A stretch of 64,000 nucleotides of DNA from Streptomyces sp. SCUT-3. GTDB taxonomy: Bacteria; Actinomycetota; Actinomycetes; Streptomycetales; Streptomycetaceae. This document shows, in pieces, positions 1 to 64,000 of this stretch. The translations under genes were made by a program, and so were the position numbers. Every line of letters begins with the position of its first letter. Position 1 is the stretch's first letter. The notes beneath the pieces were generated by a model. It was not told where the DNA came from. It was given only the letters and a program-made list of their open reading frames with translations, and made no database searches. Location of the stretch: NCBI RefSeq assembly GCF_014083985.1, contig NZ_CP046907.1, forward strand, positions 2,770,001-2,834,000. Reading direction: 5' to 3'.

Positions 1-502
1 CTCCGGGGACCCCGGCGGCCCGCTGTGGCTCGGCCACGACGGCACCCTCGACGGCGGCTCGTGCAACGTCCGGGTCAACCCGTCCACCGGCACCGCCCTG
101 GCCTTCACCACCAACTCCACCACCGGACTGGCCGCCTGGGAGGACCTGGCCGACGCGCTGGACGACGCCGGACTGCGGGTGGGCCGCTACCGCCAGCCCG
201 CCCCGAGCAGCCTGCCGTACCGGGCGGGCGAGCGGCTGACCGGCGAGTACGTCAACGGGGACCTGGGCATCCGCGTCTCCCCCGGGCGCGGCGGCAGCCT
301 GCGGTTCGACGTCCGCAACGGGCTCTCCGGCGTCCTGACGGTCGGCTCCGACCTCACCTTCTCCGTGCGGACGGCGGACCGCGACGAGGTGGTGTTCAGC
401 GGCCGCTTCCTGGCCTCCCGCGGATCCGGCCCGGTGGACCTGATGCAGTACAACGGGCGGACGCTGTGCCGGAGCGAGGCCCTCGTCCGGCACGTCGCCT
501 GA
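1..502 (+). CDS. Serine hydrolase, PBP/beta-lactamase fold, probable trans-acting NRP cyclase (3' end only)
   Basis: Only the last ~166 codons are in the window, read from base 2 to the TGA at 500-502. The first visible residues contain a GHDGTLDGG stretch, which fits the third catalytic motif (His-x-Gly) of class C beta-lactamase-like hydrolases. A hydrophobic strand with ALAFTTNS follows. The last ~100 residues form a small beta-rich domain resembling the lipocalin-like C-terminal domain of SurE-type cyclases. The SxxK and Tyr motifs would lie upstream. From family knowledge, stand-alone PBP-type thioesterases (surugamide SurE, desotamide-type pathways) release and macrocyclise NRPS chains that end in a D-residue or Gly. 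The neighbouring NRPS lacks a thioesterase and ends in an epimerase, which supports this role. An ordinary esterase or beta-lactamase is the alternative. Confidence 0.72.
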   Translation, partial: SGDPGGPLWLGHDGTLDGGSCNVRVNPSTGTALAFTTNSTTGLAAWEDLADALDDAGLRVGRYRQPAPSSLPYRAGERLTGEYVNGDLGIRVSPGRGGSLRFDVRNGLSGVLTVGSDLTFSVRTADRDEVVFSGRFLASRGSGPVDLMQYNGRTLCRSEALVRHVA

Positions 503-523
503 CCGGCCGCGGCCGGTCAGGCG
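496..523 (+). terminator. Perfect palindrome overlapping the cyclase stop codon
   Basis: Two perfect 13-base arms (CGCCTGACCGGCC and its complement) are separated by GC and span the stop codon. It is a strong hairpin without a U-tract, as is usual in Streptomyces, and probably ends or attenuates transcription before the NRPS genes. Confidence 0.55.
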
Positions 524-768
524 GCGATCCAGCGGCCGGTCCAGCGGCCGGTCCCGCGGCCGGAGCGCCCCGCCCCGGCACGTCGGCCCCCTCGCCCGCC
601 CGCCGCGTCCCTCGCCGCCCCTGCACGTCCCGCGCCGTCCCGCACGATCCGCGCCGCCGGCCCGGCCGGCGGCCGCGACCCATGCCCGTACGAAGCCGTG
701 CCCGGGTGCAGCACGCTCTCCTGCCTCACCGCGGCACGGCTCACCGCGAACAATGAGGAGTAGGAACC
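524..768 (+). promoter_or_regulatory. Gap upstream of NRPS 1 with short direct repeats and an RBS
   Basis: This stretch has no convincing gene. It holds three imperfect copies of CAGCGGCCGGTC near 530-565. A GAGGAG ribosome-binding site at 755-760 sits 8 bases before the GTG start at 769. No clear -10/-35 pair or 11-bp SARP repeat is visible, so the NRPS genes may be transcribed from farther upstream. Confidence 0.4.
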
Positions 769-15170
<14,402 letters not shown>

Positions 15171-15173
15171 TCC

Positions 15174-18100
15174 GTGGACCGGAACGCGGCCGGGCACTCC
15201 CGCGACAACGACCCGATCCCCTTTGTGGACCCACCGGTGGAGGACCGCGCCATGAACGTCGACCCCAAGGCCAGGCTGCGCGAGGAGATGCGGCGCAGGC
15301 TGGCCCAGAGGCAGCTCAGACAGGACCGCGACCGGATCGTGCCCGTCCCCCGGCCCGGGCACGGGGACGGGGGCGGGGACGGCGGGGAGGTGAGCGGGGA
15401 CGCAGGGCTGCCCCTGTCGTTCTCCCAGCAGCGGCTGTGGTTCCTCGACCGGGTCGAGCGCGGGCGGGCGGACTACAACTCCGGCTTCTGCCTGGACCTG
15501 CGCGGCGGGTTGGACGCCGGGGCGCTGCGCCGGGCGTTCGCCGCGCTCGTCCACCGGCACGAGGTGCTGCGCACCTCCTTCCGCGAGGTCGACGGGCGGG
15601 GCGTGCAGGTGGTGCACGGGACCGACCGGGCCGCGGCGGACGTGGACTTCGAGGAGTCCGCCGCGCCGCCAGGCGGCGAGGAGGCCCTGGCCGACGCCGT
15701 GCAGCGGTGCTACGCACAGCCGTTCGACCTCGAGCAGGGCCGGCTGCTGCGGGTGCGCCTGTTCCGGGCCGCCGGGACGCCGGCGGACGAGGTCCCGGCG
15801 GGTGACGCTCCGGCGGACGGGCCGCGGCACGTGCTGCTGGTGGTGATGCACCACATCGTCACCGACGGCTGGTCCACGGGCGTGCTGCGCTCCGAGCTGG
15901 ACCGGCTGTACCGGGCGGCCGTCGCCGACCCCGGGGCGGGGCCCGCCCGGCTGCCGGGGGCCGCCGGCCTGGACGTGCTGCGGGTGCAGTACGCGGACTA
16001 CGCGGTGTGGCAGCGGGGCCGGGCGGACGGGCCCGGGTACGAGCGGTCTCTGGCGTACTGGCGGGAGCGGCTGGCCGGTGCCGGGCCGCTGGAGTTCCCC
16101 ACCGACCGGCCGCGTCCGCCGGTGCGGGGCACCGCCGGCGCGTCCCACCGGTTCCGCGTCCCGGCGCAGGCCGCGGCGGCGGCGCGGGAGGCCGCGGAGG
16201 CGGGCGGCGCGAACCTGTTCATGGTCCTGGTGGCCGGGGTGCAGCTGCTGCTGTCGCGCTGGACGGGCTCCTCCGACGTGGTGGTGGGCACCGTGGTCGC
16301 GGGCCGGGACGATCCGCAGCTGCGCGACCTGGTCGGGTTCTTCGTCAACACCGTGGCGCTGCGCGGGCGGGTCGACGAGCGGGAGTCGTTCGGCGGGCTC
16401 CTCGCCGGCGTCAGGGACGGCGTGCTGGCCGACTTCGACCACGCCCACGTGCCGTTCGACTCGGTGGTGGACGCGGTGCTGGACGAGCGGGACCCGGCCG
16501 TCCCTCCCCTGGTGCAGGCCACGGTGGTGCTGCAGAACGTCGACAGCGGGCAGGGCGCCTCCCTCGGCGGCCTGGAGGCGCGGGACTTCCCGCTGCGCCG
16601 CGAGCACTCGGTGTTCGACCTGACCTTCGAGTTCCACGAGGACGCCGACGGCATCGACGCCGCGATCGAGTACAGCACCGAGATCTTCGACGCCACGACG
16701 GTGGCCGCCCTGGCCGAGCGGCTGTGCCGCGTCCTGGCCTCGGCGGCCGACCCCCGGCCGCTGCGGGCGCTCGACCCGCTCACCCCCTCCGACCGGGCCC
16801 TCGTCGCGGCGGGCCGAACGGCCTCGGGCACGGCGGACGTTGCGGCGGACGTTGCGGCGGGCGACCCGGACTGCGGTGCGGGCGGCCCGGGCGGCGGCCC
16901 CGCCGAGGAGGTTCCGCTTCCCCGGACCCTGACCGCGCTGTTCGCCGAGCAGGTCGCCCTGCGGCCGGACGCCGTCGCCGCGGTGTCCGCCGACGAGCGG
17001 CTGAGCTTCGCCGAACTCGACGACCGCGCCGGGCGGTTCGCCGCCGTCCTGCTCTCGCGGGGCCTGCGCCGCGGCGAGTACGTGGGGGTCTGCACGGAGC
17101 GCGGCACCGACCAGGTGGCCGCGCTGCTGGGCATCGTGCGGGCCGGCGGGGTCTACCTGCCGCTGGACCCCGCCTATCCGGCCGACCGGCTGGAGTACAT
17201 GGTCCGCGACTCGGGCGTGCGCACGGTCGTCGTCGAGGGGCCGGGGCAGGACGGCGGCACGGGCGGCACGGGCGGCACGGGCGGCCCCACGGCAGGCGGA
17301 ACCGGCGCGGACGGCCTGCCGGAGGGCGTGGAGCGGATCCCGCTGGGCCTGCTGCGGGAGGAGGCCGCGCGCTGCGGGCCGGCCGACGCCCCCTTCCCCG
17401 TCCGCGTCGACGACGCCGCCTACGTCATCTACACCTCCGGCTCCACCGGCCGCCCCAAGGGTGTGGTGGTCACCCACCGCGGCGTGGCCGCCCTGGCCGC
17501 GACGCAGGGCGGCCGCCTGGGCGTGTCGGAGGGCAGCCGGGTGCTGCAGTTCGCCTCGCCCAGCTTCGACGCGGCGGTCGCCGAGCTGGCCGTGGCGCTG
17601 CTCAACGGCGGCACCTCGGTGGTGCTGCCGCGCGAGCGGCTGCGCGGCCACGGGCTGGTGACCGCGCTGCGCGAGTACGGGATCACGCACGTGACGCTGC
17701 CCCCGGCCCTGCTGTCGGGGCTGTCCCCGCAGGACCTGGATCCGGTGTCCGTGCTGATGGTGGCGGGCGAGGCCTGCCCGGGGAGCTGGTGGAGGCGTTC
17801 TCCGCGGGGCGCCGCATGCACAACGGGTACGGGCCCACCGAGACCACCGTGTGCGCCTCGATGAGCGGCCCGCTGTCCGGGGGCGGCGTCCCGCCGATCG
17901 GCACGCCGGTGGCCGGCACCCGCTGCCACGTGCTGGACCGCTGGCTGCGGCCGGTCGGGCCCGGCGTGCCCGGGGAGCTGTACATCGCGGGCGACGGGCT
18001 GGCGCGCGGCTACCGGAACCGTCCCGGGCCGACGGCGGAACGGTTCGTCGCCGATCCGTTCGGGCCGCCCGGGTCGCGGATGTACCGCTCGGGGGACGTG

Positions 18101-21100
18101 GTGCGGTTGCGCGCCGACGGGCAGCTGGAGTTCGTCGGCCGGGCGGACGGCCAGGTGAAGATCCGCGGCCACCGGATCGAGCCGGGCGAGGTCGAGTCCG
18201 TGCTGCTGCGGCTGCCCGGTGTGTCGGGCGCCGTGGTGGACGTGGTGCGGGCGCCGGGCGCGGGGGGCGCCGGGGCCGGCGGCGGGGAACGCCGGCTGGT
18301 GGCCCACGTGGTGCCCTCGGAGCCCGGGGCCGCGTCCCCGGCGGTGCTGCGGGAGCAAGCGGCCGGGCTGCTGCCCGACTACATGGTCCCGGCGGCCTTC
18401 TGCCTGCTGGAGTCGATCCCGTTGACCGCCAACGGCAAGGTCGACCGGGCGGCGCTGCCCGCCGTCGACTGGGCGGGCCAGTCGGACGCGGGGCACGTGG
18501 CGCCGCGCACCCCCGACGAGGAGGCGCTCGCCGCCGTCTGGGCCGACCTGCTGGGCCTGGACCCGGCCCGGGTGGGGGTGCACGACAACTTCTTCCGGGT
18601 CGGCGGGGACTCGATCGGCGGCATCCGGCTCGTCTCCCGGGTGGCGGACGCACTGGGCGTGCGGCTTCCGCCGCGCGTCCTGTTCGACCGTCCGACGGTC
18701 GCCGGGCTCGCCGCCGCCGTGGACGCCGCCCGCGCCGCCACCGGCACGGACACCGGTGCGGACGCCGGTGCTGCCACCGGTGCGGACACCGGTGCGTCCG
18801 GGGCCGTCCGGGACGCCGCGTCCGGCGGCGGCACCGGCGGGCCGGGCGCGGACCGCATCCCGCGGGCCCCGCGCGGCAGCGACCTGCCGCTGTCGTACGC
18901 GCAGCGACGGCTGTGGTTCCTGGACGAGTTCGAGCCGGGCGGTGCCGAGTACAACTCCGGCGGCGCCCTGCGGATGACCGGGCCGCTGGACGTGCCCGCA
19001 CTGGAGGCGGCCCTCGGGGCGCTGGTGCACCGGCACGAGTCGCTGCGGACCGTCTTCGCCTCCCGGGACGGCCGGCCCGTCCAGGTGGTGCAGGATCCGG
19101 GCCCGGTGCGGCTGCCCGTGACCGACCTCACCGGCCGGCCGGAGGAGCTGGACCGGGTGCTCGGCGAGGAGGTGCGGCGGCCGTTCCCGCTCCGGGAGGG
19201 CCCGCTGCTGCGGTTGCTGCTGGCCCGCCTGGCCGAGGACGACCACGTGCTCCTGCTGTGCATGCACCACATCGTCACGGACGCCTGGTCGATGTCGGTC
19301 CTGGTCCGCGAGCTCGGCGCCCTGTACTCGGCGGCGCTGCGCCGGGAGGACACCGGCCCCGAAGGTGCCGAAGGCGCCGCCGGTGCCGCGGACCCCGCCG
19401 GGCTGGCCCGTCTCGCCGGCCTGGGCGAACCGCCCCTGCAGTACGCGGACTTCGCCGTGTGGCAGAACGGGGCGGGGGGCGGTGAGGCGTTCGCCGCCTC
19501 CGTGGAGCACTGGCGCGAGCGGCTCGCGGGCGCGGCGCCGCTGGAGCTGCCCACCGACCGGCCGCGCCCGCCGGTGCGCGGCACCGCCGGCGCCGTGCAC
19601 CGCTTCGAGGTGGACGCGGCGGTCCTCGGCGGGCTGCACCGGCTCGGCCGCGAGCACGGCACCACGCTGTTCATGACGCTGACCGCCGCCGTGCAGCTGC
19701 TGCTGTCGCGGTGGACGGGGCAGGACGATGTCGTCGTCGGCACCGTCACCTCCGGGCGGGAGCGCACGGAGCTGGAGGACGTCGTCGGGTTCTTCGTCAA
19801 CACGCTGGCGCTGCGCACGCGCGTCGACGAGTCGGCGACGGTCGGCGGGCTGCTCGCGGCGGTGCGGGAGACCGTCCTGGACGCCTTCGGCCACGCCCAC
19901 GTGCCCTTCGACAAGGTGGTGGAGGCGGTGGCGCCCGAGCGCGACCCCTCCCGGCCCACCCTGGTGCAGGCCGTGGTGTCGCTGCAGAACGCCCCCGAGT
20001 CGGCGCCGGTCCTCGACGGGCTGCGGGTGGAGGACCACCCGCTGTCCCGCGAGCACTCGCTGTTCGACCTCAGCCTGGACTTCGGCGAGTCCGGCGGGCG
20101 GCTGCTCGGCGCGCTCGAGTACGACACCGCCCTGTTCGAGCCGGAGACCGTCGCCCGCCTGGCCGGCCGGCTGACCGCCCTGCTGGAGCTGATGGCGGAG
20201 CACCCCGGCCGTCCGATCAGGGAGCTGGACCCGCTCGCCGGTGACCCCCTGCCCGTTCCGGAGGCCGCCGGGCCGGCCCTGCCCGCGGACGCCGTCCGGG
20301 TGCCGGAACGGCTGACCCGGGTGGCGGCCGAACACCCGGACCGGCCGGCGCTGACCGCCGGGGAGGTCACCGTCTCCTTCGGCGAGCTGGAGGCGCGGGT
20401 CAACCGGCTGGCCCGGCTGCTCGCCGCCTCCGGCACCGGGCCGGGCGACCGCGTCGCCCTGCTCCTGCCCCGCACGGACGACGCGGTGGTGGCGGTGTTC
20501 GCCGTGCTGCGCGCCGGGGCCGCGTACGTGCCCCTGGACCCGTCCCACCCCGCCGGGCGGATCCGCACCGTCGTCGGGCAGGCGCGGCCGCGGGCGGTCC
20601 TGGCGCTGGAGTCCGCCGAGCAGGACCTGCGGGACCTCCTCGGCCCCGGCACGGAGGTCGTCGCGCTCGACGGCGCGGCGACCCTCGCCCGGCTCGCCGC
20701 CCTGGACGCCTCCCCCCTGCGCGACGAGGAGCGCACCGCGCCGACGGCCGACGCCGACCCGGCCTACGTGATGTACACCTCCGGGTCCACCGGCACCCCC
20801 AAGGGCGTGGTGGTCGACCACCGCAACCTGCGGGCCATGGCGGAGGGCTACCGCGCCACGGTGCTGGAGCCCCTGGGTGCGGGCGGCGGCGCGGGTGGCT
20901 GCGGTGTGTCCGGCAGTACGTCCGGCGGCGGTGCGTCCGGCGGCGGGCAGCTGACCGCGGCGCACATCGCCGCCTGGACCTTCGACGCCTCCTGGGACCC
21001 CCTGGTGTGGCTGCTGGACGGCCACCACCTGCACGTGATCGACGAACGCACCCGGCTGGACGCCGAGGAGCTGTGCCGCTACCTGCACGACCACCGCGTC

Positions 21101-23689
21101 GACTACTTCGACACCACCCCCTCCTACCTCACCCAGCTGGTCGCGGCCGGTCTGCTGGGCGAGGGACGTCACCGGCAGCGGGTGATCACGGTGGGCGCGG
21201 AGCCCCTGGACGGGGCGCTGGCCGCCCGGCTGCGGGACGCCGGGGTGTGCAGCCACAACTTCTACGGCCCCACCGAGAACACCGTGAACAGCCTGTGCTG
21301 GACGGTCCGGGAGTCGGACCGCCCGCTGGTCGGCCGGCCCGTGCCGGGCGTGCGGGCCCGGGTGCTGGACGCCTGGCTGCGGCCCGTGCCGGTCGGCGTG
21401 CACGGCGAGCTGTACCTGGGCGGCGAGTGCGTCGCCCGGGGGTACTCGGGACGGCCGGACCTGACGGCGGAACGGTTCGTCGCCGACCCGTACGGCCCGC
21501 CCGGGTCCCGCGCGTACCGCACCGGCGACGTGGTGCGCTGGACCGCGGGCGGGGAGCTGGAGTTCGTGGGCCGGGCCGACGACCAGGTCAAGGTGCGGGG
21601 CTTCCGGATCGAGCCGGGCGAGGTCGAGGCCGTGCTGTGCCGGGTGCCGGGCGTCCGGCAGGCCGCGGTCGTGGTCCGTGAGGACCGGCCGGGCGTCAGG
21701 CGCCTGGTGGCCTACGTGGTCGGCGGTCCGTCCGGCGGTGACGGCTCGCCCGGTGACGGCCCGTCCGGCGGTGACGCCCCGAACGGCGGTGACGGACCGT
21801 CCGGCGGTGCCGCCGAGGCCGGGGAGGGCCCCTCCCTCCCGGACGCCCGCGCCGTGCGGGCCGCGGCGGCCGAGGCCCTGCCGGAGTACATGGTCCCGGC
21901 CGCGGTGGTCCCCCTCGCGGAGCTGCCGCTGACCGCGAACGGGAAGCTGGACCGCCGGGCCCTGCCGCAGCCGGCCCACGACGACCTCGCCGGCGCCGCG
22001 TACGTGCCCCCGCGCACCCCCACCGAGCAGCTGCTCGCCGGGATCTGGGCCGGGCTGCTGGGCGTGGACCGGGTCGGCGTCGAGGACAACTTCTTCGACC
22101 TCGGCGGCGACTCGGTCCTGAGCATCCAGCTGGTCTCCCGGGCCCGCCGGGCCGGCCTGGCCCTGTCCTCGAAGGACGTGTTCGTGCGGCAGACCGTCGC
22201 CGGCCTGGCCGCGGCCCTGGACGAGGCCGCGGCCGCGGGCGGCGACGGCCCGGCGGGCCCGGCCGGTGCGGGGCCGGGCGGGATCCCCGCCGAGCAGGGT
22301 CCCGTCAGCGGCGAGGTGGTGCTCACCCCGGTCCAGCGGTGGTTCCTCGACACCCACCCCGCGGCCCCCGGGCACTTCGACATGTCGCTGCTGGCGGAGC
22401 TCGCGCCGGAGGCCGATCCGGGCCTGCTGGAGCCCGCCGTGGCCGCCGTGCTGGACCGGCACGACATGCTGCGGCTGCGCGTCGAGCGCCGGGAGGACGG
22501 CGGGTGGGTGCAGCGGATCGTGCCCGAGGAGGACGTGCGGCGGGTGCTGCGCCGTGTCGACGCCTCCTCCGCCCCCACCGGCGCCGGCCTGGAGCGGCTG
22601 GTCGCCGGGGAGGCGCGGCGGGTCCGGCCGGAGCGGCGGCTCGCCGAGGGGCCGCTGTTCGAGACCGTGGTGTTCGACCGGGGCGCGGCCGGGCCGCCGC
22701 TCGTGCTGTTCGGCGCGCACCACATGGTGGTGGACGCGGTGTCCTGGCGGGTGCTGCTGGAGGACGTCGCGACGGCGTACCGGCAGCTGGCCGAGGGGAA
22801 GCCGGCCGACCTGGGGGTGAAGTCGACCTCGTTCCGGCAGTGGGCCGCCCGGCTGGCGGAGTTCACCCGGCAGGGCGGTTTCGACGAGGAGGCCGGGTAC
22901 TGGGCCTCCGTGGCGGCCGACGCGGTCACGGAGGTCCCCCTGGACACCCCGGGCGGGAGCAACACGGTCGCCTCCCAGGACGTGGTGTCCTCCGCGCTGT
23001 CCGCCGAGGACACCCGGCTGCTGCTGCACCGGGTCCCGGGCGCCTTCCGCAGCCGGATCAACGACGTGCTGCTGGCCGCGCTGGGCCGGGTGCTCCACGG
23101 CTGGGCCGGGACCTCCCGGGTGCTGGTGGAGCTGGAGGGGCACGGCCGGGAGGAACTGTTCGACGACGTCGACCTGTCCCGGACGGTGGGGTGGTTCACC
23201 ACCGTCCACCCGCTCGTGCTCGACGTGCCCGCCGACGGCGACTGGCGGCGGGCCGTCTCCGCGGTCAGGCGGCAGCTGCGGCAGGTGCCGCGCAACGGCA
23301 TCGGCTTCGGCGCCCTGCGGTACCTCGGGGGCGAGGACCGCGCCGCCGCCCTGCGCGACCTGCCGCCCGCGCCGGTCTCCTTCAACTACCTGGGCCGGTT
23401 CGGCGGCGGCACCGGCAACGGCACCGGCGACGGCGGCGACGGGGACGGCTTCCTCCGCCGGCTCCTGGACTCCCCCGGCGGCGACCACGCGCCGGAGGAG
23501 CTGCGCACCAACCTGATCGACGTCACCGGCAGCGTCGCCGGCGACCGGATGGAGTTCTCCTGGACCTACTCGACCGCACTGCACCACCGTGGGACCGTCC
23601 AGCGGCTGGCGGACGGGTTCTCCGCCGCGCTGCGGGAGATCGCCCGCGCCGCGGAAACCGGCGCCCGCCCCCGCCGGGACGCCCGCTGA
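15174..23689 (+). CDS. Two-module NRPS (C-A-T / C-A-T-E) ending in an epimerase, with one apparent -1 frameshift
   Basis: This second enzyme adds residues 5 and 6. The GTG lies 3 bases after the stop of the first NRPS, with GGAGGG inside that gene as RBS, so translation is coupled. About 75 N-terminal residues, including a charged helix, precede the first C domain and could be a docking element. Approximate domains in bases are C5 15400-16790 (HHIVTDGWS), A5 16925-18470, T5 18490-18730 (Ser 18611), C6 18880-20250 (HHIVTDAWS), A6 20290-21985, T6 22000-22230 (Ser 22112) and E6 22290-23640 ([10 protein letters not shown]). Both C domains look LCL. Hand-aligned pockets are A5 DAATMAGVC and A6 roughly DADDIVFVN; A6 is uncertain but shows two acidic residues, hinting at a polar or basic substrate. 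No thioesterase follows E6. A C appears to be missing in the run at 17777-17779. With it restored the protein has 2838 residues. Confidence 0.9.
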
Positions 23690-23765
23690 CCACCCGTCCG
23701 GCCGCCGGCCGCACGGACCCCGCACGGCCCGAGACCCCCGCACGACCCGAGAGAGGAAGAGACCG

Positions 23766-23975
23766 ATGACCAACCCGTTCGAGCACGAGGACGCCACCTA
23801 CCTGGTCCTGGTGAACGAGGAGGGCCAGCACTCGCTGTGGCCGTCCTTCGCCGAGGTCCCGGCCGGCTGGGAGGTGGCGCTGGGGGAGACGTCCCGGGCC
23901 GAGGCCGTGGCGTACGTCGACAGCCACTGGACCGACATGCGTCCCAGGAGCCTGGCCGCGGCCATGGACTCCTGA
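23766..23975 (+). CDS. MbtH-like protein
   Basis: This 69-residue protein starts at ATG 23766 behind a GAGAGAGGAAGAG ribosome-binding site. It shows the family hallmarks: NPFE at the start, [10 protein letters not shown], the AGWE motif and a C-terminal SHWTDMRP. MbtH-like proteins bind NRPS adenylation domains and are often needed for their folding or activity. It follows the second NRPS after 76 bases on the same strand, so it most likely serves these A domains and is probably cotranscribed. A strong hairpin after it suggests the operon ends here. Confidence 0.96.
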
Positions 23976-24018
23976 CCGCCCGGACCGGACCGCGGCCCCG
24001 TCCGGGAGCCGTCGCGGA

Positions 24019-24071
24019 ACGGCGGGAGGGGGGACCGGCAGCGATGGGCTGCCGGTCCCCCCTCCCGCCGT
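24019..24071. terminator. Strong bidirectional terminator hairpin
   Basis: Perfect 24-base arms (starting ACGGCGGGAGGGGGG) with a 5-base loop sit between the convergent MbtH gene and the FtsX-like permease gene. It can end transcription from both sides and marks a likely 3' border of the NRPS operon. Confidence 0.85.
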
Positions 24072-24081
24072 CCGGGACGGT

Positions 24082-26772
24082 CTACTCGCGGACGCCGATG
24101 GCGTCGACGGGGCGGGTGCGCAGGGCCAGGCGGACCGGCAGCATCACCGACAGGACGGCCAGCAGCACGGTGACCGTCACCACCGCCCCGTACACCAGGG
24201 GCGGGCCGGCCGGCAGCGGTGTGCCCAGGAAGCCCAGGTTGAGCAGGGCCAGCGGCACCGCGGCGACCGCGGTGCCGAGCAGCACGGCGACCGCGCACAG
24301 CAGCACCGCCTCCCACCGCAGGGTGCGCAGCACCTGGCGGCGGGTCATCCCGACCAGCCGCATCAGGGCGAACTCGCGCGAGCGGCCCGCGGTGGCGACG
24401 ACCAGGGTGTTGACCACGGCGACGGCGACGTAGCCGAGGATCATGCCCAGTCCGGCCAGGTTGATCCAGGCTGCGCGCACCGACTCCGCCCGGACCCCGG
24501 TGGAGAACCCGTCGTGGCCGAGCACCGAGAGGGTGGGGTACTTCCCGGCCAGGGCGCGCAGGGAGGACTCCACCTCGTCCCGGTCGGCCCCGGGCCGGGC
24601 CCTGACGAGGAGCTGCTCGGGCGCCCCGGCGCCGGTGTGCCCCTCCAGCAGCTCCTGGGGGACCGTCATCTCGCCGAAGGCGGAGCTGCGTTCGTAGGTG
24701 GCGACGAGCCGCACCGGTGCGGGGGTGCCGTCGCCGAGGTAGAGCTCGAGCTCGTCCCCGACGCCGAGGCCGAGGAGCTTCGCCTGGGAGTGCTCCATGG
24801 CCGCGGTCCTGCCCCGCAGGCCGGCCGTGCTGCCCTCCACGACCCCGAGGTCGACGGTCGCGTCGAGGGGGCCGGCGGAGACTCCGCGCGTGGGGAAGCC
24901 CGCGAGTTCGCGGTCCTCCAGCAGCGTGAACGCCAGGAAGGTCTTGGTGGTGGTCACGGCGGTGACGGCGGCCACGCCCGGCACCGCCCGCACGTCCCGC
25001 ACGACCCGGGGCGCGAGGCCGCCCGCACCCCCGCCGGCCAGGACCCAGTCGGCCTTCAGCCCCTGCTCGACCTGGACCTCGGCGGCCGAGGCCAGGGTGG
25101 TCTGGGTGTGGACGAGGGTCACCGTGAAGCCGACGGCCAGGACCAGCGGCATCACCGCGGAGCTCATCCTGCGCAGCGCGGCCGTGCTGTTGGCGACCGC
25201 CAGGAAGCCGCTGACCCGCATCGCGCGCAGCGGCGCGCCGACGACCCGCACCAGCACCCGCACCACGGCGGGCCCCAGCAGCGTCAGGCCGACGACGCAC
25301 AGCAGCGCCCCTCCGCCGGTGCCGGCCGACCCCACCTCGCTGCGCACCACCAGCGGCACCGCGGCGGCGCCGAGGCCGAGGAGCAGGCAGAGCACGCCCA
25401 GGGCGGCCCGCCAGCCGGGCAGTGAGGGGCGTTCGACGGCGGCTTCGCCCATCGCGTCCACGGGGTTGATCCGGGCGGGGCGGTGGGCGGCGACGAGGCC
25501 CGCGGCCACCGCGGTGAGGGCGGTCAGCACGACCGCCCCCAGCAGGGGCAGCGGCCCGGTGCTCAGGGGCAGGTCGGCGGGGACGACACCGAGCCGGGCG
25601 AAGAGCCGGCGCAGCACCTCGGCCAGAGCCGCGCCCGGCAGGCAGCCCAGCACGCCGGCGACGAGGGCGACGAGCAGGGACTCGGCCGCGACGAGGCCGA
25701 GGATCTGCTGCGGGGTGGAGCCGATGGCCCGCAGGACGGCGAACTCGCGGCGCCGCTGGCCGACGGACAGGGCCAGGGTGCCCGCGACCACGAACACGGC
25801 GACGAGCAGCGCGGTGCCGCCGAAGGAGGCGGCGACGGCCAGCAGCAGGCCCTGGGAGGCGTCGACGTCGGGGAACTCCAGGCGCGCGATGTCCGTGCCG
25901 GTGCGGACGGTCACTCCCGCGCCGTCCGTACCGCCCGCGCCGTCCGTGTCCCGCCCGGAGGCCGACGCCGCGTCGCCGGCGGCCCGTTCGACGGCCTCGG
26001 CGAGGTCGTCCGGGTCGGTTCCCTCGCGGGCCAGGACGCCGACGGCGTCGAACCGGTCGGGGACGGCGGACAGCCGGGCGGCCTCGTCCGGGGTGAAGAA
26101 CACCGCCCGCTGCCGCTCCGGGGGCCCGCCGGAGGCCAGGACGGCGGTGCCGGAGACCCGGTAGACGGCGGGCACCGACGCGGTGGCGATCCGCACCTCG
26201 TCGCCGGCCCGCACCCCGGCGGCGCGGGCCGCCCCGGTGTCGAGGACCACCTCGGAGTCCGTCCGCGGGGCCCGGCCGTCGGCCAGTTCGAAGGGGGCGA
26301 GCCGGGCCGACTCCCAGCCGTGGCCGAAGGCCTGCCGCGTCCCGCCGGCACCGGCGCCGGTGTCACCGCCACTGCCACTACCACTACCACTACCACTGCC
26401 GCTGCCGGTGTCACCGCCACCGCCACTGCCGCCCTCGGGGCCGAGGACGGTGACGGGGAAGCTGCGGTCGCCGACCACGGAGGCGACCCCGGGGACGGAG
26501 GCCACCGCCTCCAGCACGTCCCGGGAGAGCCGGGCGCGTTCGGGCAGGGGTTCGGCGACGGTGAAGTCACCGCCGGGTATGCGCAGGATCTGGTCGCCGC
26601 CGACCACCACCGCGGCCGCGGCGTAGCGTTCGGGCCGCACGGTGGTGCGCAGGCCGGACTCGACGAGGATCCCGGAGGCGGCGATCACCGCCGTGCCGCA
26701 GAACAGCGCGACGAACGCGCCGAGGAAGGCGGCCTTGCGGGCCCTCAGGGTCTTCCGGGCGATCTCGAACAC
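24082..26772 (-). CDS. ABC transporter permease, FtsX/MacB family
   Basis: This 896-residue membrane protein starts with a GTG 3 bases after the stop of the ATPase gene upstream. A single N-terminal membrane segment follows a basic stretch. A large extracytoplasmic domain contains a Gly/Ser/Asp low-complexity loop near residues 120-145. Two FtsX-type core units follow, with three-helix blocks near residues 310-440 and again in the last ~130 residues, and an extra helix pair around 465-500. The duplicated layout is typical of 8-10-helix permeases of the MacB/YknZ/BceB type that move peptides or lipids from the membrane. With its ATPase it is a candidate exporter or self-protection system for the nearby peptide. 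Substrate cannot be read from sequence. Confidence 0.88.
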
Positions 26773-26775
26773 GGC

Positions 26776-27486
26776 TCACCGGTCCCCGAGGCGGGCCATG
26801 CGCTCGGCGACCGCTTCCGCCGTGGGCCGGTCCAGCCGTTCCACGAGGAGGCCGTCGGCGAGGAAGAGCACGCTCTGCGCGGAGGCGGCGGCGACCGGGT
26901 CGTGGGTGACCATCAGGACGGTCTGCCCCATGTCGCGGACCACCTCGCGGAAGAGCTCCAGCACCTGCGCGCCGGTGCGCGAGTCCAGGGCGCCGGTCGG
27001 CTCGTCGGCCATGATCATGTCGGGGCGGTTGACCATGGCTCGGGCGATCGCCACGCGCTGCTGCTGGCCCCCGGAGAGTTCGGCAGGCCGCCGGTCCAGG
27101 AGTCCGGCGATGCCCACGCGCCCGGTCACCAGGTCGAACCAGGCCCGGTCGACCGGGGTGCCCGCGAGCCGCAGCGGCATGGTGACGTTGTCCCGCACGG
27201 TCAGCGCCTGGAGCAGGTTGTAGGCCTGGAAGACGAAGCCGACGCGGTCGCGGCGCAGCCGGGTCAGGGCCGCCTCGCGCATTCCGCTCAGTTCGGTGCC
27301 ACCGAGCCGGACGGTGCCGCCGGTGGGGCGGTCCAGACCGGCCGCGCAGTGCAGGAAGGTGCTCTTGCCCGAACCGGAGGGGCCCATTACCGCAGTGAAG
27401 GACCCCTTCGCAAGCTCTACGGAAATACCCCTCAGTGCTTGCACACGGCTTTCTCCCGAACCATAGTCCTTGACTACCCGCTCCAT
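26776..27486 (-). CDS. ABC transporter ATPase, MacB/LolD type
   Basis: This ATPase partners the FtsX-like permease. It carries Walker [10 protein letters not shown], signature LSGGQQQR, Walker [13 protein letters not shown] and the switch His in VTHD, all in the MacB/LolD/BceA pattern. I prefer the ATG at 27486, giving ~236 residues starting MERVVKDYG, because family homology begins there. The open frame continues to a TTG at 27612 through sequence of lower GC that looks non-coding, with a GTG at 27564 as another option. No strong ribosome-binding site precedes any of these starts. It diverges from the sensor kinase gene across about 200 bases that probably hold both promoters. Confidence 0.92.
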
Positions 27487-27685
27487 GACGAGTGCGGGGC
27501 CGGGAGCACCGCCGGAACGTAATTGCCCGACCGGCCCGGAAACAAATCCTGTTTTACTCTCCACGGCACCACCCGGACACGGAAAACCACCTCTCCAAAA
27601 TGTCGCCGACAAACTACCACGGCGTCACAGAAGGACACAACGAACACACTGAGCGTCACCGGGAGCGTAAAGGACCCTGCGGAAC

Positions 27686-28939
27686 ATGCGCGCTGCAGAA
27701 GTTCTCCGATCCGGTCCGGGCATTCTTCGCAGGACTTTTCTGAGCACGCGGAGAAATCTCGATTACCTGCGCGGCGCCGCCGGTTCCGCGATATTTTCCT
27801 GGACCCTCGTGGTGGGCCTTTCCTTCGCCGTACCGCTCTGCGTGGTGGGAATCGGGATCCCCCTGCTGTCGAAGGTGGTCCGGGCGGCGCGCACGTCGTC
27901 CTCGCGGGACCTGGAGCGCAGCCGCCTGCTGACCGGGGGCGGCGGCCCCGGCGCGACGACGGAGCGTGCCGACGCGCTGCGGCGGAGAGCGGCGCCGGCG
28001 TCCCAGGACATCGGCTGGACCGCGGTGAACGCCACGGCCGGGCTGCTGGCCGGGGCGGTGGTGTTCGTCCCGGTCGTCGCGGTCGTGTCCTGCCTGACGG
28101 TCCCCCTGTGGTGGTGGGCACTGCCCGACCCCATGGTTCCCAATCCGGCCCTGTACCCGGTGGACAGCTGGCCCGTCGCCCTGGTCACCCCGCTGGCCGC
28201 GGTCCCGTACCTGGCGCTGCTGGCCTTCCTGGCCCCCCGTGCGGCCGCCTTCCACGCCCGCCTGGCGGAGCGGGTGCTCGCCGGTGACGGCCGGGCCGCG
28301 CTGGCCGCCCGGCTCGCCGAGGTCACCGCCTCCCGGGCCGAGGCGCTGGAGGCGCACGCCGCGGAGCTGCGCAGGATCGAACGGGCCCTGCACGACGGCA
28401 CCCAGAACCGGCTGGTGGCCGTGCGCCTGCACCTGGGGATCGCCGAGCGGCTGCTGGAGGGCGACCCGGCGAAGGCCCGCAGGATCGTCGAGGTCGCCCA
28501 GCTGGCGTCCGAGGAGGCCCTGGCCGACCTGCGGGACGTCGTGCGCAGCATCTACCCCCCGGTCCTCTCCGACCGGGGGCTGGCCGGCGCGGTGACGGCG
28601 CTGACCGCCCGCTGCCCCGTGCCGTGCACCCTGCGGGTCGGGGAACTGGAACGCGCCCCGGCCGCGGTGGAGGTGGCCGCCTACTTCGCCGTCTCCGAGG
28701 CGCTCACCAACGCGGCCAAGCACAGCGGCGCCACCCGGGTGGAGGTCTCCCTGCGCACCGACGGGCGGGCCCTGCACGCCACCGTGTCCGACGACGGGCG
28801 GGGCGGGGCGGCGGAGGAGCACGGGAGCGGGATCGCCGGCATCCGGCAGCGGGTGGCGGCCTTCGACGGCACGACCGAGGTGACCAGCCCGCCGGGCGGT
28901 CCGACGACCATCAGGGTGGAGCTGCCGTGCGCGTTCTGA
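27686..28939 (+). CDS. Sensor histidine kinase, NarL-type (HisKA_3)
   Basis: This 417-residue membrane kinase has hydrophobic segments near residues 33-63, 120-150 and 165-192 with little extracellular sequence. It therefore probably senses within or near the membrane. The dimerisation helix contains ALHDGTQNRL, with the phospho-acceptor His near residue 236. The ATPase domain shows the N-box ALTNAAKHSG near residue 340, DDGRGG and GSGIAGIRQRV. The next gene, its response regulator, overlaps the end by 13 bases. Divergence from the MacB-type ABC genes suggests this pair controls that exporter, as in antibiotic-sensing modules, although Bce-type systems normally use a different kinase family. 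Confidence 0.93.
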   Translation: MRAAEVLRSGPGILRRTFLSTRRNLDYLRGAAGSAIFSWTLVVGLSFAVPLCVVGIGIPLLSKVVRAARTSSSRDLERSRLLTGGGGPGATTERADALRRRAAPASQDIGWTAVNATAGLLAGAVVFVPVVAVVSCLTVPLWWWALPDPMVPNPALYPVDSWPVALVTPLAAVPYLALLAFLAPRAAAFHARLAERVLAGDGRAALAARLAEVTASRAEALEAHAAELRRIERALHDGTQNRLVAVRLHLGIAERLLEGDPAKARRIVEVAQLASEEALADLRDVVRSIYPPVLSDRGLAGAVTALTARCPVPCTLRVGELERAPAAVEVAAYFAVSEALTNAAKHSGATRVEVSLRTDGRALHATVSDDGRGGAAEEHGSGIAGIRQRVAAFDGTTEVTSPPGGPTTIRVELPCAF

Positions 28940-29571
28940 TCGTCGAGGACAACGCCCTGCTGCGGGAGGGCCTGGTGCTGCTCCTGGAGACGGAGGGCAT
29001 CGAGGTGCTCGCCGCGGTGGACGAAGCCCGCGGGCTCCCCCGGCTGGTCTCCGCCCTGCGGCCGGACGCCGTCGTCCTCGACGTGCGCCTGCCGCCCGCC
29101 TTCCGCGACGAGGGACTGCGCGCCGCGGTCGAACTGCGGCGCGCACGGCCCGGGTTCCCCGTCCTGGTGCTCTCCGCGCACGTCGAGGACAACTACGCCA
29201 CCGAGCTGCTGGGCGACGACGCCAGCGGCGTCGGCTACCTGCTCAAGGACCGCGTGGGCAACGTCGCCGAGTTCACCTCCGCGCTGCGCCGGGTCGTCTC
29301 CGGCGGCACGGTGATGGACCCGGAGGTGATCTCCCAGCTGCTGGGCCGCCAGAGCGCCCGGGACCCGGTCGGCAGGCTCACCTCGCGCGAGCGGGCCGTG
29401 CTCGGCCTGATGGCCGAGGGGCGCGACAACGGCGAGATCTGCGCGCTGCTCGGACTGTCGGCCCCGGCGGTGAGCAAGCACATCGGCAACATCTTCACCA
29501 AGCTGGGGCTGCCTCCCTCGGGAGCCGGGCACCGCCGCGTCCTGGCCGTGCTGGCCTTCCTCAACCAGTGA
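28927..29571 (+). CDS. LuxR/NarL-family response regulator
   Basis: This 214-residue protein starts at GTG 28927 inside the kinase gene, giving translational coupling. The receiver domain begins RVLIVEDNALLREG, has the phospho-acceptor Asp near residue 52 (VVLDVRLPP) and the conserved Lys in YLLKDRV. A LuxR-type helix-turn-helix follows at residues ~150-214 (LTSRERAVLGLMAEG, then VSKHIGNIFTKLGL). It is expected to be phosphorylated by the upstream kinase and to bind promoters, plausibly that of the divergent ABC genes. Confidence 0.95.
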   Translation: MRVLIVEDNALLREGLVLLLETEGIEVLAAVDEARGLPRLVSALRPDAVVLDVRLPPAFRDEGLRAAVELRRARPGFPVLVLSAHVEDNYATELLGDDASGVGYLLKDRVGNVAEFTSALRRVVSGGTVMDPEVISQLLGRQSARDPVGRLTSRERAVLGLMAEGRDNGEICALLGLSAPAVSKHIGNIFTKLGLPPSGAGHRRVLAVLAFLNQ

Positions 29572-29609
29572 GCCCCGCGGCCGGCGGGGCCCGCCGGCCG
29601 GCGCGGGGC
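29572..29609. terminator. GC hairpin between convergent regulator genes
   Basis: Arms built from GCCCCGCG and GCCGGCGGG pair with CCCGCCGGC and CGCGGGGC, with a small bulge. It lies directly after the response regulator stop and before the stop of the opposing SARP gene. Confidence 0.6.
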
Positions 29610-29611
29610 CC

Positions 29612-32600
29612 TCAGCCGACCATCAGCAGCAGGCCCTCCTCCTGGCGCGTCCGGCGGCCCTCGCCGTACTCCCGCCGGAAGCCCTCCGCGCCGAGCCGCT
29701 CGGTCAGCGTCCGCGTCAGCGCCCGCACCCGGGGGTTGCCGCGGTCCCGCGTCCCGCGCAGGGCGGCGGCCACCCCCAGCAGGCGCGCCGACGCCTCCGT
29801 GCGCCCCTCCTCCAGGACGACGGACGCCAGCAGTTCGGCCACCGCGGCCTGCATGCTCAGGTCGTTGCGCCGCACGGTCAGCCCCAGCGCCTCCATCGCC
29901 GCGAGCCGGGCCGCCTTCAGGTCGCCCTCGGCCAGCTCCAGCGAGCCCAGCCGGCACAGCACCTCCAGCCGCAGGTAGTCCCGGTCGAAGACCGCCTCGT
30001 CGAGCAGCCGGAACGCCTTGGCGAACCGGTCCCGGGCGATGGACGGCTGGCGCCGCAGCACGGCCAGCTCGCCCAGGCCGGCCGCGACCATGACGCGGTA
30101 CTCGGGCATCGGGCAGTGGGGGCCGCGCAGCGCGTCGCGGAAGCTGACCTCCGCCGCGTCGTGGTCCCCGGCGCGCATCTGCTCCACGCCCAGCCGGATC
30201 ATGATCTGCGAGAGGTCGTCGGCCGAACCGACCTGCTCGATCGCGCCCTGCGCCTCGCGCAGCAGCGCGATGGCCTCCGCGCTGTTGCCCCGCAGCGAGT
30301 GGAAGCGCGACAGCATGCCGGTCAGCTGGCTGGTCGACCACTGGTCGCCCAGGCCGCGGAAGGACTCCAGTGCCTCCCGCAGGCTGCGTTCGGCCCCGGC
30401 CACGTCGCCCGCCGCCTCGGCCGCGAACCCCAGCGCGGCGCGGCCCGTGGCGCGCGCCCACGGGTCGGGGTGGCCGCAGGCGCGCCGGGCGCTCGCCCCG
30501 AGCTGCTCGTGCTCGCCCACCAGCAGCCAGCACTTGGGCTCGATCAGGGCGAGCAGCGGGTGGCGGGCCATCGCGTCGCAGTCCCGGGCGCGGCGGGCGG
30601 CGTCCCGGATCCCGCGGAAGCGGTCCTCGTCGACCGGCGCGGGCAGCACCAGCCGGACGGCGGTGAAGACCGCGGCCGCCTGCTCGGGCACCCGGTCGCC
30701 CAGGGCCAGCAGTTCGTCGAGCCAGGTGTTCGCCTCCGCGTACCGTCCGCGCATCACCCAGTACCAGCTCAGGGCCAGGCCGAAGCGGACGGCGGTCTCC
30801 ACGTCCCGCCGCTCGACGCAGCGGCGCAGCGCTTGGAGGACGTTGTCGTGCTCGGTGTCGAGCCGGGCGATCCACCGCGGCTGGCCGGGGCCGCGCAGTT
30901 CCTCCGCGGCCCGCTCGGCCAGTTCCAGGAAGTGCGCCGTGCAGGCCGCCTCGGCCCGTTCCGTGCCGCCCGCCTCGGCGAGGCGGTCGCGGCAGTAGGC
31001 GCGGGTGGTCTCGGGCATCCGGTAGCGGGGTTCGCCGGAGGCGGTCTCGCGGACCTGCACCAGTGACTTGTCGACCAGTGAGGAGAGCACGTAGACGACG
31101 TCGTCCGGGGCCGGGCCGGCGTCCGGACCGCGGGCCCCGCCGGGGTCCGCGCCCACGGCCACGGCGGTCTCCAGGCCGGCGCCGTTGCCGACCACCGACA
31201 GCCGCCGGGCGAGGGCCTGTTCGGCTCCGGTGAGCAGTTCCCAGCTCCAGTCCATCATCGCGCGCAGGGTGCGGTGGCGTGCGCCCGCGGCGCGGCTGCC
31301 ACCGGTCAGCAGCCGGAACCGGTCGTCCAGCCGGGCGGTGACCTGCTGCAGGGGCATCGACCGCAGCCGGGCCGCGGCCATCTCGATGGCCAGCGGCAGC
31401 CCGTCGAGCTGCTGGCAGATCTCCACCACCGCCGCGGTGTTGGCGGGTGTCAGGGCGAAGTCCGGCTGCACCAGGGACGCCCGGTCGCAGAAGAGCTGCA
31501 CCGCGGTGGAGCGGCCCGCGTCCTCCAGGGACGGGGGCAGTTGCAGCGGCCCGACCCGCTGGAGGACCTCCCCGGTGACCGCCAGCGGCTCCCGGCTGGT
31601 CGCCAGCAGGCGCAGTCCGGGGCAGCTCTCCAGCAACCGCCCGGCGAGGCGGGCGGCGTCCGCGACCAGGTGCTCGCAGTTGTCGAGCACCAGCAGGACG
31701 CGCCGGGCGGACAGGCTCGCCACCAGCCGGTCGAAGCGGCTGCGGCCGAGCACCGGCGGCCCGAGCAGCGGTGTGTCGTGCAGGCCGAACGCCGCCGCCA
31801 CGGCCTCCGTGACGTCCTGCCCGGCGGAGAGCTGGGCCAGCTCCACGACGCACACCGGGTCGGCGGTCCCGGAGGCCGCCCGCGCGGCGAACTCGGTGGC
31901 CAGCCTGGTCTTGCCGACCCCGCCGGGTCCGAAGAGCGTCACCAGCCTCGACTCCCTCAGGTTCCCCGCCAGCTGGTCCAGTTCGCGCTCGCGGCCGACG
32001 AAGCGGGTCAGCGGGCCGGGCGGGGCGCCCGTGACGGGGCGGGCCGGGTGGACCGGGGGGACCGGGCGGGCGGGGGCGCCGGGGCGGGAGGGGGCGACCG
32101 GAGCACCGGGTGCCTGCGGGAGGCCGGAAAGGGGGCCGGGGAGGGGGCCGGGGGCGCCCGGCCCTCCGCGGTCCGCGGCCCCGAAGGGCCGCCCGGCGTT
32201 GCCCCGCAGCACCCCCGTGTGGATGCGGCGCAGCTGCGGGGAGGGGACGGTGCCGAGCTCCTCCGCCAGCGCGGACCTGATGCGCTCGTAGGCGGCGAGC
32301 GCCTCGGCCTGCCGCCCCGAGGCGTCCAGGGCGCGCATCGTCAGACCGGCCAGCCGCTCCCGCAGGGGGTGGGCGTCGCTCAGCGCGTGCAGTTCGGCGA
32401 GGACCTCGCCGGCGCGGCCGAGTTCCAGCTCCGCCTCCGCGCGGTCCTCGACGGCGGACAGGCGTATCTCCTCCAGCCGGGTCGCGGCGCGGGCCGCGAA
32501 GCCGGTGCCGGCGAACTCCGCCAGCGGAGCCCCGCGCCACAGCCCCAGGGCCTCCCGCAGGACCTGCGCCGCCGGTTCGGGCGAACGCCTCTGCAGCAGG

Positions 32601-33007
32601 CGGCGGCCGGCCGCCGCCAGGTGCTCGAAGCGGTGGACGTCCACGTCCTGCACGGGGACGTTGAGCGCGTAGCCGCCGGGCCCGGAGGCCAGCGCCCGGC
32701 CCGCCTCGTCGCCGCCGAACTCCTGCAGCGTGCGGCGGGCCCGGGAGACCAGCCGCTGCAGGGCGTTGAGCCCGCCCGCGGCGGGGGGCTCGTCCTCCCA
32801 CAGGTCGTCTATCAGTGTGCCGACGGGGACGACCTCGGACGGGCTGAGTGCGAGGCGGGCCAGCAGCATGGCCACCCGGCGCCCGCCGACCGGGGCCGAC
32901 CGGCCGCCGCGGTCCCGCAGTTCCAACGGACCCAACAGGTATAAGCACACGAACGGCAGTCTTTCAGACGCTTTTTCCCCCGTCACCCCCAGGGGTCGAA
33001 CAGTCAC
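29612..33007 (-). CDS. SARP/AfsR-type transcriptional regulator (wHTH-BTAD-NB-ARC-TPR)
   Basis: This is a large regulator of 1131 residues. A winged-helix DNA-binding domain lies at about residues 20-100, followed by a bacterial transcriptional activation domain to ~250 and a Pro/Gly-rich linker to ~330. An NB-ARC-type ATPase has P-loop FGPGGVGKT, and the C-terminal half is TPR-like. This is the AfsR-like architecture of pathway-specific and global activators of secondary metabolism. The start overlaps the stop of the DUF5937 gene by 4 bases. Leu22 is encoded by TTA (complement 32942-32944), so translation should depend on the bldA tRNA. It is last in a four-gene operon whose leader contains 11-bp repeats typical of SARP binding, suggesting autoregulation. 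It may also activate the NRPS genes, but no SARP site was seen there. Confidence 0.92.
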   Translation of the reverse strand: MTVRPLGVTGEKASERLPFVCLYLLGPLELRDRGGRSAPVGGRRVAMLLARLALSPSEVVPVGTLIDDLWEDEPPAAGGLNALQRLVSRARRTLQEFGGDEAGRALASGPGGYALNVPVQDVDVHRFEHLAAAGRRLLQRRSPEPAAQVLREALGLWRGAPLAEFAGTGFAARAATRLEEIRLSAVEDRAEAELELGRAGEVLAELHALSDAHPLRERLAGLTMRALDASGRQAEALAAYERIRSALAEELGTVPSPQLRRIHTGVLRGNAGRPFGAADRGGPGAPGPLPGPLSGLPQAPGAPVAPSRPGAPARPVPPVHPARPVTGAPPGPLTRFVGRERELDQLAGNLRESRLVTLFGPGGVGKTRLATEFAARAASGTADPVCVVELAQLSAGQDVTEAVAAAFGLHDTPLLGPPVLGRSRFDRLVASLSARRVLLVLDNCEHLVADAARLAGRLLESCPGLRLLATSREPLAVTGEVLQRVGPLQLPPSLEDAGRSTAVQLFCDRASLVQPDFALTPANTAAVVEICQQLDGLPLAIEMAAARLRSMPLQQVTARLDDRFRLLTGGSRAAGARHRTLRAMMDWSWELLTGAEQALARRLSVVGNGAGLETAVAVGADPGGARGPDAGPAPDDVVYVLSSLVDKSLVQVRETASGEPRYRMPETTRAYCRDRLAEAGGTERAEAACTAHFLELAERAAEELRGPGQPRWIARLDTEHDNVLQALRRCVERRDVETAVRFGLALSWYWVMRGRYAEANTWLDELLALGDRVPEQAAAVFTAVRLVLPAPVDEDRFRGIRDAARRARDCDAMARHPLLALIEPKCWLLVGEHEQLGASARRACGHPDPWARATGRAALGFAAEAAGDVAGAERSLREALESFRGLGDQWSTSQLTGMLSRFHSLRGNSAEAIALLREAQGAIEQVGSADDLSQIMIRLGVEQMRAGDHDAAEVSFRDALRGPHCPMPEYRVMVAAGLGELAVLRRQPSIARDRFAKAFRLLDEAVFDRDYLRLEVLCRLGSLELAEGDLKAARLAAMEALGLTVRRNDLSMQAAVAELLASVVLEEGRTEASARLLGVAAALRGTRDRGNPRVRALTRTLTERLGAEGFRREYGEGRRTRQEEGLLLMVG

Positions 33008-34065
33008 TGACTGTTCGACAACGCGTGTCCGGCGGCCTCCCGCCCTGTACTATTCGGCCCCTCGCGTCCCCCGAGCCCCCCGCGTCCCTCACGCCCCACG
33101 GGGCCGTCGGGGCCCCCGTGCCCGGCGCGGACGGCCCGTTCGGCGCACTCCGTGCACCAGGTGCTCAGCGGCGGGGCGGGCGGGTTGAGCACCAGCTCCC
33201 CCAGCCGCGTGACCTCGTGCCGGACGCTGCTGCCGTTGCGCGTCGTGGTGATCAGCCCGGTGCTGCGCAGCACCGAGGTGTGCTCGCTGGCCGTCGTCAC
33301 CGATATGCGCAGCGCCGCGCTGAGCTGACTCGTCGACTGCGGGCGGGTCAGCTGCGACAGCACGGCGGCCCGGGTGCGGCCCAGCAGTTGGGGGAGCGAC
33401 CCGCCCTGCGGCCGGGTCTCCTTGGCCAGGGCCTCGGTCGCCCGGCCGTGCGGGCACACGGGGAAGACCAGCACGGCCCGGCGGCGGCCGGACGTGCGGT
33501 CGTACCAGCGGTACAGGCGCGGGCCCCCGCTGAGGAACACCGAGGGCATCAGCTCCACCCCCCGGCCGTCGAGGAAGACCTCCCGGTCCTCACCACCGGA
33601 GACGGTGAGCGTCCCCTCCGACCAGCCGGCCGTGCCGCCCACGGACTCCAGGACGGCCGCCAGCCCCCGGTGGGCGAGCGTGTGCGTACAGGACTTGCGG
33701 GTGTCCAGCAGGAGCCGGTGGGCGCTCGGCCAGAACGGATCCACGACGGCCTTCTGGAACTCCGAGAGCACCGAGAGCGCGCGCCGCGTCTCCTTCTGCC
33801 CGTCGGCGGCGCGGGCGGGGCCCTCCGCCTCGAGCAGGACGGGCAGGAGGCGCTCCTCCGACCGGCGGATCCGGCGGAGTTCGAGGTGCAGGAAGGGGCG
33901 GGCCGCCGCCCACGCCCGGGCGTGGGCGGCCCATCTGCCGGGCCGGCACCGGTTCAGACTGCTGACCAGCAGGTCAAGGGCGAACACGGCCTCGGCCATG
34001 GGGTGGGCCGAGGGCGCCATGTGCGTTCTGGCGATGTCCTCGTGGGTGAAGTGCGCTGTCAGCAC
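33004..34065 (-). CDS. ArsR-like winged-helix regulator with DUF5937 N-terminus
   Basis: This 353-residue protein starts at GTG 34065, 36 bases after the permease stop. Residues ~1-200 match the general form of DUF5937 regulators (basic, Arg-rich, LELRRIRRSEERLLPVLLE). Residues ~225-300 form an ArsR-type winged helix (LSAALRISVTTASEHTSVLR, then GLITTTRNGSSVRH). A Gly/Arg-rich tail follows. Such proteins are common beside exporters and antibiotic genes in Streptomyces, but few have a known ligand. Its 3' end overlaps the SARP start by 4 bases, so the two regulators are made together. Confidence 0.85.
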   Translation of the reverse strand: MLTAHFTHEDIARTHMAPSAHPMAEAVFALDLLVSSLNRCRPGRWAAHARAWAAARPFLHLELRRIRRSEERLLPVLLEAEGPARAADGQKETRRALSVLSEFQKAVVDPFWPSAHRLLLDTRKSCTHTLAHRGLAAVLESVGGTAGWSEGTLTVSGGEDREVFLDGRGVELMPSVFLSGGPRLYRWYDRTSGRRRAVLVFPVCPHGRATEALAKETRPQGGSLPQLLGRTRAAVLSQLTRPQSTSQLSAALRISVTTASEHTSVLRSTGLITTTRNGSSVRHEVTRLGELVLNPPAPPLSTWCTECAERAVRAGHGGPDGPVGREGRGGLGGREGPNSTGREAAGHALSNSQ

Positions 34066-34101
34066 GGACGTTCTCCTGTCGGGTACCGGACCGGGCGCGG
34101 C

Positions 34102-34926
34102 TCACCGCGTTCTTCGGGCGTACGCGCGCAGCGCCAGCGGGAAGAGCACGGCGAACAGCGCCGCCATCCACGCCAGGCTGGACAGCACCGCACCGAGCGC
34201 GTCACCGCCGAGCAGCAGGGCCCGTGCGGCGTCCACGAAGTGGCTCACCGGGTTGACGCCTACCCACACTTCGAGCCACCCCGGCATGGTCTCCGGCGAG
34301 GCGAAGATGTTGCTGCCGAAGGTCAGGGGCAGCACCACGGCCATGACGATCCCCGGGACGGCCTGGGGGCTCTTGGTGACCATGCCGATCAGCACCGAGA
34401 ACCAGCACAGGGTCAGCCCGAGCCCGAGCGCGAGGAGCACCGCCGCCAGCACGGACACCGGCCCGGTCCGCACCCGGAACCCCATGGCGAAGGCCAGCCC
34501 CAGCAGGACGGCCAGGGCGACGGCGTAGCGCACCACGTCGCCCAGGACGGCGCCGACCAGCGGCGCGGAACGCGCGATCGGCAGGCTGCGGAAGCGGTCG
34601 AACACGCCCTTGGAGATGTCGGTGTTCAGTGCCAGGCCGGTGCCGACGCTGGCGTACAGGACGATCTGCACCATCAGTCCGGGGACGAGGGTCTGCAGGT
34701 AGCTCTGCCAGTCCCCGGCCACCTCCCCCCCGAAGAGGAAGGCGAACACCACCAGGAACAGCACCGGTTGGATGATGGTGTCGATCAGTGTCGCCGGCGA
34801 CCGTACGACGGAGCGGATGCTGCGGTCGGCGAGCATGAGGCCGTGCCGCACGCCGCGCAGCAGTCCGATGCGGGAGGCGGAGGCTTCGGGCCGGGCCGCG
34901 GTCCCCGGCTCCGCGAGGGCGCTCAT
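34102..34926 (-). CDS. ABC-2 type permease, DrrB-like
   Basis: This 274-residue inner-membrane protein has about six hydrophobic segments. It also has the ABC-2 features of drug-resistance permeases, such as the PVLFLVVFAFLFGG region and SLPIARSAPLVGA. The ATG at 34926 overlaps the stop of the ATPase gene by 4 bases, so the two subunits are translationally coupled. With the DrrA-like ATPase it should form an exporter of the daunorubicin-resistance type. The peptide of the nearby NRPS is a plausible cargo, but this is inferred only from position. Confidence 0.92.
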   Translation of the reverse strand: MSALAEPGTAARPEASASRIGLLRGVRHGLMLADRSIRSVVRSPATLIDTIIQPVLFLVVFAFLFGGEVAGDWQSYLQTLVPGLMVQIVLYASVGTGLALNTDISKGVFDRFRSLPIARSAPLVGAVLGDVVRYAVALAVLLGLAFAMGFRVRTGPVSVLAAVLLALGLGLTLCWFSVLIGMVTKSPQAVPGIVMAVVLPLTFGSNIFASPETMPGWLEVWVGVNPVSHFVDAARALLLGGDALGAVLSSLAWMAALFAVLFPLALRAYARRTR

Positions 34927-35927
34927 GCCGCGCTCCGTTCGCGGGTGCCGGCCGGGGTGTCCGCCGGGGCGGCGGCCTTCCCCGCCGCCTCGTCCGCGGG
35001 CCGGCCGGTCAGGGCGAGGAAGACGTCGTCGAGGCTGGGCAGGCGAAGCCCCAGGTCGTCCACCGCGATCGCGGACTCGTCCAGCCGCCGCACCAGCGCG
35101 GACAGCAGCACGGGATCGTCGGCCAGGGTCGTGACCAGGCCGGCCTCGCCGTCGGTCAGCGGCTCGGTGCCGGTGAGGGCGGTCAGGATGCGGACCACCT
35201 CGGGGATGTCCGCCGGGTCGCCGGGGCGCACCTGGAGGGTCTGGCCGCCGGTGCGGCGCTTCAGCTCCTCGGCCCGGCCCTCGGCCACCACCCGGCCGTG
35301 GTCGATGACCGTGATCCGGTCGGCGAGCCGGTCGGCCTCCTCCAGGTACTGCGTGGTCAGCAGGACGGACACGCCGTCCTGGGACAGTCCCCGGACGATC
35401 TCCCACACCTGGTTGCGGCTGCGCGGGTCCAGTCCCGTGGTCGGCTCGTCCAGGTAGAGCACCTGCGGCCGGCCGACGAGGCTGGCGGCCAGGTCGACCC
35501 GCCGCCGCATGCCGCCCGAGTAGGTGCGCACCGGCCGGCCGCCCGCCTCCGTGAGGGCGAAGCGCTCCAGCAGTCCGGCCGCCCGCTCCCGGGCGGCGGA
35601 CTTGGACATCTCCAGCAGGCGGCCGATCAGCAGCAGGTTCTCGAATCCGGTCAGGTCCTCGTCCACGGAGGCGTACTGGCCGGTGAGGCCGATGCAGGCG
35701 CGCACGGCGACCGGCTGCCGCACCACGTCGTACCCGGCCACCAGGGCGCGCCCGGCGTCCGGCCGCAGCAGGGTCGACAGGATGCGGACGGTGGTCGTCT
35801 TGCCGGCGCCGTTCGGCCCGAGCACGCCGAGGATCGTGCCGGCCGGCACGGAGAGGTCGACGCCGGCCAGCGCCTCGGTCTCTCCGTAGCGTTTCACCAG
35901 GCCCTCGGCCTGGATCGCGAGTGTCAT
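34923..35927 (-). CDS. ABC transporter ATPase, DrrA-like
   Basis: This 334-residue ATPase starts at ATG 35927 behind a perfect AAGGAGG site. It has Walker A GPNGAGKTT, signature YSGGMRRR, Walker B LYLDEPT and TTQYLEEADRLAD, in which Gln replaces the usual switch His, as is common in the DrrA family. A C-terminal extension of ~100 residues, also seen in DrrA proteins, follows the nucleotide-binding domain. It is the first gene of a four-gene operon (ATPase, permease, DUF5937/ArsR, SARP). Other starts farther upstream (for example 35996) would run through the promoter repeats and are rejected. Confidence 0.95.
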   Translation of the reverse strand: MTLAIQAEGLVKRYGETEALAGVDLSVPAGTILGVLGPNGAGKTTTVRILSTLLRPDAGRALVAGYDVVRQPVAVRACIGLTGQYASVDEDLTGFENLLLIGRLLEMSKSAARERAAGLLERFALTEAGGRPVRTYSGGMRRRVDLAASLVGRPQVLYLDEPTTGLDPRSRNQVWEIVRGLSQDGVSVLLTTQYLEEADRLADRITVIDHGRVVAEGRAEELKRRTGGQTLQVRPGDPADIPEVVRILTALTGTEPLTDGEAGLVTTLADDPVLLSALVRRLDESAIAVDDLGLRLPSLDDVFLALTGRPADEAAGKAAAPADTPAGTRERSAA

Positions 35928-35963
35928 GGGGCCTCCTTGGAATCGCGGCCGATCCTCGAAGGC

Positions 35964-35996
35964 CCCGCTGACAACCTCCCCACAACCCGCTGACAC
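35964..35996 (-). promoter_or_regulatory. Three 11-bp direct repeats, candidate SARP binding site
   Basis: On the minus strand the units are GTGTCAGCGGG, TTGTGGGGAGG and TTGTCAGCGGG, arranged head to tail with exactly 11-bp spacing. SARP proteins bind heptamers repeated every 11 bp next to the -10 region. A GAGGAT hexamer (complement 35952-35957) lies about ten bases after the last TTGTCAG, and the ATG is a further ~25 bases away. Because the operon encodes a SARP, positive autoregulation is likely. Confidence 0.6.
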
Positions 35997-36030
35997 GCCC
36001 CCCGCACGGGCGGCGGGCCCCGCGTCAGCC

Positions 36031-36078
36031 CCGGCCCGGGGCGCGGAACGGCGCCCGGCCCGGGGCCCGGAACGGCAC
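36031..36078. repeat. 24-bp tandem duplication
   Basis: Two 24-base copies starting CCGGCCCGGGGC and differing at only two positions, with the start of a third, lie between the DrrA-like operon and the DUF5701 gene. No function is evident. Confidence 0.75.
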
Positions 36079-36101
36079 CCGGCCCGCCGCCCGTGCCTTC
36101 G

Positions 36102-36875
36102 TCACTCCGCGGCGCGGTGCGCGGCGGACGCCATCCCGAGCCAGGTGTGCGGGTTGCCCTCCCAGCACCAGCCGAGCTTGGGGGTGTTCCGGCTGATCCA
36201 GATCGCGGGGACCCTGCTGTCCCCGCACCGGGAGCCGCCCAGGGAGAAGCACTTGTTCTTCACCAGGATCCCGGGGTGCTGGGTCACCAGGGCGATGCCC
36301 TCCTCCATCGTCAGCAGGGTCCGCCCGCGCCGCGCGACGGTCTCCATCGCCGTCTTCGGGACGGCCCCGCAGAACTCCTCCCCGCGCTCGACGCCGAACA
36401 GCAGGTAGGCGCGCCCGTCGGGGAGGTCCACCCCCTCCGCGGGGACGAACCGCGCGACGGAGCCGGGCTCGAAGGACCGGTCGACGAACCCGGCCCCGGT
36501 CCTGCCGGGCAGCACGGTCAGGGACATGGACTCCTCGACCGGCACCAGCGCCCTGGTGACGACCAGGACGAACGGCACGCGCCCCTCCGCGGGGTCGGGT
36601 GCGGGCAGCGCCGCGCCGTGCGCGACGGCGGCGGACCGCAGCGGCGTGACGACCGCGGCGAACGCCTGCTCGTCCAGGCCGGCGCGCGCCGGGTACCCCA
36701 GCCGCAGGAGGTTCTCCACCTGCCGGTCGAACTCCTTCCCGGCCCCGGACGCCCCCTGGGCCACCTGCTCCGCCGCCTGCGGCCGGGACTGCTGCGGGCG
36801 GGACTGCTGCGGTTGTGCCTGCTGGCCGGACTGCTGGGAGGACTGCTGGGAGGACTGCTGGCGGGTGATCGACAT
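36102..36875 (-). CDS. DUF5701 family protein
   Basis: This 257-residue protein starts at ATG 36875 behind GGAAAGG. Its first ~40 residues are a Gln/Ser/Arg-rich low-complexity stretch. The rest resembles DUF5701 proteins of actinobacteria, with a conserved C-terminal part containing HPGILVKNKCFSLGGSRCGD and WISRNTPKLGWCWEGNPH. No catalytic motif is recognisable and no function is established. It diverges from a TetR regulator across a dyad that probably controls one or both genes. The Gln-rich N-terminus is likely disordered. Confidence 0.8.
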   Translation of the reverse strand: MSITRQQSSQQSSQQSGQQAQPQQSRPQQSRPQAAEQVAQGASGAGKEFDRQVENLLRLGYPARAGLDEQAFAAVVTPLRSAAVAHGAALPAPDPAEGRVPFVLVVTRALVPVEESMSLTVLPGRTGAGFVDRSFEPGSVARFVPAEGVDLPDGRAYLLFGVERGEEFCGAVPKTAMETVARRGRTLLTMEEGIALVTQHPGILVKNKCFSLGGSRCGDSRVPAIWISRNTPKLGWCWEGNPHTWLGMASAAHRAAE

Positions 36876-36933
36876 GCGGGACCTTTCCAATGTCTTTGCG
36901 GGACTGTCCTTGCCGGACCGAAAACTCGGTCGA

Positions 36934-36947
36934 ACCTATAAATAGGT
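36934..36947. promoter_or_regulatory. AT-rich dyad, probable TetR operator
   Basis: ACCTAT-AA-ATAGGT lies between the divergent DUF5701 and TetR genes in an otherwise GC-rich region, flanked on both sides by GGTCGA. The size and position fit autoregulation by the adjacent TetR protein. Confidence 0.55.
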
Positions 36948-36986
36948 CGAGCACAGTTTTATTCCCGCCCATGAGACGATGCGGCC

Positions 36987-37637
36987 ATGAGCACGCCGAC
37001 GACGGGGCTGCGCGAGCAGAAGAAGAAGCAGACCAGGCGGACGATCTCGGACCACGCCACCCGGCTCTTCCTGGAGCGGGGCTTCGACCGGGTGACGATC
37101 GCCGAGGTCGCGGCGGCGGCCGGGGTCGCCAAGATGACCGTCACCAACTACTTCCCCCGAAAGGAGGACCTCGCCCTGGACCTGCACGAGGAGTTCGTGA
37201 CGGGTCCGGCCCGCGCGGTCGCCGGACGGGCCCCGGGCGAGTCGGCGCTCGCCGCACTGCACCGCACCCTCCTGGACTCGGTGCGGCGGCACGACCCGGT
37301 CATCGGCTTCTCCGGGCCCGGGTTCGCCCGCATGGTCACCGACAGCCCCGTGCTCCTGGCCCGCCTGCGGGAGTTCCATGAGCAGCGCGAGGCCGCGCTG
37401 GCCGCCGTGCTCGCCGAGGAGACCGGAGCCGGTCCGCACGACGTCCGTCCCCGCGTCGCCGCCGCCCAGCTCGCCGGCGCCCACCGCGTCCTGTTCGACG
37501 AGACCCTGCGCCGCACCCTGGAGGGCCAGGACGACGAGCGGATCGCCGCAGCCGTCACCGACGCCGCCCACGCCGCCTTCGCCCTGCTGGAGCCCGCCCT
37601 CGGCGACTACGCCGTACGCCGGCCCGGGCCGCACTGA
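36987..37637 (+). CDS. TetR/AcrR family transcriptional regulator
   Basis: This 216-residue protein has a canonical TetR helix-turn-helix near residues 20-60 (ATRLFLERGFDRVTIAEVA, then TVTNYFPRKEDL). A divergent C-terminal ligand-binding domain of about 150 residues follows. It is divergent from the DUF5701 gene with an AT-rich dyad between them, so repression of that gene and of itself is the simplest model. The ligand is unknown. Confidence 0.93.
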   Translation: MSTPTTGLREQKKKQTRRTISDHATRLFLERGFDRVTIAEVAAAAGVAKMTVTNYFPRKEDLALDLHEEFVTGPARAVAGRAPGESALAALHRTLLDSVRRHDPVIGFSGPGFARMVTDSPVLLARLREFHEQREAALAAVLAEETGAGPHDVRPRVAAAQLAGAHRVLFDETLRRTLEGQDDERIAAAVTDAAHAAFALLEPALGDYAVRRPGPH

Positions 37638-37735
37638 GCCGGGGTCCCGGCGCCCCGGCCCCGGGACCGGCGCCCGTCTCCCGCCACCGGGACCGGCACC
37701 TGCCCCACAGCACCGGCCTCCCCGCCGTCCTCCGG

Positions 37736-38437
37736 TCAGGGCCGCCCGGAGGCGGGGCCCGGGGGCCCGCCGGCCTCCCCGCGTCTGCGCACGGCCCCCT
37801 GGACGGCGTTGACCAGCACCCGGGCCGCCACCCCGACCAGCAGGAGTCCCACGGCCATCTGCACCGACACCATGAGGCGCGCCGACTGCGAGCGGGCGGT
37901 GATGTCCCCGAAGCCGGTCGTGCTGAACACGGTGAGCGTGAAGTACAGGGAGTCGGTCCGGGTGAGGAACTCGTTGAAGCTGCCCGGCTCGGCCAGCTCC
38001 AGGAGGTGGTAGGCCGTCGCGAAGAGCAGGACGAAGAACACGACGGTGGTGGAGAGCGCCTCGACGCCCCGCAGCTTCGGGTAGGGGGAGTGCCTGATCG
38101 CGCGGATGTGCCAGAGGAAGAGCGCCAGCACGCCGAGCAGGCCGAGGACGAGACTGACCGCCGCCTCGTCGGTGAAGCCGCTGTCCATGGGCAGCAGGTA
38201 GTAGGCGGCCACCAGGCCGGCCGTGGTGACGGCGGGCCGTACCGCCACCACCAGCGGCACGCGGTCCCGCGGCGTCCGGCCCGGGCGCGTCCCGCCCTCC
38301 CCGCCGCTCCCGTTCCGACGGTCCGAACCGGGCTCTCCCACAGGCCTCTCCCGTCCCTCTCGGCGCCGACCGGGCCTCCGTCGCGCTGGTCTGCGCACGC
38401 CGGGCACCCCTGGGCGAGCATAGAATAAGAAAAGCAC
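37736..38437 (-). CDS. Ion channel family membrane protein (K+ channel-like)
   Basis: The protein has up to 233 residues. Hydrophobic segments near residues 68-87, 90-112, 128-148 and 185-210 flank a pore loop with TVFSTTGFGDITA. TTGFGD matches a potassium-type selectivity filter. There is no large C-terminal RCK domain, so gating is not evident. The first ~55 residues, from a GTG at 38437, are Arg/Gly-rich and may not be translated, so the true start could be farther in. It converges on the TetR gene and appears to stand alone. Confidence 0.82.
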   Translation of the reverse strand: MLFLFYARPGVPGVRRPARRRPGRRREGRERPVGEPGSDRRNGSGGEGGTRPGRTPRDRVPLVVAVRPAVTTAGLVAAYYLLPMDSGFTDEAAVSLVLGLLGVLALFLWHIRAIRHSPYPKLRGVEALSTTVVFFVLLFATAYHLLELAEPGSFNEFLTRTDSLYFTLTVFSTTGFGDITARSQSARLMVSVQMAVGLLLVGVAARVLVNAVQGAVRRRGEAGGPPGPASGRP

Positions 38438-38636
38438 CGTAGTTCGCTTTCTCCATCAATCGGACTTTCGGCATCCGGGCCCGCAAACCTCCCGGCCTCC
38501 GGGGTCCGCAGAAGTCCCCTCGTGCCGCCCCGCGGGCCCGCGAGGCACCCCGAAAAGCCCGCCACCGGCCGGCGGGTCCCGCCCCCGGGCGGCCCCGCAC
38601 CCCGGTGGGGAACAGCCCCTCACCGAGGGAGGATCC

Positions 38637-39338
38637 ATGGCCGCGACCCCGGACCCCGCACCGACCCGAAGCCCCGCGGACCCGCAGGACGCCCTCGGCA
38701 GACTGGGAGGGTCGTGGACCTGGGCCCTCGGCCTCGCCCTCGTCACCCTCGCGGCCGGCGTCCTGGTGCTCGTCTGGCCCGGCGAGACCCTGCAGGTCCT
38801 GGCGGTGATCGTGGGACTGCAACTGCTGATCACCGGCGTGTTCCGCTTCGTGAGCGCGTTCTCCGGGGACCGCGCCCGGGGCGACAGCAGGGCGACGGCC
38901 CTGATCATCGCGGTGCTCGCCGTCCTGGCGGGTGTGCTGTGCCTGCGCAACCCCCTGCAGACGATCACCGCGCTGACCCTGATCGTCGGCACGTTCTGGC
39001 TGGTCTCCGGGCTCCTGACGGTGTTCGTGGCGATCATGGAGCGCGATCTCGCCCACCGGGCCACGGCCTTCGCGACCGGCGTCCTCGGAATGGTCGCCGG
39101 AATCGTGGTCCTCGCCTTCCCCGTGCAGTCCGCGGTCGCACTGACCAGGCTGCTCGGACTGTGGCTCGTCCTGCTCGGCATCGCCGAACTGACGGGGGCC
39201 GTCGCCCTCCGTTCCGTGTCCCACCGGATCTCCGCCCGGGCCGCCGGAGCCGCCGCCGCCCGCCAGGCCGCCGGCGCGGGCGGACGGACCACCACCACCG
39301 GCGGCCGCGCCGTCGGCGGCGACTGGGACCGCCGCTGA
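38637..39338 (+). CDS. HdeD/DUF308 family membrane protein
   Basis: This 233-residue protein starts at ATG 38637 behind GAGGGAGGA. Six hydrophobic segments between residues ~28 and ~195 are arranged in pairs with short loops, as in the HdeD family (for example GLALVTLAAGVLVLVWPGET and the LLIVG/LLTG-type turns). A small Ala/Gly/Arg-rich tail follows. HdeD proteins are linked to acid or stress responses in enterobacteria, but in actinobacteria the role is unknown. It stands alone between divergent and unrelated neighbours. Confidence 0.87.
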   Translation: MAATPDPAPTRSPADPQDALGRLGGSWTWALGLALVTLAAGVLVLVWPGETLQVLAVIVGLQLLITGVFRFVSAFSGDRARGDSRATALIIAVLAVLAGVLCLRNPLQTITALTLIVGTFWLVSGLLTVFVAIMERDLAHRATAFATGVLGMVAGIVVLAFPVQSAVALTRLLGLWLVLLGIAELTGAVALRSVSHRISARAAGAAAARQAAGAGGRTTTTGGRAVGGDWDRR

Positions 39339-39629
39339 CCCGCCCGTCGAGGACGCCGGCCGCACAGGGACAGTGGTGCTACCAGCAGGTGACCTGCAGG
39401 ATGCAGACGCGCCGGTGGCGTGGCACGACAGGGCAGAGGAACACGCCACCTGCCACGCACGCGGTCTGCACGCCCTCTCCGGCGCCCTGGCAGGAGGAGC
39501 CCTCCGAGTACAGGGCGGCGGTGCGGGAGGCCTCGTCGGGCCGGCCGGCCCTGCAGGGATTCCTCGACGCCCTCCGTGCGGCATCCCGTGCAGAGCTCCC
39601 GTGAGCCCGCGGACGCCGCACCTGGACGC
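39339..39629. other. Intergenic stretch without a convincing gene
   Basis: About 290 bases separate the HdeD-like gene from the MerR promoter. The minus strand has an open frame from ATG 39669 to 39379 (96 residues) whose tail is rich in Cys, Thr and Trp (VFLCPVVP, then CILQVTCW). It has no ribosome-binding site and overlaps the MerR promoter and start, so it is not called as a gene. No hairpin or promoter stands out here. Confidence 0.4.
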
Positions 39630-39660
39630 TTGAGTCTCCAGCGGCTGGAGGGTCCAGGAT
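39630..39660 (+). promoter_or_regulatory. MerR-type promoter with 19-bp spacer and central dyad
   Basis: A -35-like TTGAGT (39630-39635) and a -10-like CAGGAT (39655-39660) are separated by exactly 19 bases that contain the dyad CTCCAG-CGG-CTGGAG. This is the classical over-long promoter activated by DNA twisting by MerR proteins. The -10 ends 7 bases before the ATG, so the transcript is probably leaderless. Confidence 0.75.
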
Positions 39661-39667
39661 CTCGCCC

Positions 39668-40579
39668 ATGGACGACGAACGCCCCGAGCTGCTCACCATC
39701 GGCCGGCTCGCGCACCGCACCGGGCTTCCGGTGCGCACCCTGCGCTTCTGGTCGGACGCGGGAGCGGTGCCGCCCGTGGCCCGCTCCGCGAGCGGCTACC
39801 GGCTGTACGACACCGGGTCCGTGGCCCGCGTCGAGCTGGTCCGCACCCTGCGGGAGCTGGGCCTCGGGCTCGACGACGTGTGCCGGGTGCTGAGCGGCCG
39901 GACCACGGTCGCCGAGGTCGCCGACGCGCACGTGGCCGCGCTCGACGCGCGGATCCGCTCGCTCCGGGTGAGCCGGGCCGTCCTGTCCACCGTGGCGAAG
40001 CGTGGTTCCACAGCTGAGGAGACGGCACTGATGAACCGGTTGGCGCGGCTTTCCGCCGCAGAGCGCAGTCAGATCGTCGACGAGTTCAAGGAGGAGGTGT
40101 TCGGCGGCCTCGACGTCGAACCGCACCTGCGCGACCGCATGAACACGTTCGGCGTCGAACTGCCCGACGACCCCACGCCCGGGCAGGTCGACGCCTGGAT
40201 CGAGTTGGCCGAGCTGGTGCGGGACCCCGGTTTCCGCGCCCGGTTGCGCACCTGGCTGGAGCTCAACACCCCCGCGCCCGGGCAGGGGCGTCCCCCCGGT
40301 GCGTCCGTCTGGTGGGCCAGGCAGGTCGTGCAGACCGTCACGGAGGTCAGGGAGCGCGGGGTCGCCCCCGGATCGCCGGAGGCGGCCGAAGTGCTGTCCG
40401 GGCTGTTCGGCGACGCCGACCGGGCCGCCGTGCTGCGCAGCGTGGAGGCCGGGATCGAGGCGGGGGCCGAGCGCTACCGCAGGCTCGTCGCCCGCGTGCG
40501 CGGACAGGATGCCTCGCCCGACGCGACCGAGGAGCTGCAGTGGCTGGCACGGGCCCTGCGCGCTGCGGACCGGACCTGA
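39668..40579 (+). CDS. MerR family transcriptional regulator
   Basis: This 303-residue regulator has an N-terminal MerR helix-turn-helix (LLTIGRLAHRTGLPVRTLRF, with ASGYRLYD in the wing) at residues ~8-75. A dimerisation coiled coil runs to ~125. The effector domain is a long, acidic, helical part of ~175 residues. The start codon follows the -10 box so closely that a leaderless message is likely, and the dyad in the 19-bp spacer implies autoregulation. The C-terminal domain resembles multidrug-binding MerR proteins only in size; no Cys metal ligands are present, so a metal sensor is unlikely. Confidence 0.92.
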   Translation: MDDERPELLTIGRLAHRTGLPVRTLRFWSDAGAVPPVARSASGYRLYDTGSVARVELVRTLRELGLGLDDVCRVLSGRTTVAEVADAHVAALDARIRSLRVSRAVLSTVAKRGSTAEETALMNRLARLSAAERSQIVDEFKEEVFGGLDVEPHLRDRMNTFGVELPDDPTPGQVDAWIELAELVRDPGFRARLRTWLELNTPAPGQGRPPGASVWWARQVVQTVTEVRERGVAPGSPEAAEVLSGLFGDADRAAVLRSVEAGIEAGAERYRRLVARVRGQDASPDATEELQWLARALRAADRT

Positions 40580-40738
40580 CCGGCCGGGACGCGGGGCGTC
40601 ATGGCCGGCGGGTTCGGCCACCCGGGCGGCCTCCGAGCGCTCGCGCCGCCCGCACGGGGGCCCGCTTCCCCGCGCGGCCTCGAATGCGGCGTCCGGCAAC
40701 CGCCGGTGCGGCCGCGGCGGACACGGGAGCCTGGGCGC

Positions 40739-41224
40739 ATGACCACGACACCACCGGTCCCCGCGCTCCGGTTCCTCCCGATCCCGGCCGAGGCGCTGGA
40801 CGCCGTGCGCACCGGCACCGCCGACGCCTCCGGTGCCCCCGTCGAGCACGCCGCGGCGGGGGGCGGTGAGCCCCTGCGCTGCTGCCTGCGCGACGCCGCG
40901 CCCGGCGAGGAGCTGATCCTCTTCGGCTACGCGCTGCCGCTCCCCGCGGGCCCGTACCGCGAGGCGGGTCCGGTGTTCGCCCACGCGCGCCCCTGCGCGG
41001 GGCCCGTCGACACGGCCGTCCACCCGCCCGACTGGCGCGGGCGCCCCCAGGTGCTGCGCGCGTACGACGCCCGCGGCCGGATCCACGACGCGTCCAGGCT
41101 GCACGACGGCAGGGACCCGGAGAAGGTCCTCGCCGGCATGTTCGCCGATCCGGGCGTGGTGCGGATCCACAGCCGCAACATCGTCTGGGGCTGCTACATG
41201 TTCACGGTCGTCCGGGCCGGTTGA
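40739..41224 (+). CDS. DUF1203 family protein
   Basis: This 161-residue soluble protein starts at ATG 40739. It has the family features RFLPIPAEALDAVR near the start, CCLRDAAPGEELILFGY in the middle and a conserved C-terminal RIHSRNIVWGCYMFTV. DUF1203 proteins are widespread but uncharacterised, and no catalytic residues can be named with confidence. It stands alone between the MerR gene and a convergent tiny ORF, with no sign of an operon. Confidence 0.85.
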   Translation: MTTTPPVPALRFLPIPAEALDAVRTGTADASGAPVEHAAAGGGEPLRCCLRDAAPGEELILFGYALPLPAGPYREAGPVFAHARPCAGPVDTAVHPPDWRGRPQVLRAYDARGRIHDASRLHDGRDPEKVLAGMFADPGVVRIHSRNIVWGCYMFTVVRAG

Positions 41225-41335
41225 GGAGCCGCGGCCCTCGGCGACCCTTCTCACGCCCCACCGGGCCGGCCGGCCCGCCGACCGGCCGGCCCGGTGGGCC
41301 GGGTCCGCCCGCGCATCGCGGCGGGCGGGCCGCCG

Positions 41336-41452
41336 TCAGTCGAAGAAGCCCTCGACGATGCTCTCGGCGAACTCGCCGCCGACCGCCTCGGCCGTCTCCT
41401 CGACGACCTCTTCCACGGCCTCCTCGAAGATCTCCCCGAAGATGTCGTCCAT
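41336..41452 (-). CDS. Very acidic 38-residue small protein
   Basis: An ORF from ATG 41452 encodes a 38-residue peptide starting MDDIFGEIFEEAVEEVVEE. It is almost entirely Glu/Asp plus Val, Ala, Phe and Gly in a heptad-like amphipathic pattern that should form a helix. A GGGAGGGG ribosome-binding site lies about 10 bases upstream. The open frame extends further upstream but loses coding character. No family is recognised. The compact ORF, good RBS and non-random composition support it as real, with unknown role. Confidence 0.5.
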   Translation of the reverse strand: MDDIFGEIFEEAVEEVVEETAEAVGGEFAESIVEGFFD

Positions 41453-41622
41453 GTGCCGCAACCCCTCCCTGAGTGTGGCGCGCTGCGCCTGCCGGTGACC
41501 CGAGGGCCCCGTCGGCCCGCCGGTTCCGCGACACCGCCCGAGGCGGCCGTGACCCGTGGTCAATCCCCCCAACGCGCCTTCCACGGCCGGGAGTTCCCGG
41601 AAAATTCAATGCACGACGCACG

Positions 41623-41654
41623 AGGGCTCCCGGGCCTGGAAGCCCGGGAGCCCT
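41623..41654 (-). terminator. Terminator after the multicopper oxidase gene
   Basis: Perfect 13-base arms (AGGGCTCCCGGGC) with a 6-base loop lie 36 bases beyond the oxidase stop codon in its direction of transcription. Confidence 0.8.
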
Positions 41655-41689
41655 GGAGTCCGCGGCCGGCCGCCGCGCCGGCCGGCCGG

Positions 41690-43249
41690 TCAGCGCGGCT
41701 TGACGTCGACGCGGCCCATCTGCCCGGCGGAGGAGTGGCCGAGGTGGTGGCAGTGGTAGACGTACTGGCCCGCGTAGCCGCTCCACGACACGGCGATGCA
41801 GACGCTCTCACCGGGCGGGACCGACACGGTGTCCTTCCAGCCCGACTCGCCCGGGCCGACCGGGCTCTCATTGCGGTGGATCACCCGGAACTGCGCCAGG
41901 TGGGTGTGGAAGCTGTGGTGGATGAAGTAGCCGGGCTTGTGGTGGCCGGGGCTGTCGATGTTCTTGATCCGCCACAGCTCGTGGCTGCCCAGGGTGGTCT
42001 CGACGTCCACCCGCTTCGGGTCGTAGGACTTGCCGTTGATCAGGAAGGTCGGGTCGCTGGTCATGATGAACTCCCGCTCCCTCGACGGCTTGGGGAGGGA
42101 GGGGAACTCGGTGAGCCGGTCGGGGATCCGGCTGCGGTCCTTGGCCTCGCGGACGATGTCGAACCGCATGATCTCCGGCCGCTCCTTGAGCGCGGCCGTG
42201 TTCTCCAGCACGATCGAGGAGCCGACCCGGTACCGGGAGAAGTCGACGATGATCTCCGCGCGCTCCGCGCCCACCAGCTCGATCTCGTCGCGCACGACCG
42301 GGCCTTCGAGCAGGCCGCAGTCGGTGGCGATCTGCACGAACTCCGCGCCGTCGGCGAACCGCAGCTTGACGTTGCGGTTGATCGAGACGTTGTAGAGGCG
42401 GAGCCGGTACTTGCGGGCCGCGACCTTGAAGTACGGCCGCTCCTTGCCGTTGACCAGCATGTGGGGGCAGTCGATGGGCCGGGCGAACCTGAGTTTGCCG
42501 TCCGCCTCGATGCGGGCGTCGCGGATCACCAGCGGCAGGTCGTACTGCCCCTTGGGCAGGGGCAGGCGGCGCTCCTCCTCGTCGCTGAGCAGGTAGACGC
42601 CGTACAGGCCCATGTAGACGTTCTCGGCCTCGGTGCCGTGCGAGTGGTCGTGGTACCAGAGGGAGGCGGCGCGCTGCTTGTTCGGGTAGCGGTACGTGTA
42701 GTGCCCGTCCTTGCCCACGACGTCCATGGGCAGGCCGTCGTACTTCGAGGGGACGCGGCCGCCGTGCAGGTGGGTGCAGGTGGGGTTGTCGAGCTCGTTG
42801 TGGTGCTCGAGGACCACCTCGTGGCCGCGGTTCGCCTTGATCATCGGGCCGGGGAAGCAGCCGGCGTAGGTGAACACCGTGCTCTTCAGGCCCTTGACGA
42901 TCTCCACCCGGGCCTTGTGCTGACGCATGCTGTACACGTCCGTCATCACGGTGCGCCCCGAGCGCGGCGAGCGCCCCGAGTGGCTCGCCGCCGGCTTCAT
43001 GGCCCCCAGGACGGGCATGGCGTGGGCGAACGGCGCGGCCTTCGCGAGGTCGCCGAGCTCGTCGGGGGCCGCGAAGGCGCGGGCGGGCGACGGGCTCGTG
43101 AAGGTGTCCTCCGGGACCGCGACGTCCGTGAGGGCGCCCGTGCCCGCGGTGAGGCGGGGGGCTGCGTAGGGGGCGGACCCCTCCAGGGGGATCAGGAACG
43201 CGGCTCCCCCGGCGGTGGCGAACTTCAGCAGGTCTCTCCGGTCCAGCAC
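41690..43249 (-). CDS. Multicopper oxidase with Tat-type signal
   Basis: This 519-residue oxidase starts at GTG 43249 behind GGAGAGG. The N-terminus RRDLLKFATAGGAAFL is a twin-arginine export signal. All four copper-binding stretches are visible: THLHGG, WYHDHSHGT, HHSFHTHLAQF and YHCHHLGHSSAGQM, the last with a Met in axial position. Length and order fit three-cupredoxin-domain oxidases of the CotA/phenoxazinone synthase-like group, which oxidise phenols, metals or bilirubin using oxygen. Substrate is not predictable. It appears monocistronic, with its own terminator. A role in the NRPS pathway is unlikely given the distance. Confidence 0.95.
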   Translation of the reverse strand: MLDRRDLLKFATAGGAAFLIPLEGSAPYAAPRLTAGTGALTDVAVPEDTFTSPSPARAFAAPDELGDLAKAAPFAHAMPVLGAMKPAASHSGRSPRSGRTVMTDVYSMRQHKARVEIVKGLKSTVFTYAGCFPGPMIKANRGHEVVLEHHNELDNPTCTHLHGGRVPSKYDGLPMDVVGKDGHYTYRYPNKQRAASLWYHDHSHGTEAENVYMGLYGVYLLSDEEERRLPLPKGQYDLPLVIRDARIEADGKLRFARPIDCPHMLVNGKERPYFKVAARKYRLRLYNVSINRNVKLRFADGAEFVQIATDCGLLEGPVVRDEIELVGAERAEIIVDFSRYRVGSSIVLENTAALKERPEIMRFDIVREAKDRSRIPDRLTEFPSLPKPSREREFIMTSDPTFLINGKSYDPKRVDVETTLGSHELWRIKNIDSPGHHKPGYFIHHSFHTHLAQFRVIHRNESPVGPGESGWKDTVSVPPGESVCIAVSWSGYAGQYVYHCHHLGHSSAGQMGRVDVKPR

Positions 43250-43476
43250 CGTTCTTGCCTCTCCTTCGGTCGCAAACCTGTCGACGTGGTTGAAGCCAGG
43301 CCGTGCGGTCTCTTGTGGGACCGGAAGGCGCCGGCCCGGAGACCACCGTTCCCGTTCGGCCCCCCGGGCCGGTCGAACGACAGGGGTGCTTGGGCCGTCC
43401 GTGCAAGAGGTTCACACGCACTGTCCAACCGCCTGGGCGAACGGCGGAGGGGCCCGCGGCGAGGTAACGGGGCTGT

Positions 43477-43517
43477 CGGAAAAGGTTCGGGAAAGACCGG
43501 AAAAGGTCAGGAAAGAC
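43477..43517. repeat. 20-21-bp tandem duplication across the DUF488 stop codon
   Basis: Copies CGGAAAAGGTTCGGGAAAGAC and CGGAAAAGGTCAGGAAAGAC lie head to tail. The second includes the last codons and stop of the DUF488 gene (minus strand), so the first looks like a duplicate of the gene end placed just downstream. Confidence 0.75.
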
Positions 43518-43869
43518 GGGAGACCAGGATGGGCAGGTGACTCTGCCCGATGTCGCCGGTGGCGGTCAGCAGGGTCAGCGGGCGGCCGGAACGGGCGAGG
43601 GTGCGCAGGCGCTCCACGGCCTCGCGGTGGTCCGGGTCGTCGAGCTCGGCCTCGTAGCGGCGGGTGAACTCCTCGTGGCGTTCCGGGGCGTGGCCGTACC
43701 AGCGGCGCAGTTCCGTGGAGGGCGCGACGGCCTTCAACCAGTCGTCGAGCCGGGCCGCCTCCTTGGCGAGCCCTCGCGGCCAGAGGCGGTCCACGAGGAC
43801 CCGGAGCCCGTCGTCGGGGTCGGGGGCTTCGTAGACGCGGCGGGTGCGGAGGTCGGGTTCTGCGGTCAT
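43507..43869 (-). CDS. DUF488 family protein
   Basis: This 120-residue protein starts at ATG 43869 behind GGAGG. It carries the family pattern RVYEAPDPDDGLRVLVDRLWPRG, then LDDWLKAVAPSTELRRWYGH, and a final LTLLTATGDIGQSHLPIL. DUF488 proteins are small, conserved and poorly characterised; a conserved Arg-Leu-Trp-Pro-Arg-Gly core may bind nucleic acid or nucleotide, but this is not established. An open frame extends upstream but the RBS and homology fix this start. Confidence 0.92.
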   Translation of the reverse strand: MTAEPDLRTRRVYEAPDPDDGLRVLVDRLWPRGLAKEAARLDDWLKAVAPSTELRRWYGHAPERHEEFTRRYEAELDDPDHREAVERLRTLARSGRPLTLLTATGDIGQSHLPILVSRLS

Positions 43870-43971
43870 CGCGGTCCTCCTCTGCTCCTTCTCCGTCCAG
43901 CGTAGGACGGGGACGCCGGGAGCGCCGGGCACCGGGGTGCCGGGGCGCCGTCCGCGCCGCGCCGCGGCGGG

Positions 43972-44088
43972 TCAGGTGCGGGAGACGACCCAGATGACGA
44001 AGAACGCCAGGGCGTGGATGACGAAGAAGAAGTAGGCGACGCGGATCCACAGGTGGCGGGACATGTTCTTCTCGTCCGAGGAGTCCAT
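43972..44088 (-). CDS. Tiny single-span membrane protein (DUF6126-like)
   Basis: A 38-residue ORF from ATG 44088 to TGA 43972-43974 has a short polar start (MDSSDEKNMSRHLWIR) and one long hydrophobic segment, VAYFFFVIHALAFFVIWVV, ending SRT. The form resembles the DUF6126 family of small actinobacterial membrane proteins, in which a basic stretch precedes a Phe/His/Ala-rich helix. Function is unknown. It lies between the DUF488 and SulP genes on the same strand, but spacing suggests separate transcription. Confidence 0.65.
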   Translation of the reverse strand: MDSSDEKNMSRHLWIRVAYFFFVIHALAFFVIWVVSRT

Positions 44089-44264
44089 GGCGGCGGGTCA
44101 CGTCCTGTCGGGTGCGGTGGGGCCGGGGCGGGTACGGGGAGGCGCCGGCGCAGGGCGGCGGGGTGGCGTGCACCGGCGGTGGGGCCGCCGGTGCACGGGT
44201 GGGGGACGGTTCGGTGCGGGGCCGTCGGGCCGTCGGGCCGTCAGGTCGTCGGGCTGCCGGGGAA

Positions 44265-46028
44265 TCAGGCCGCCGGGGAGTCCGCGGCTGCCGGGGAGTC
44301 GGCTCCGCCGGTGCGTGCCGGGGGGACCGGGCGGTCCGGGCCGGACGGGCGGACCAGGCGGGCGCGGGCGGCCCGGACGGCCTCCGGGGTGGTGTCGAAG
44401 ACCCTGCCGTCCGCACGCAGGCGGTCGATGACGCCGAGGGCGTCCAGCGGCCGGTCGTGGCCGTCGCGGATGCCGGAGACCAGGACCGTGATGCCGCGGT
44501 GCTCCAGCCTCTCGATGGCGTCCTTGAGGACGAGGGCGCCGCTGGCGTCGATCGTGGTCACCCGCGACATCCGCAGGATCACCACCGACACGTCGGCCAC
44601 CTCGGACAGCTCCAGCAGGAAGCGGTGGGCGGCGGCGAAGAACAGCGGGCCGTCGATCCGGTAGGCGACGATGTGCTCGGCCAGCAGCGCCCGTTCCTCC
44701 TCGTCGTGGTCCCCGGGAGTGTCGGCGTGGAGGGGGACGCGGGCCAGGCCGGCGTCGCGGGCCACGGCCCGCAGCGCCAGCGCCCCGGCGACGACCATGC
44801 CGATGACGACGGCCTGCACCAGGTCCAGGGCCAGGGTCGCCACCGCGGTCAGGACCAGGACGAACCCGTCGGCGCGGGTGGAACGGACCATCGCCCGCAC
44901 CGACCCGACCTCGACCATCCGCACCGCCGTGGCCAGCAGCACGCCGGCCAGCGCGGCGAGCGGGATCCGGGCGACCAGGGGCGCGGCGGCGAGGACGACG
45001 GCCGCCAGCACGGCCGCGTGCACGAGGGCGGCCAGGCGGGACGAGGCGCCGGCCCGCACGTTGACCGCGGTGCGGGCGATGGCGCCGGTCGCCGGGACAC
45101 CGCCGAACAGCGGGGCCGCCAGGTTGGCGACGCCCTGCCCGAACAGTTCCTTGTCCGGGTCGTGCCGGGAGTCGACGCTCATGCCGTCGGCGACGGCGGC
45201 GGAGAGCAGGGACTCCAGCGCGGCCAGGGCCGCGACCGCGAGCGCGGGGCCCAGCAGCGAGGGGACGGCGGCCGGGTCGAGGAAGCCCAGCGAGGGCAGG
45301 GGCAGGCCGGCGGGCAGTTCGCCGATCCGGGCCACGTCCAGGGACACCGCCTCCGCCAGCACCGTCGCCGCGGCCACGGCCAGCAGGGAGAACGGGACGG
45401 AGGGGCGCCACCGGGCGCCGAGCAGCATGGCGGCGGCCACGGCCACCGCGACGGTCACGGCGGGCCAGTTTGGGGAGCGCAGGAAGTCGGCGACGGCCTG
45501 CGCCGCCACCAGGGTCACCCGGTCCCCCTCGGGGGTCGGCACACCCAGCGCCGAGGGCACCTGCTGCAGGGCGATCACGCAGGCGATGCCGATGGTGAAC
45601 CCCTCCACCACCGGCGCGGGGACGTAGACCATCCAGCGCCCGGCCCTCACCACCGCCAGGCCGACCAGGGCGATCCCGGCGAGCAGGCCGACCGTGAGGA
45701 CGCCCGGGGCCCCGTGGGCATGGGCGATGGGCACCAGGACCACGGTCATCGCGCCCGTCGGCCCGGTCACCTGCAGGCGGGAGCCGCCGAAGACCGCGGC
45801 GAGGGCGCCCGCGACCACGGCGGTGGCCAGCCCGGCCTGCGCGCCGAGACCGGAGGAGATGCCGAAGCCGAGGGCCAGCGGCAGGGCGACGATCGCCACG
45901 GTGAAACCGGCGACCAGGTCCCGGCCGGGAGTGCGGCCCATGGCCGCCAGGTCGGCGCGGGCGGGGAGGAGGGAGAGCAGGGAGGCGAGCAGGCGGGCCG
46001 GTGCGCCGCGGCGTTCCGTCGTCCTCAA
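44265..46028 (-). CDS. SulP family anion transporter with STAS domain
   Basis: This 587-residue membrane protein has 10-12 hydrophobic segments in residues ~35-440. It has the SulP signatures FGGSRLQVTGPTGAM and DPDKELFGQGVANLAAPLFGG. A cytoplasmic STAS domain at ~450-560 contains TTIDASGALVL. SulP proteins move sulfate, bicarbonate or similar anions; bicarbonate or sulfate cannot be separated by eye. The start overlaps the stop of the upstream ArsR gene by 4 bases, so the transporter is coupled to its likely regulator, an unusual pairing. The last ~30 residues are Pro/Ala-rich. Confidence 0.95.
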   Translation of the reverse strand: MRTTERRGAPARLLASLLSLLPARADLAAMGRTPGRDLVAGFTVAIVALPLALGFGISSGLGAQAGLATAVVAGALAAVFGGSRLQVTGPTGAMTVVLVPIAHAHGAPGVLTVGLLAGIALVGLAVVRAGRWMVYVPAPVVEGFTIGIACVIALQQVPSALGVPTPEGDRVTLVAAQAVADFLRSPNWPAVTVAVAVAAAMLLGARWRPSVPFSLLAVAAATVLAEAVSLDVARIGELPAGLPLPSLGFLDPAAVPSLLGPALAVAALAALESLLSAAVADGMSVDSRHDPDKELFGQGVANLAAPLFGGVPATGAIARTAVNVRAGASSRLAALVHAAVLAAVVLAAAPLVARIPLAALAGVLLATAVRMVEVGSVRAMVRSTRADGFVLVLTAVATLALDLVQAVVIGMVVAGALALRAVARDAGLARVPLHADTPGDHDEEERALLAEHIVAYRIDGPLFFAAAHRFLLELSEVADVSVVILRMSRVTTIDASGALVLKDAIERLEHRGITVLVSGIRDGHDRPLDALGVIDRLRADGRVFDTTPEAVRAARARLVRPSGPDRPVPPARTGGADSPAAADSPAA

Positions 46029-46369
46029 CGCGACTCGCTCTCCGCTTCGCGGAGCTCGTCCAGCAGCTCGCGCCGTCCGTCCAGCATCTCGGTGAGGATG
46101 CGGCGGGCGGCCTTCATCAGGTCGGCGACGTCGCCGCCGCCCAGGGAGTAGACGACGGTGGAGCCCTCCCGGGCGGAGGTCACGATGCCGGAGCGGCGCA
46201 GGACCGCCAGCTGCTGGGAGAGGCTGGACGGCTCGATCTCGATGGCGGCCAGCAGGTCCCGTACCGGCATCGGCCCGTCCTGAAGCAGCTCCAGCACTCT
46301 GATGCGCACGGGGTGACCGAGCATGCGGAAGAACTCGGCCTTCGCCTGGTAGAGCGGAACCTGCGGCAC
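46025..46369 (-). CDS. ArsR-family winged-helix regulator
   Basis: This 114-residue protein has the ArsR fold: FRMLGHPVRIRVLELLQDG, then RDLLAAIEIEPSSLSQQLAV as recognition region and the wing GIVTSAREGSTVVYSL. The usual metal-binding Cys residues of the alpha-3 site are absent, so it may sense another signal. It overlaps the SulP gene by 4 bases and is preceded by a perfect AT-rich palindrome that is probably its operator. Together they suggest an autoregulated ArsR-SulP operon. Confidence 0.94.
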   Translation of the reverse strand: MPQVPLYQAKAEFFRMLGHPVRIRVLELLQDGPMPVRDLLAAIEIEPSSLSQQLAVLRRSGIVTSAREGSTVVYSLGGGDVADLMKAARRILTEMLDGRRELLDELREAESESR

Positions 46370-46415
46370 GGGCGTATCCCTCTTCTCCTCGCCGATGATG
46401 AAACCATCATGTATG

Positions 46416-46437
46416 GAATTGAAGAATTCTTCAATTC
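46416..46437. promoter_or_regulatory. Perfect 22-bp AT-rich palindrome, probable ArsR operator
   Basis: Arms GAATTGAAGAA and TTCTTCAATTC abut without a spacer, about 47 bases upstream of the ArsR start. A wider pair, GATGATGAA (46394-46402) and TTCATCATC (46434-46442), encloses it. AT-rich dyads of this kind are typical ArsR/SmtB sites, and this one is striking in such GC-rich DNA. Confidence 0.75.
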
Positions 46438-46527
46438 ATCATCATGAGATCCCGGTCTCATCCCGGCTCCCGCACCGGGGCCGCCCGAGCCGGAGGCGCC
46501 GGAGGCGGCCGGGCGCGCCCGGTGCCG

Positions 46528-47343
46528 TCAGCTCGTCCAGGGGAGCCGGAGGGCCTCCAGGTCGGGGTCGCCGAGGAGGTCCCGGACCAGGGGGCGCGGG
46601 CCGGCCACCTTGGTCCCCCACAGGTCCCAGTGGCAGTGGACGACCCAGGAGCGGTCCTCGGCCCAGAAGTTGGTGGGGCAGCTGGGCATCCCCGGATGGT
46701 CGTAGAGGGCGACCGCGTCCCCGAGACGGCCGGCCAGCACCGTCTCGTGCTCCCAGTCGGCGGTCAGCAGCGGGCTGTAGAAAGCACGGCAGCGGGTCTC
46801 GGAGCCGGCGGGGCTGTGCAGGGCCAGCAGCTGGACGAGGCGGCGCCAGCCCTCCCGGTCCAGTCCCCCCTCGGCCGGGGGCTCGATCGCGGCCGACCAG
46901 CTTCCGGTGGGCCGGGCCGCCCTCAGGCAGCGGCGGCCGGGGTACTCGCCCTGCGGCACGGGCGGCTCGCCCAGTCGGTCCGCCAGCTCCGACCAGCGCA
47001 GCCGGCGCCAGCCGGGACCGGGGTGCCCGCTGCGGCCCAGGCCGGTGCCGGTGACGACCGCGCCCGCCAGGAGCGCCTCGACGCCCCGCTCCGCAGGGGC
47101 GTCGGAGGACGGGGAGCCGTCGGCGAGGCCGGCCTCGCGGACGGAGCGGTGCACGTGGTCGTGGGTCGTGGCGACCGGCCCGTCCTCCCACACGTACATC
47201 GCGTGCAGCAGCCAGGCGGCGTCGGGGCGGCGGGGCGGTTCGAAGCCCGTGCTGCCGTGGTCGGGGTCCAGTTCGGCCAGCCATCCGGTCGCGTTCCCGG
47301 GGACGCGGCTCCATGATCCGTCGATCTCCGTCACCCCACGCAT
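46528..47343 (-). CDS. Uncharacterised protein
   Basis: This 271-residue soluble protein starts at ATG 47343, with GTG 47334 as an alternative. It is Trp-rich with conserved-looking stretches LLHAMYVWEDGPVATTHDH, GCP-free PGEYPGRR-like turns and a C-terminal DRSWVVHCHWDLWGTKVAG. There is no signal peptide, membrane helix or nucleotide-binding motif. I do not recognise the family. It diverges from the SpoIIE-type phosphatase gene. Coding composition is normal for the window, so it is likely a real gene of unknown role. Confidence 0.75.
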   Translation of the reverse strand: MRGVTEIDGSWSRVPGNATGWLAELDPDHGSTGFEPPRRPDAAWLLHAMYVWEDGPVATTHDHVHRSVREAGLADGSPSSDAPAERGVEALLAGAVVTGTGLGRSGHPGPGWRRLRWSELADRLGEPPVPQGEYPGRRCLRAARPTGSWSAAIEPPAEGGLDREGWRRLVQLLALHSPAGSETRCRAFYSPLLTADWEHETVLAGRLGDAVALYDHPGMPSCPTNFWAEDRSWVVHCHWDLWGTKVAGPRPLVRDLLGDPDLEALRLPWTS

Positions 47344-47511
47344 CCTGCCACCGACGGGCCCGCCGACACCCCCGTCCGGGGGAACAAACCGCGCGGACGG
47401 GCGGTCCCGGTGCACCGGGCGCACCCGGGCCGCCCGCGGCGTGCGCCCCCGGCGCCGGACACCCCCGTCCCGACATGCCCGAACATTCCGTTTTACCTAG
47501 ACTCGGGCTGC

Positions 47512-49821
47512 GTGAGGCCCACCTCCGGCTCCGTCCCCGGGCCGGGCCCCGGATCCGACTCCGCGCCCCTCCCCGGCACCGGTCCCGATCCCGGCCCCGC
47601 GGACGGCATCGCCCCCTTCGCACCCGAGTCCGTGCTGACCGCGGTCGGCACGGGCACCTTCGTGTGGCAGAAGCGGTCCGACACCGCGCGCCTGGACGCC
47701 GAGACCGCCAGGCTCCTCGGACTGCCGCCGCACCCGGCGACCCTGCGCACCTCCGCCGTCCGGTGCAGGCTGCACGCCGAGGACTACGTCGAGCTGACCT
47801 CCTTGACCTCCCTCGCCCTCGCCGAGGACTCGGTCCTCGAGGCGCTGCTGCGGGTGGTCGACGAGGCCGGCACGGTGCTGCGGGTCGTGTGCGTGCGGAT
47901 CCGCTCCCTGGAGGCGCCCGGGCCGCTCCGGATCGTCGGGACCGTGCAGGAGGTGCGGGACGAGGACCTCCGGGCCGCGGGGGGCCTGCGGGGTGCGGGG
48001 GGCCTGCGGGGCGCGGGGGCCGCCCCGGGCACCGACCCGGCGGCCACCGACCGGAGGCGGTCCCGGGAGGCGTTCCTGCTGGACGCCGGACGCGCGCTCG
48101 CCGAGGCCGCCGACACCGAGCAGGTCCTGCAGGTGGCGGCGGGCCTGTCCATGCCGGGCTTCTCCCCCGACGGGCTCGCCGTCTTCGGCGTGGACGCCGG
48201 CCGGCTCTCGGTGGTGGGACACCACGGCCAGCTCGACGACGACGTGCTCCCGTTCCTGGACATGCCGCTGGACACCGACTACCCGGCCGCGGTGGCGGTG
48301 CGCACCGGCAGGGCCGTCTACCTGCCCACCCCGGAGGCCTACCGGCACCGCTTCCCGGCGATCTGGCCGCTCGTGGAACCCTTCGGCCGCTCCTCCTGGG
48401 CGTTCCTGCCGCTCGTCGCGGGGGGCCGCACCGTCGGCGCGTGGATGGCGGGCTTCTCCGAGCCGGTCGACTTCACCCCCGACCGGCGCTCCGTCCTGAC
48501 CATCGTGGCGCGCATGCTCGCCCAGGCCCTGGAGAGGGCCCGGGTGCACGAGTCCGAACGGGCCCTGGCCGACGGGCTGCAGCGCACCATGCTGCCCGGC
48601 CGCATGCCCCGCATCCCCGGCGTGACCATGGCCGCGCGCTACGTGCCCGCCGGCGACGGACTGCAGGTCGGCGGCGACTGGTACGACCTGATCCCCCTCC
48701 CCCACGGCCGCTTCGCCCTGGTCATCGGGGACGTGCAGGGGCACGACGTGCGGGCCGCGAGCCTGATGAGCCAGCTGCGGATCGCCCTGCGCGCCTACGC
48801 CTCGGAGGGCCACCCGCCCGACGCGGTGCTCTCCCGCGCCTCCCGCTTCTTCAGCGACCTCAACGCAGCGGACCCCGCCGGCTGGCGCTTCGCCACCTGC
48901 CTCTACCTGGAGCTGCACCCGGCCCGCGGCACCATCGCCGTCGCCCGGGCCGGCCACCTGGAGCCCGTCCTGCGGCTGTCCGACGGCACGGCGGTCCCCC
49001 GGAGGACGGCCGGCGGTCTGCCCCTGGGCGTCGACGCCGAGACCGACTACCCGATCTCCCGGATGCGGCTGGACCCCGGCCAGACCCTGGTGCTGTACAC
49101 CGACGGGCTGGTGGAGGCCGGCGGGCACAACATCGACAGCGGATGGCGGCGGCTGCGCAAGGTCATCGGCGAGGTGCAGGGGGACGACCTGGAGACACTT
49201 GCCGACGAACTGATCGCCGCGGTGCACGGGCCCGCCTCCCGCCGCGACTCGGGCCCCCTGGCCAACCGGCGCGAGGACGACACTGCGCTGGTCCTGCTGC
49301 GCCGCGAGGCCACCGGCCGCCGGCACCTCCCGCCGGTGCGGCGCACCGTCCTGACCGTCGCCCAGGACGAGCCGGAGAGGGTGTCCGCGGCCCGCGAGGA
49401 GGTCAGGGCGGTGCTGCACGACTGGTCGGTGCCCGACCACGTGGACGCGGCCGAGCTGCTCACCTCCGAACTGCTGTCGAACGTCCTGGTGCACACCGAC
49501 TGCGACGCCTCGCTGGTGGCCGAGGTCACCGGGGCGAGGGGCCGGCGCCGCCTGCGGGTGGAGGTCCGGGACGCCAGCGACGAGCTGCCGCACCGCCGGC
49601 ACCCCGGCGAGCTGGCCTCCTCGGGGCGCGGGCTGATGCTGCTGGACATGCTCGCCGACCGCTCCGGGGTGGAGCCCCGCGGCGAGGGCAAGTGCATCTG
49701 GTTCGAGCTGTCCGAGGACGGCGGGGACGACGGGGGCGGCGGGGGCGGGGAGGACGGCGGCGGCGGGGGCGGCGGGGCCCGGTCTCCAGGAATGCGTGCG
49801 AGTCGTTCATGGTTCAACTAA
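47512..49821 (+). CDS. PAS/GAF-SpoIIE phosphatase with C-terminal anti-sigma-type ATPase domain
   Basis: This multidomain protein has 769 residues. A PAS-like fold at about residues 35-150 is followed by a GAF domain at ~185-345. A PP2C/SpoIIE phosphatase domain spans ~370-610 (VGGDWYDLIPL, IGDVQGHDV, RAGHLEPVL, LYTDGLVEAG). A HATPase domain near 625-745 has ELLSNVLVH and SGRGLMLLD. The tail is Gly/Asp-rich. Such fusions can both phosphorylate and dephosphorylate anti-sigma antagonists and so tune a stress or developmental sigma factor. The GTG at 47512 is preferred: coding character begins there, there is no RBS, and a TAGACT hexamer ends 7 bases upstream, which fits a leaderless transcript. 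Earlier in-frame starts are possible. Confidence 0.92.
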   Translation: MRPTSGSVPGPGPGSDSAPLPGTGPDPGPADGIAPFAPESVLTAVGTGTFVWQKRSDTARLDAETARLLGLPPHPATLRTSAVRCRLHAEDYVELTSLTSLALAEDSVLEALLRVVDEAGTVLRVVCVRIRSLEAPGPLRIVGTVQEVRDEDLRAAGGLRGAGGLRGAGAAPGTDPAATDRRRSREAFLLDAGRALAEAADTEQVLQVAAGLSMPGFSPDGLAVFGVDAGRLSVVGHHGQLDDDVLPFLDMPLDTDYPAAVAVRTGRAVYLPTPEAYRHRFPAIWPLVEPFGRSSWAFLPLVAGGRTVGAWMAGFSEPVDFTPDRRSVLTIVARMLAQALERARVHESERALADGLQRTMLPGRMPRIPGVTMAARYVPAGDGLQVGGDWYDLIPLPHGRFALVIGDVQGHDVRAASLMSQLRIALRAYASEGHPPDAVLSRASRFFSDLNAADPAGWRFATCLYLELHPARGTIAVARAGHLEPVLRLSDGTAVPRRTAGGLPLGVDAETDYPISRMRLDPGQTLVLYTDGLVEAGGHNIDSGWRRLRKVIGEVQGDDLETLADELIAAVHGPASRRDSGPLANRREDDTALVLLRREATGRRHLPPVRRTVLTVAQDEPERVSAAREEVRAVLHDWSVPDHVDAAELLTSELLSNVLVHTDCDASLVAEVTGARGRRRLRVEVRDASDELPHRRHPGELASSGRGLMLLDMLADRSGVEPRGEGKCIWFELSEDGGDDGGGGGGEDGGGGGGGARSPGMRASRSWFN

Positions 49822-49836
49822 ATTGAGTGCTGAACC
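49811..49836. promoter_or_regulatory. Inverted repeat upstream of pirin
   Basis: GGTTCA and TGAACC are separated by 14 bases, and inside them TCAA-N5-TTGA forms a shorter dyad. The element overlaps the stop codon of the phosphatase gene and ends 21 bases before the pirin ATG at 49858. It resembles sites of MarR- or LysR-type repressors. Confidence 0.45.
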
Positions 49837-49857
49837 TCCTGGAGAAAGGCTCCGACC

Positions 49858-50844
49858 ATGCCTGCCGTGACCGTCGACAACCCCCTGACCCTGCCGCGCG
49901 TGACCGCGCCGGCGGACGCCGTGCCCCGCCCCGTGCGGGCGGTGACGACCGCGCCGAGCGGCTTCGAGGGCGAGGGCTTCCCCGTCCGCCGGGCGTTCGC
50001 GGGGATCAACCACCGCCACCTCGACCCGTTCATCATGATGGACCAGATGGGCGAGGTGGAGTACCAGCCCGGGGAGCCGAAGGGGACCCCGTGGCACCCG
50101 CACCGCGGCTTCGAGACCGTCACCTACATCATCGACGGGATCTTCGACCACCAGGACTCCAACGGCGGCGGCGGCACCATCACCAACGGCGACACCCAGT
50201 GGATGACGGCGGGTTCCGGCCTGCTGCACATCGAGGCGCCGCCGGAGCACCTGGTCGCGTCCGGCGGCCTCTTCCACGGCCTGCAGCTGTGGGTGAACCT
50301 GCCGGCCAAGGACAAGATGATGGCCCCGCGCTACCAGGACCTCCGCAGCGGCAGCGTCCAGCTGCTGACCTCCCCGGACGGCGGCGCGCTGCTGCGGGTC
50401 ATCGCGGGCGAGCTGGACGGCCACACCGGCCCCGGCATCACGCACACGCCGATCACGATGGTCCACGCGACGCTGGCACCGGGCGCGGAGGTCACCCTGC
50501 CCTGGCGGGAGGACTTCAACGGCCTGGCGTACGTCCTCGCGGGCCGCGGCGCGGTCGGCGCCGAGCGGCGGCCGATCCACCTCGGCCAGACCGCCGTGTT
50601 CGGCACCGGTTCCTCGCTGACCGTCCGCGCGGACGACAAGCAGGACTCCCACACCCCGGACCTGGAGGTCGTCCTGCTCGGCGGGCAGCCGATCCGCGAG
50701 CCCGTGGCGCACTACGGCCCGTTCGTCATGAACACCAGGGACGAGCTGCTGCAGGCGTTCGAGGACTTCCAGAAGGGCCGGCTGGGGACGATCCCCGCGG
50801 TGCACGGGATGTCCCCGGACGGAACGCCCCGGGACGGGATGTAG
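49858..50844 (+). CDS. Pirin family bicupin protein
   Basis: This 328-residue protein starts at ATG 49858 behind GGAGAAAGG. The N-terminal cupin carries WHPHRGFETVTYII and GLLHIEAPP, supplying the His/Glu metal ligands of pirins. The C-terminal cupin has a conserved LAYVLAGRG-type strand and ends FVMNTRDELLQAFEDFQKG. Pirins bind iron and act as quercetinases, redox sensors or partners of metabolic enzymes; a Streptomyces pirin has been linked to acyl-CoA dehydrogenase and beta-oxidation control. An acyl-CoA dehydrogenase gene lies less than 1 kb away, which makes a similar link plausible here. Confidence 0.95.
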   Translation: MPAVTVDNPLTLPRVTAPADAVPRPVRAVTTAPSGFEGEGFPVRRAFAGINHRHLDPFIMMDQMGEVEYQPGEPKGTPWHPHRGFETVTYIIDGIFDHQDSNGGGGTITNGDTQWMTAGSGLLHIEAPPEHLVASGGLFHGLQLWVNLPAKDKMMAPRYQDLRSGSVQLLTSPDGGALLRVIAGELDGHTGPGITHTPITMVHATLAPGAEVTLPWREDFNGLAYVLAGRGAVGAERRPIHLGQTAVFGTGSSLTVRADDKQDSHTPDLEVVLLGGQPIREPVAHYGPFVMNTRDELLQAFEDFQKGRLGTIPAVHGMSPDGTPRDGM

Positions 50845-50885
50845 GACCCGTGCCGGCGGGCCCGCCGACGGGCCCGCCGGCACCC

Positions 50886-50957
50886 GCGGCCCGGCCGTAC
50901 GTCGCGGCCCGGCCGTACGCCGCGGCCCGGCCGTACGCCGCGGCTCAGCCGTACATG
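50886..50957. repeat. Four tandem 18-bp units starting at the SseB gene end
   Basis: Three near-identical GCGGCCCGGCCGTACGCC units are followed by GCGGCTCAGCCGTACATG, which contains the last codons and stop of the SseB gene (minus strand). The first three look like degenerate duplications of that gene end placed downstream. Confidence 0.85.
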
Positions 50958-51421
50958 CTGCGCATGGTGAAGGCGACCATCTCCTCGACAGCCTTGGCGT
51001 CGAAGACCATCCGGTGCTCGCCCTCCATGTCCAGGACGAAGCCGTAGCCGGTCGGCAGCAGGTCCAGCACCTCCGCCCCGGTGACGACGAAGTACTTGGA
51101 GTCCTTGCCCGCGTAGCGGCGCAGCTCCTTGAGGGAGGTGAACATGGGGATCACCGGCTGCTGCGTGTTGTGCAGGGCCAGGAACCCGGGGCGGTCGCCG
51201 CGCGGGCAGTAGACCTTGGAGGTGGCGAAGATGCCCTGGAAGTCCTCGGCGGACATCGAGCCGGTGGTGAAGGCCCGCACCGCGTCCTTGAGGGAGGGCG
51301 GCGACGGCTCGGGGTAGAGCGGCTGCTCGTACCCCCCGGGCATCCCGGTGCCCCCCGGCGGCGGCGCCGCGTACTGCTGCTGGCCCGCCCCTGCCGCTGC
51401 CGTCTGCTCGTAGCCGTACAC
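50945..51421 (-). CDS. SseB family protein
   Basis: This 158-residue protein starts at GTG 51421. About 45 N-terminal residues are Gly/Gln/Pro/Tyr-rich and probably disordered. The remainder is an SseB N-terminal-type domain (VYCPRGDRPGFLALH, VIPMFTSLKELRRYAG, TGYGFVLDME). SseB-type domains are found in enhanced-serine-sensitivity proteins and in type VII-associated proteins, but the molecular role is unknown. No ribosome-binding site is visible before the GTG, and a TTACTCT hexamer lies about 8 bases upstream, so a leaderless message is possible. It diverges from the acyl-CoA dehydrogenase gene. Confidence 0.87.
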   Translation of the reverse strand: MYGYEQTAAAGAGQQQYAAPPPGGTGMPGGYEQPLYPEPSPPSLKDAVRAFTTGSMSAEDFQGIFATSKVYCPRGDRPGFLALHNTQQPVIPMFTSLKELRRYAGKDSKYFVVTGAEVLDLLPTGYGFVLDMEGEHRMVFDAKAVEEMVAFTMRSMYG

Positions 51422-51469
51422 GGCAGCAAGAGTAACGAATCACACCGGGGCGGCAGGGGTTGATTATGG

Positions 51470-51507
51470 TTACTGGCGGGTAGCATCATGAAGATACCCA
51501 CTGGTAA
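51470..51507. promoter_or_regulatory. Two dyads of TACC-N4-GGTA type upstream of the acyl-CoA dehydrogenase
   Basis: TACTGGCGGGTA (51471-51482) and TACCCACTGGTA (51495-51506) are each near-palindromic and their centres are 24 bp apart, about two helix turns. Together they also form a larger inverted repeat. The arrangement suggests a TetR-family fatty-acid repressor binding twice on the same face. Confidence 0.55.
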
Positions 51508-51554
51508 GTGTTCGAGTGCGAAGTACGCCCTCCCGATCTAACGGAGCCGTCGTC

Positions 51555-53381
51555 ATGGGCCACTACAAATCCAACCTGCGCGACGTCGAGTTCAACCTGT
51601 TCGAGGTGCTCGGCCGAGACAAGCTCTACGGCACCGGCCCGTTCGCCGAGATGGACGTCGAGACCGCCAAGAACGTCCTCGAGGAGATCGCCCGCCTCGC
51701 GGAGAACCAGCTGGCCGACTCCTTCGCGGACGCCGACCGCAACCCGCCGGTCTTCGACCCGGAGACGAACACCGCGCCGCTGCCGGACACCTTCAAGAAG
51801 AGCTACCAGGCCTTCATGGACGCCGAGTGGTGGCGCCTGGGCATCCCGGAGGAGCTGGGCGGCACCGCCGCGCCGCGCTCCCTGGTCTGGGCCGTGGCCG
51901 AGCTGGTCCTGGGCGCCAACCCGGCGATCTGGATGTACGCCTCCGGCCCCGCCTTCGCCGGCGTGGTCTTCGAGGAGGGCACCGAGGAGCAGAAGAAGAT
52001 CGCCCACCGCATGGTCGAGAAGGGCTGGGTCTCCACCATGGTGCTGACCGAGCCGGACGCCGGCTCGGACGTGGGCGCCGGCCGCACCAAGGCGATCAAG
52101 CAGGAGGACGGCTCCTGGCACATCGAGGGCGTCAAGCGGTTCATCACCTCCGGTGAGAACGACCTCTCGGACAACATCGTCCACCTGGTCCTGGCCCGCC
52201 CCGAGGGTGGCAAGCCGGGCACCAAGGGCCTGGGCCTGTACGTCGTGCCGAAGTACGACTTCGACTGGGAGACCGGCGAGCTCGGCGAGCGCAACGGCGT
52301 CTACGCCACCAACGTCGAGCACAAGATGGGCCTGAAGGTCTCCAACACCTGCGAGATGACCTTCGGTGCCAAGCACCCGGCCAAGGGCTGGCTGCTGGGC
52401 GAGAACGTCGACGGCATCCGCCAGATGTTCAAGGTCATCGAGTTCGCGCGGATGATGGTCGGCACGAAGGCCATCGCCACCCTGTCCACCGGCTACCTGA
52501 ACGCCCTGGAGTACGCCAAGGAGCGCGTGCAGGGCCCGGACCTGGCCAACTTCATGGACAAGACCGCGCCGCGCGTCACCATCACCCACCACCCGGACGT
52601 GCGCCGCTCGCTGCTCACCCAGAAGGCCTACGCCGAGGGCATGCGCACCCTGGTCCTCTACACCGCCGCGGTGCAGGACGAGGTCCAGACCAAGCTGGCC
52701 GCCGGCGAGGACGCCTCCGCCGCCGAGCGCCTGAACGACCTGCTCCTGCCGATCGTCAAGGGCTACGGCTCGGAGAAGTCCTACGAGCAGCTCGCCCAGT
52801 CCCTGCAGACCCTGGGCGGCTCCGGGTACCTGCAGGAGTACCCGATCGAGCAGTACATCCGGGACGCCAAGATCGACACCCTCTACGAGGGCACCACCGC
52901 GATCCAGGGCCAGGACTTCTTCTTCCGCAAGATCGTCCGCGACCAGGGCCAGGCACTGACCGCCCTGTCCGACGAGATCAAGAAGTTCCTCGCCGAGGGC
53001 ACCGGCGGCGACGAGCTGGCCACCGCCCGCGAGCAGCTGTCCCAGGCCGCCGTCGACCTCGAGGCGATCGTCGGCAAGATGCTCACCGACCTGGCCGCCA
53101 CCGAGAAGGACGTCAAGTCCATCTACAAGGTCGGCCTGAACGGCACCCGCCTGCTGCTCGCCAGCGGTGACGTGGTCGTCGCCTACCTGCTGCTGCGCGC
53201 CGCCGCCGTGGCCGCGGAGAAGCTGCCGACCGCCTCCGAGAAGGACAAGGCCTTCTACACCGGCAAGATCGCCTCCGCGAAGTTCTTCGCGGACACCGTC
53301 CTGCCGCGGGTCTCCGTCGAGCGCGCCATCGCCGAGCGCGTCGACAACTCCGTCATGGAACTGCCCGAAGAGGCCTTCTGA
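51555..53381 (+). CDS. Acyl-CoA dehydrogenase (FadE5-like, long form)
   Basis: This 608-residue flavoenzyme starts at ATG 51555 ([17 protein letters not shown]). It introduces the alpha-beta double bond in acyl-CoA during fatty-acid beta-oxidation. The N-terminal helical and middle beta domains contain [16 protein letters not shown]. The catalytic Glu lies in [16 protein letters not shown]. The C-terminal extension of ~130 residues is typical of the FadE5-like group, which prefers medium or long chains. Codons are extremely biased, suggesting high expression. Two dyads upstream imply control by a fatty-acid-responsive repressor. A hairpin follows the gene. Confidence 0.96.
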
Positions 53382-53442
53382 CCGCTCCGGACCGCCCGGT
53401 GACCGGCAGTAGCCGGTTCCCGGCCGTTCTCCGATCGGTACC

Positions 53443-53478
53443 GGACGCCCCGTCCTCCCCCGGGAGGGCGGGGCGTCC
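53443..53478 (+). terminator. Terminator after the acyl-CoA dehydrogenase gene
   Basis: GGACGCCCCGTCCTCCC pairs with GGGAGGGCGGGGCGTCC with one mismatch and almost no loop. It separates this gene from the aminopeptidase gene. Confidence 0.8.
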
Positions 53479-53497
53479 CGCTTCTATGCTGGTCGGC

Positions 53498-54799
53498 ATG
53501 AGCACCCCGTACTTCGACCGCGACCACACCGACGACCTGATCGCCTACCTCGCGGCCAGCCCGTCGCCGTACCACGCGGTCGCGAGCGCGGCCGAGCGCC
53601 TGGAGAAGGCGGGCTTCCGGCAGGTGGCCGAAACCGACCCCTGGGAGGGCGGCACCGGCGGAAGGTACGTCGTCCGCGGCGGGGCCCTCATCGCCTGGTA
53701 CGTGCCGGAGGGCGCCGGCCCGGCCACCCCCTTCCGCGTCGTCGGCACCCACACCGACTCCCCCAACCTGCGCGTCAAGCCCCTCCCCGACACCGGCTCC
53801 CACGGCTGGCGCCAGGTCGCCGTCGAGATCTACGGCGGCGTCCCCCTCAACACCTGGCTCGACCGCGACCTCGGCCTGTCCGGCCGCATCGCCCTGCGCG
53901 ACGGCACCACCCGGCTCGTCATGGCCGACCGGCCGCTGCTGCGCGTCCCCCAGCTCGCCATCCACCTCGACCGCGGCGTCAACGAGGGCATGAAGCTGGA
54001 CAAGCAGCGCCACCTCACCCCCGTCTGGGGCCTCGGCCCCGTCGACGAGGGCGCGCTGATCCGCCTGGTCGCCGAGGAGGCCGGCGTCGACGCGGCGGAC
54101 ATCACCGGCTGGGACCTGATGACCCACGACGTCCAGCCCCCCGCCTACCTCGGCCGCGACCGCGAACTCCTCGCCGCCCCCCGCCTGGACAACCTGCTCT
54201 CCGTCCACGCCGCCACCGCGGCCCTGATCGCCCTGGCCGGCGAGGCGGACGGCGACGGGCAGAACCCGCCGCACATCCCCGTCCTGGCCGCCTTCGACCA
54301 CGAGGAGAACGGCAGCGAGTCCGACACCGGCGCCCAGGGCCCCCTGCTCGGCAACGTCCTGGAGCGCTCGGTCGCCGCCCGCGGCGGCTCCTTCGAGGAC
54401 CGCGCCCGCGCCCTCGCCGGCACCGTCTGCCTCTCCTCCGACATGGGCCACGCCGTCCACCCCAACTACGCCGAACGCCACGAACCCGGCCACCACCCCC
54501 TGCCCAACGGCGGGCCGATCCTCAAGGTCAACGTCAACCAGCGGTACGCCACCGACGGCACCGGACGGGCGGTCTTCGCCGCCGCCTGCGAGCGGGCCGG
54601 CGTGCCCTGGCAGACCTTCGTCTCCAACAACTCCATGCCCTGCGGCACCACCATCGGCCCCATCACCGCCGCCCGCCTCGGCATCAAGACCGTCGACGTC
54701 GGCGTCGCCGCCCTGTCGATGCACTCCGCCCGCGAACTGTGCGGCGCCGACGACCCGTTCCTGCTGGCCTCGGCCGTCAAGTCGTTCCTGGAGGCCTGA
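53498..54799 (+). CDS. M18 family aminopeptidase
   Basis: This 433-residue zinc aminopeptidase starts at ATG 53498 (MSTPYFDRDH). It removes N-terminal residues, often acidic ones, from peptides. Metal and catalytic positions are visible in VVGTHTDSPNLRVKP, APRLDNLLS, FDHEENGS, SSDMGHAVHP and LSMHSARE. The length fits bacterial M18 enzymes. A TATGCT hexamer ends 7 bases before the ATG and there is no ribosome-binding site, so the message is probably leaderless. An inverted repeat after the gene overlaps the start of the next one. Confidence 0.96.
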   Translation: MSTPYFDRDHTDDLIAYLAASPSPYHAVASAAERLEKAGFRQVAETDPWEGGTGGRYVVRGGALIAWYVPEGAGPATPFRVVGTHTDSPNLRVKPLPDTGSHGWRQVAVEIYGGVPLNTWLDRDLGLSGRIALRDGTTRLVMADRPLLRVPQLAIHLDRGVNEGMKLDKQRHLTPVWGLGPVDEGALIRLVAEEAGVDAADITGWDLMTHDVQPPAYLGRDRELLAAPRLDNLLSVHAATAALIALAGEADGDGQNPPHIPVLAAFDHEENGSESDTGAQGPLLGNVLERSVAARGGSFEDRARALAGTVCLSSDMGHAVHPNYAERHEPGHHPLPNGGPILKVNVNQRYATDGTGRAVFAAACERAGVPWQTFVSNNSMPCGTTIGPITAARLGIKTVDVGVAALSMHSARELCGADDPFLLASAVKSFLEA

Positions 54800-54803
54800 C
54801 CGC

Positions 54804-54859
54804 CCACCGGTATCCTCAGTCGTCGCGCACCCACGCGGGCCGAAGGGGGATACCGGTGG
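54804..54859. promoter_or_regulatory. 12-bp inverted repeat enclosing the RBS and start of the SARP gene
   Basis: CCACCGGTATCC (54804-54815) and GGATACCGGTGG (54848-54859) are perfect complements with a 32-base loop. The right arm covers the GTG at 54856. It could be an operator, a terminator for the aminopeptidase gene, or an RNA hairpin that hides the start codon. Confidence 0.6.
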
Positions 54860-57837
54860 AGTTCCGGCTGCTCGGAGCCGTATCGGTCGACACGGAGGAC
54901 GGAGAACTCCCGCTGGGGCCGGCGAAGCGCCGCAGCGTGCTCGCGGCGCTCCTGCTGCGCCCCAACACCACCGTCCCCGTGGACCACCTCATCGACGCCC
55001 TGTGGGCGGACCGGCCCCCCGCCCACGCGAAGACCGTCGTCCAGGGACACATCTCCCGGCTCCGCGCCCTGCTCTCCACCGGACGGGCGGACGCCTACGG
55101 CGTCGAACTGGCCACCCGGGGCGCGGCGTACGTCCTGCGGATGCCGGAAACCCTCCTGGACGCGTACCGGTTCGAAGAGCTCACGGGACTCGCCCGGCAG
55201 CAGAAACAGCCCTCGGACAGCATCCTGATGCTGCACGAGGCACTGGCCCTGTGGCACGGCCCCCCGCTCAACGGGGCCGTGTCCGGCCCCCCGCTGGAAG
55301 CCGCCGCGCAGGCCCTGGAGGAAGCCCGGCTGACCGCCGTCCAGGACCTCGCGCGGGCCCACGGGAAGCTCGGCGAGCACGACCGGGCGGTCGCCGTGCT
55401 GCGCGCCGAAACCGCCGCCCACCCCCTGCGCGAACCGCTGTCCGCGGCCCTCGTGCTCGCCCTGTACCGGGCCGGCCGGCAGTCCGAGGCCCTGGACCAC
55501 TACCACCGCACCCGCCGGCTCCTCGCCGACGAGCTCGGCGTCGACCCCGGCCCCGAACTCGCCGGCGCCTACGCCCGCGTACTGCGCGCGGAACGGAACG
55601 ACCGGGACGACCGGGACGACCGGGACCATCGCGGAGGGCAGCCCGGCCGGGCCCCGCACACAGCACCCGGGGACCGCGCGGCCCCCTCCTCCCCCGCGGT
55701 GCTCCCCGGCCCCGGCCCCGACACCGGCTCCGCGCCGCACCCGCCCGCGCCCACCTCCCCGTCCACACCGCCGCCCGCGCCCGCGCCCGCGGAAGGACGG
55801 GAGGGGCCGGCAGGGGCACCGGCGGGCCCGGGAACGTCCGGCGAGGACGGTGCCGCCGCCCCGCCGCACCGCGCACCCGACCTGCTGCCCCGGGCCTCCG
55901 GGACTGTCCTGGGCCGGTCGGCCGAACTGGCGGCGCTGGGCCGCGCCGCCGCGGGCGAGTCCGCCGTGTGCCTGGTCACCGGGCCCACCGGTGTCGGCAA
56001 GACGACGCTGGCCGTGCACTGGGCCCACCGGGCGCGCGGCTCCTTCCCCGACGGCCGGCTCTTCGCGGACCTGCGCGGCTTCAGCACCACCGGCGAGGCC
56101 ACGGCCTCCGACGTGCTCCACGAGTTCCTCACCGCGCTCGGCGTCGCGCCCCGGCACGTCCCCGAGTCCGTCAACGCCGCCGCCGCGCTGTACCGCAGCC
56201 TGACCGCGGACCGCCGCGTCCTGGTGGTGCTCGACAACGCCCGCAGCTCCGAGCAGGTCAGGCCGCTGCTGCCCGGCGGACCGGGCTGCGTCACCGTGGT
56301 CACGAGCAGGCAGCGCCTGGACGGACTGGTAGCCACCGACTGCGCCCGGCCGCTCCCCCTCGGCATGCTCGGCCCCGACGACGCGACCGCCCTCCTCCGC
56401 GCCGCCCTCGGGGAGGAGCGGGTGGCGGCCGAGCCGGAGGCCGCCCGCCGGCTGGCCGTGCTGTGCGACGGCCTCCCGCTCGCCCTGCGGATCGTCGCCG
56501 CCCGGCTGGCCACCCGCCCGCAGTGGACCCTGCGGGCCATGGCGGACGAACTCGCCGACGAGCAGAGGCGGCTGAAACTGCTGTCCGCGGAGGACACCGG
56601 CGTCGAGGCGGCGCTGCGCCTGTCGGTGCAGCAACTCCCCCCTTCCGCAGGCGTGATGTTCCGCCGGCTCGGCCTGCACACCGGGCCCGACCTGGACCGG
56701 TACGCGGCCGCCGCCCTCGCCGGCTGCACACCCGGCCGGGCCGGCGACGCCCTGGAGCAGCTGGCCGCCGCCCACCTCGTCGAGGACTCCGCCCCCGGCC
56801 GCTGGACCCTCCACGACCTCGTCCGCCTCTACGCGCGCAGCCTCGCCGACGAGAGCGATCGGGAAGGACTGCTCCGGCTCCTCGACCACTACCTGTGCAC
56901 CGCGCTGGCCGCCGCAGCGGCGGCCGAACCGGGCAGCCGGCCGTGCTGCACGCTCCCCCCGGACGCGCACCGGCCCACCGTCGCCCCGGACTTCCCCGAC
57001 CGGGCCCGGGCCATGGACTGGTACACGACCGAACGGGCCAACCTCACCGGCGCGGTCTCCGCCGCGGCCCGGGCCGGGCTCGCCGACCGCGCCTGGCGGA
57101 TCGCCCTGCTGCTGTGGCCGATGGTCGTCCAGCGGGCCCGCGACGGCTGGACACCGGTGCTGCGCCACGCCCTGGACGCCGCGGTCTCCCTGGGCGACCC
57201 CGACGCCGAGTCCCGGGCCTGCACCCTCCTGGGGTGGGTCCTCACCGAGGAGGGCCGCACCGACGAGGCCCTGGAACTGCTCGACCGCGCCCCCGGCCGG
57301 GCGGCCGCCGCCGGCGACACCGAGGGCCGGGCCCTCGCCCTGGTCAACCTGGGCTGCGCCCGGGAGAGCAGGGGCGAGGCGGACGAGGCCGTGCGGTGCT
57401 GGACGCAGGCCGCGGAAGCAGCCCGCGGAGCGGGCCTCGCCCAGACCGGGATGCTCGCCCTGCACCACCTGGCCCGCCACTTACTGGAGACCGCCGGCGC
57501 CCCGCAGGAGGCCCTGGACCACTGCGACCTCGCGCTCGGCCTCGTGCCCGCGGGACAGGCCGAGGCGCGCCGCGTCCTGCTGATGACCACCCGCGGCAGG
57601 GCGCTGCTGGCCCTGGGACGGCCCGGCGAGGCGCTGGAGCAGCTCTCCGCGGCCCTGGAGGCGGCGGAGCGGACGCACTTCCACGACGGAGCGGTCCCCG
57701 CCCTGGACGGCCTCGCGGAAGCGGCCCGCGCGCTGGGCCGCACGGACGAGGCCGAGGCCTACGCGGAACGGCACCGCAGGGCCCTCGCGGGCACGGCGAC
57801 GGGCACGACCACGGGCACGACGGCAGGTGGCGGGTAA
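54856..57837 (+). CDS. SARP/AfsR-type transcriptional regulator (wHTH-BTAD-NB-ARC-TPR)
   Basis: This 993-residue regulator starts at GTG 54856 behind AAGGGGGA. A DNA-binding winged helix (FRLLGAVSVDTEDGELPLG, VLAALLLRPNTTVPVDHLID) is followed by an activation domain to about residue 240 and a Pro/Asp/Arg-rich linker to ~345. The ATPase has P-loop TGPTGVGKTT and VLVVLDNAR. TPR-like repeats occupy the last 250 residues. This is AfsR-like architecture. A TTA codon at 57481-57483 (in RHLLETAG) implies bldA dependence. Eleven-bp direct repeats follow directly, upstream of a small lipoprotein gene, recalling the afsR-afsS arrangement. It is distinct from the SARP at 29612-33007. Confidence 0.93.
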   Translation: MEFRLLGAVSVDTEDGELPLGPAKRRSVLAALLLRPNTTVPVDHLIDALWADRPPAHAKTVVQGHISRLRALLSTGRADAYGVELATRGAAYVLRMPETLLDAYRFEELTGLARQQKQPSDSILMLHEALALWHGPPLNGAVSGPPLEAAAQALEEARLTAVQDLARAHGKLGEHDRAVAVLRAETAAHPLREPLSAALVLALYRAGRQSEALDHYHRTRRLLADELGVDPGPELAGAYARVLRAERNDRDDRDDRDHRGGQPGRAPHTAPGDRAAPSSPAVLPGPGPDTGSAPHPPAPTSPSTPPPAPAPAEGREGPAGAPAGPGTSGEDGAAAPPHRAPDLLPRASGTVLGRSAELAALGRAAAGESAVCLVTGPTGVGKTTLAVHWAHRARGSFPDGRLFADLRGFSTTGEATASDVLHEFLTALGVAPRHVPESVNAAAALYRSLTADRRVLVVLDNARSSEQVRPLLPGGPGCVTVVTSRQRLDGLVATDCARPLPLGMLGPDDATALLRAALGEERVAAEPEAARRLAVLCDGLPLALRIVAARLATRPQWTLRAMADELADEQRRLKLLSAEDTGVEAALRLSVQQLPPSAGVMFRRLGLHTGPDLDRYAAAALAGCTPGRAGDALEQLAAAHLVEDSAPGRWTLHDLVRLYARSLADESDREGLLRLLDHYLCTALAAAAAAEPGSRPCCTLPPDAHRPTVAPDFPDRARAMDWYTTERANLTGAVSAAARAGLADRAWRIALLLWPMVVQRARDGWTPVLRHALDAAVSLGDPDAESRACTLLGWVLTEEGRTDEALELLDRAPGRAAAAGDTEGRALALVNLGCARESRGEADEAVRCWTQAAEAARGAGLAQTGMLALHHLARHLLETAGAPQEALDHCDLALGLVPAGQAEARRVLLMTTRGRALLALGRPGEALEQLSAALEAAERTHFHDGAVPALDGLAEAARALGRTDEAEAYAERHRRALAGTATGTTTGTTAGGG

Positions 57838-57853
57838 GGGCCCAGCGGGAGCG

Positions 57854-57886
57854 CGTTAGTGAGACGTTGGCGGTGCGTTGGTGGCG
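57854..57886 (+). promoter_or_regulatory. Three 11-bp direct repeats, candidate SARP binding site
   Basis: CGTTAGTGAGA, CGTTGGCGGTG and CGTTGGTGGCG follow each other with CGTT at 57854, 57865 and 57876. Exact 11-bp periodicity is the hallmark of SARP sites. They lie 17 bases after the SARP stop and about 100 bases before the lipoprotein ATG. No convincing -10 box was found at the expected distance. Confidence 0.55.
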
Positions 57887-57897
57887 CACCAACGCAC
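57873..57897. terminator. Perfect hairpin overlapping the third SARP-type repeat
   Basis: Arms GTGCGTTGGTG and CACCAACGCAC with a 3-base loop follow the SARP gene. It may be the terminator of that gene, or a dyad extending the regulatory site. Confidence 0.6.
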
Positions 57898-57985
57898 TCC
57901 GGGAGTCTCTTCAGCAGAGGGCGCGGCACTCGGTGCCCAAGCCCTGACCAGCAGATTTCCACCAGCACGGGGGAGAACCACCATC

Positions 57986-58681
57986 ATGCGCGCACTCCGT
58001 TCCCGCACCGTCCGCCACGCCGCCGTCGCCCTGGCCGCCACCGCCCTCACCCTGGGCCTGACCGCCTGCAACGGCGCCACCGACACCGACGCCGGCGGCT
58101 CCACGGGCTCCACCGCCTCCGCCGGCTCCGGCAGCGACTCCGGCGGCTCCGGCGGTGCCAAGGGGCAGACCACGGGAGGCTCCTCCACCGGCGGGTCGTC
58201 CTCCGGCGGGAAGCAGGAGGAGGGGGACGTCATGAACGGCGGCGGCTCCGCCGACCGCGGCTCGGGAACCGCCGTCTGCGGCACCGGCGACCTCGAGTTC
58301 GAGGTGAAGCCGGTCAGCAGGCCGGTCAACCACGTGCTGCTGGTGGTCACCAACACCTCGGACCGGCCCTGCCACGTGATCGACGCCCCGTACGTGCGCT
58401 GGGGCGAGGCCCAGTCCTCCTCCCAGATCGTCGAGAGCTCCGCGCCCGAGGCCGAGCCGGAGCTCGCGCCCGGCGGTTCCGCCTACGCCGGTGTCATGAC
58501 CTCCTCGGCGGGCGAGGACACCGGCGAGGGCGTGGAGGAGACCGAGGTCACCATCACCCTGCGCGACCTCAAGGGCGGGACCGTGCCCGGCACCCTCAGC
58601 GCCTCCACCAACAGCGTCTACATCAGCAACGAGACCGTCACCCACTGGCGGAGCAGCGCCGACGAGGCCCTGACGTACTGA
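57986..58681 (+). CDS. DUF4232 lipoprotein
   Basis: This 231-residue protein starts at ATG 57986. A basic N-terminus, a hydrophobic stretch and the lipobox LGLTAC (Cys28) mark a secreted lipoprotein anchored to the membrane. Residues ~30-85 are Ser/Gly/Thr-rich and probably a flexible spacer. The folded part (CGTGDLEFEVKPVSRPVNHV, then LLVVTNTSDRPCHV and a later TVTLRD-like strand) matches DUF4232, a beta-sandwich of unknown function common in Streptomyces. The upstream 11-bp repeats make it the probable target of the adjacent SARP. Confidence 0.9.
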   Translation: MRALRSRTVRHAAVALAATALTLGLTACNGATDTDAGGSTGSTASAGSGSDSGGSGGAKGQTTGGSSTGGSSSGGKQEEGDVMNGGGSADRGSGTAVCGTGDLEFEVKPVSRPVNHVLLVVTNTSDRPCHVIDAPYVRWGEAQSSSQIVESSAPEAEPELAPGGSAYAGVMTSSAGEDTGEGVEETEVTITLRDLKGGTVPGTLSASTNSVYISNETVTHWRSSADEALTY

Positions 58682-58891
58682 CAGCCGCCCTCCCTCCGAA
58701 GGCCCCCGACAGGCCGACGCCGCGTCACCCCGCCCTCCCGGAAAGGCATCCCGCGCCCCCGGACACGAAACGGCATGCGTGCCGTCGGTGTTCGGGGGTA
58801 GGCGCAGCCCCGAGACGGAACAGACAGCGCAGACAACGCAGGCGGCGCAGACGCGACGACGCCGACGACGGCACGACGGAGGCACGAGATC

Positions 58892-59113
58892 ATGGGTATC
58901 GGAGGCTGCATCGGTCTCATAGCCATCGGAGCGATCCTGACGTTCGCGGTGGACCTGGAACTGTCCGGCATCAACGTCGATCTGATCGGGCTGATCATGA
59001 TGGCGGTGGGCATGATCGGCCTCGCCGTGTACGTGACCATCTTCAAGCGCCGCCGCATGCAGCCGCCGCCCCCGGCGGCCCCGGTCATAGAGGACCACAA
59101 CTACTACCACTGA
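58892..59113 (+). CDS. DUF6458 family small membrane protein
   Basis: This 73-residue protein starts at ATG 58892 behind GGAGGCACGAGATC. It has two membrane helices (GGCIGLIAIGAILTFAVDL and VDLIGLIMMAVGMIGLAVYV), a conserved SGINVD turn between them, a basic stop-transfer segment and a short C-terminus with His/Tyr. This is the standard form of DUF6458. Function is unknown. A strong terminator lies directly after it. Confidence 0.92.
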   Translation: MGIGGCIGLIAIGAILTFAVDLELSGINVDLIGLIMMAVGMIGLAVYVTIFKRRRMQPPPPAAPVIEDHNYYH

Positions 59114-59143
59114 GTGCGCGGTGCGCGAGCGCACCCCACGAGC

Positions 59144-59183
59144 AGCGGCCGCGTTCCCTCGTCCCCCGGGGAACGCGGCCGCT
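59144..59183. terminator. Bidirectional terminator between DUF6458 and DUF2690 genes
   Basis: Perfect 15-base arms (AGCGGCCGCGTTCCC) with a 10-base loop sit between the two convergent genes. Confidence 0.85.
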
Positions 59184-59209
59184 TCGACGTCCCGCTCGCC
59201 GGGGGACGC

Positions 59210-59845
59210 TCAGCCCGCCCCCACTACGCGGGCCAGGTCGTCCTGGTCGGCGCCCGCGCACGGCTCGGCCCCCTTCGGCACACCCCCCTCGGGATCCCCC
59301 GCGCGGGACACGGCGCAGACCTGGACGTCGAACGTGTCACCCACCGGCAGCATCGGCGTGTATTTCGTACGGCCGGTGGCCACCTCGGCGCGCTGACGGT
59401 CCGCGGGGGAGGTGCTGACCGTCACCGGGTCCCCGGGCCGGGCCCCCGTCAGCTTCCCCCAGACCGCCTTGCACTCCTTGCTGTGCCGGACCTCCACCCG
59501 CATCACGCCCGCCTCCCCCTCGGCCAGGGTCCGCGCGTCGTCGCAGCGGGACTCCTTCGGGTCGAGCCCGCGGCAGGTCTCTCCCCCGCAGGCCGGGGAG
59601 GCCGGTGAAGCCGGTGAGGCCGAGGGGACGGCCGCGGCCTTCCCGTCGTCCTCCCCGGGGAGCAGCACCCCGAGGACGGAACTCACCACCGCTCCCACGA
59701 TCGTGACGGCCACCGCGCCGATCAGCGTCTCGGGCCCGTGCCTGCGCACCCACGAGCGGCGGTCCGCCCGGGGTGCCCCGGCCCCGTCCGGTTGCTGCGC
59801 GGCACCGTCTGCCGCGGCGTCCGTTCCTTGTGCGTCACCAGCCAT
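59210..59845 (-). CDS. DUF2690 single-span membrane protein
   Basis: This 211-residue protein has a disordered cytoplasmic N-terminus of ~35 residues and one membrane helix near residues 40-60 (LIGAVAVTIVGAVVSSVLGV). An external Ala/Ser/Pro linker leads to a Cys-containing domain (CGGETCRGLDPKESRCDD, RVEVRHSKECKAVWGKLTG, QVCAVSR) typical of DUF2690. The Cys pattern suggests disulphides outside the cell. Family function is unknown; related proteins are often fused to XRE regulators, but no such domain is present here. Confidence 0.88.
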   Translation of the reverse strand: MAGDAQGTDAAADGAAQQPDGAGAPRADRRSWVRRHGPETLIGAVAVTIVGAVVSSVLGVLLPGEDDGKAAAVPSASPASPASPACGGETCRGLDPKESRCDDARTLAEGEAGVMRVEVRHSKECKAVWGKLTGARPGDPVTVSTSPADRQRAEVATGRTKYTPMLPVGDTFDVQVCAVSRAGDPEGGVPKGAEPCAGADQDDLARVVGAG

Positions 59846-59939
59846 ACAGGCCTCCCCCGAGGCAGCTCGTCCACATGACAGGGCGTCACATCATAGGCCA
59901 CTCAGAGGAACAGGGAAATCACTCACAGCAACGAAAGCT

Positions 59940-59986
59940 GGCCGTTCCCGGTGCCCGGCGGGTACCGACGGGCACCGGGAACGGCC
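59940..59986 (-). terminator. Terminator after the thioredoxin-NHL gene
   Basis: Perfect 18-base arms (GGCCGTTCCCGGTGCCCG) with an 11-base loop lie 14 bases beyond the stop of the minus-strand gene at 60001. Confidence 0.85.
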
Positions 59987-60000
59987 GCCGCAGGTTCCCG

Positions 60001-61860
60001 TCAGGCGTCCATGCCGGCCAGGACCAGGGGGAGGCGGGTGGCCCCTCCCGGCACCAGGCGGACCGGGACCCCCCAGTCCTGCTGGTGGACGTGGCAGGCC
60101 GGGTACTCGACGTCCGGCGCGTCGTCGCAGGACGCCGCCATCGCCGAGACGTGCAGGACCCCTTCGCCGGGACCGTCCGCGGCCAGGACGATCTCGCGGC
60201 TCAGGTCCGTGCCCGCGCCCTCGCCGGAAGCGATGAGCTCCGGCGGGGTGGCGCTGACCAGCAGCCGGGTCGAGGGACCGTAGCGGTCGTCCAGCTTCTG
60301 CCCGGCCGGGGCGGAGAAGACGACGTCCAGGCGCAGCGCGCCCGGTGCGACCTCGGTGGCCGGCCGCCGGGTGCGGTGCGCCGCGGACTCGACCCGCACC
60401 GCCTCCTCGGGCAGCCGCAGCCGGGTCAGCCGGTGGGCGGCGGACTCCACCACCACGACGTCACCGCCGACGAGCACCGCGTCCGACGGCTCGCGCAGGT
60501 CGGTGGCGAGCGTGGTGACCTCCTGCGAGACCGGGTCGTAGCGGCGCAGCGCGTGGTTGTAGGTGTCGGAGACGGCGACCGAGCCGTCCGGGAGCGCGGT
60601 GACGCCCAGCGGGTGCTGCAGCAGGGCCTGCCCGGCCGCGCCGTCGCGGTGACCGAAGTCGAACAGGCCGGTGCCGACCGCGGTGCGGACCACGAAGCCG
60701 GAGCCGCCCTCCTCGCCCTCCCCGTCGGCCCGCTCGACCCAGCGGACGGCCGAGCTCTCGGAGTCCGCGACCCACAGCCGGTCACCGGCCGCCGCCAGGC
60801 CGGAGGGCTGGGAGAACCACGCCTGCTCCGCCGGGCCGTCGACCAGGCCCTCGTTGGTGGTGCCCGCCTCGACGGCGACGGTGCCGCGCGCGGGGTCGTA
60901 GGACCACAGCTGGTGGACGCCGGCCATGGCGATCCACAGCCGGCCGGCGAACCAGGCCACGTCCCAGGGGGAGGACAGGGCGACCTCGCGGGCCGGGCCG
61001 GAGGCCGGCGAGCCCTGCCACCACTGCTGCCCGGTGCCGGCCAGCGTGGTGACCGAGCCGTCCGACAGCCGCACGCCGCGCAGCGCGTGGTTGACGGTGT
61101 CGGCGACGACGACGTCGCAGCCGAGCCGCTCCGCCTCCTCCTCCGGCAGCAGCGCCAGCCCCTGCGGCTCGCTGAACCTGGCCTGCTCCGCCGGGCCGTC
61201 GGCGAGCCCGCGCTCGCCGCTGCCGATCCGGCGCACCACGGTCTCGCCGTCCTCCGCCAGCTCCACGAGGGCGTGCCGGGTGGAGTCGGAGACCAGGTAG
61301 TGGCCGTCGGGCAGCAGCAGCGCCTTGCCGGGGAAGCGCAGGTCGCCGGCGACCGGCTCCGGCGGCACGTACGGGCTGTCGCCGCGGCGCAGGGTGCCCT
61401 TCGCCGCGTGCTCGGCCTCCAGTTCGGCGACGAGCTTCTCCAGGGCGTGCGCGTGGCCCTCGCCCGCGTGCTGGGCGACGACGTACCCCTCGGGGTCGAT
61501 CACCACCAGGGTCGGCCAGGCCCGCACCGCGTACTGCTTCCAGGTGGCCAGCTCGGGGTCGTCGAGGACGGGGTGGTGGACCTCGTAGCGCTCCACCGCG
61601 TCCAGGACGGCCCGGTGGTCGGCCTCGTGGACGAATTTGGGCGAGTGCACGCCGACGACCACCACGGTGTCGCGGTGCTTCTCCTCCAGCTCCCGCAGCT
61701 CGTCCAGGACGTGCAGGCAGTTGATGCAGCAGAACGTCCAGAAGTCGAGAATCGCGATCTTTCCGCGGAGGTCGGCGAGGGAGAGTTCCGCACCGCCGGT
61801 GTTGATCCATCCGCCCCTGCCGACCAGTTCGGGGGCGCGGACGCGCGCACGTGTAGCCAT
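60001..61860 (-). CDS. Thioredoxin-like/NHL-repeat protein (NHLRC2-like)
   Basis: This 619-residue protein starts at ATG 61860, with a TTG 12 bases upstream as an alternative. Residues ~1-150 form a thioredoxin-like domain with the redox motif WTFCCINCLHV. The rest is an NHL-repeat beta-propeller with repeated blades of the type FSEPQGLALLP and VSDTYNHALRRYD. A final beta-domain ends in HVHQQDWGVPV. There is no signal peptide, so it should be cytoplasmic. NHLRC2-like proteins are widely conserved, but their substrate in bacteria is not established; a role in redox or stress protection is inferred from the CxxC motif. Confidence 0.93.
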   Translation of the reverse strand: MATRARVRAPELVGRGGWINTGGAELSLADLRGKIAILDFWTFCCINCLHVLDELRELEEKHRDTVVVVGVHSPKFVHEADHRAVLDAVERYEVHHPVLDDPELATWKQYAVRAWPTLVVIDPEGYVVAQHAGEGHAHALEKLVAELEAEHAAKGTLRRGDSPYVPPEPVAGDLRFPGKALLLPDGHYLVSDSTRHALVELAEDGETVVRRIGSGERGLADGPAEQARFSEPQGLALLPEEEAERLGCDVVVADTVNHALRGVRLSDGSVTTLAGTGQQWWQGSPASGPAREVALSSPWDVAWFAGRLWIAMAGVHQLWSYDPARGTVAVEAGTTNEGLVDGPAEQAWFSQPSGLAAAGDRLWVADSESSAVRWVERADGEGEEGGSGFVVRTAVGTGLFDFGHRDGAAGQALLQHPLGVTALPDGSVAVSDTYNHALRRYDPVSQEVTTLATDLREPSDAVLVGGDVVVVESAAHRLTRLRLPEEAVRVESAAHRTRRPATEVAPGALRLDVVFSAPAGQKLDDRYGPSTRLLVSATPPELIASGEGAGTDLSREIVLAADGPGEGVLHVSAMAASCDDAPDVEYPACHVHQQDWGVPVRLVPGGATRLPLVLAGMDA

Positions 61861-61972
61861 AACGGCGTCCAACCCCGCCGTGTCCGCGGCTATTCCCCGG
61901 CCCGACCCGCCCCGCCTCGCCCCTGCCCGTCCCGACCCCGCGGACGGGCGGCCGGACGGGGCCGCGGTCCTC

Positions 61973-62839
61973 TCACGCCGCGGCGGCCGCGGCGCGGTAG
62001 TCGTGGGCGAGCTGCCGGATGTGCTCGCGGGACTCCTCGGGGGACGCCGCGGCCGCGGTGTGCTCGGCCCAGGCCCGGCGGTACCGCTCCAGGTCGTGCT
62101 CCCGGTCCAGCAGCGTGCCGGAGGTCAGGTGCTCCAGCCAGACGTAGTCGGCGGACGGCTCGCCCCGCATCGTGAAGATCGTGCAGGGCGGGTACTGGCC
62201 GGGTGTGACGGTGCGGCGCAGGGGGAGCACCCGGACCTCCACCCGGGGGTGCTCGGCCATGGCCAGCAGGTGGTCGAGCTGGTCGGCCATGGTGCGCTCC
62301 GTGCCGACGACGGAGTGCAGGACGGTGACGTCGAGCACCGCCTCCAGCCTGCAGTCGCCGGCGAGGAACGCCTCCCTGCGCCTCAGTCCGGTGTCGGTCA
62401 TCCGGAGTGCCTCGTCCTCCGGGCAGTGGCCGCGGAAGACCGCCGCCGTGTACTCCCCGGTCCGGAGCAGGCCGGGCACGAGCCGGGTCTCGTAGGCGCG
62501 GACGAGGCGGCTGTCGGCCTCCAGGGTCAGGTAGTCCCTGAGGTCGTCGCGGAGCTGCGCCCCCTTCTCGGCCCACCAGTCGATCCTGCGCGTGTGCGCG
62601 GCGAGGCGTTTGAGGGCCTGCCGCCGGACGGTGTCGTGGAGTCCGTAGAGGGTCAGCAGGTGGTCGAGGTCGAGGGGGCGGACGCCGCGCCGGCCGGCCT
62701 CGATCTTGCTGATCTTGGGCTGCCCGCACTGCAGTTCCGCGGCGGCGTCCCCCATGGTCAGTCCCGCGGCCTCGCGCAGGCGGCGCAGTTCGGCGCCGAG
62801 CCGGCGGCTGCGCACGGAGGGCGTCTCGGTCCGTTCCAT
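61973..62839 (-). CDS. XRE-family regulator with DUF5753
   Basis: This 288-residue protein starts at ATG 62839. The N-terminal helix-turn-helix reads LGAELRRLREAAGLTM, then ELQCGQPKISKIEAGRRGVR, and is followed by the long helical DUF5753 domain (residues ~100-280). Streptomyces have dozens of such WhiJ/AbaA-like regulators, usually with a DUF397 partner and often an ATPase gene nearby. Here the divergent gene encodes an anti-sigma-type ATPase, but no DUF397 ORF is seen. They are associated with differentiation and antibiotic timing. Confidence 0.93.
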   Translation of the reverse strand: MERTETPSVRSRRLGAELRRLREAAGLTMGDAAAELQCGQPKISKIEAGRRGVRPLDLDHLLTLYGLHDTVRRQALKRLAAHTRRIDWWAEKGAQLRDDLRDYLTLEADSRLVRAYETRLVPGLLRTGEYTAAVFRGHCPEDEALRMTDTGLRRREAFLAGDCRLEAVLDVTVLHSVVGTERTMADQLDHLLAMAEHPRVEVRVLPLRRTVTPGQYPPCTIFTMRGEPSADYVWLEHLTSGTLLDREHDLERYRRAWAEHTAAAASPEESREHIRQLAHDYRAAAAAA

Positions 62840-62957
62840 GGGGACATGGTGGTCCGGGGGGCCCGTCCGGAGGGGTTTGTTCCGCACGAGCCGCCGGATC
62901 GTGTGAAGCATTTTAGGAATACTTGCCAAAGGAATAGTGATCGAGCAGTCTGACCAG

Positions 62958-62969
62958 TGGTGATCACCA
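62958..62969. promoter_or_regulatory. Perfect palindrome between divergent XRE and ATPase genes
   Basis: TGGTGATCACCA lies in the divergent region, with GGCAC-TCA-GTGCC about 20 bases farther on. They are candidate binding sites for the adjacent XRE regulator. Confidence 0.4.
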
Positions 62970-63034
62970 AGGGTGCAAGATCAGGCACTCAGTGCCACCG
63001 TGCGTTCCGCCCGCCCGCGCACTCCGGAGGCCCC

Positions 63035-63562
63035 ATGGATCCGACGGCAGCAGCCCCCCACCCGCCCCGGCCGGGCGGCGTACCCCGGCCCCGGAGCGGC
63101 CGCCCCGGGGGCGAGTTCCGTCCCGGGGGCGGGCCCCGTCCCGCCGGGTCCCGCACCGGGGCCGGCCGCGAGTGCAGGCTCCAGTTCTCCTACCACCCGC
63201 GCCGCCTTCCCCACCTGCGCGGGATGGTGGAGGCGTCCCTGGGGTGCTGGGGCCTGGAGGCCCTGGCGCACGACAGCACGCTCATCGCCACCGAACTGTG
63301 CAGCAACGTGCGCCACACCCCGGGGCGGCAGGGCGAGCTCGCCCTGCGCGAGGTGCCCGGCGGCGTGCGGATCGAGGTGCGGGACGGCTGCCCGACCCTG
63401 CCGGCCTTCCCGCTCGAGCCCCCCGACCTGTTCCAGGAGGGCGGGCGCGGCCTCTTCCTCGTGGCGACGCAGGCGACGAGGATCGGGGCCGCGCTGCGCC
63501 GCGGCGGCAAGGCGGTCTGGGCCGAGGTGTCGCTGTGGACCCAGCAGAGCCTCGACTTCTGA
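63035..63562 (+). CDS. ATP-binding anti-sigma-type protein (HATPase_c_2)
   Basis: This 175-residue protein starts at ATG 63035 behind CCGGAGG. About 60 Pro/Gly/Arg-rich residues precede a GHKL ATPase domain of the RsbW/SpoIIAB type, with the N-box-like LIATELCSNVRHTPG, RIEVRDGCP and GGRGLFLVATQA. The N-box lacks a typical Glu-x-x-x-Asn-Ala spacing but keeps Glu and Asn. Such small ATPases in Streptomyces are often paired with XRE-DUF5753 regulators, as here. A partner sigma factor is not visible in the window. Confidence 0.9.
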   Translation: MDPTAAAPHPPRPGGVPRPRSGRPGGEFRPGGGPRPAGSRTGAGRECRLQFSYHPRRLPHLRGMVEASLGCWGLEALAHDSTLIATELCSNVRHTPGRQGELALREVPGGVRIEVRDGCPTLPAFPLEPPDLFQEGGRGLFLVATQATRIGAALRRGGKAVWAEVSLWTQQSLDF

Positions 63563-63578
63563 GGCCCGCGGGGGTCGG

Positions 63579-64000
63579 TCAGCTCGGCCGGGGCGCCGGG
63601 AGGCCCAGGACGCGGTCGCGCAGGACGGGGAAGTCGGCGCGGGTCCGCGCCACGAGGGAGGGGTCGATGTCGGCCCGCAGGACCTGCTCGCCGGCCCCGG
63701 CCTCGGCCAGCACCTCGCCCCACGGGTCGACGACCATGCTGTGCCCGGCCTGCTCGATCCCCGCGTGGGTGCCCGCCGTGCAGCAGGCCAGCACGTAGGC
63801 CTGGGACTCCACCGCGCGGGCGCGGGCCAGCAGGGTCCAGTGGCCGCGCCGGCGGGCGGGCCAGCCGGCCGGGACGACCATCATCCCGGCGCCGGCGTCG
63901 ACCAGGAGGCGGAACTGCTCCGGAAAGCGCAGGTCGTAGCAGGTGGCCAGGCCCAGGACGGGGGAGGCGCTTCCTGCGGAGGAGGCCTCCCCGGCGTCGG
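63579..64000 (-). CDS. Carbon-nitrogen hydrolase (nitrilase superfamily), C-terminal part
   Basis: The gene enters from the right window edge; about 140 codons are present, ending at TGA complement 63579-63581. The catalytic Cys is visible in LATCYDLRFPEQFRLL, followed by VPAGWPARRRGHWTLLARARAVE and SMVVDPWGEVLAEAG, all typical of nitrilase/omega-amidase-like amidohydrolases. The Glu and Lys of the triad would be in the missing N-terminal half. Substrate could be an omega-amide or N-carbamoyl compound. Confidence 0.9.
   Translation of the reverse strand, partial: DAGEASSAGSASPVLGLATCYDLRFPEQFRLLVDAGAGMMVVPAGWPARRRGHWTLLARARAVESQAYVLACCTAGTHAGIEQAGHSMVVDPWGEVLAEAGAGEQVLRADIDPSLVARTRADFPVLRDRVLGLPAPRPS

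What the first reader, a model, noticed from the sequence alone, without database searches (positions are those of the whole stretch)
1..23975. Six-module NRPS that ends in an epimerase and lacks a thioesterase, next to a PBP-type cyclase: predicted cyclic hexapeptide
The sequence shows A-T, C-A-T-E, C-A-T-E, C-A-T, C-A-T, C-A-T-E with no starter C and no TE. It is preceded by a hydrolase end with a GHDG motif and a lipocalin-like C-terminus. From the surugamide/desotamide precedent, such cyclases join a free N-terminus to a D-configured C-terminus in trans. The L-D-D-L-L-D pattern follows from E domains and matching LCL/DCL condensation domains. I cannot match it to a named product, so it may be new.
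Basis: partly seen in the sequence, partly recalled or inferred. Interest (0 to 1): 0.75.

Follow-up and report, generated by a model that had tools for sequence, protein, structure and literature searches.

The report
Six-module cyclic-peptide synthetase with stand-alone cyclase
An actinobacterium carries a gene cluster that probably builds a ring-shaped six-residue peptide and closes the ring with a separate penicillin-binding-protein-like enzyme; this is a new member of a known kind, whose extra module looks like a duplication that may have happened twice in evolution.

Summary
The 492-aa hydrolase cut by the window's left edge (window -976 to 502) is a PBP-type thioesterase: its best solved relatives are SurE (2.4e-95) and Ulm16 (1.1e-73), the next is at 1.3e-21; catalytic residues align; a tree places it with NRPS-linked cyclases, apart from 13 other hydrolases. 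Downstream lie two NRPS genes (769-15170, 15174-23689): A-T, C-A-T-E, C-A-T-E, C-A-T / C-A-T, C-A-T-E, no starter C, no TE match, then MbtH (23766-23975). The C-domain tree separates C3, C4 (after E) from C2, C5, C6, giving L-D-D-L-L-D. Nocardiopsis ganjiahuensis has the same architecture in two open frames. About eight frame changes break the window's NRPS genes; they run one way, and other genes of this genome are broken too, so read error is likelier than decay, but unproven. Two relatives have five modules; in both six-module loci the extra module is a within-locus near copy, suggesting parallel 5-to-6 expansion. A new member of a known kind; product unidentified.

The parts
1..502 (+). 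3' part of the PBP-type thioesterase (cyclase) gene; the whole gene is L009:9024-10502 = window -976..502, 492 aa
   Evidence: PF00144 6.3e-58; SurE 6ksu 2.4e-95, Ulm16 8fek 1.1e-73; tree
769..15170 (+). NRPS gene 1: A-T, C-A-T-E, C-A-T-E, C-A-T; seven of the eight frame changes lie here
853..2612 (+). module 1: A1 (code DAFTMAGVC, aromatic-like), T1
2631..7253 (+). module 2: C2 (LCL group), A2 (DAYFLGVTF, Ile/Val-like), T2, E1
7344..11863 (+). module 3, the extra module: C3 (DCL group), A3 (DAFLMGCVC), T3, E2; T3-E2 is 95% identical in protein to T2-E1, and A3 resembles A1 outside the pocket stretch
11954..15155 (+). module 4: C4 (DCL group), A4 (DAYFWGVTF, Ile/Val), T4
15174..23689 (+). NRPS gene 2: C-A-T, C-A-T-E, ending directly after E; one frame change near 17800
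15396..18748 (+). module 5: C5 (LCL group), A5 (DAATMAGVC, pieced from two frames, aromatic-like), T5
18872..23653 (+). module 6: C6 (LCL group, HHIVTDA motif), A6 (DAWDTGFVN, unresolved), T6, E3
23766..23975 (+). MbtH-like protein gene, 69 aa
   Evidence: PF03621 6.3e-27;
24083..27612 (-). ABC exporter: FtsX-type permease (24083-26772) and ATPase (26777-27612), found after the NRPS in three relatives too
27686..29571 (+). two-component system: sensor kinase (27686-28936) and LuxR-type response regulator (domains in the ORF 28624-29571)
29613..33007 (-). BTAD/NB-ARC (SARP-type) regulator, found in the same block in three relatives

Best explanation
A biosynthetic gene cluster for a head-to-tail cyclic hexapeptide. 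Two NRPS proteins load and join six residues: L-aromatic (likely), D-Ile/Val, D-hydrophobic, L-Ile/Val, L-aromatic (likely), D-residue of unknown identity. The chain begins with a free amino group, because module 1 has no starter C, and ends as a D-aminoacyl thioester on the last carrier, because the protein ends in E without TE. The stand-alone PBP-type thioesterase is proposed to take the chain onto its serine (S90) and let the N-terminal L-residue attack it, closing the ring. MbtH is expected to assist the A domains, and the conserved FtsX-type ABC pair probably exports the peptide. Shown by sequence: domain order, catalytic motifs, phylogeny, C-domain groups, conserved neighbours. Inferred: the cyclisation itself, the ring size of six, the residue identities and export.
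For: PBP-type TE identity: SurE and Ulm16 far ahead of the other solved structures; the SurE alignment spans residues 23-483; S90, K93, Y181, N183, H338 align to SurE S63, K66, Y154, N156, H305; SurE G235 is a Gly in the segment AAAGGLV; the matching Gly here is G260; 36 cyclase-like rows incl. SurE and Ulm16 split from 13 other hydrolases, SH-aLRT 99. Genomic link: NRPS domains beside the cyclase in 28 of 29 family relatives fetched (the miss, L038, is a locus cut short by its contig) and in 4 of 4 named actinobacterial loci (one of them, L014, is the same genome as one of the 29), against 0 of 6 loci of more distant non-actinobacterial hydrolases. Architecture without starter C or TE. The same six-module architecture follows a 55% identical cyclase in N. 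ganjiahuensis in two open frames of 4663 and 2638 codons, stop to stop. C3 and C4 group with surugamide C domains that follow E; C2, C5 and C6 with those that do not (branch 100/100). The precedent, PBP-type TEs joining an L N-terminus to a D C-terminus, was read in passages of PMC11735501 and PMC7459860.
Against: The NRPS reading frames are broken about eight times in this assembly, so an intact enzyme is not shown in this genome. No product, transcript or enzyme assay is at hand. The A6 pocket has a length difference at position 238 and its code cannot be trusted. C6 has HHIVTDA instead of HHxxxDG. MIBiG and antiSMASH were not available.
Confidence: 0.82

Rival explanations
1. The cluster is a decayed remnant: the NRPS genes carry real frameshifts and make no product.
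For: About eight frame changes in about 23 kb of NRPS. In the second NRPS cluster of this genome the frame changes seen between domain hits go both ways, so a uniform base-loss error is not shown genome-wide. One A-domain match elsewhere holds an in-frame TGA.
Against: In the window's NRPS all eight changes go in the same direction, which mixed mutational decay would not favour; the ten stretches read, about 7600 codons, hold no stop (stretches chosen as open). Frame breaks also occur in other genes of this genome, such as an A-T gene near 5.464 Mb (same direction) and the NRPS cluster at 2.42-2.45 Mb, so they are not special to this cluster. Two breaks fall in the same sequence context in duplicated copies. 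dN/dS against G262 for five domain pairs is 0.38-0.51, though this speaks of the past, not of recent decay; between within-locus copies it is higher (0.56-0.71).
Confidence: 0.09
2. The chain is released as a linear peptide or by another enzyme, and the PBP-like protein is a self-resistance or peptidase gene.
For: PBP-like hydrolases are diverse; surugamide F was first found as a linear peptide (PMC7459860 passages).
Against: Sequence and tree place it among cyclases next to NRPS genes; there is no PF00975 match nearby; the C-terminal E fits SurE's need for a C-terminal D-residue (PMC11735501 passages).
Confidence: 0.04
3. Cyclisation by the PBP-type TE, but ring size is not six because a module is skipped or used more than once, or a dimer forms.
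For: Module 3 is a near-copy and close relatives have five modules; SurE can ligate and cyclo-dimerise a tetrapeptide (PMC11735501 passages).
Against: Module 3 shows its domains and the C, T and E motifs looked for, spread over several frames, and its A3 pocket differs from A1, which fits a working module with its own substrate.
Confidence: 0.05

Closest known systems
Surugamide cluster (SurA-D, SurE)
   Same: TE-less NRPS ending in E plus stand-alone PBP-type TE; D-accepting C after E. The code DAYFWGVTF occurs at A domains 1 and 3 of the control locus in G348, taken as SurA because its cyclase is nearly identical to SurE and the reported order is I-A-I-I-K-I-F-L (PMC11012974 passages).
   Different: Surugamides are octa- and decapeptides made by four NRPS proteins with another residue order; the cyclase of G348 is 41-43% identical to this one.
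Ulleungmycin/desotamide hexapeptide clusters (Ulm16, WolJ)
   Same: Hexapeptide with PBP-type TE; Ulm16 is the second-best solved relative.
   Different: Ulm16 sits on a different branch of the tree. No halogenase or allo-Ile gene was seen among the flanking ORFs scanned with Pfam, which were not all ORFs.
Nocardiopsis ganjiahuensis DSM 45031 locus (L012; NZ_ANBA01000006)
   Same: Same domain order, same downstream ABC/sensor/BTAD block, 55% identical cyclase.
   Different: A3 code DAMIVGAIA instead of DAFLMGCVC; it resembles DAMLAGAVA of the control locus, which by recalled surugamide F order is a Leu module. The extra module looks like a separate duplication. I made no paper search by this strain's name.
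Nocardiotide A (cyclic hexapeptide of Nocardiopsis sp. UR67)
   Same: Cyclic hexapeptide with two Trp plus Ile, Val, Leu and Ala (PMC6174345, parts 1-2 of 5 read).
   Different: Published as all-L, with Ala-Val-Leu between the two Trp; the cluster predicts three D-residues and a different order, so it is not matched.

Membership tests
PBP-type thioesterase (SurE family) | Beta-lactamase/PBP-like domain with Ser-x-x-Lys, Tyr, Asn, His | tested here: met
   PF00144; S90, K93, Y181, N183, H338 align with SurE
PBP-type thioesterase (SurE family) | C-terminal lipocalin-like domain | tested here: met
   By sequence only: the alignment to SurE runs to residue 483 of 492, and the second Ulm16 stretch covers 257-484; no structure was predicted
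PBP-type thioesterase (SurE family) | Stand-alone gene next to an NRPS without TE that ends in E | tested here: met
PBP-type thioesterase (SurE family) | Phylogenetic placement with characterised members | tested here: met
   quick IQ-TREE, SH-aLRT 99 for the split from 13 other hydrolases; two characterised members in the tree (SurE, Ulm16); no bootstrap, some long outgroup branches
PBP-type thioesterase (SurE family) | Joins N-terminal L- to C-terminal D-residue | tested here: inconclusive
   Domain logic fits: no E in module 1, E in module 6, C-domain groups match. The reaction itself was not tested.
PBP-type thioesterase (SurE family) | Head-to-tail macrolactam formation in vitro | not testable with these tools
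   needs enzyme assay
Desotamide family of cyclic peptides | Six to ten residues, TE-less NRPS, stand-alone cyclase | tested here: met
   As gene anatomy; family description from PMC7459860 abstract and passages. No product was seen.
Desotamide family of cyclic peptides | Shared residue pattern of the named members | tested here: inconclusive
   Codes suggest Aro-Ile/Val-X-Ile/Val-Aro-?; A6 is unresolved; residue lists of the members were not compared one by one

The most novel reading that the evidence does not exclude
The hexapeptide line arose from a pentapeptide ancestor by duplicating the same module (rear of A2, T, E, next C) independently in a Streptomycetaceae lineage and in Nocardiopsis, each time with a different A core in the new module, while cyclases of one clade serve both five- and six-module lines. 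This would be a natural, repeated ring-expansion experiment. The rival within this reading is one ancestral duplication with gene conversion and two losses. (Probability set at 0.5, not 0.55 as first drafted, because the E tree does not place the window pair next to the E domain of its five-module relative G262.)
Probability: 0.5. Interest if true: 0.5.

Novelty: new member of a known kind. Interest (0 to 1): 0.4.

Why it matters
It adds a clade of PBP-type cyclases, found in two Streptomycetaceae-type genomes and three Nocardiopsis loci, whose NRPS lines have five modules in two cases and six in two (one locus is too short to tell). That gives matched enzymes for asking what sets ring size in these biocatalysts, and a natural example of a module added together with a changed adenylation pocket. 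The predicted D-D step and the aromatic/branched residues give a clear mass-spectrometry target. If only the routine reading is true, it is one more orphan cyclic-peptide cluster.

Tried and rejected
Nocardiotide A as the product was rejected on residue order and all-L stereochemistry. Bonsecamin was not matched: its cluster has a TE domain and a different logic (PMC8400726 passages). Six predicted codes were searched in full text: only DAYFWGVTF was found, in one paper, where it is listed as Val; six near variants gave no paper. A search for PBP-type TE terms and 'nocarcyclin' gave 14 papers, none holding the word nocarcyclin. The A6 specificity could not be read because of a one-residue length difference in the pocket loop. 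A structure prediction was not run: the cyclase lies mostly outside the window, in a locus fetched by a tool that the prediction tool does not name among its accepted sources. Rows left out of the cyclase tree: the duplicate L021, two short rows (L020, L068), and three own-genome paralogues that gave no phmmer hit (L066, L069, L070); of 11 own-genome paralogues fetched, 7 are in the tree. The C tree holds 24 rows; C2 of G262 (cut by unknown bases) and two later surugamide-locus C domains were not put in, and C3 and C4 of the window went in as fragments. My first Pfam scan upstream used wrong-strand ORFs for three of six proteins and the region was scanned again on the other strand. NRPS adjacency was judged on the 30 loci returned, one of them the window's own, not on all 76 genomes with a match.
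Full report
WHERE IT IS. The window is bases 2,770,001-2,834,000 of a single 6,075,149-base contig, 99% complete; 2-kb steps of the window have 70-78% G+C.

THE CYCLASE. The gene cut by the left edge of the window is a 492-codon ORF, L009:9024-10502. Pfam finds only PF00144 (6.3e-58). Against solved structures, SurE (6ksu, 2.4e-95) and Ulm16 (8fek, 1.1e-73) are far ahead of the next hit, an alkaline D-peptidase (1.3e-21), and the SurE alignment covers residues 23-483, so it includes the C-terminal lipocalin-like part. S90, K93, Y181, N183 and H338 align with SurE S63, K66, Y154, N156 and H305. The Ser/His/Asn/Lys and Ser/Lys/Tyr/His sets are described in PMC11735501 and PMC7459860 (passages); the SurE residue numbers are recalled, and the script printed them 17 too low because of its numbering offset. 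SurE G235, said to shape the pocket for the C-terminal D-residue (PMC11735501 passage), is a Gly in the segment AAAGGLV and lines up with G260 here.

PHYLOGENY AND NEIGHBOURHOOD OF RELATIVES. A search of 394 genomes of the family, drawn from a larger group, gave matches at 1e-40 or better in 76, the window's own included. Of the 30 loci returned, one is the window's own; 28 of the other 29 hold A, T, C or E domains within about 1.5 kb of the cyclase, and the miss (L038) is a locus cut short by its contig. The four named actinobacterial loci also do (4 of 4; L014 repeats one of the 29), and six loci of more distant hydrolases do not (0 of 6).

THE SYNTHETASE. Domain order by Pfam over the genome and by phmmer with window seeds is A-T, C-A-T-E, C-A-T-E, C-A-T in gene 1 (769-15170) and C-A-T, C-A-T-E in gene 2 (15174-23689). 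All six carriers have GGDS and all three E domains have HHxxVDxVSWR. No PF00975 thioesterase match lies within about 323 kb. A 69-aa MbtH gene follows at 23766-23975. In a tree of 24 C domains, 15 (window C2, C5, C6, their counterparts, and the control's C domains that do not follow E) separate on a 100/100 branch of length 1.54 from 9 (window C3 and C4, as fragments, their counterparts, and the control's C domains that follow E). The control is the G348 locus, whose cyclase is nearly identical to SurE; I gave its C domains their labels by position. Hence L-D-D-L-L-D.

RESIDUES. Nine-letter codes, read on a recalled PheA frame, are A1 DAFTMAGVC, A2 DAYFLGVTF, A3 DAFLMGCVC, A4 DAYFWGVTF, A5 DAATMAGVC (pieced from two frames) and A6 DAWDTGFVN. 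DAYFWGVTF occurs at A domains 1 and 3 of the control locus, where surugamide has Ile, sometimes Val (PMC11012974 passages), and is listed as Val in PMC9113097 (passage); so A2 and A4 are Ile/Val-type. A1 and A5 resemble the PheA code (T278, V330, C331), which suggests an aromatic residue; this is inference. A3 is hydrophobic but not resolved, and A6 is not readable. As a check on the method, other codes look sensible against the surugamide order, for example DFWNVGMVH, a Thr-type code (recalled); one of the eleven control domains gave no code.

FRAME CHANGES. tblastn of the N. ganjiahuensis proteins, Pfam and motif positions, three-frame translations and a G+C-by-frame plot place about eight frame changes in the two genes. 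All eight run in the same direction (frame 1 to 3, 3 to 2, 2 to 1); the three close together near 7690-7935 rest on short stretches (50 and 32 codons), one with a Pfam hit and one read by eye. The ten stretches between hold no in-frame stop, partly by construction. Two changes fall in the same sequence context in the duplicated copies. Elsewhere in this genome an unrelated A-T gene near 5.464 Mb changes frame in the same direction, while the second NRPS cluster at 2.42-2.45 Mb changes frame repeatedly and in both directions, some of which may be gene boundaries or missed changes. dN/dS against G262 for five domain pairs is 0.38-0.51; between within-locus copies it is 0.56-0.71 in the window and 0.65 in N. 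ganjiahuensis. Read error in this assembly is the likelier cause, but only resequencing can show it.

A CONSERVED CLUSTER. In G262, N. ganjiahuensis and Nocardiopsis sp. N85 the same block follows the NRPS: FtsX-type permease (61, 47 and 50% identity), ABC ATPase, sensor kinase and BTAD regulator. Relatives of the window's upstream ABC ATPase (42-44%) lie beside that block in the two Nocardiopsis loci, and sensor-kinase/regulator matches also lie upstream of the cyclase in the three Nocardiopsis loci. Among the ORFs scanned in L009 and in window 24-33 kb no oxidase, halogenase or methyltransferase was seen; a multicopper oxidase and an acyl-CoA dehydrogenase lie further out, at 41.7 and 51.5 kb. 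Not every ORF was scanned. The predicted peptide is therefore probably little modified.

THE EXTRA MODULE. N. ganjiahuensis has exactly the window's architecture in two open frames of 4663 and 2638 codons, stop to stop. Nocardiopsis sp. N85 and G262 have five modules, lacking one C-A-T-E; G262 has 1137 unknown bases in its stretch, around module 2, but the distance from C2 to the end of A2 fits a single module. In the window, 5018-8856 repeats at 9665-13438 (87% identity over 3.9 kb), and A1-T1 (894-2482) matches 8783-10359 (86%); in N. ganjiahuensis an equivalent unit repeats at 84%; no repeat of at least 150 bases and 80% was found in N85 or G262. In the C tree W_C3 pairs with W_C4 (100/99), with G262_C3 next (99/98), and G395_C3 pairs with G395_C4 (100/99), with N85's C3 next (95/95): the pattern expected of two separate duplications. 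In the E tree W_E1 pairs with W_E2 and G395_E1 with G395_E2 (both 100/100), but there the window pair does not group with G262_E1, which falls outside a weakly supported set (80/88) of the two pairs and N85's E1; this does not speak for the two-duplication order. Two separate duplications are the simplest reading; gene conversion after one old duplication with two losses is not excluded. Over 215 compared positions W_A3 is 85% identical to A1: eight of eleven 20-residue steps are at 85-100%, and three steps that line the pocket are at 50-70%, so its specificity was probably changed after, or by, recombination. NRPS diversification by recombination is known (PMC8097286, seen only as a search listing with the start of its abstract).

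VERDICT. This is an orphan cyclic-hexapeptide cluster with a PBP-type cyclase, a new member of a known kind. The possibly repeated five-to-six module expansion is the part most worth following.

Noticed in passing
own genome about 2,418,700-2,446,500 (L071, L072): A second large NRPS cluster on the minus strand, with TE matches (2,419,366 and 2,445,853) and an MbtH, and with frame changes of its own in both directions.
   Followed up: partly
own genome near 5,464,200 (L073) and window 769-23689: Frame breaks in an unrelated A-T gene as well as in the window's NRPS, which suggests base errors in this assembly.
   Followed up: partly
window 24083-33007: A block of FtsX permease, ABC ATPase, sensor kinase, response regulator and BTAD regulator that recurs after the NRPS in three relatives (response regulator less clearly), so the cluster likely extends to about 33 kb.
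   Followed up: partly
L009 4891-8938 (window -5109 to -1062), minus strand: Another ABC ATPase/permease pair with a sensor kinase and LuxR-type regulator upstream of the cyclase; the ATPase has 42-44% identical relatives on the far side of the NRPS in two Nocardiopsis loci, the permease and kinase had no match there at 1e-10.
   Followed up: partly
Three of its A domains also change frame.
   Followed up: yes
window 41691-43249 (minus), 44266-46028 (minus), 51516-54796 (plus): Multicopper oxidase, sulfate permease, acyl-CoA dehydrogenase and M18 aminopeptidase genes, apparently ordinary chromosome content outside the cluster.
   Followed up: no
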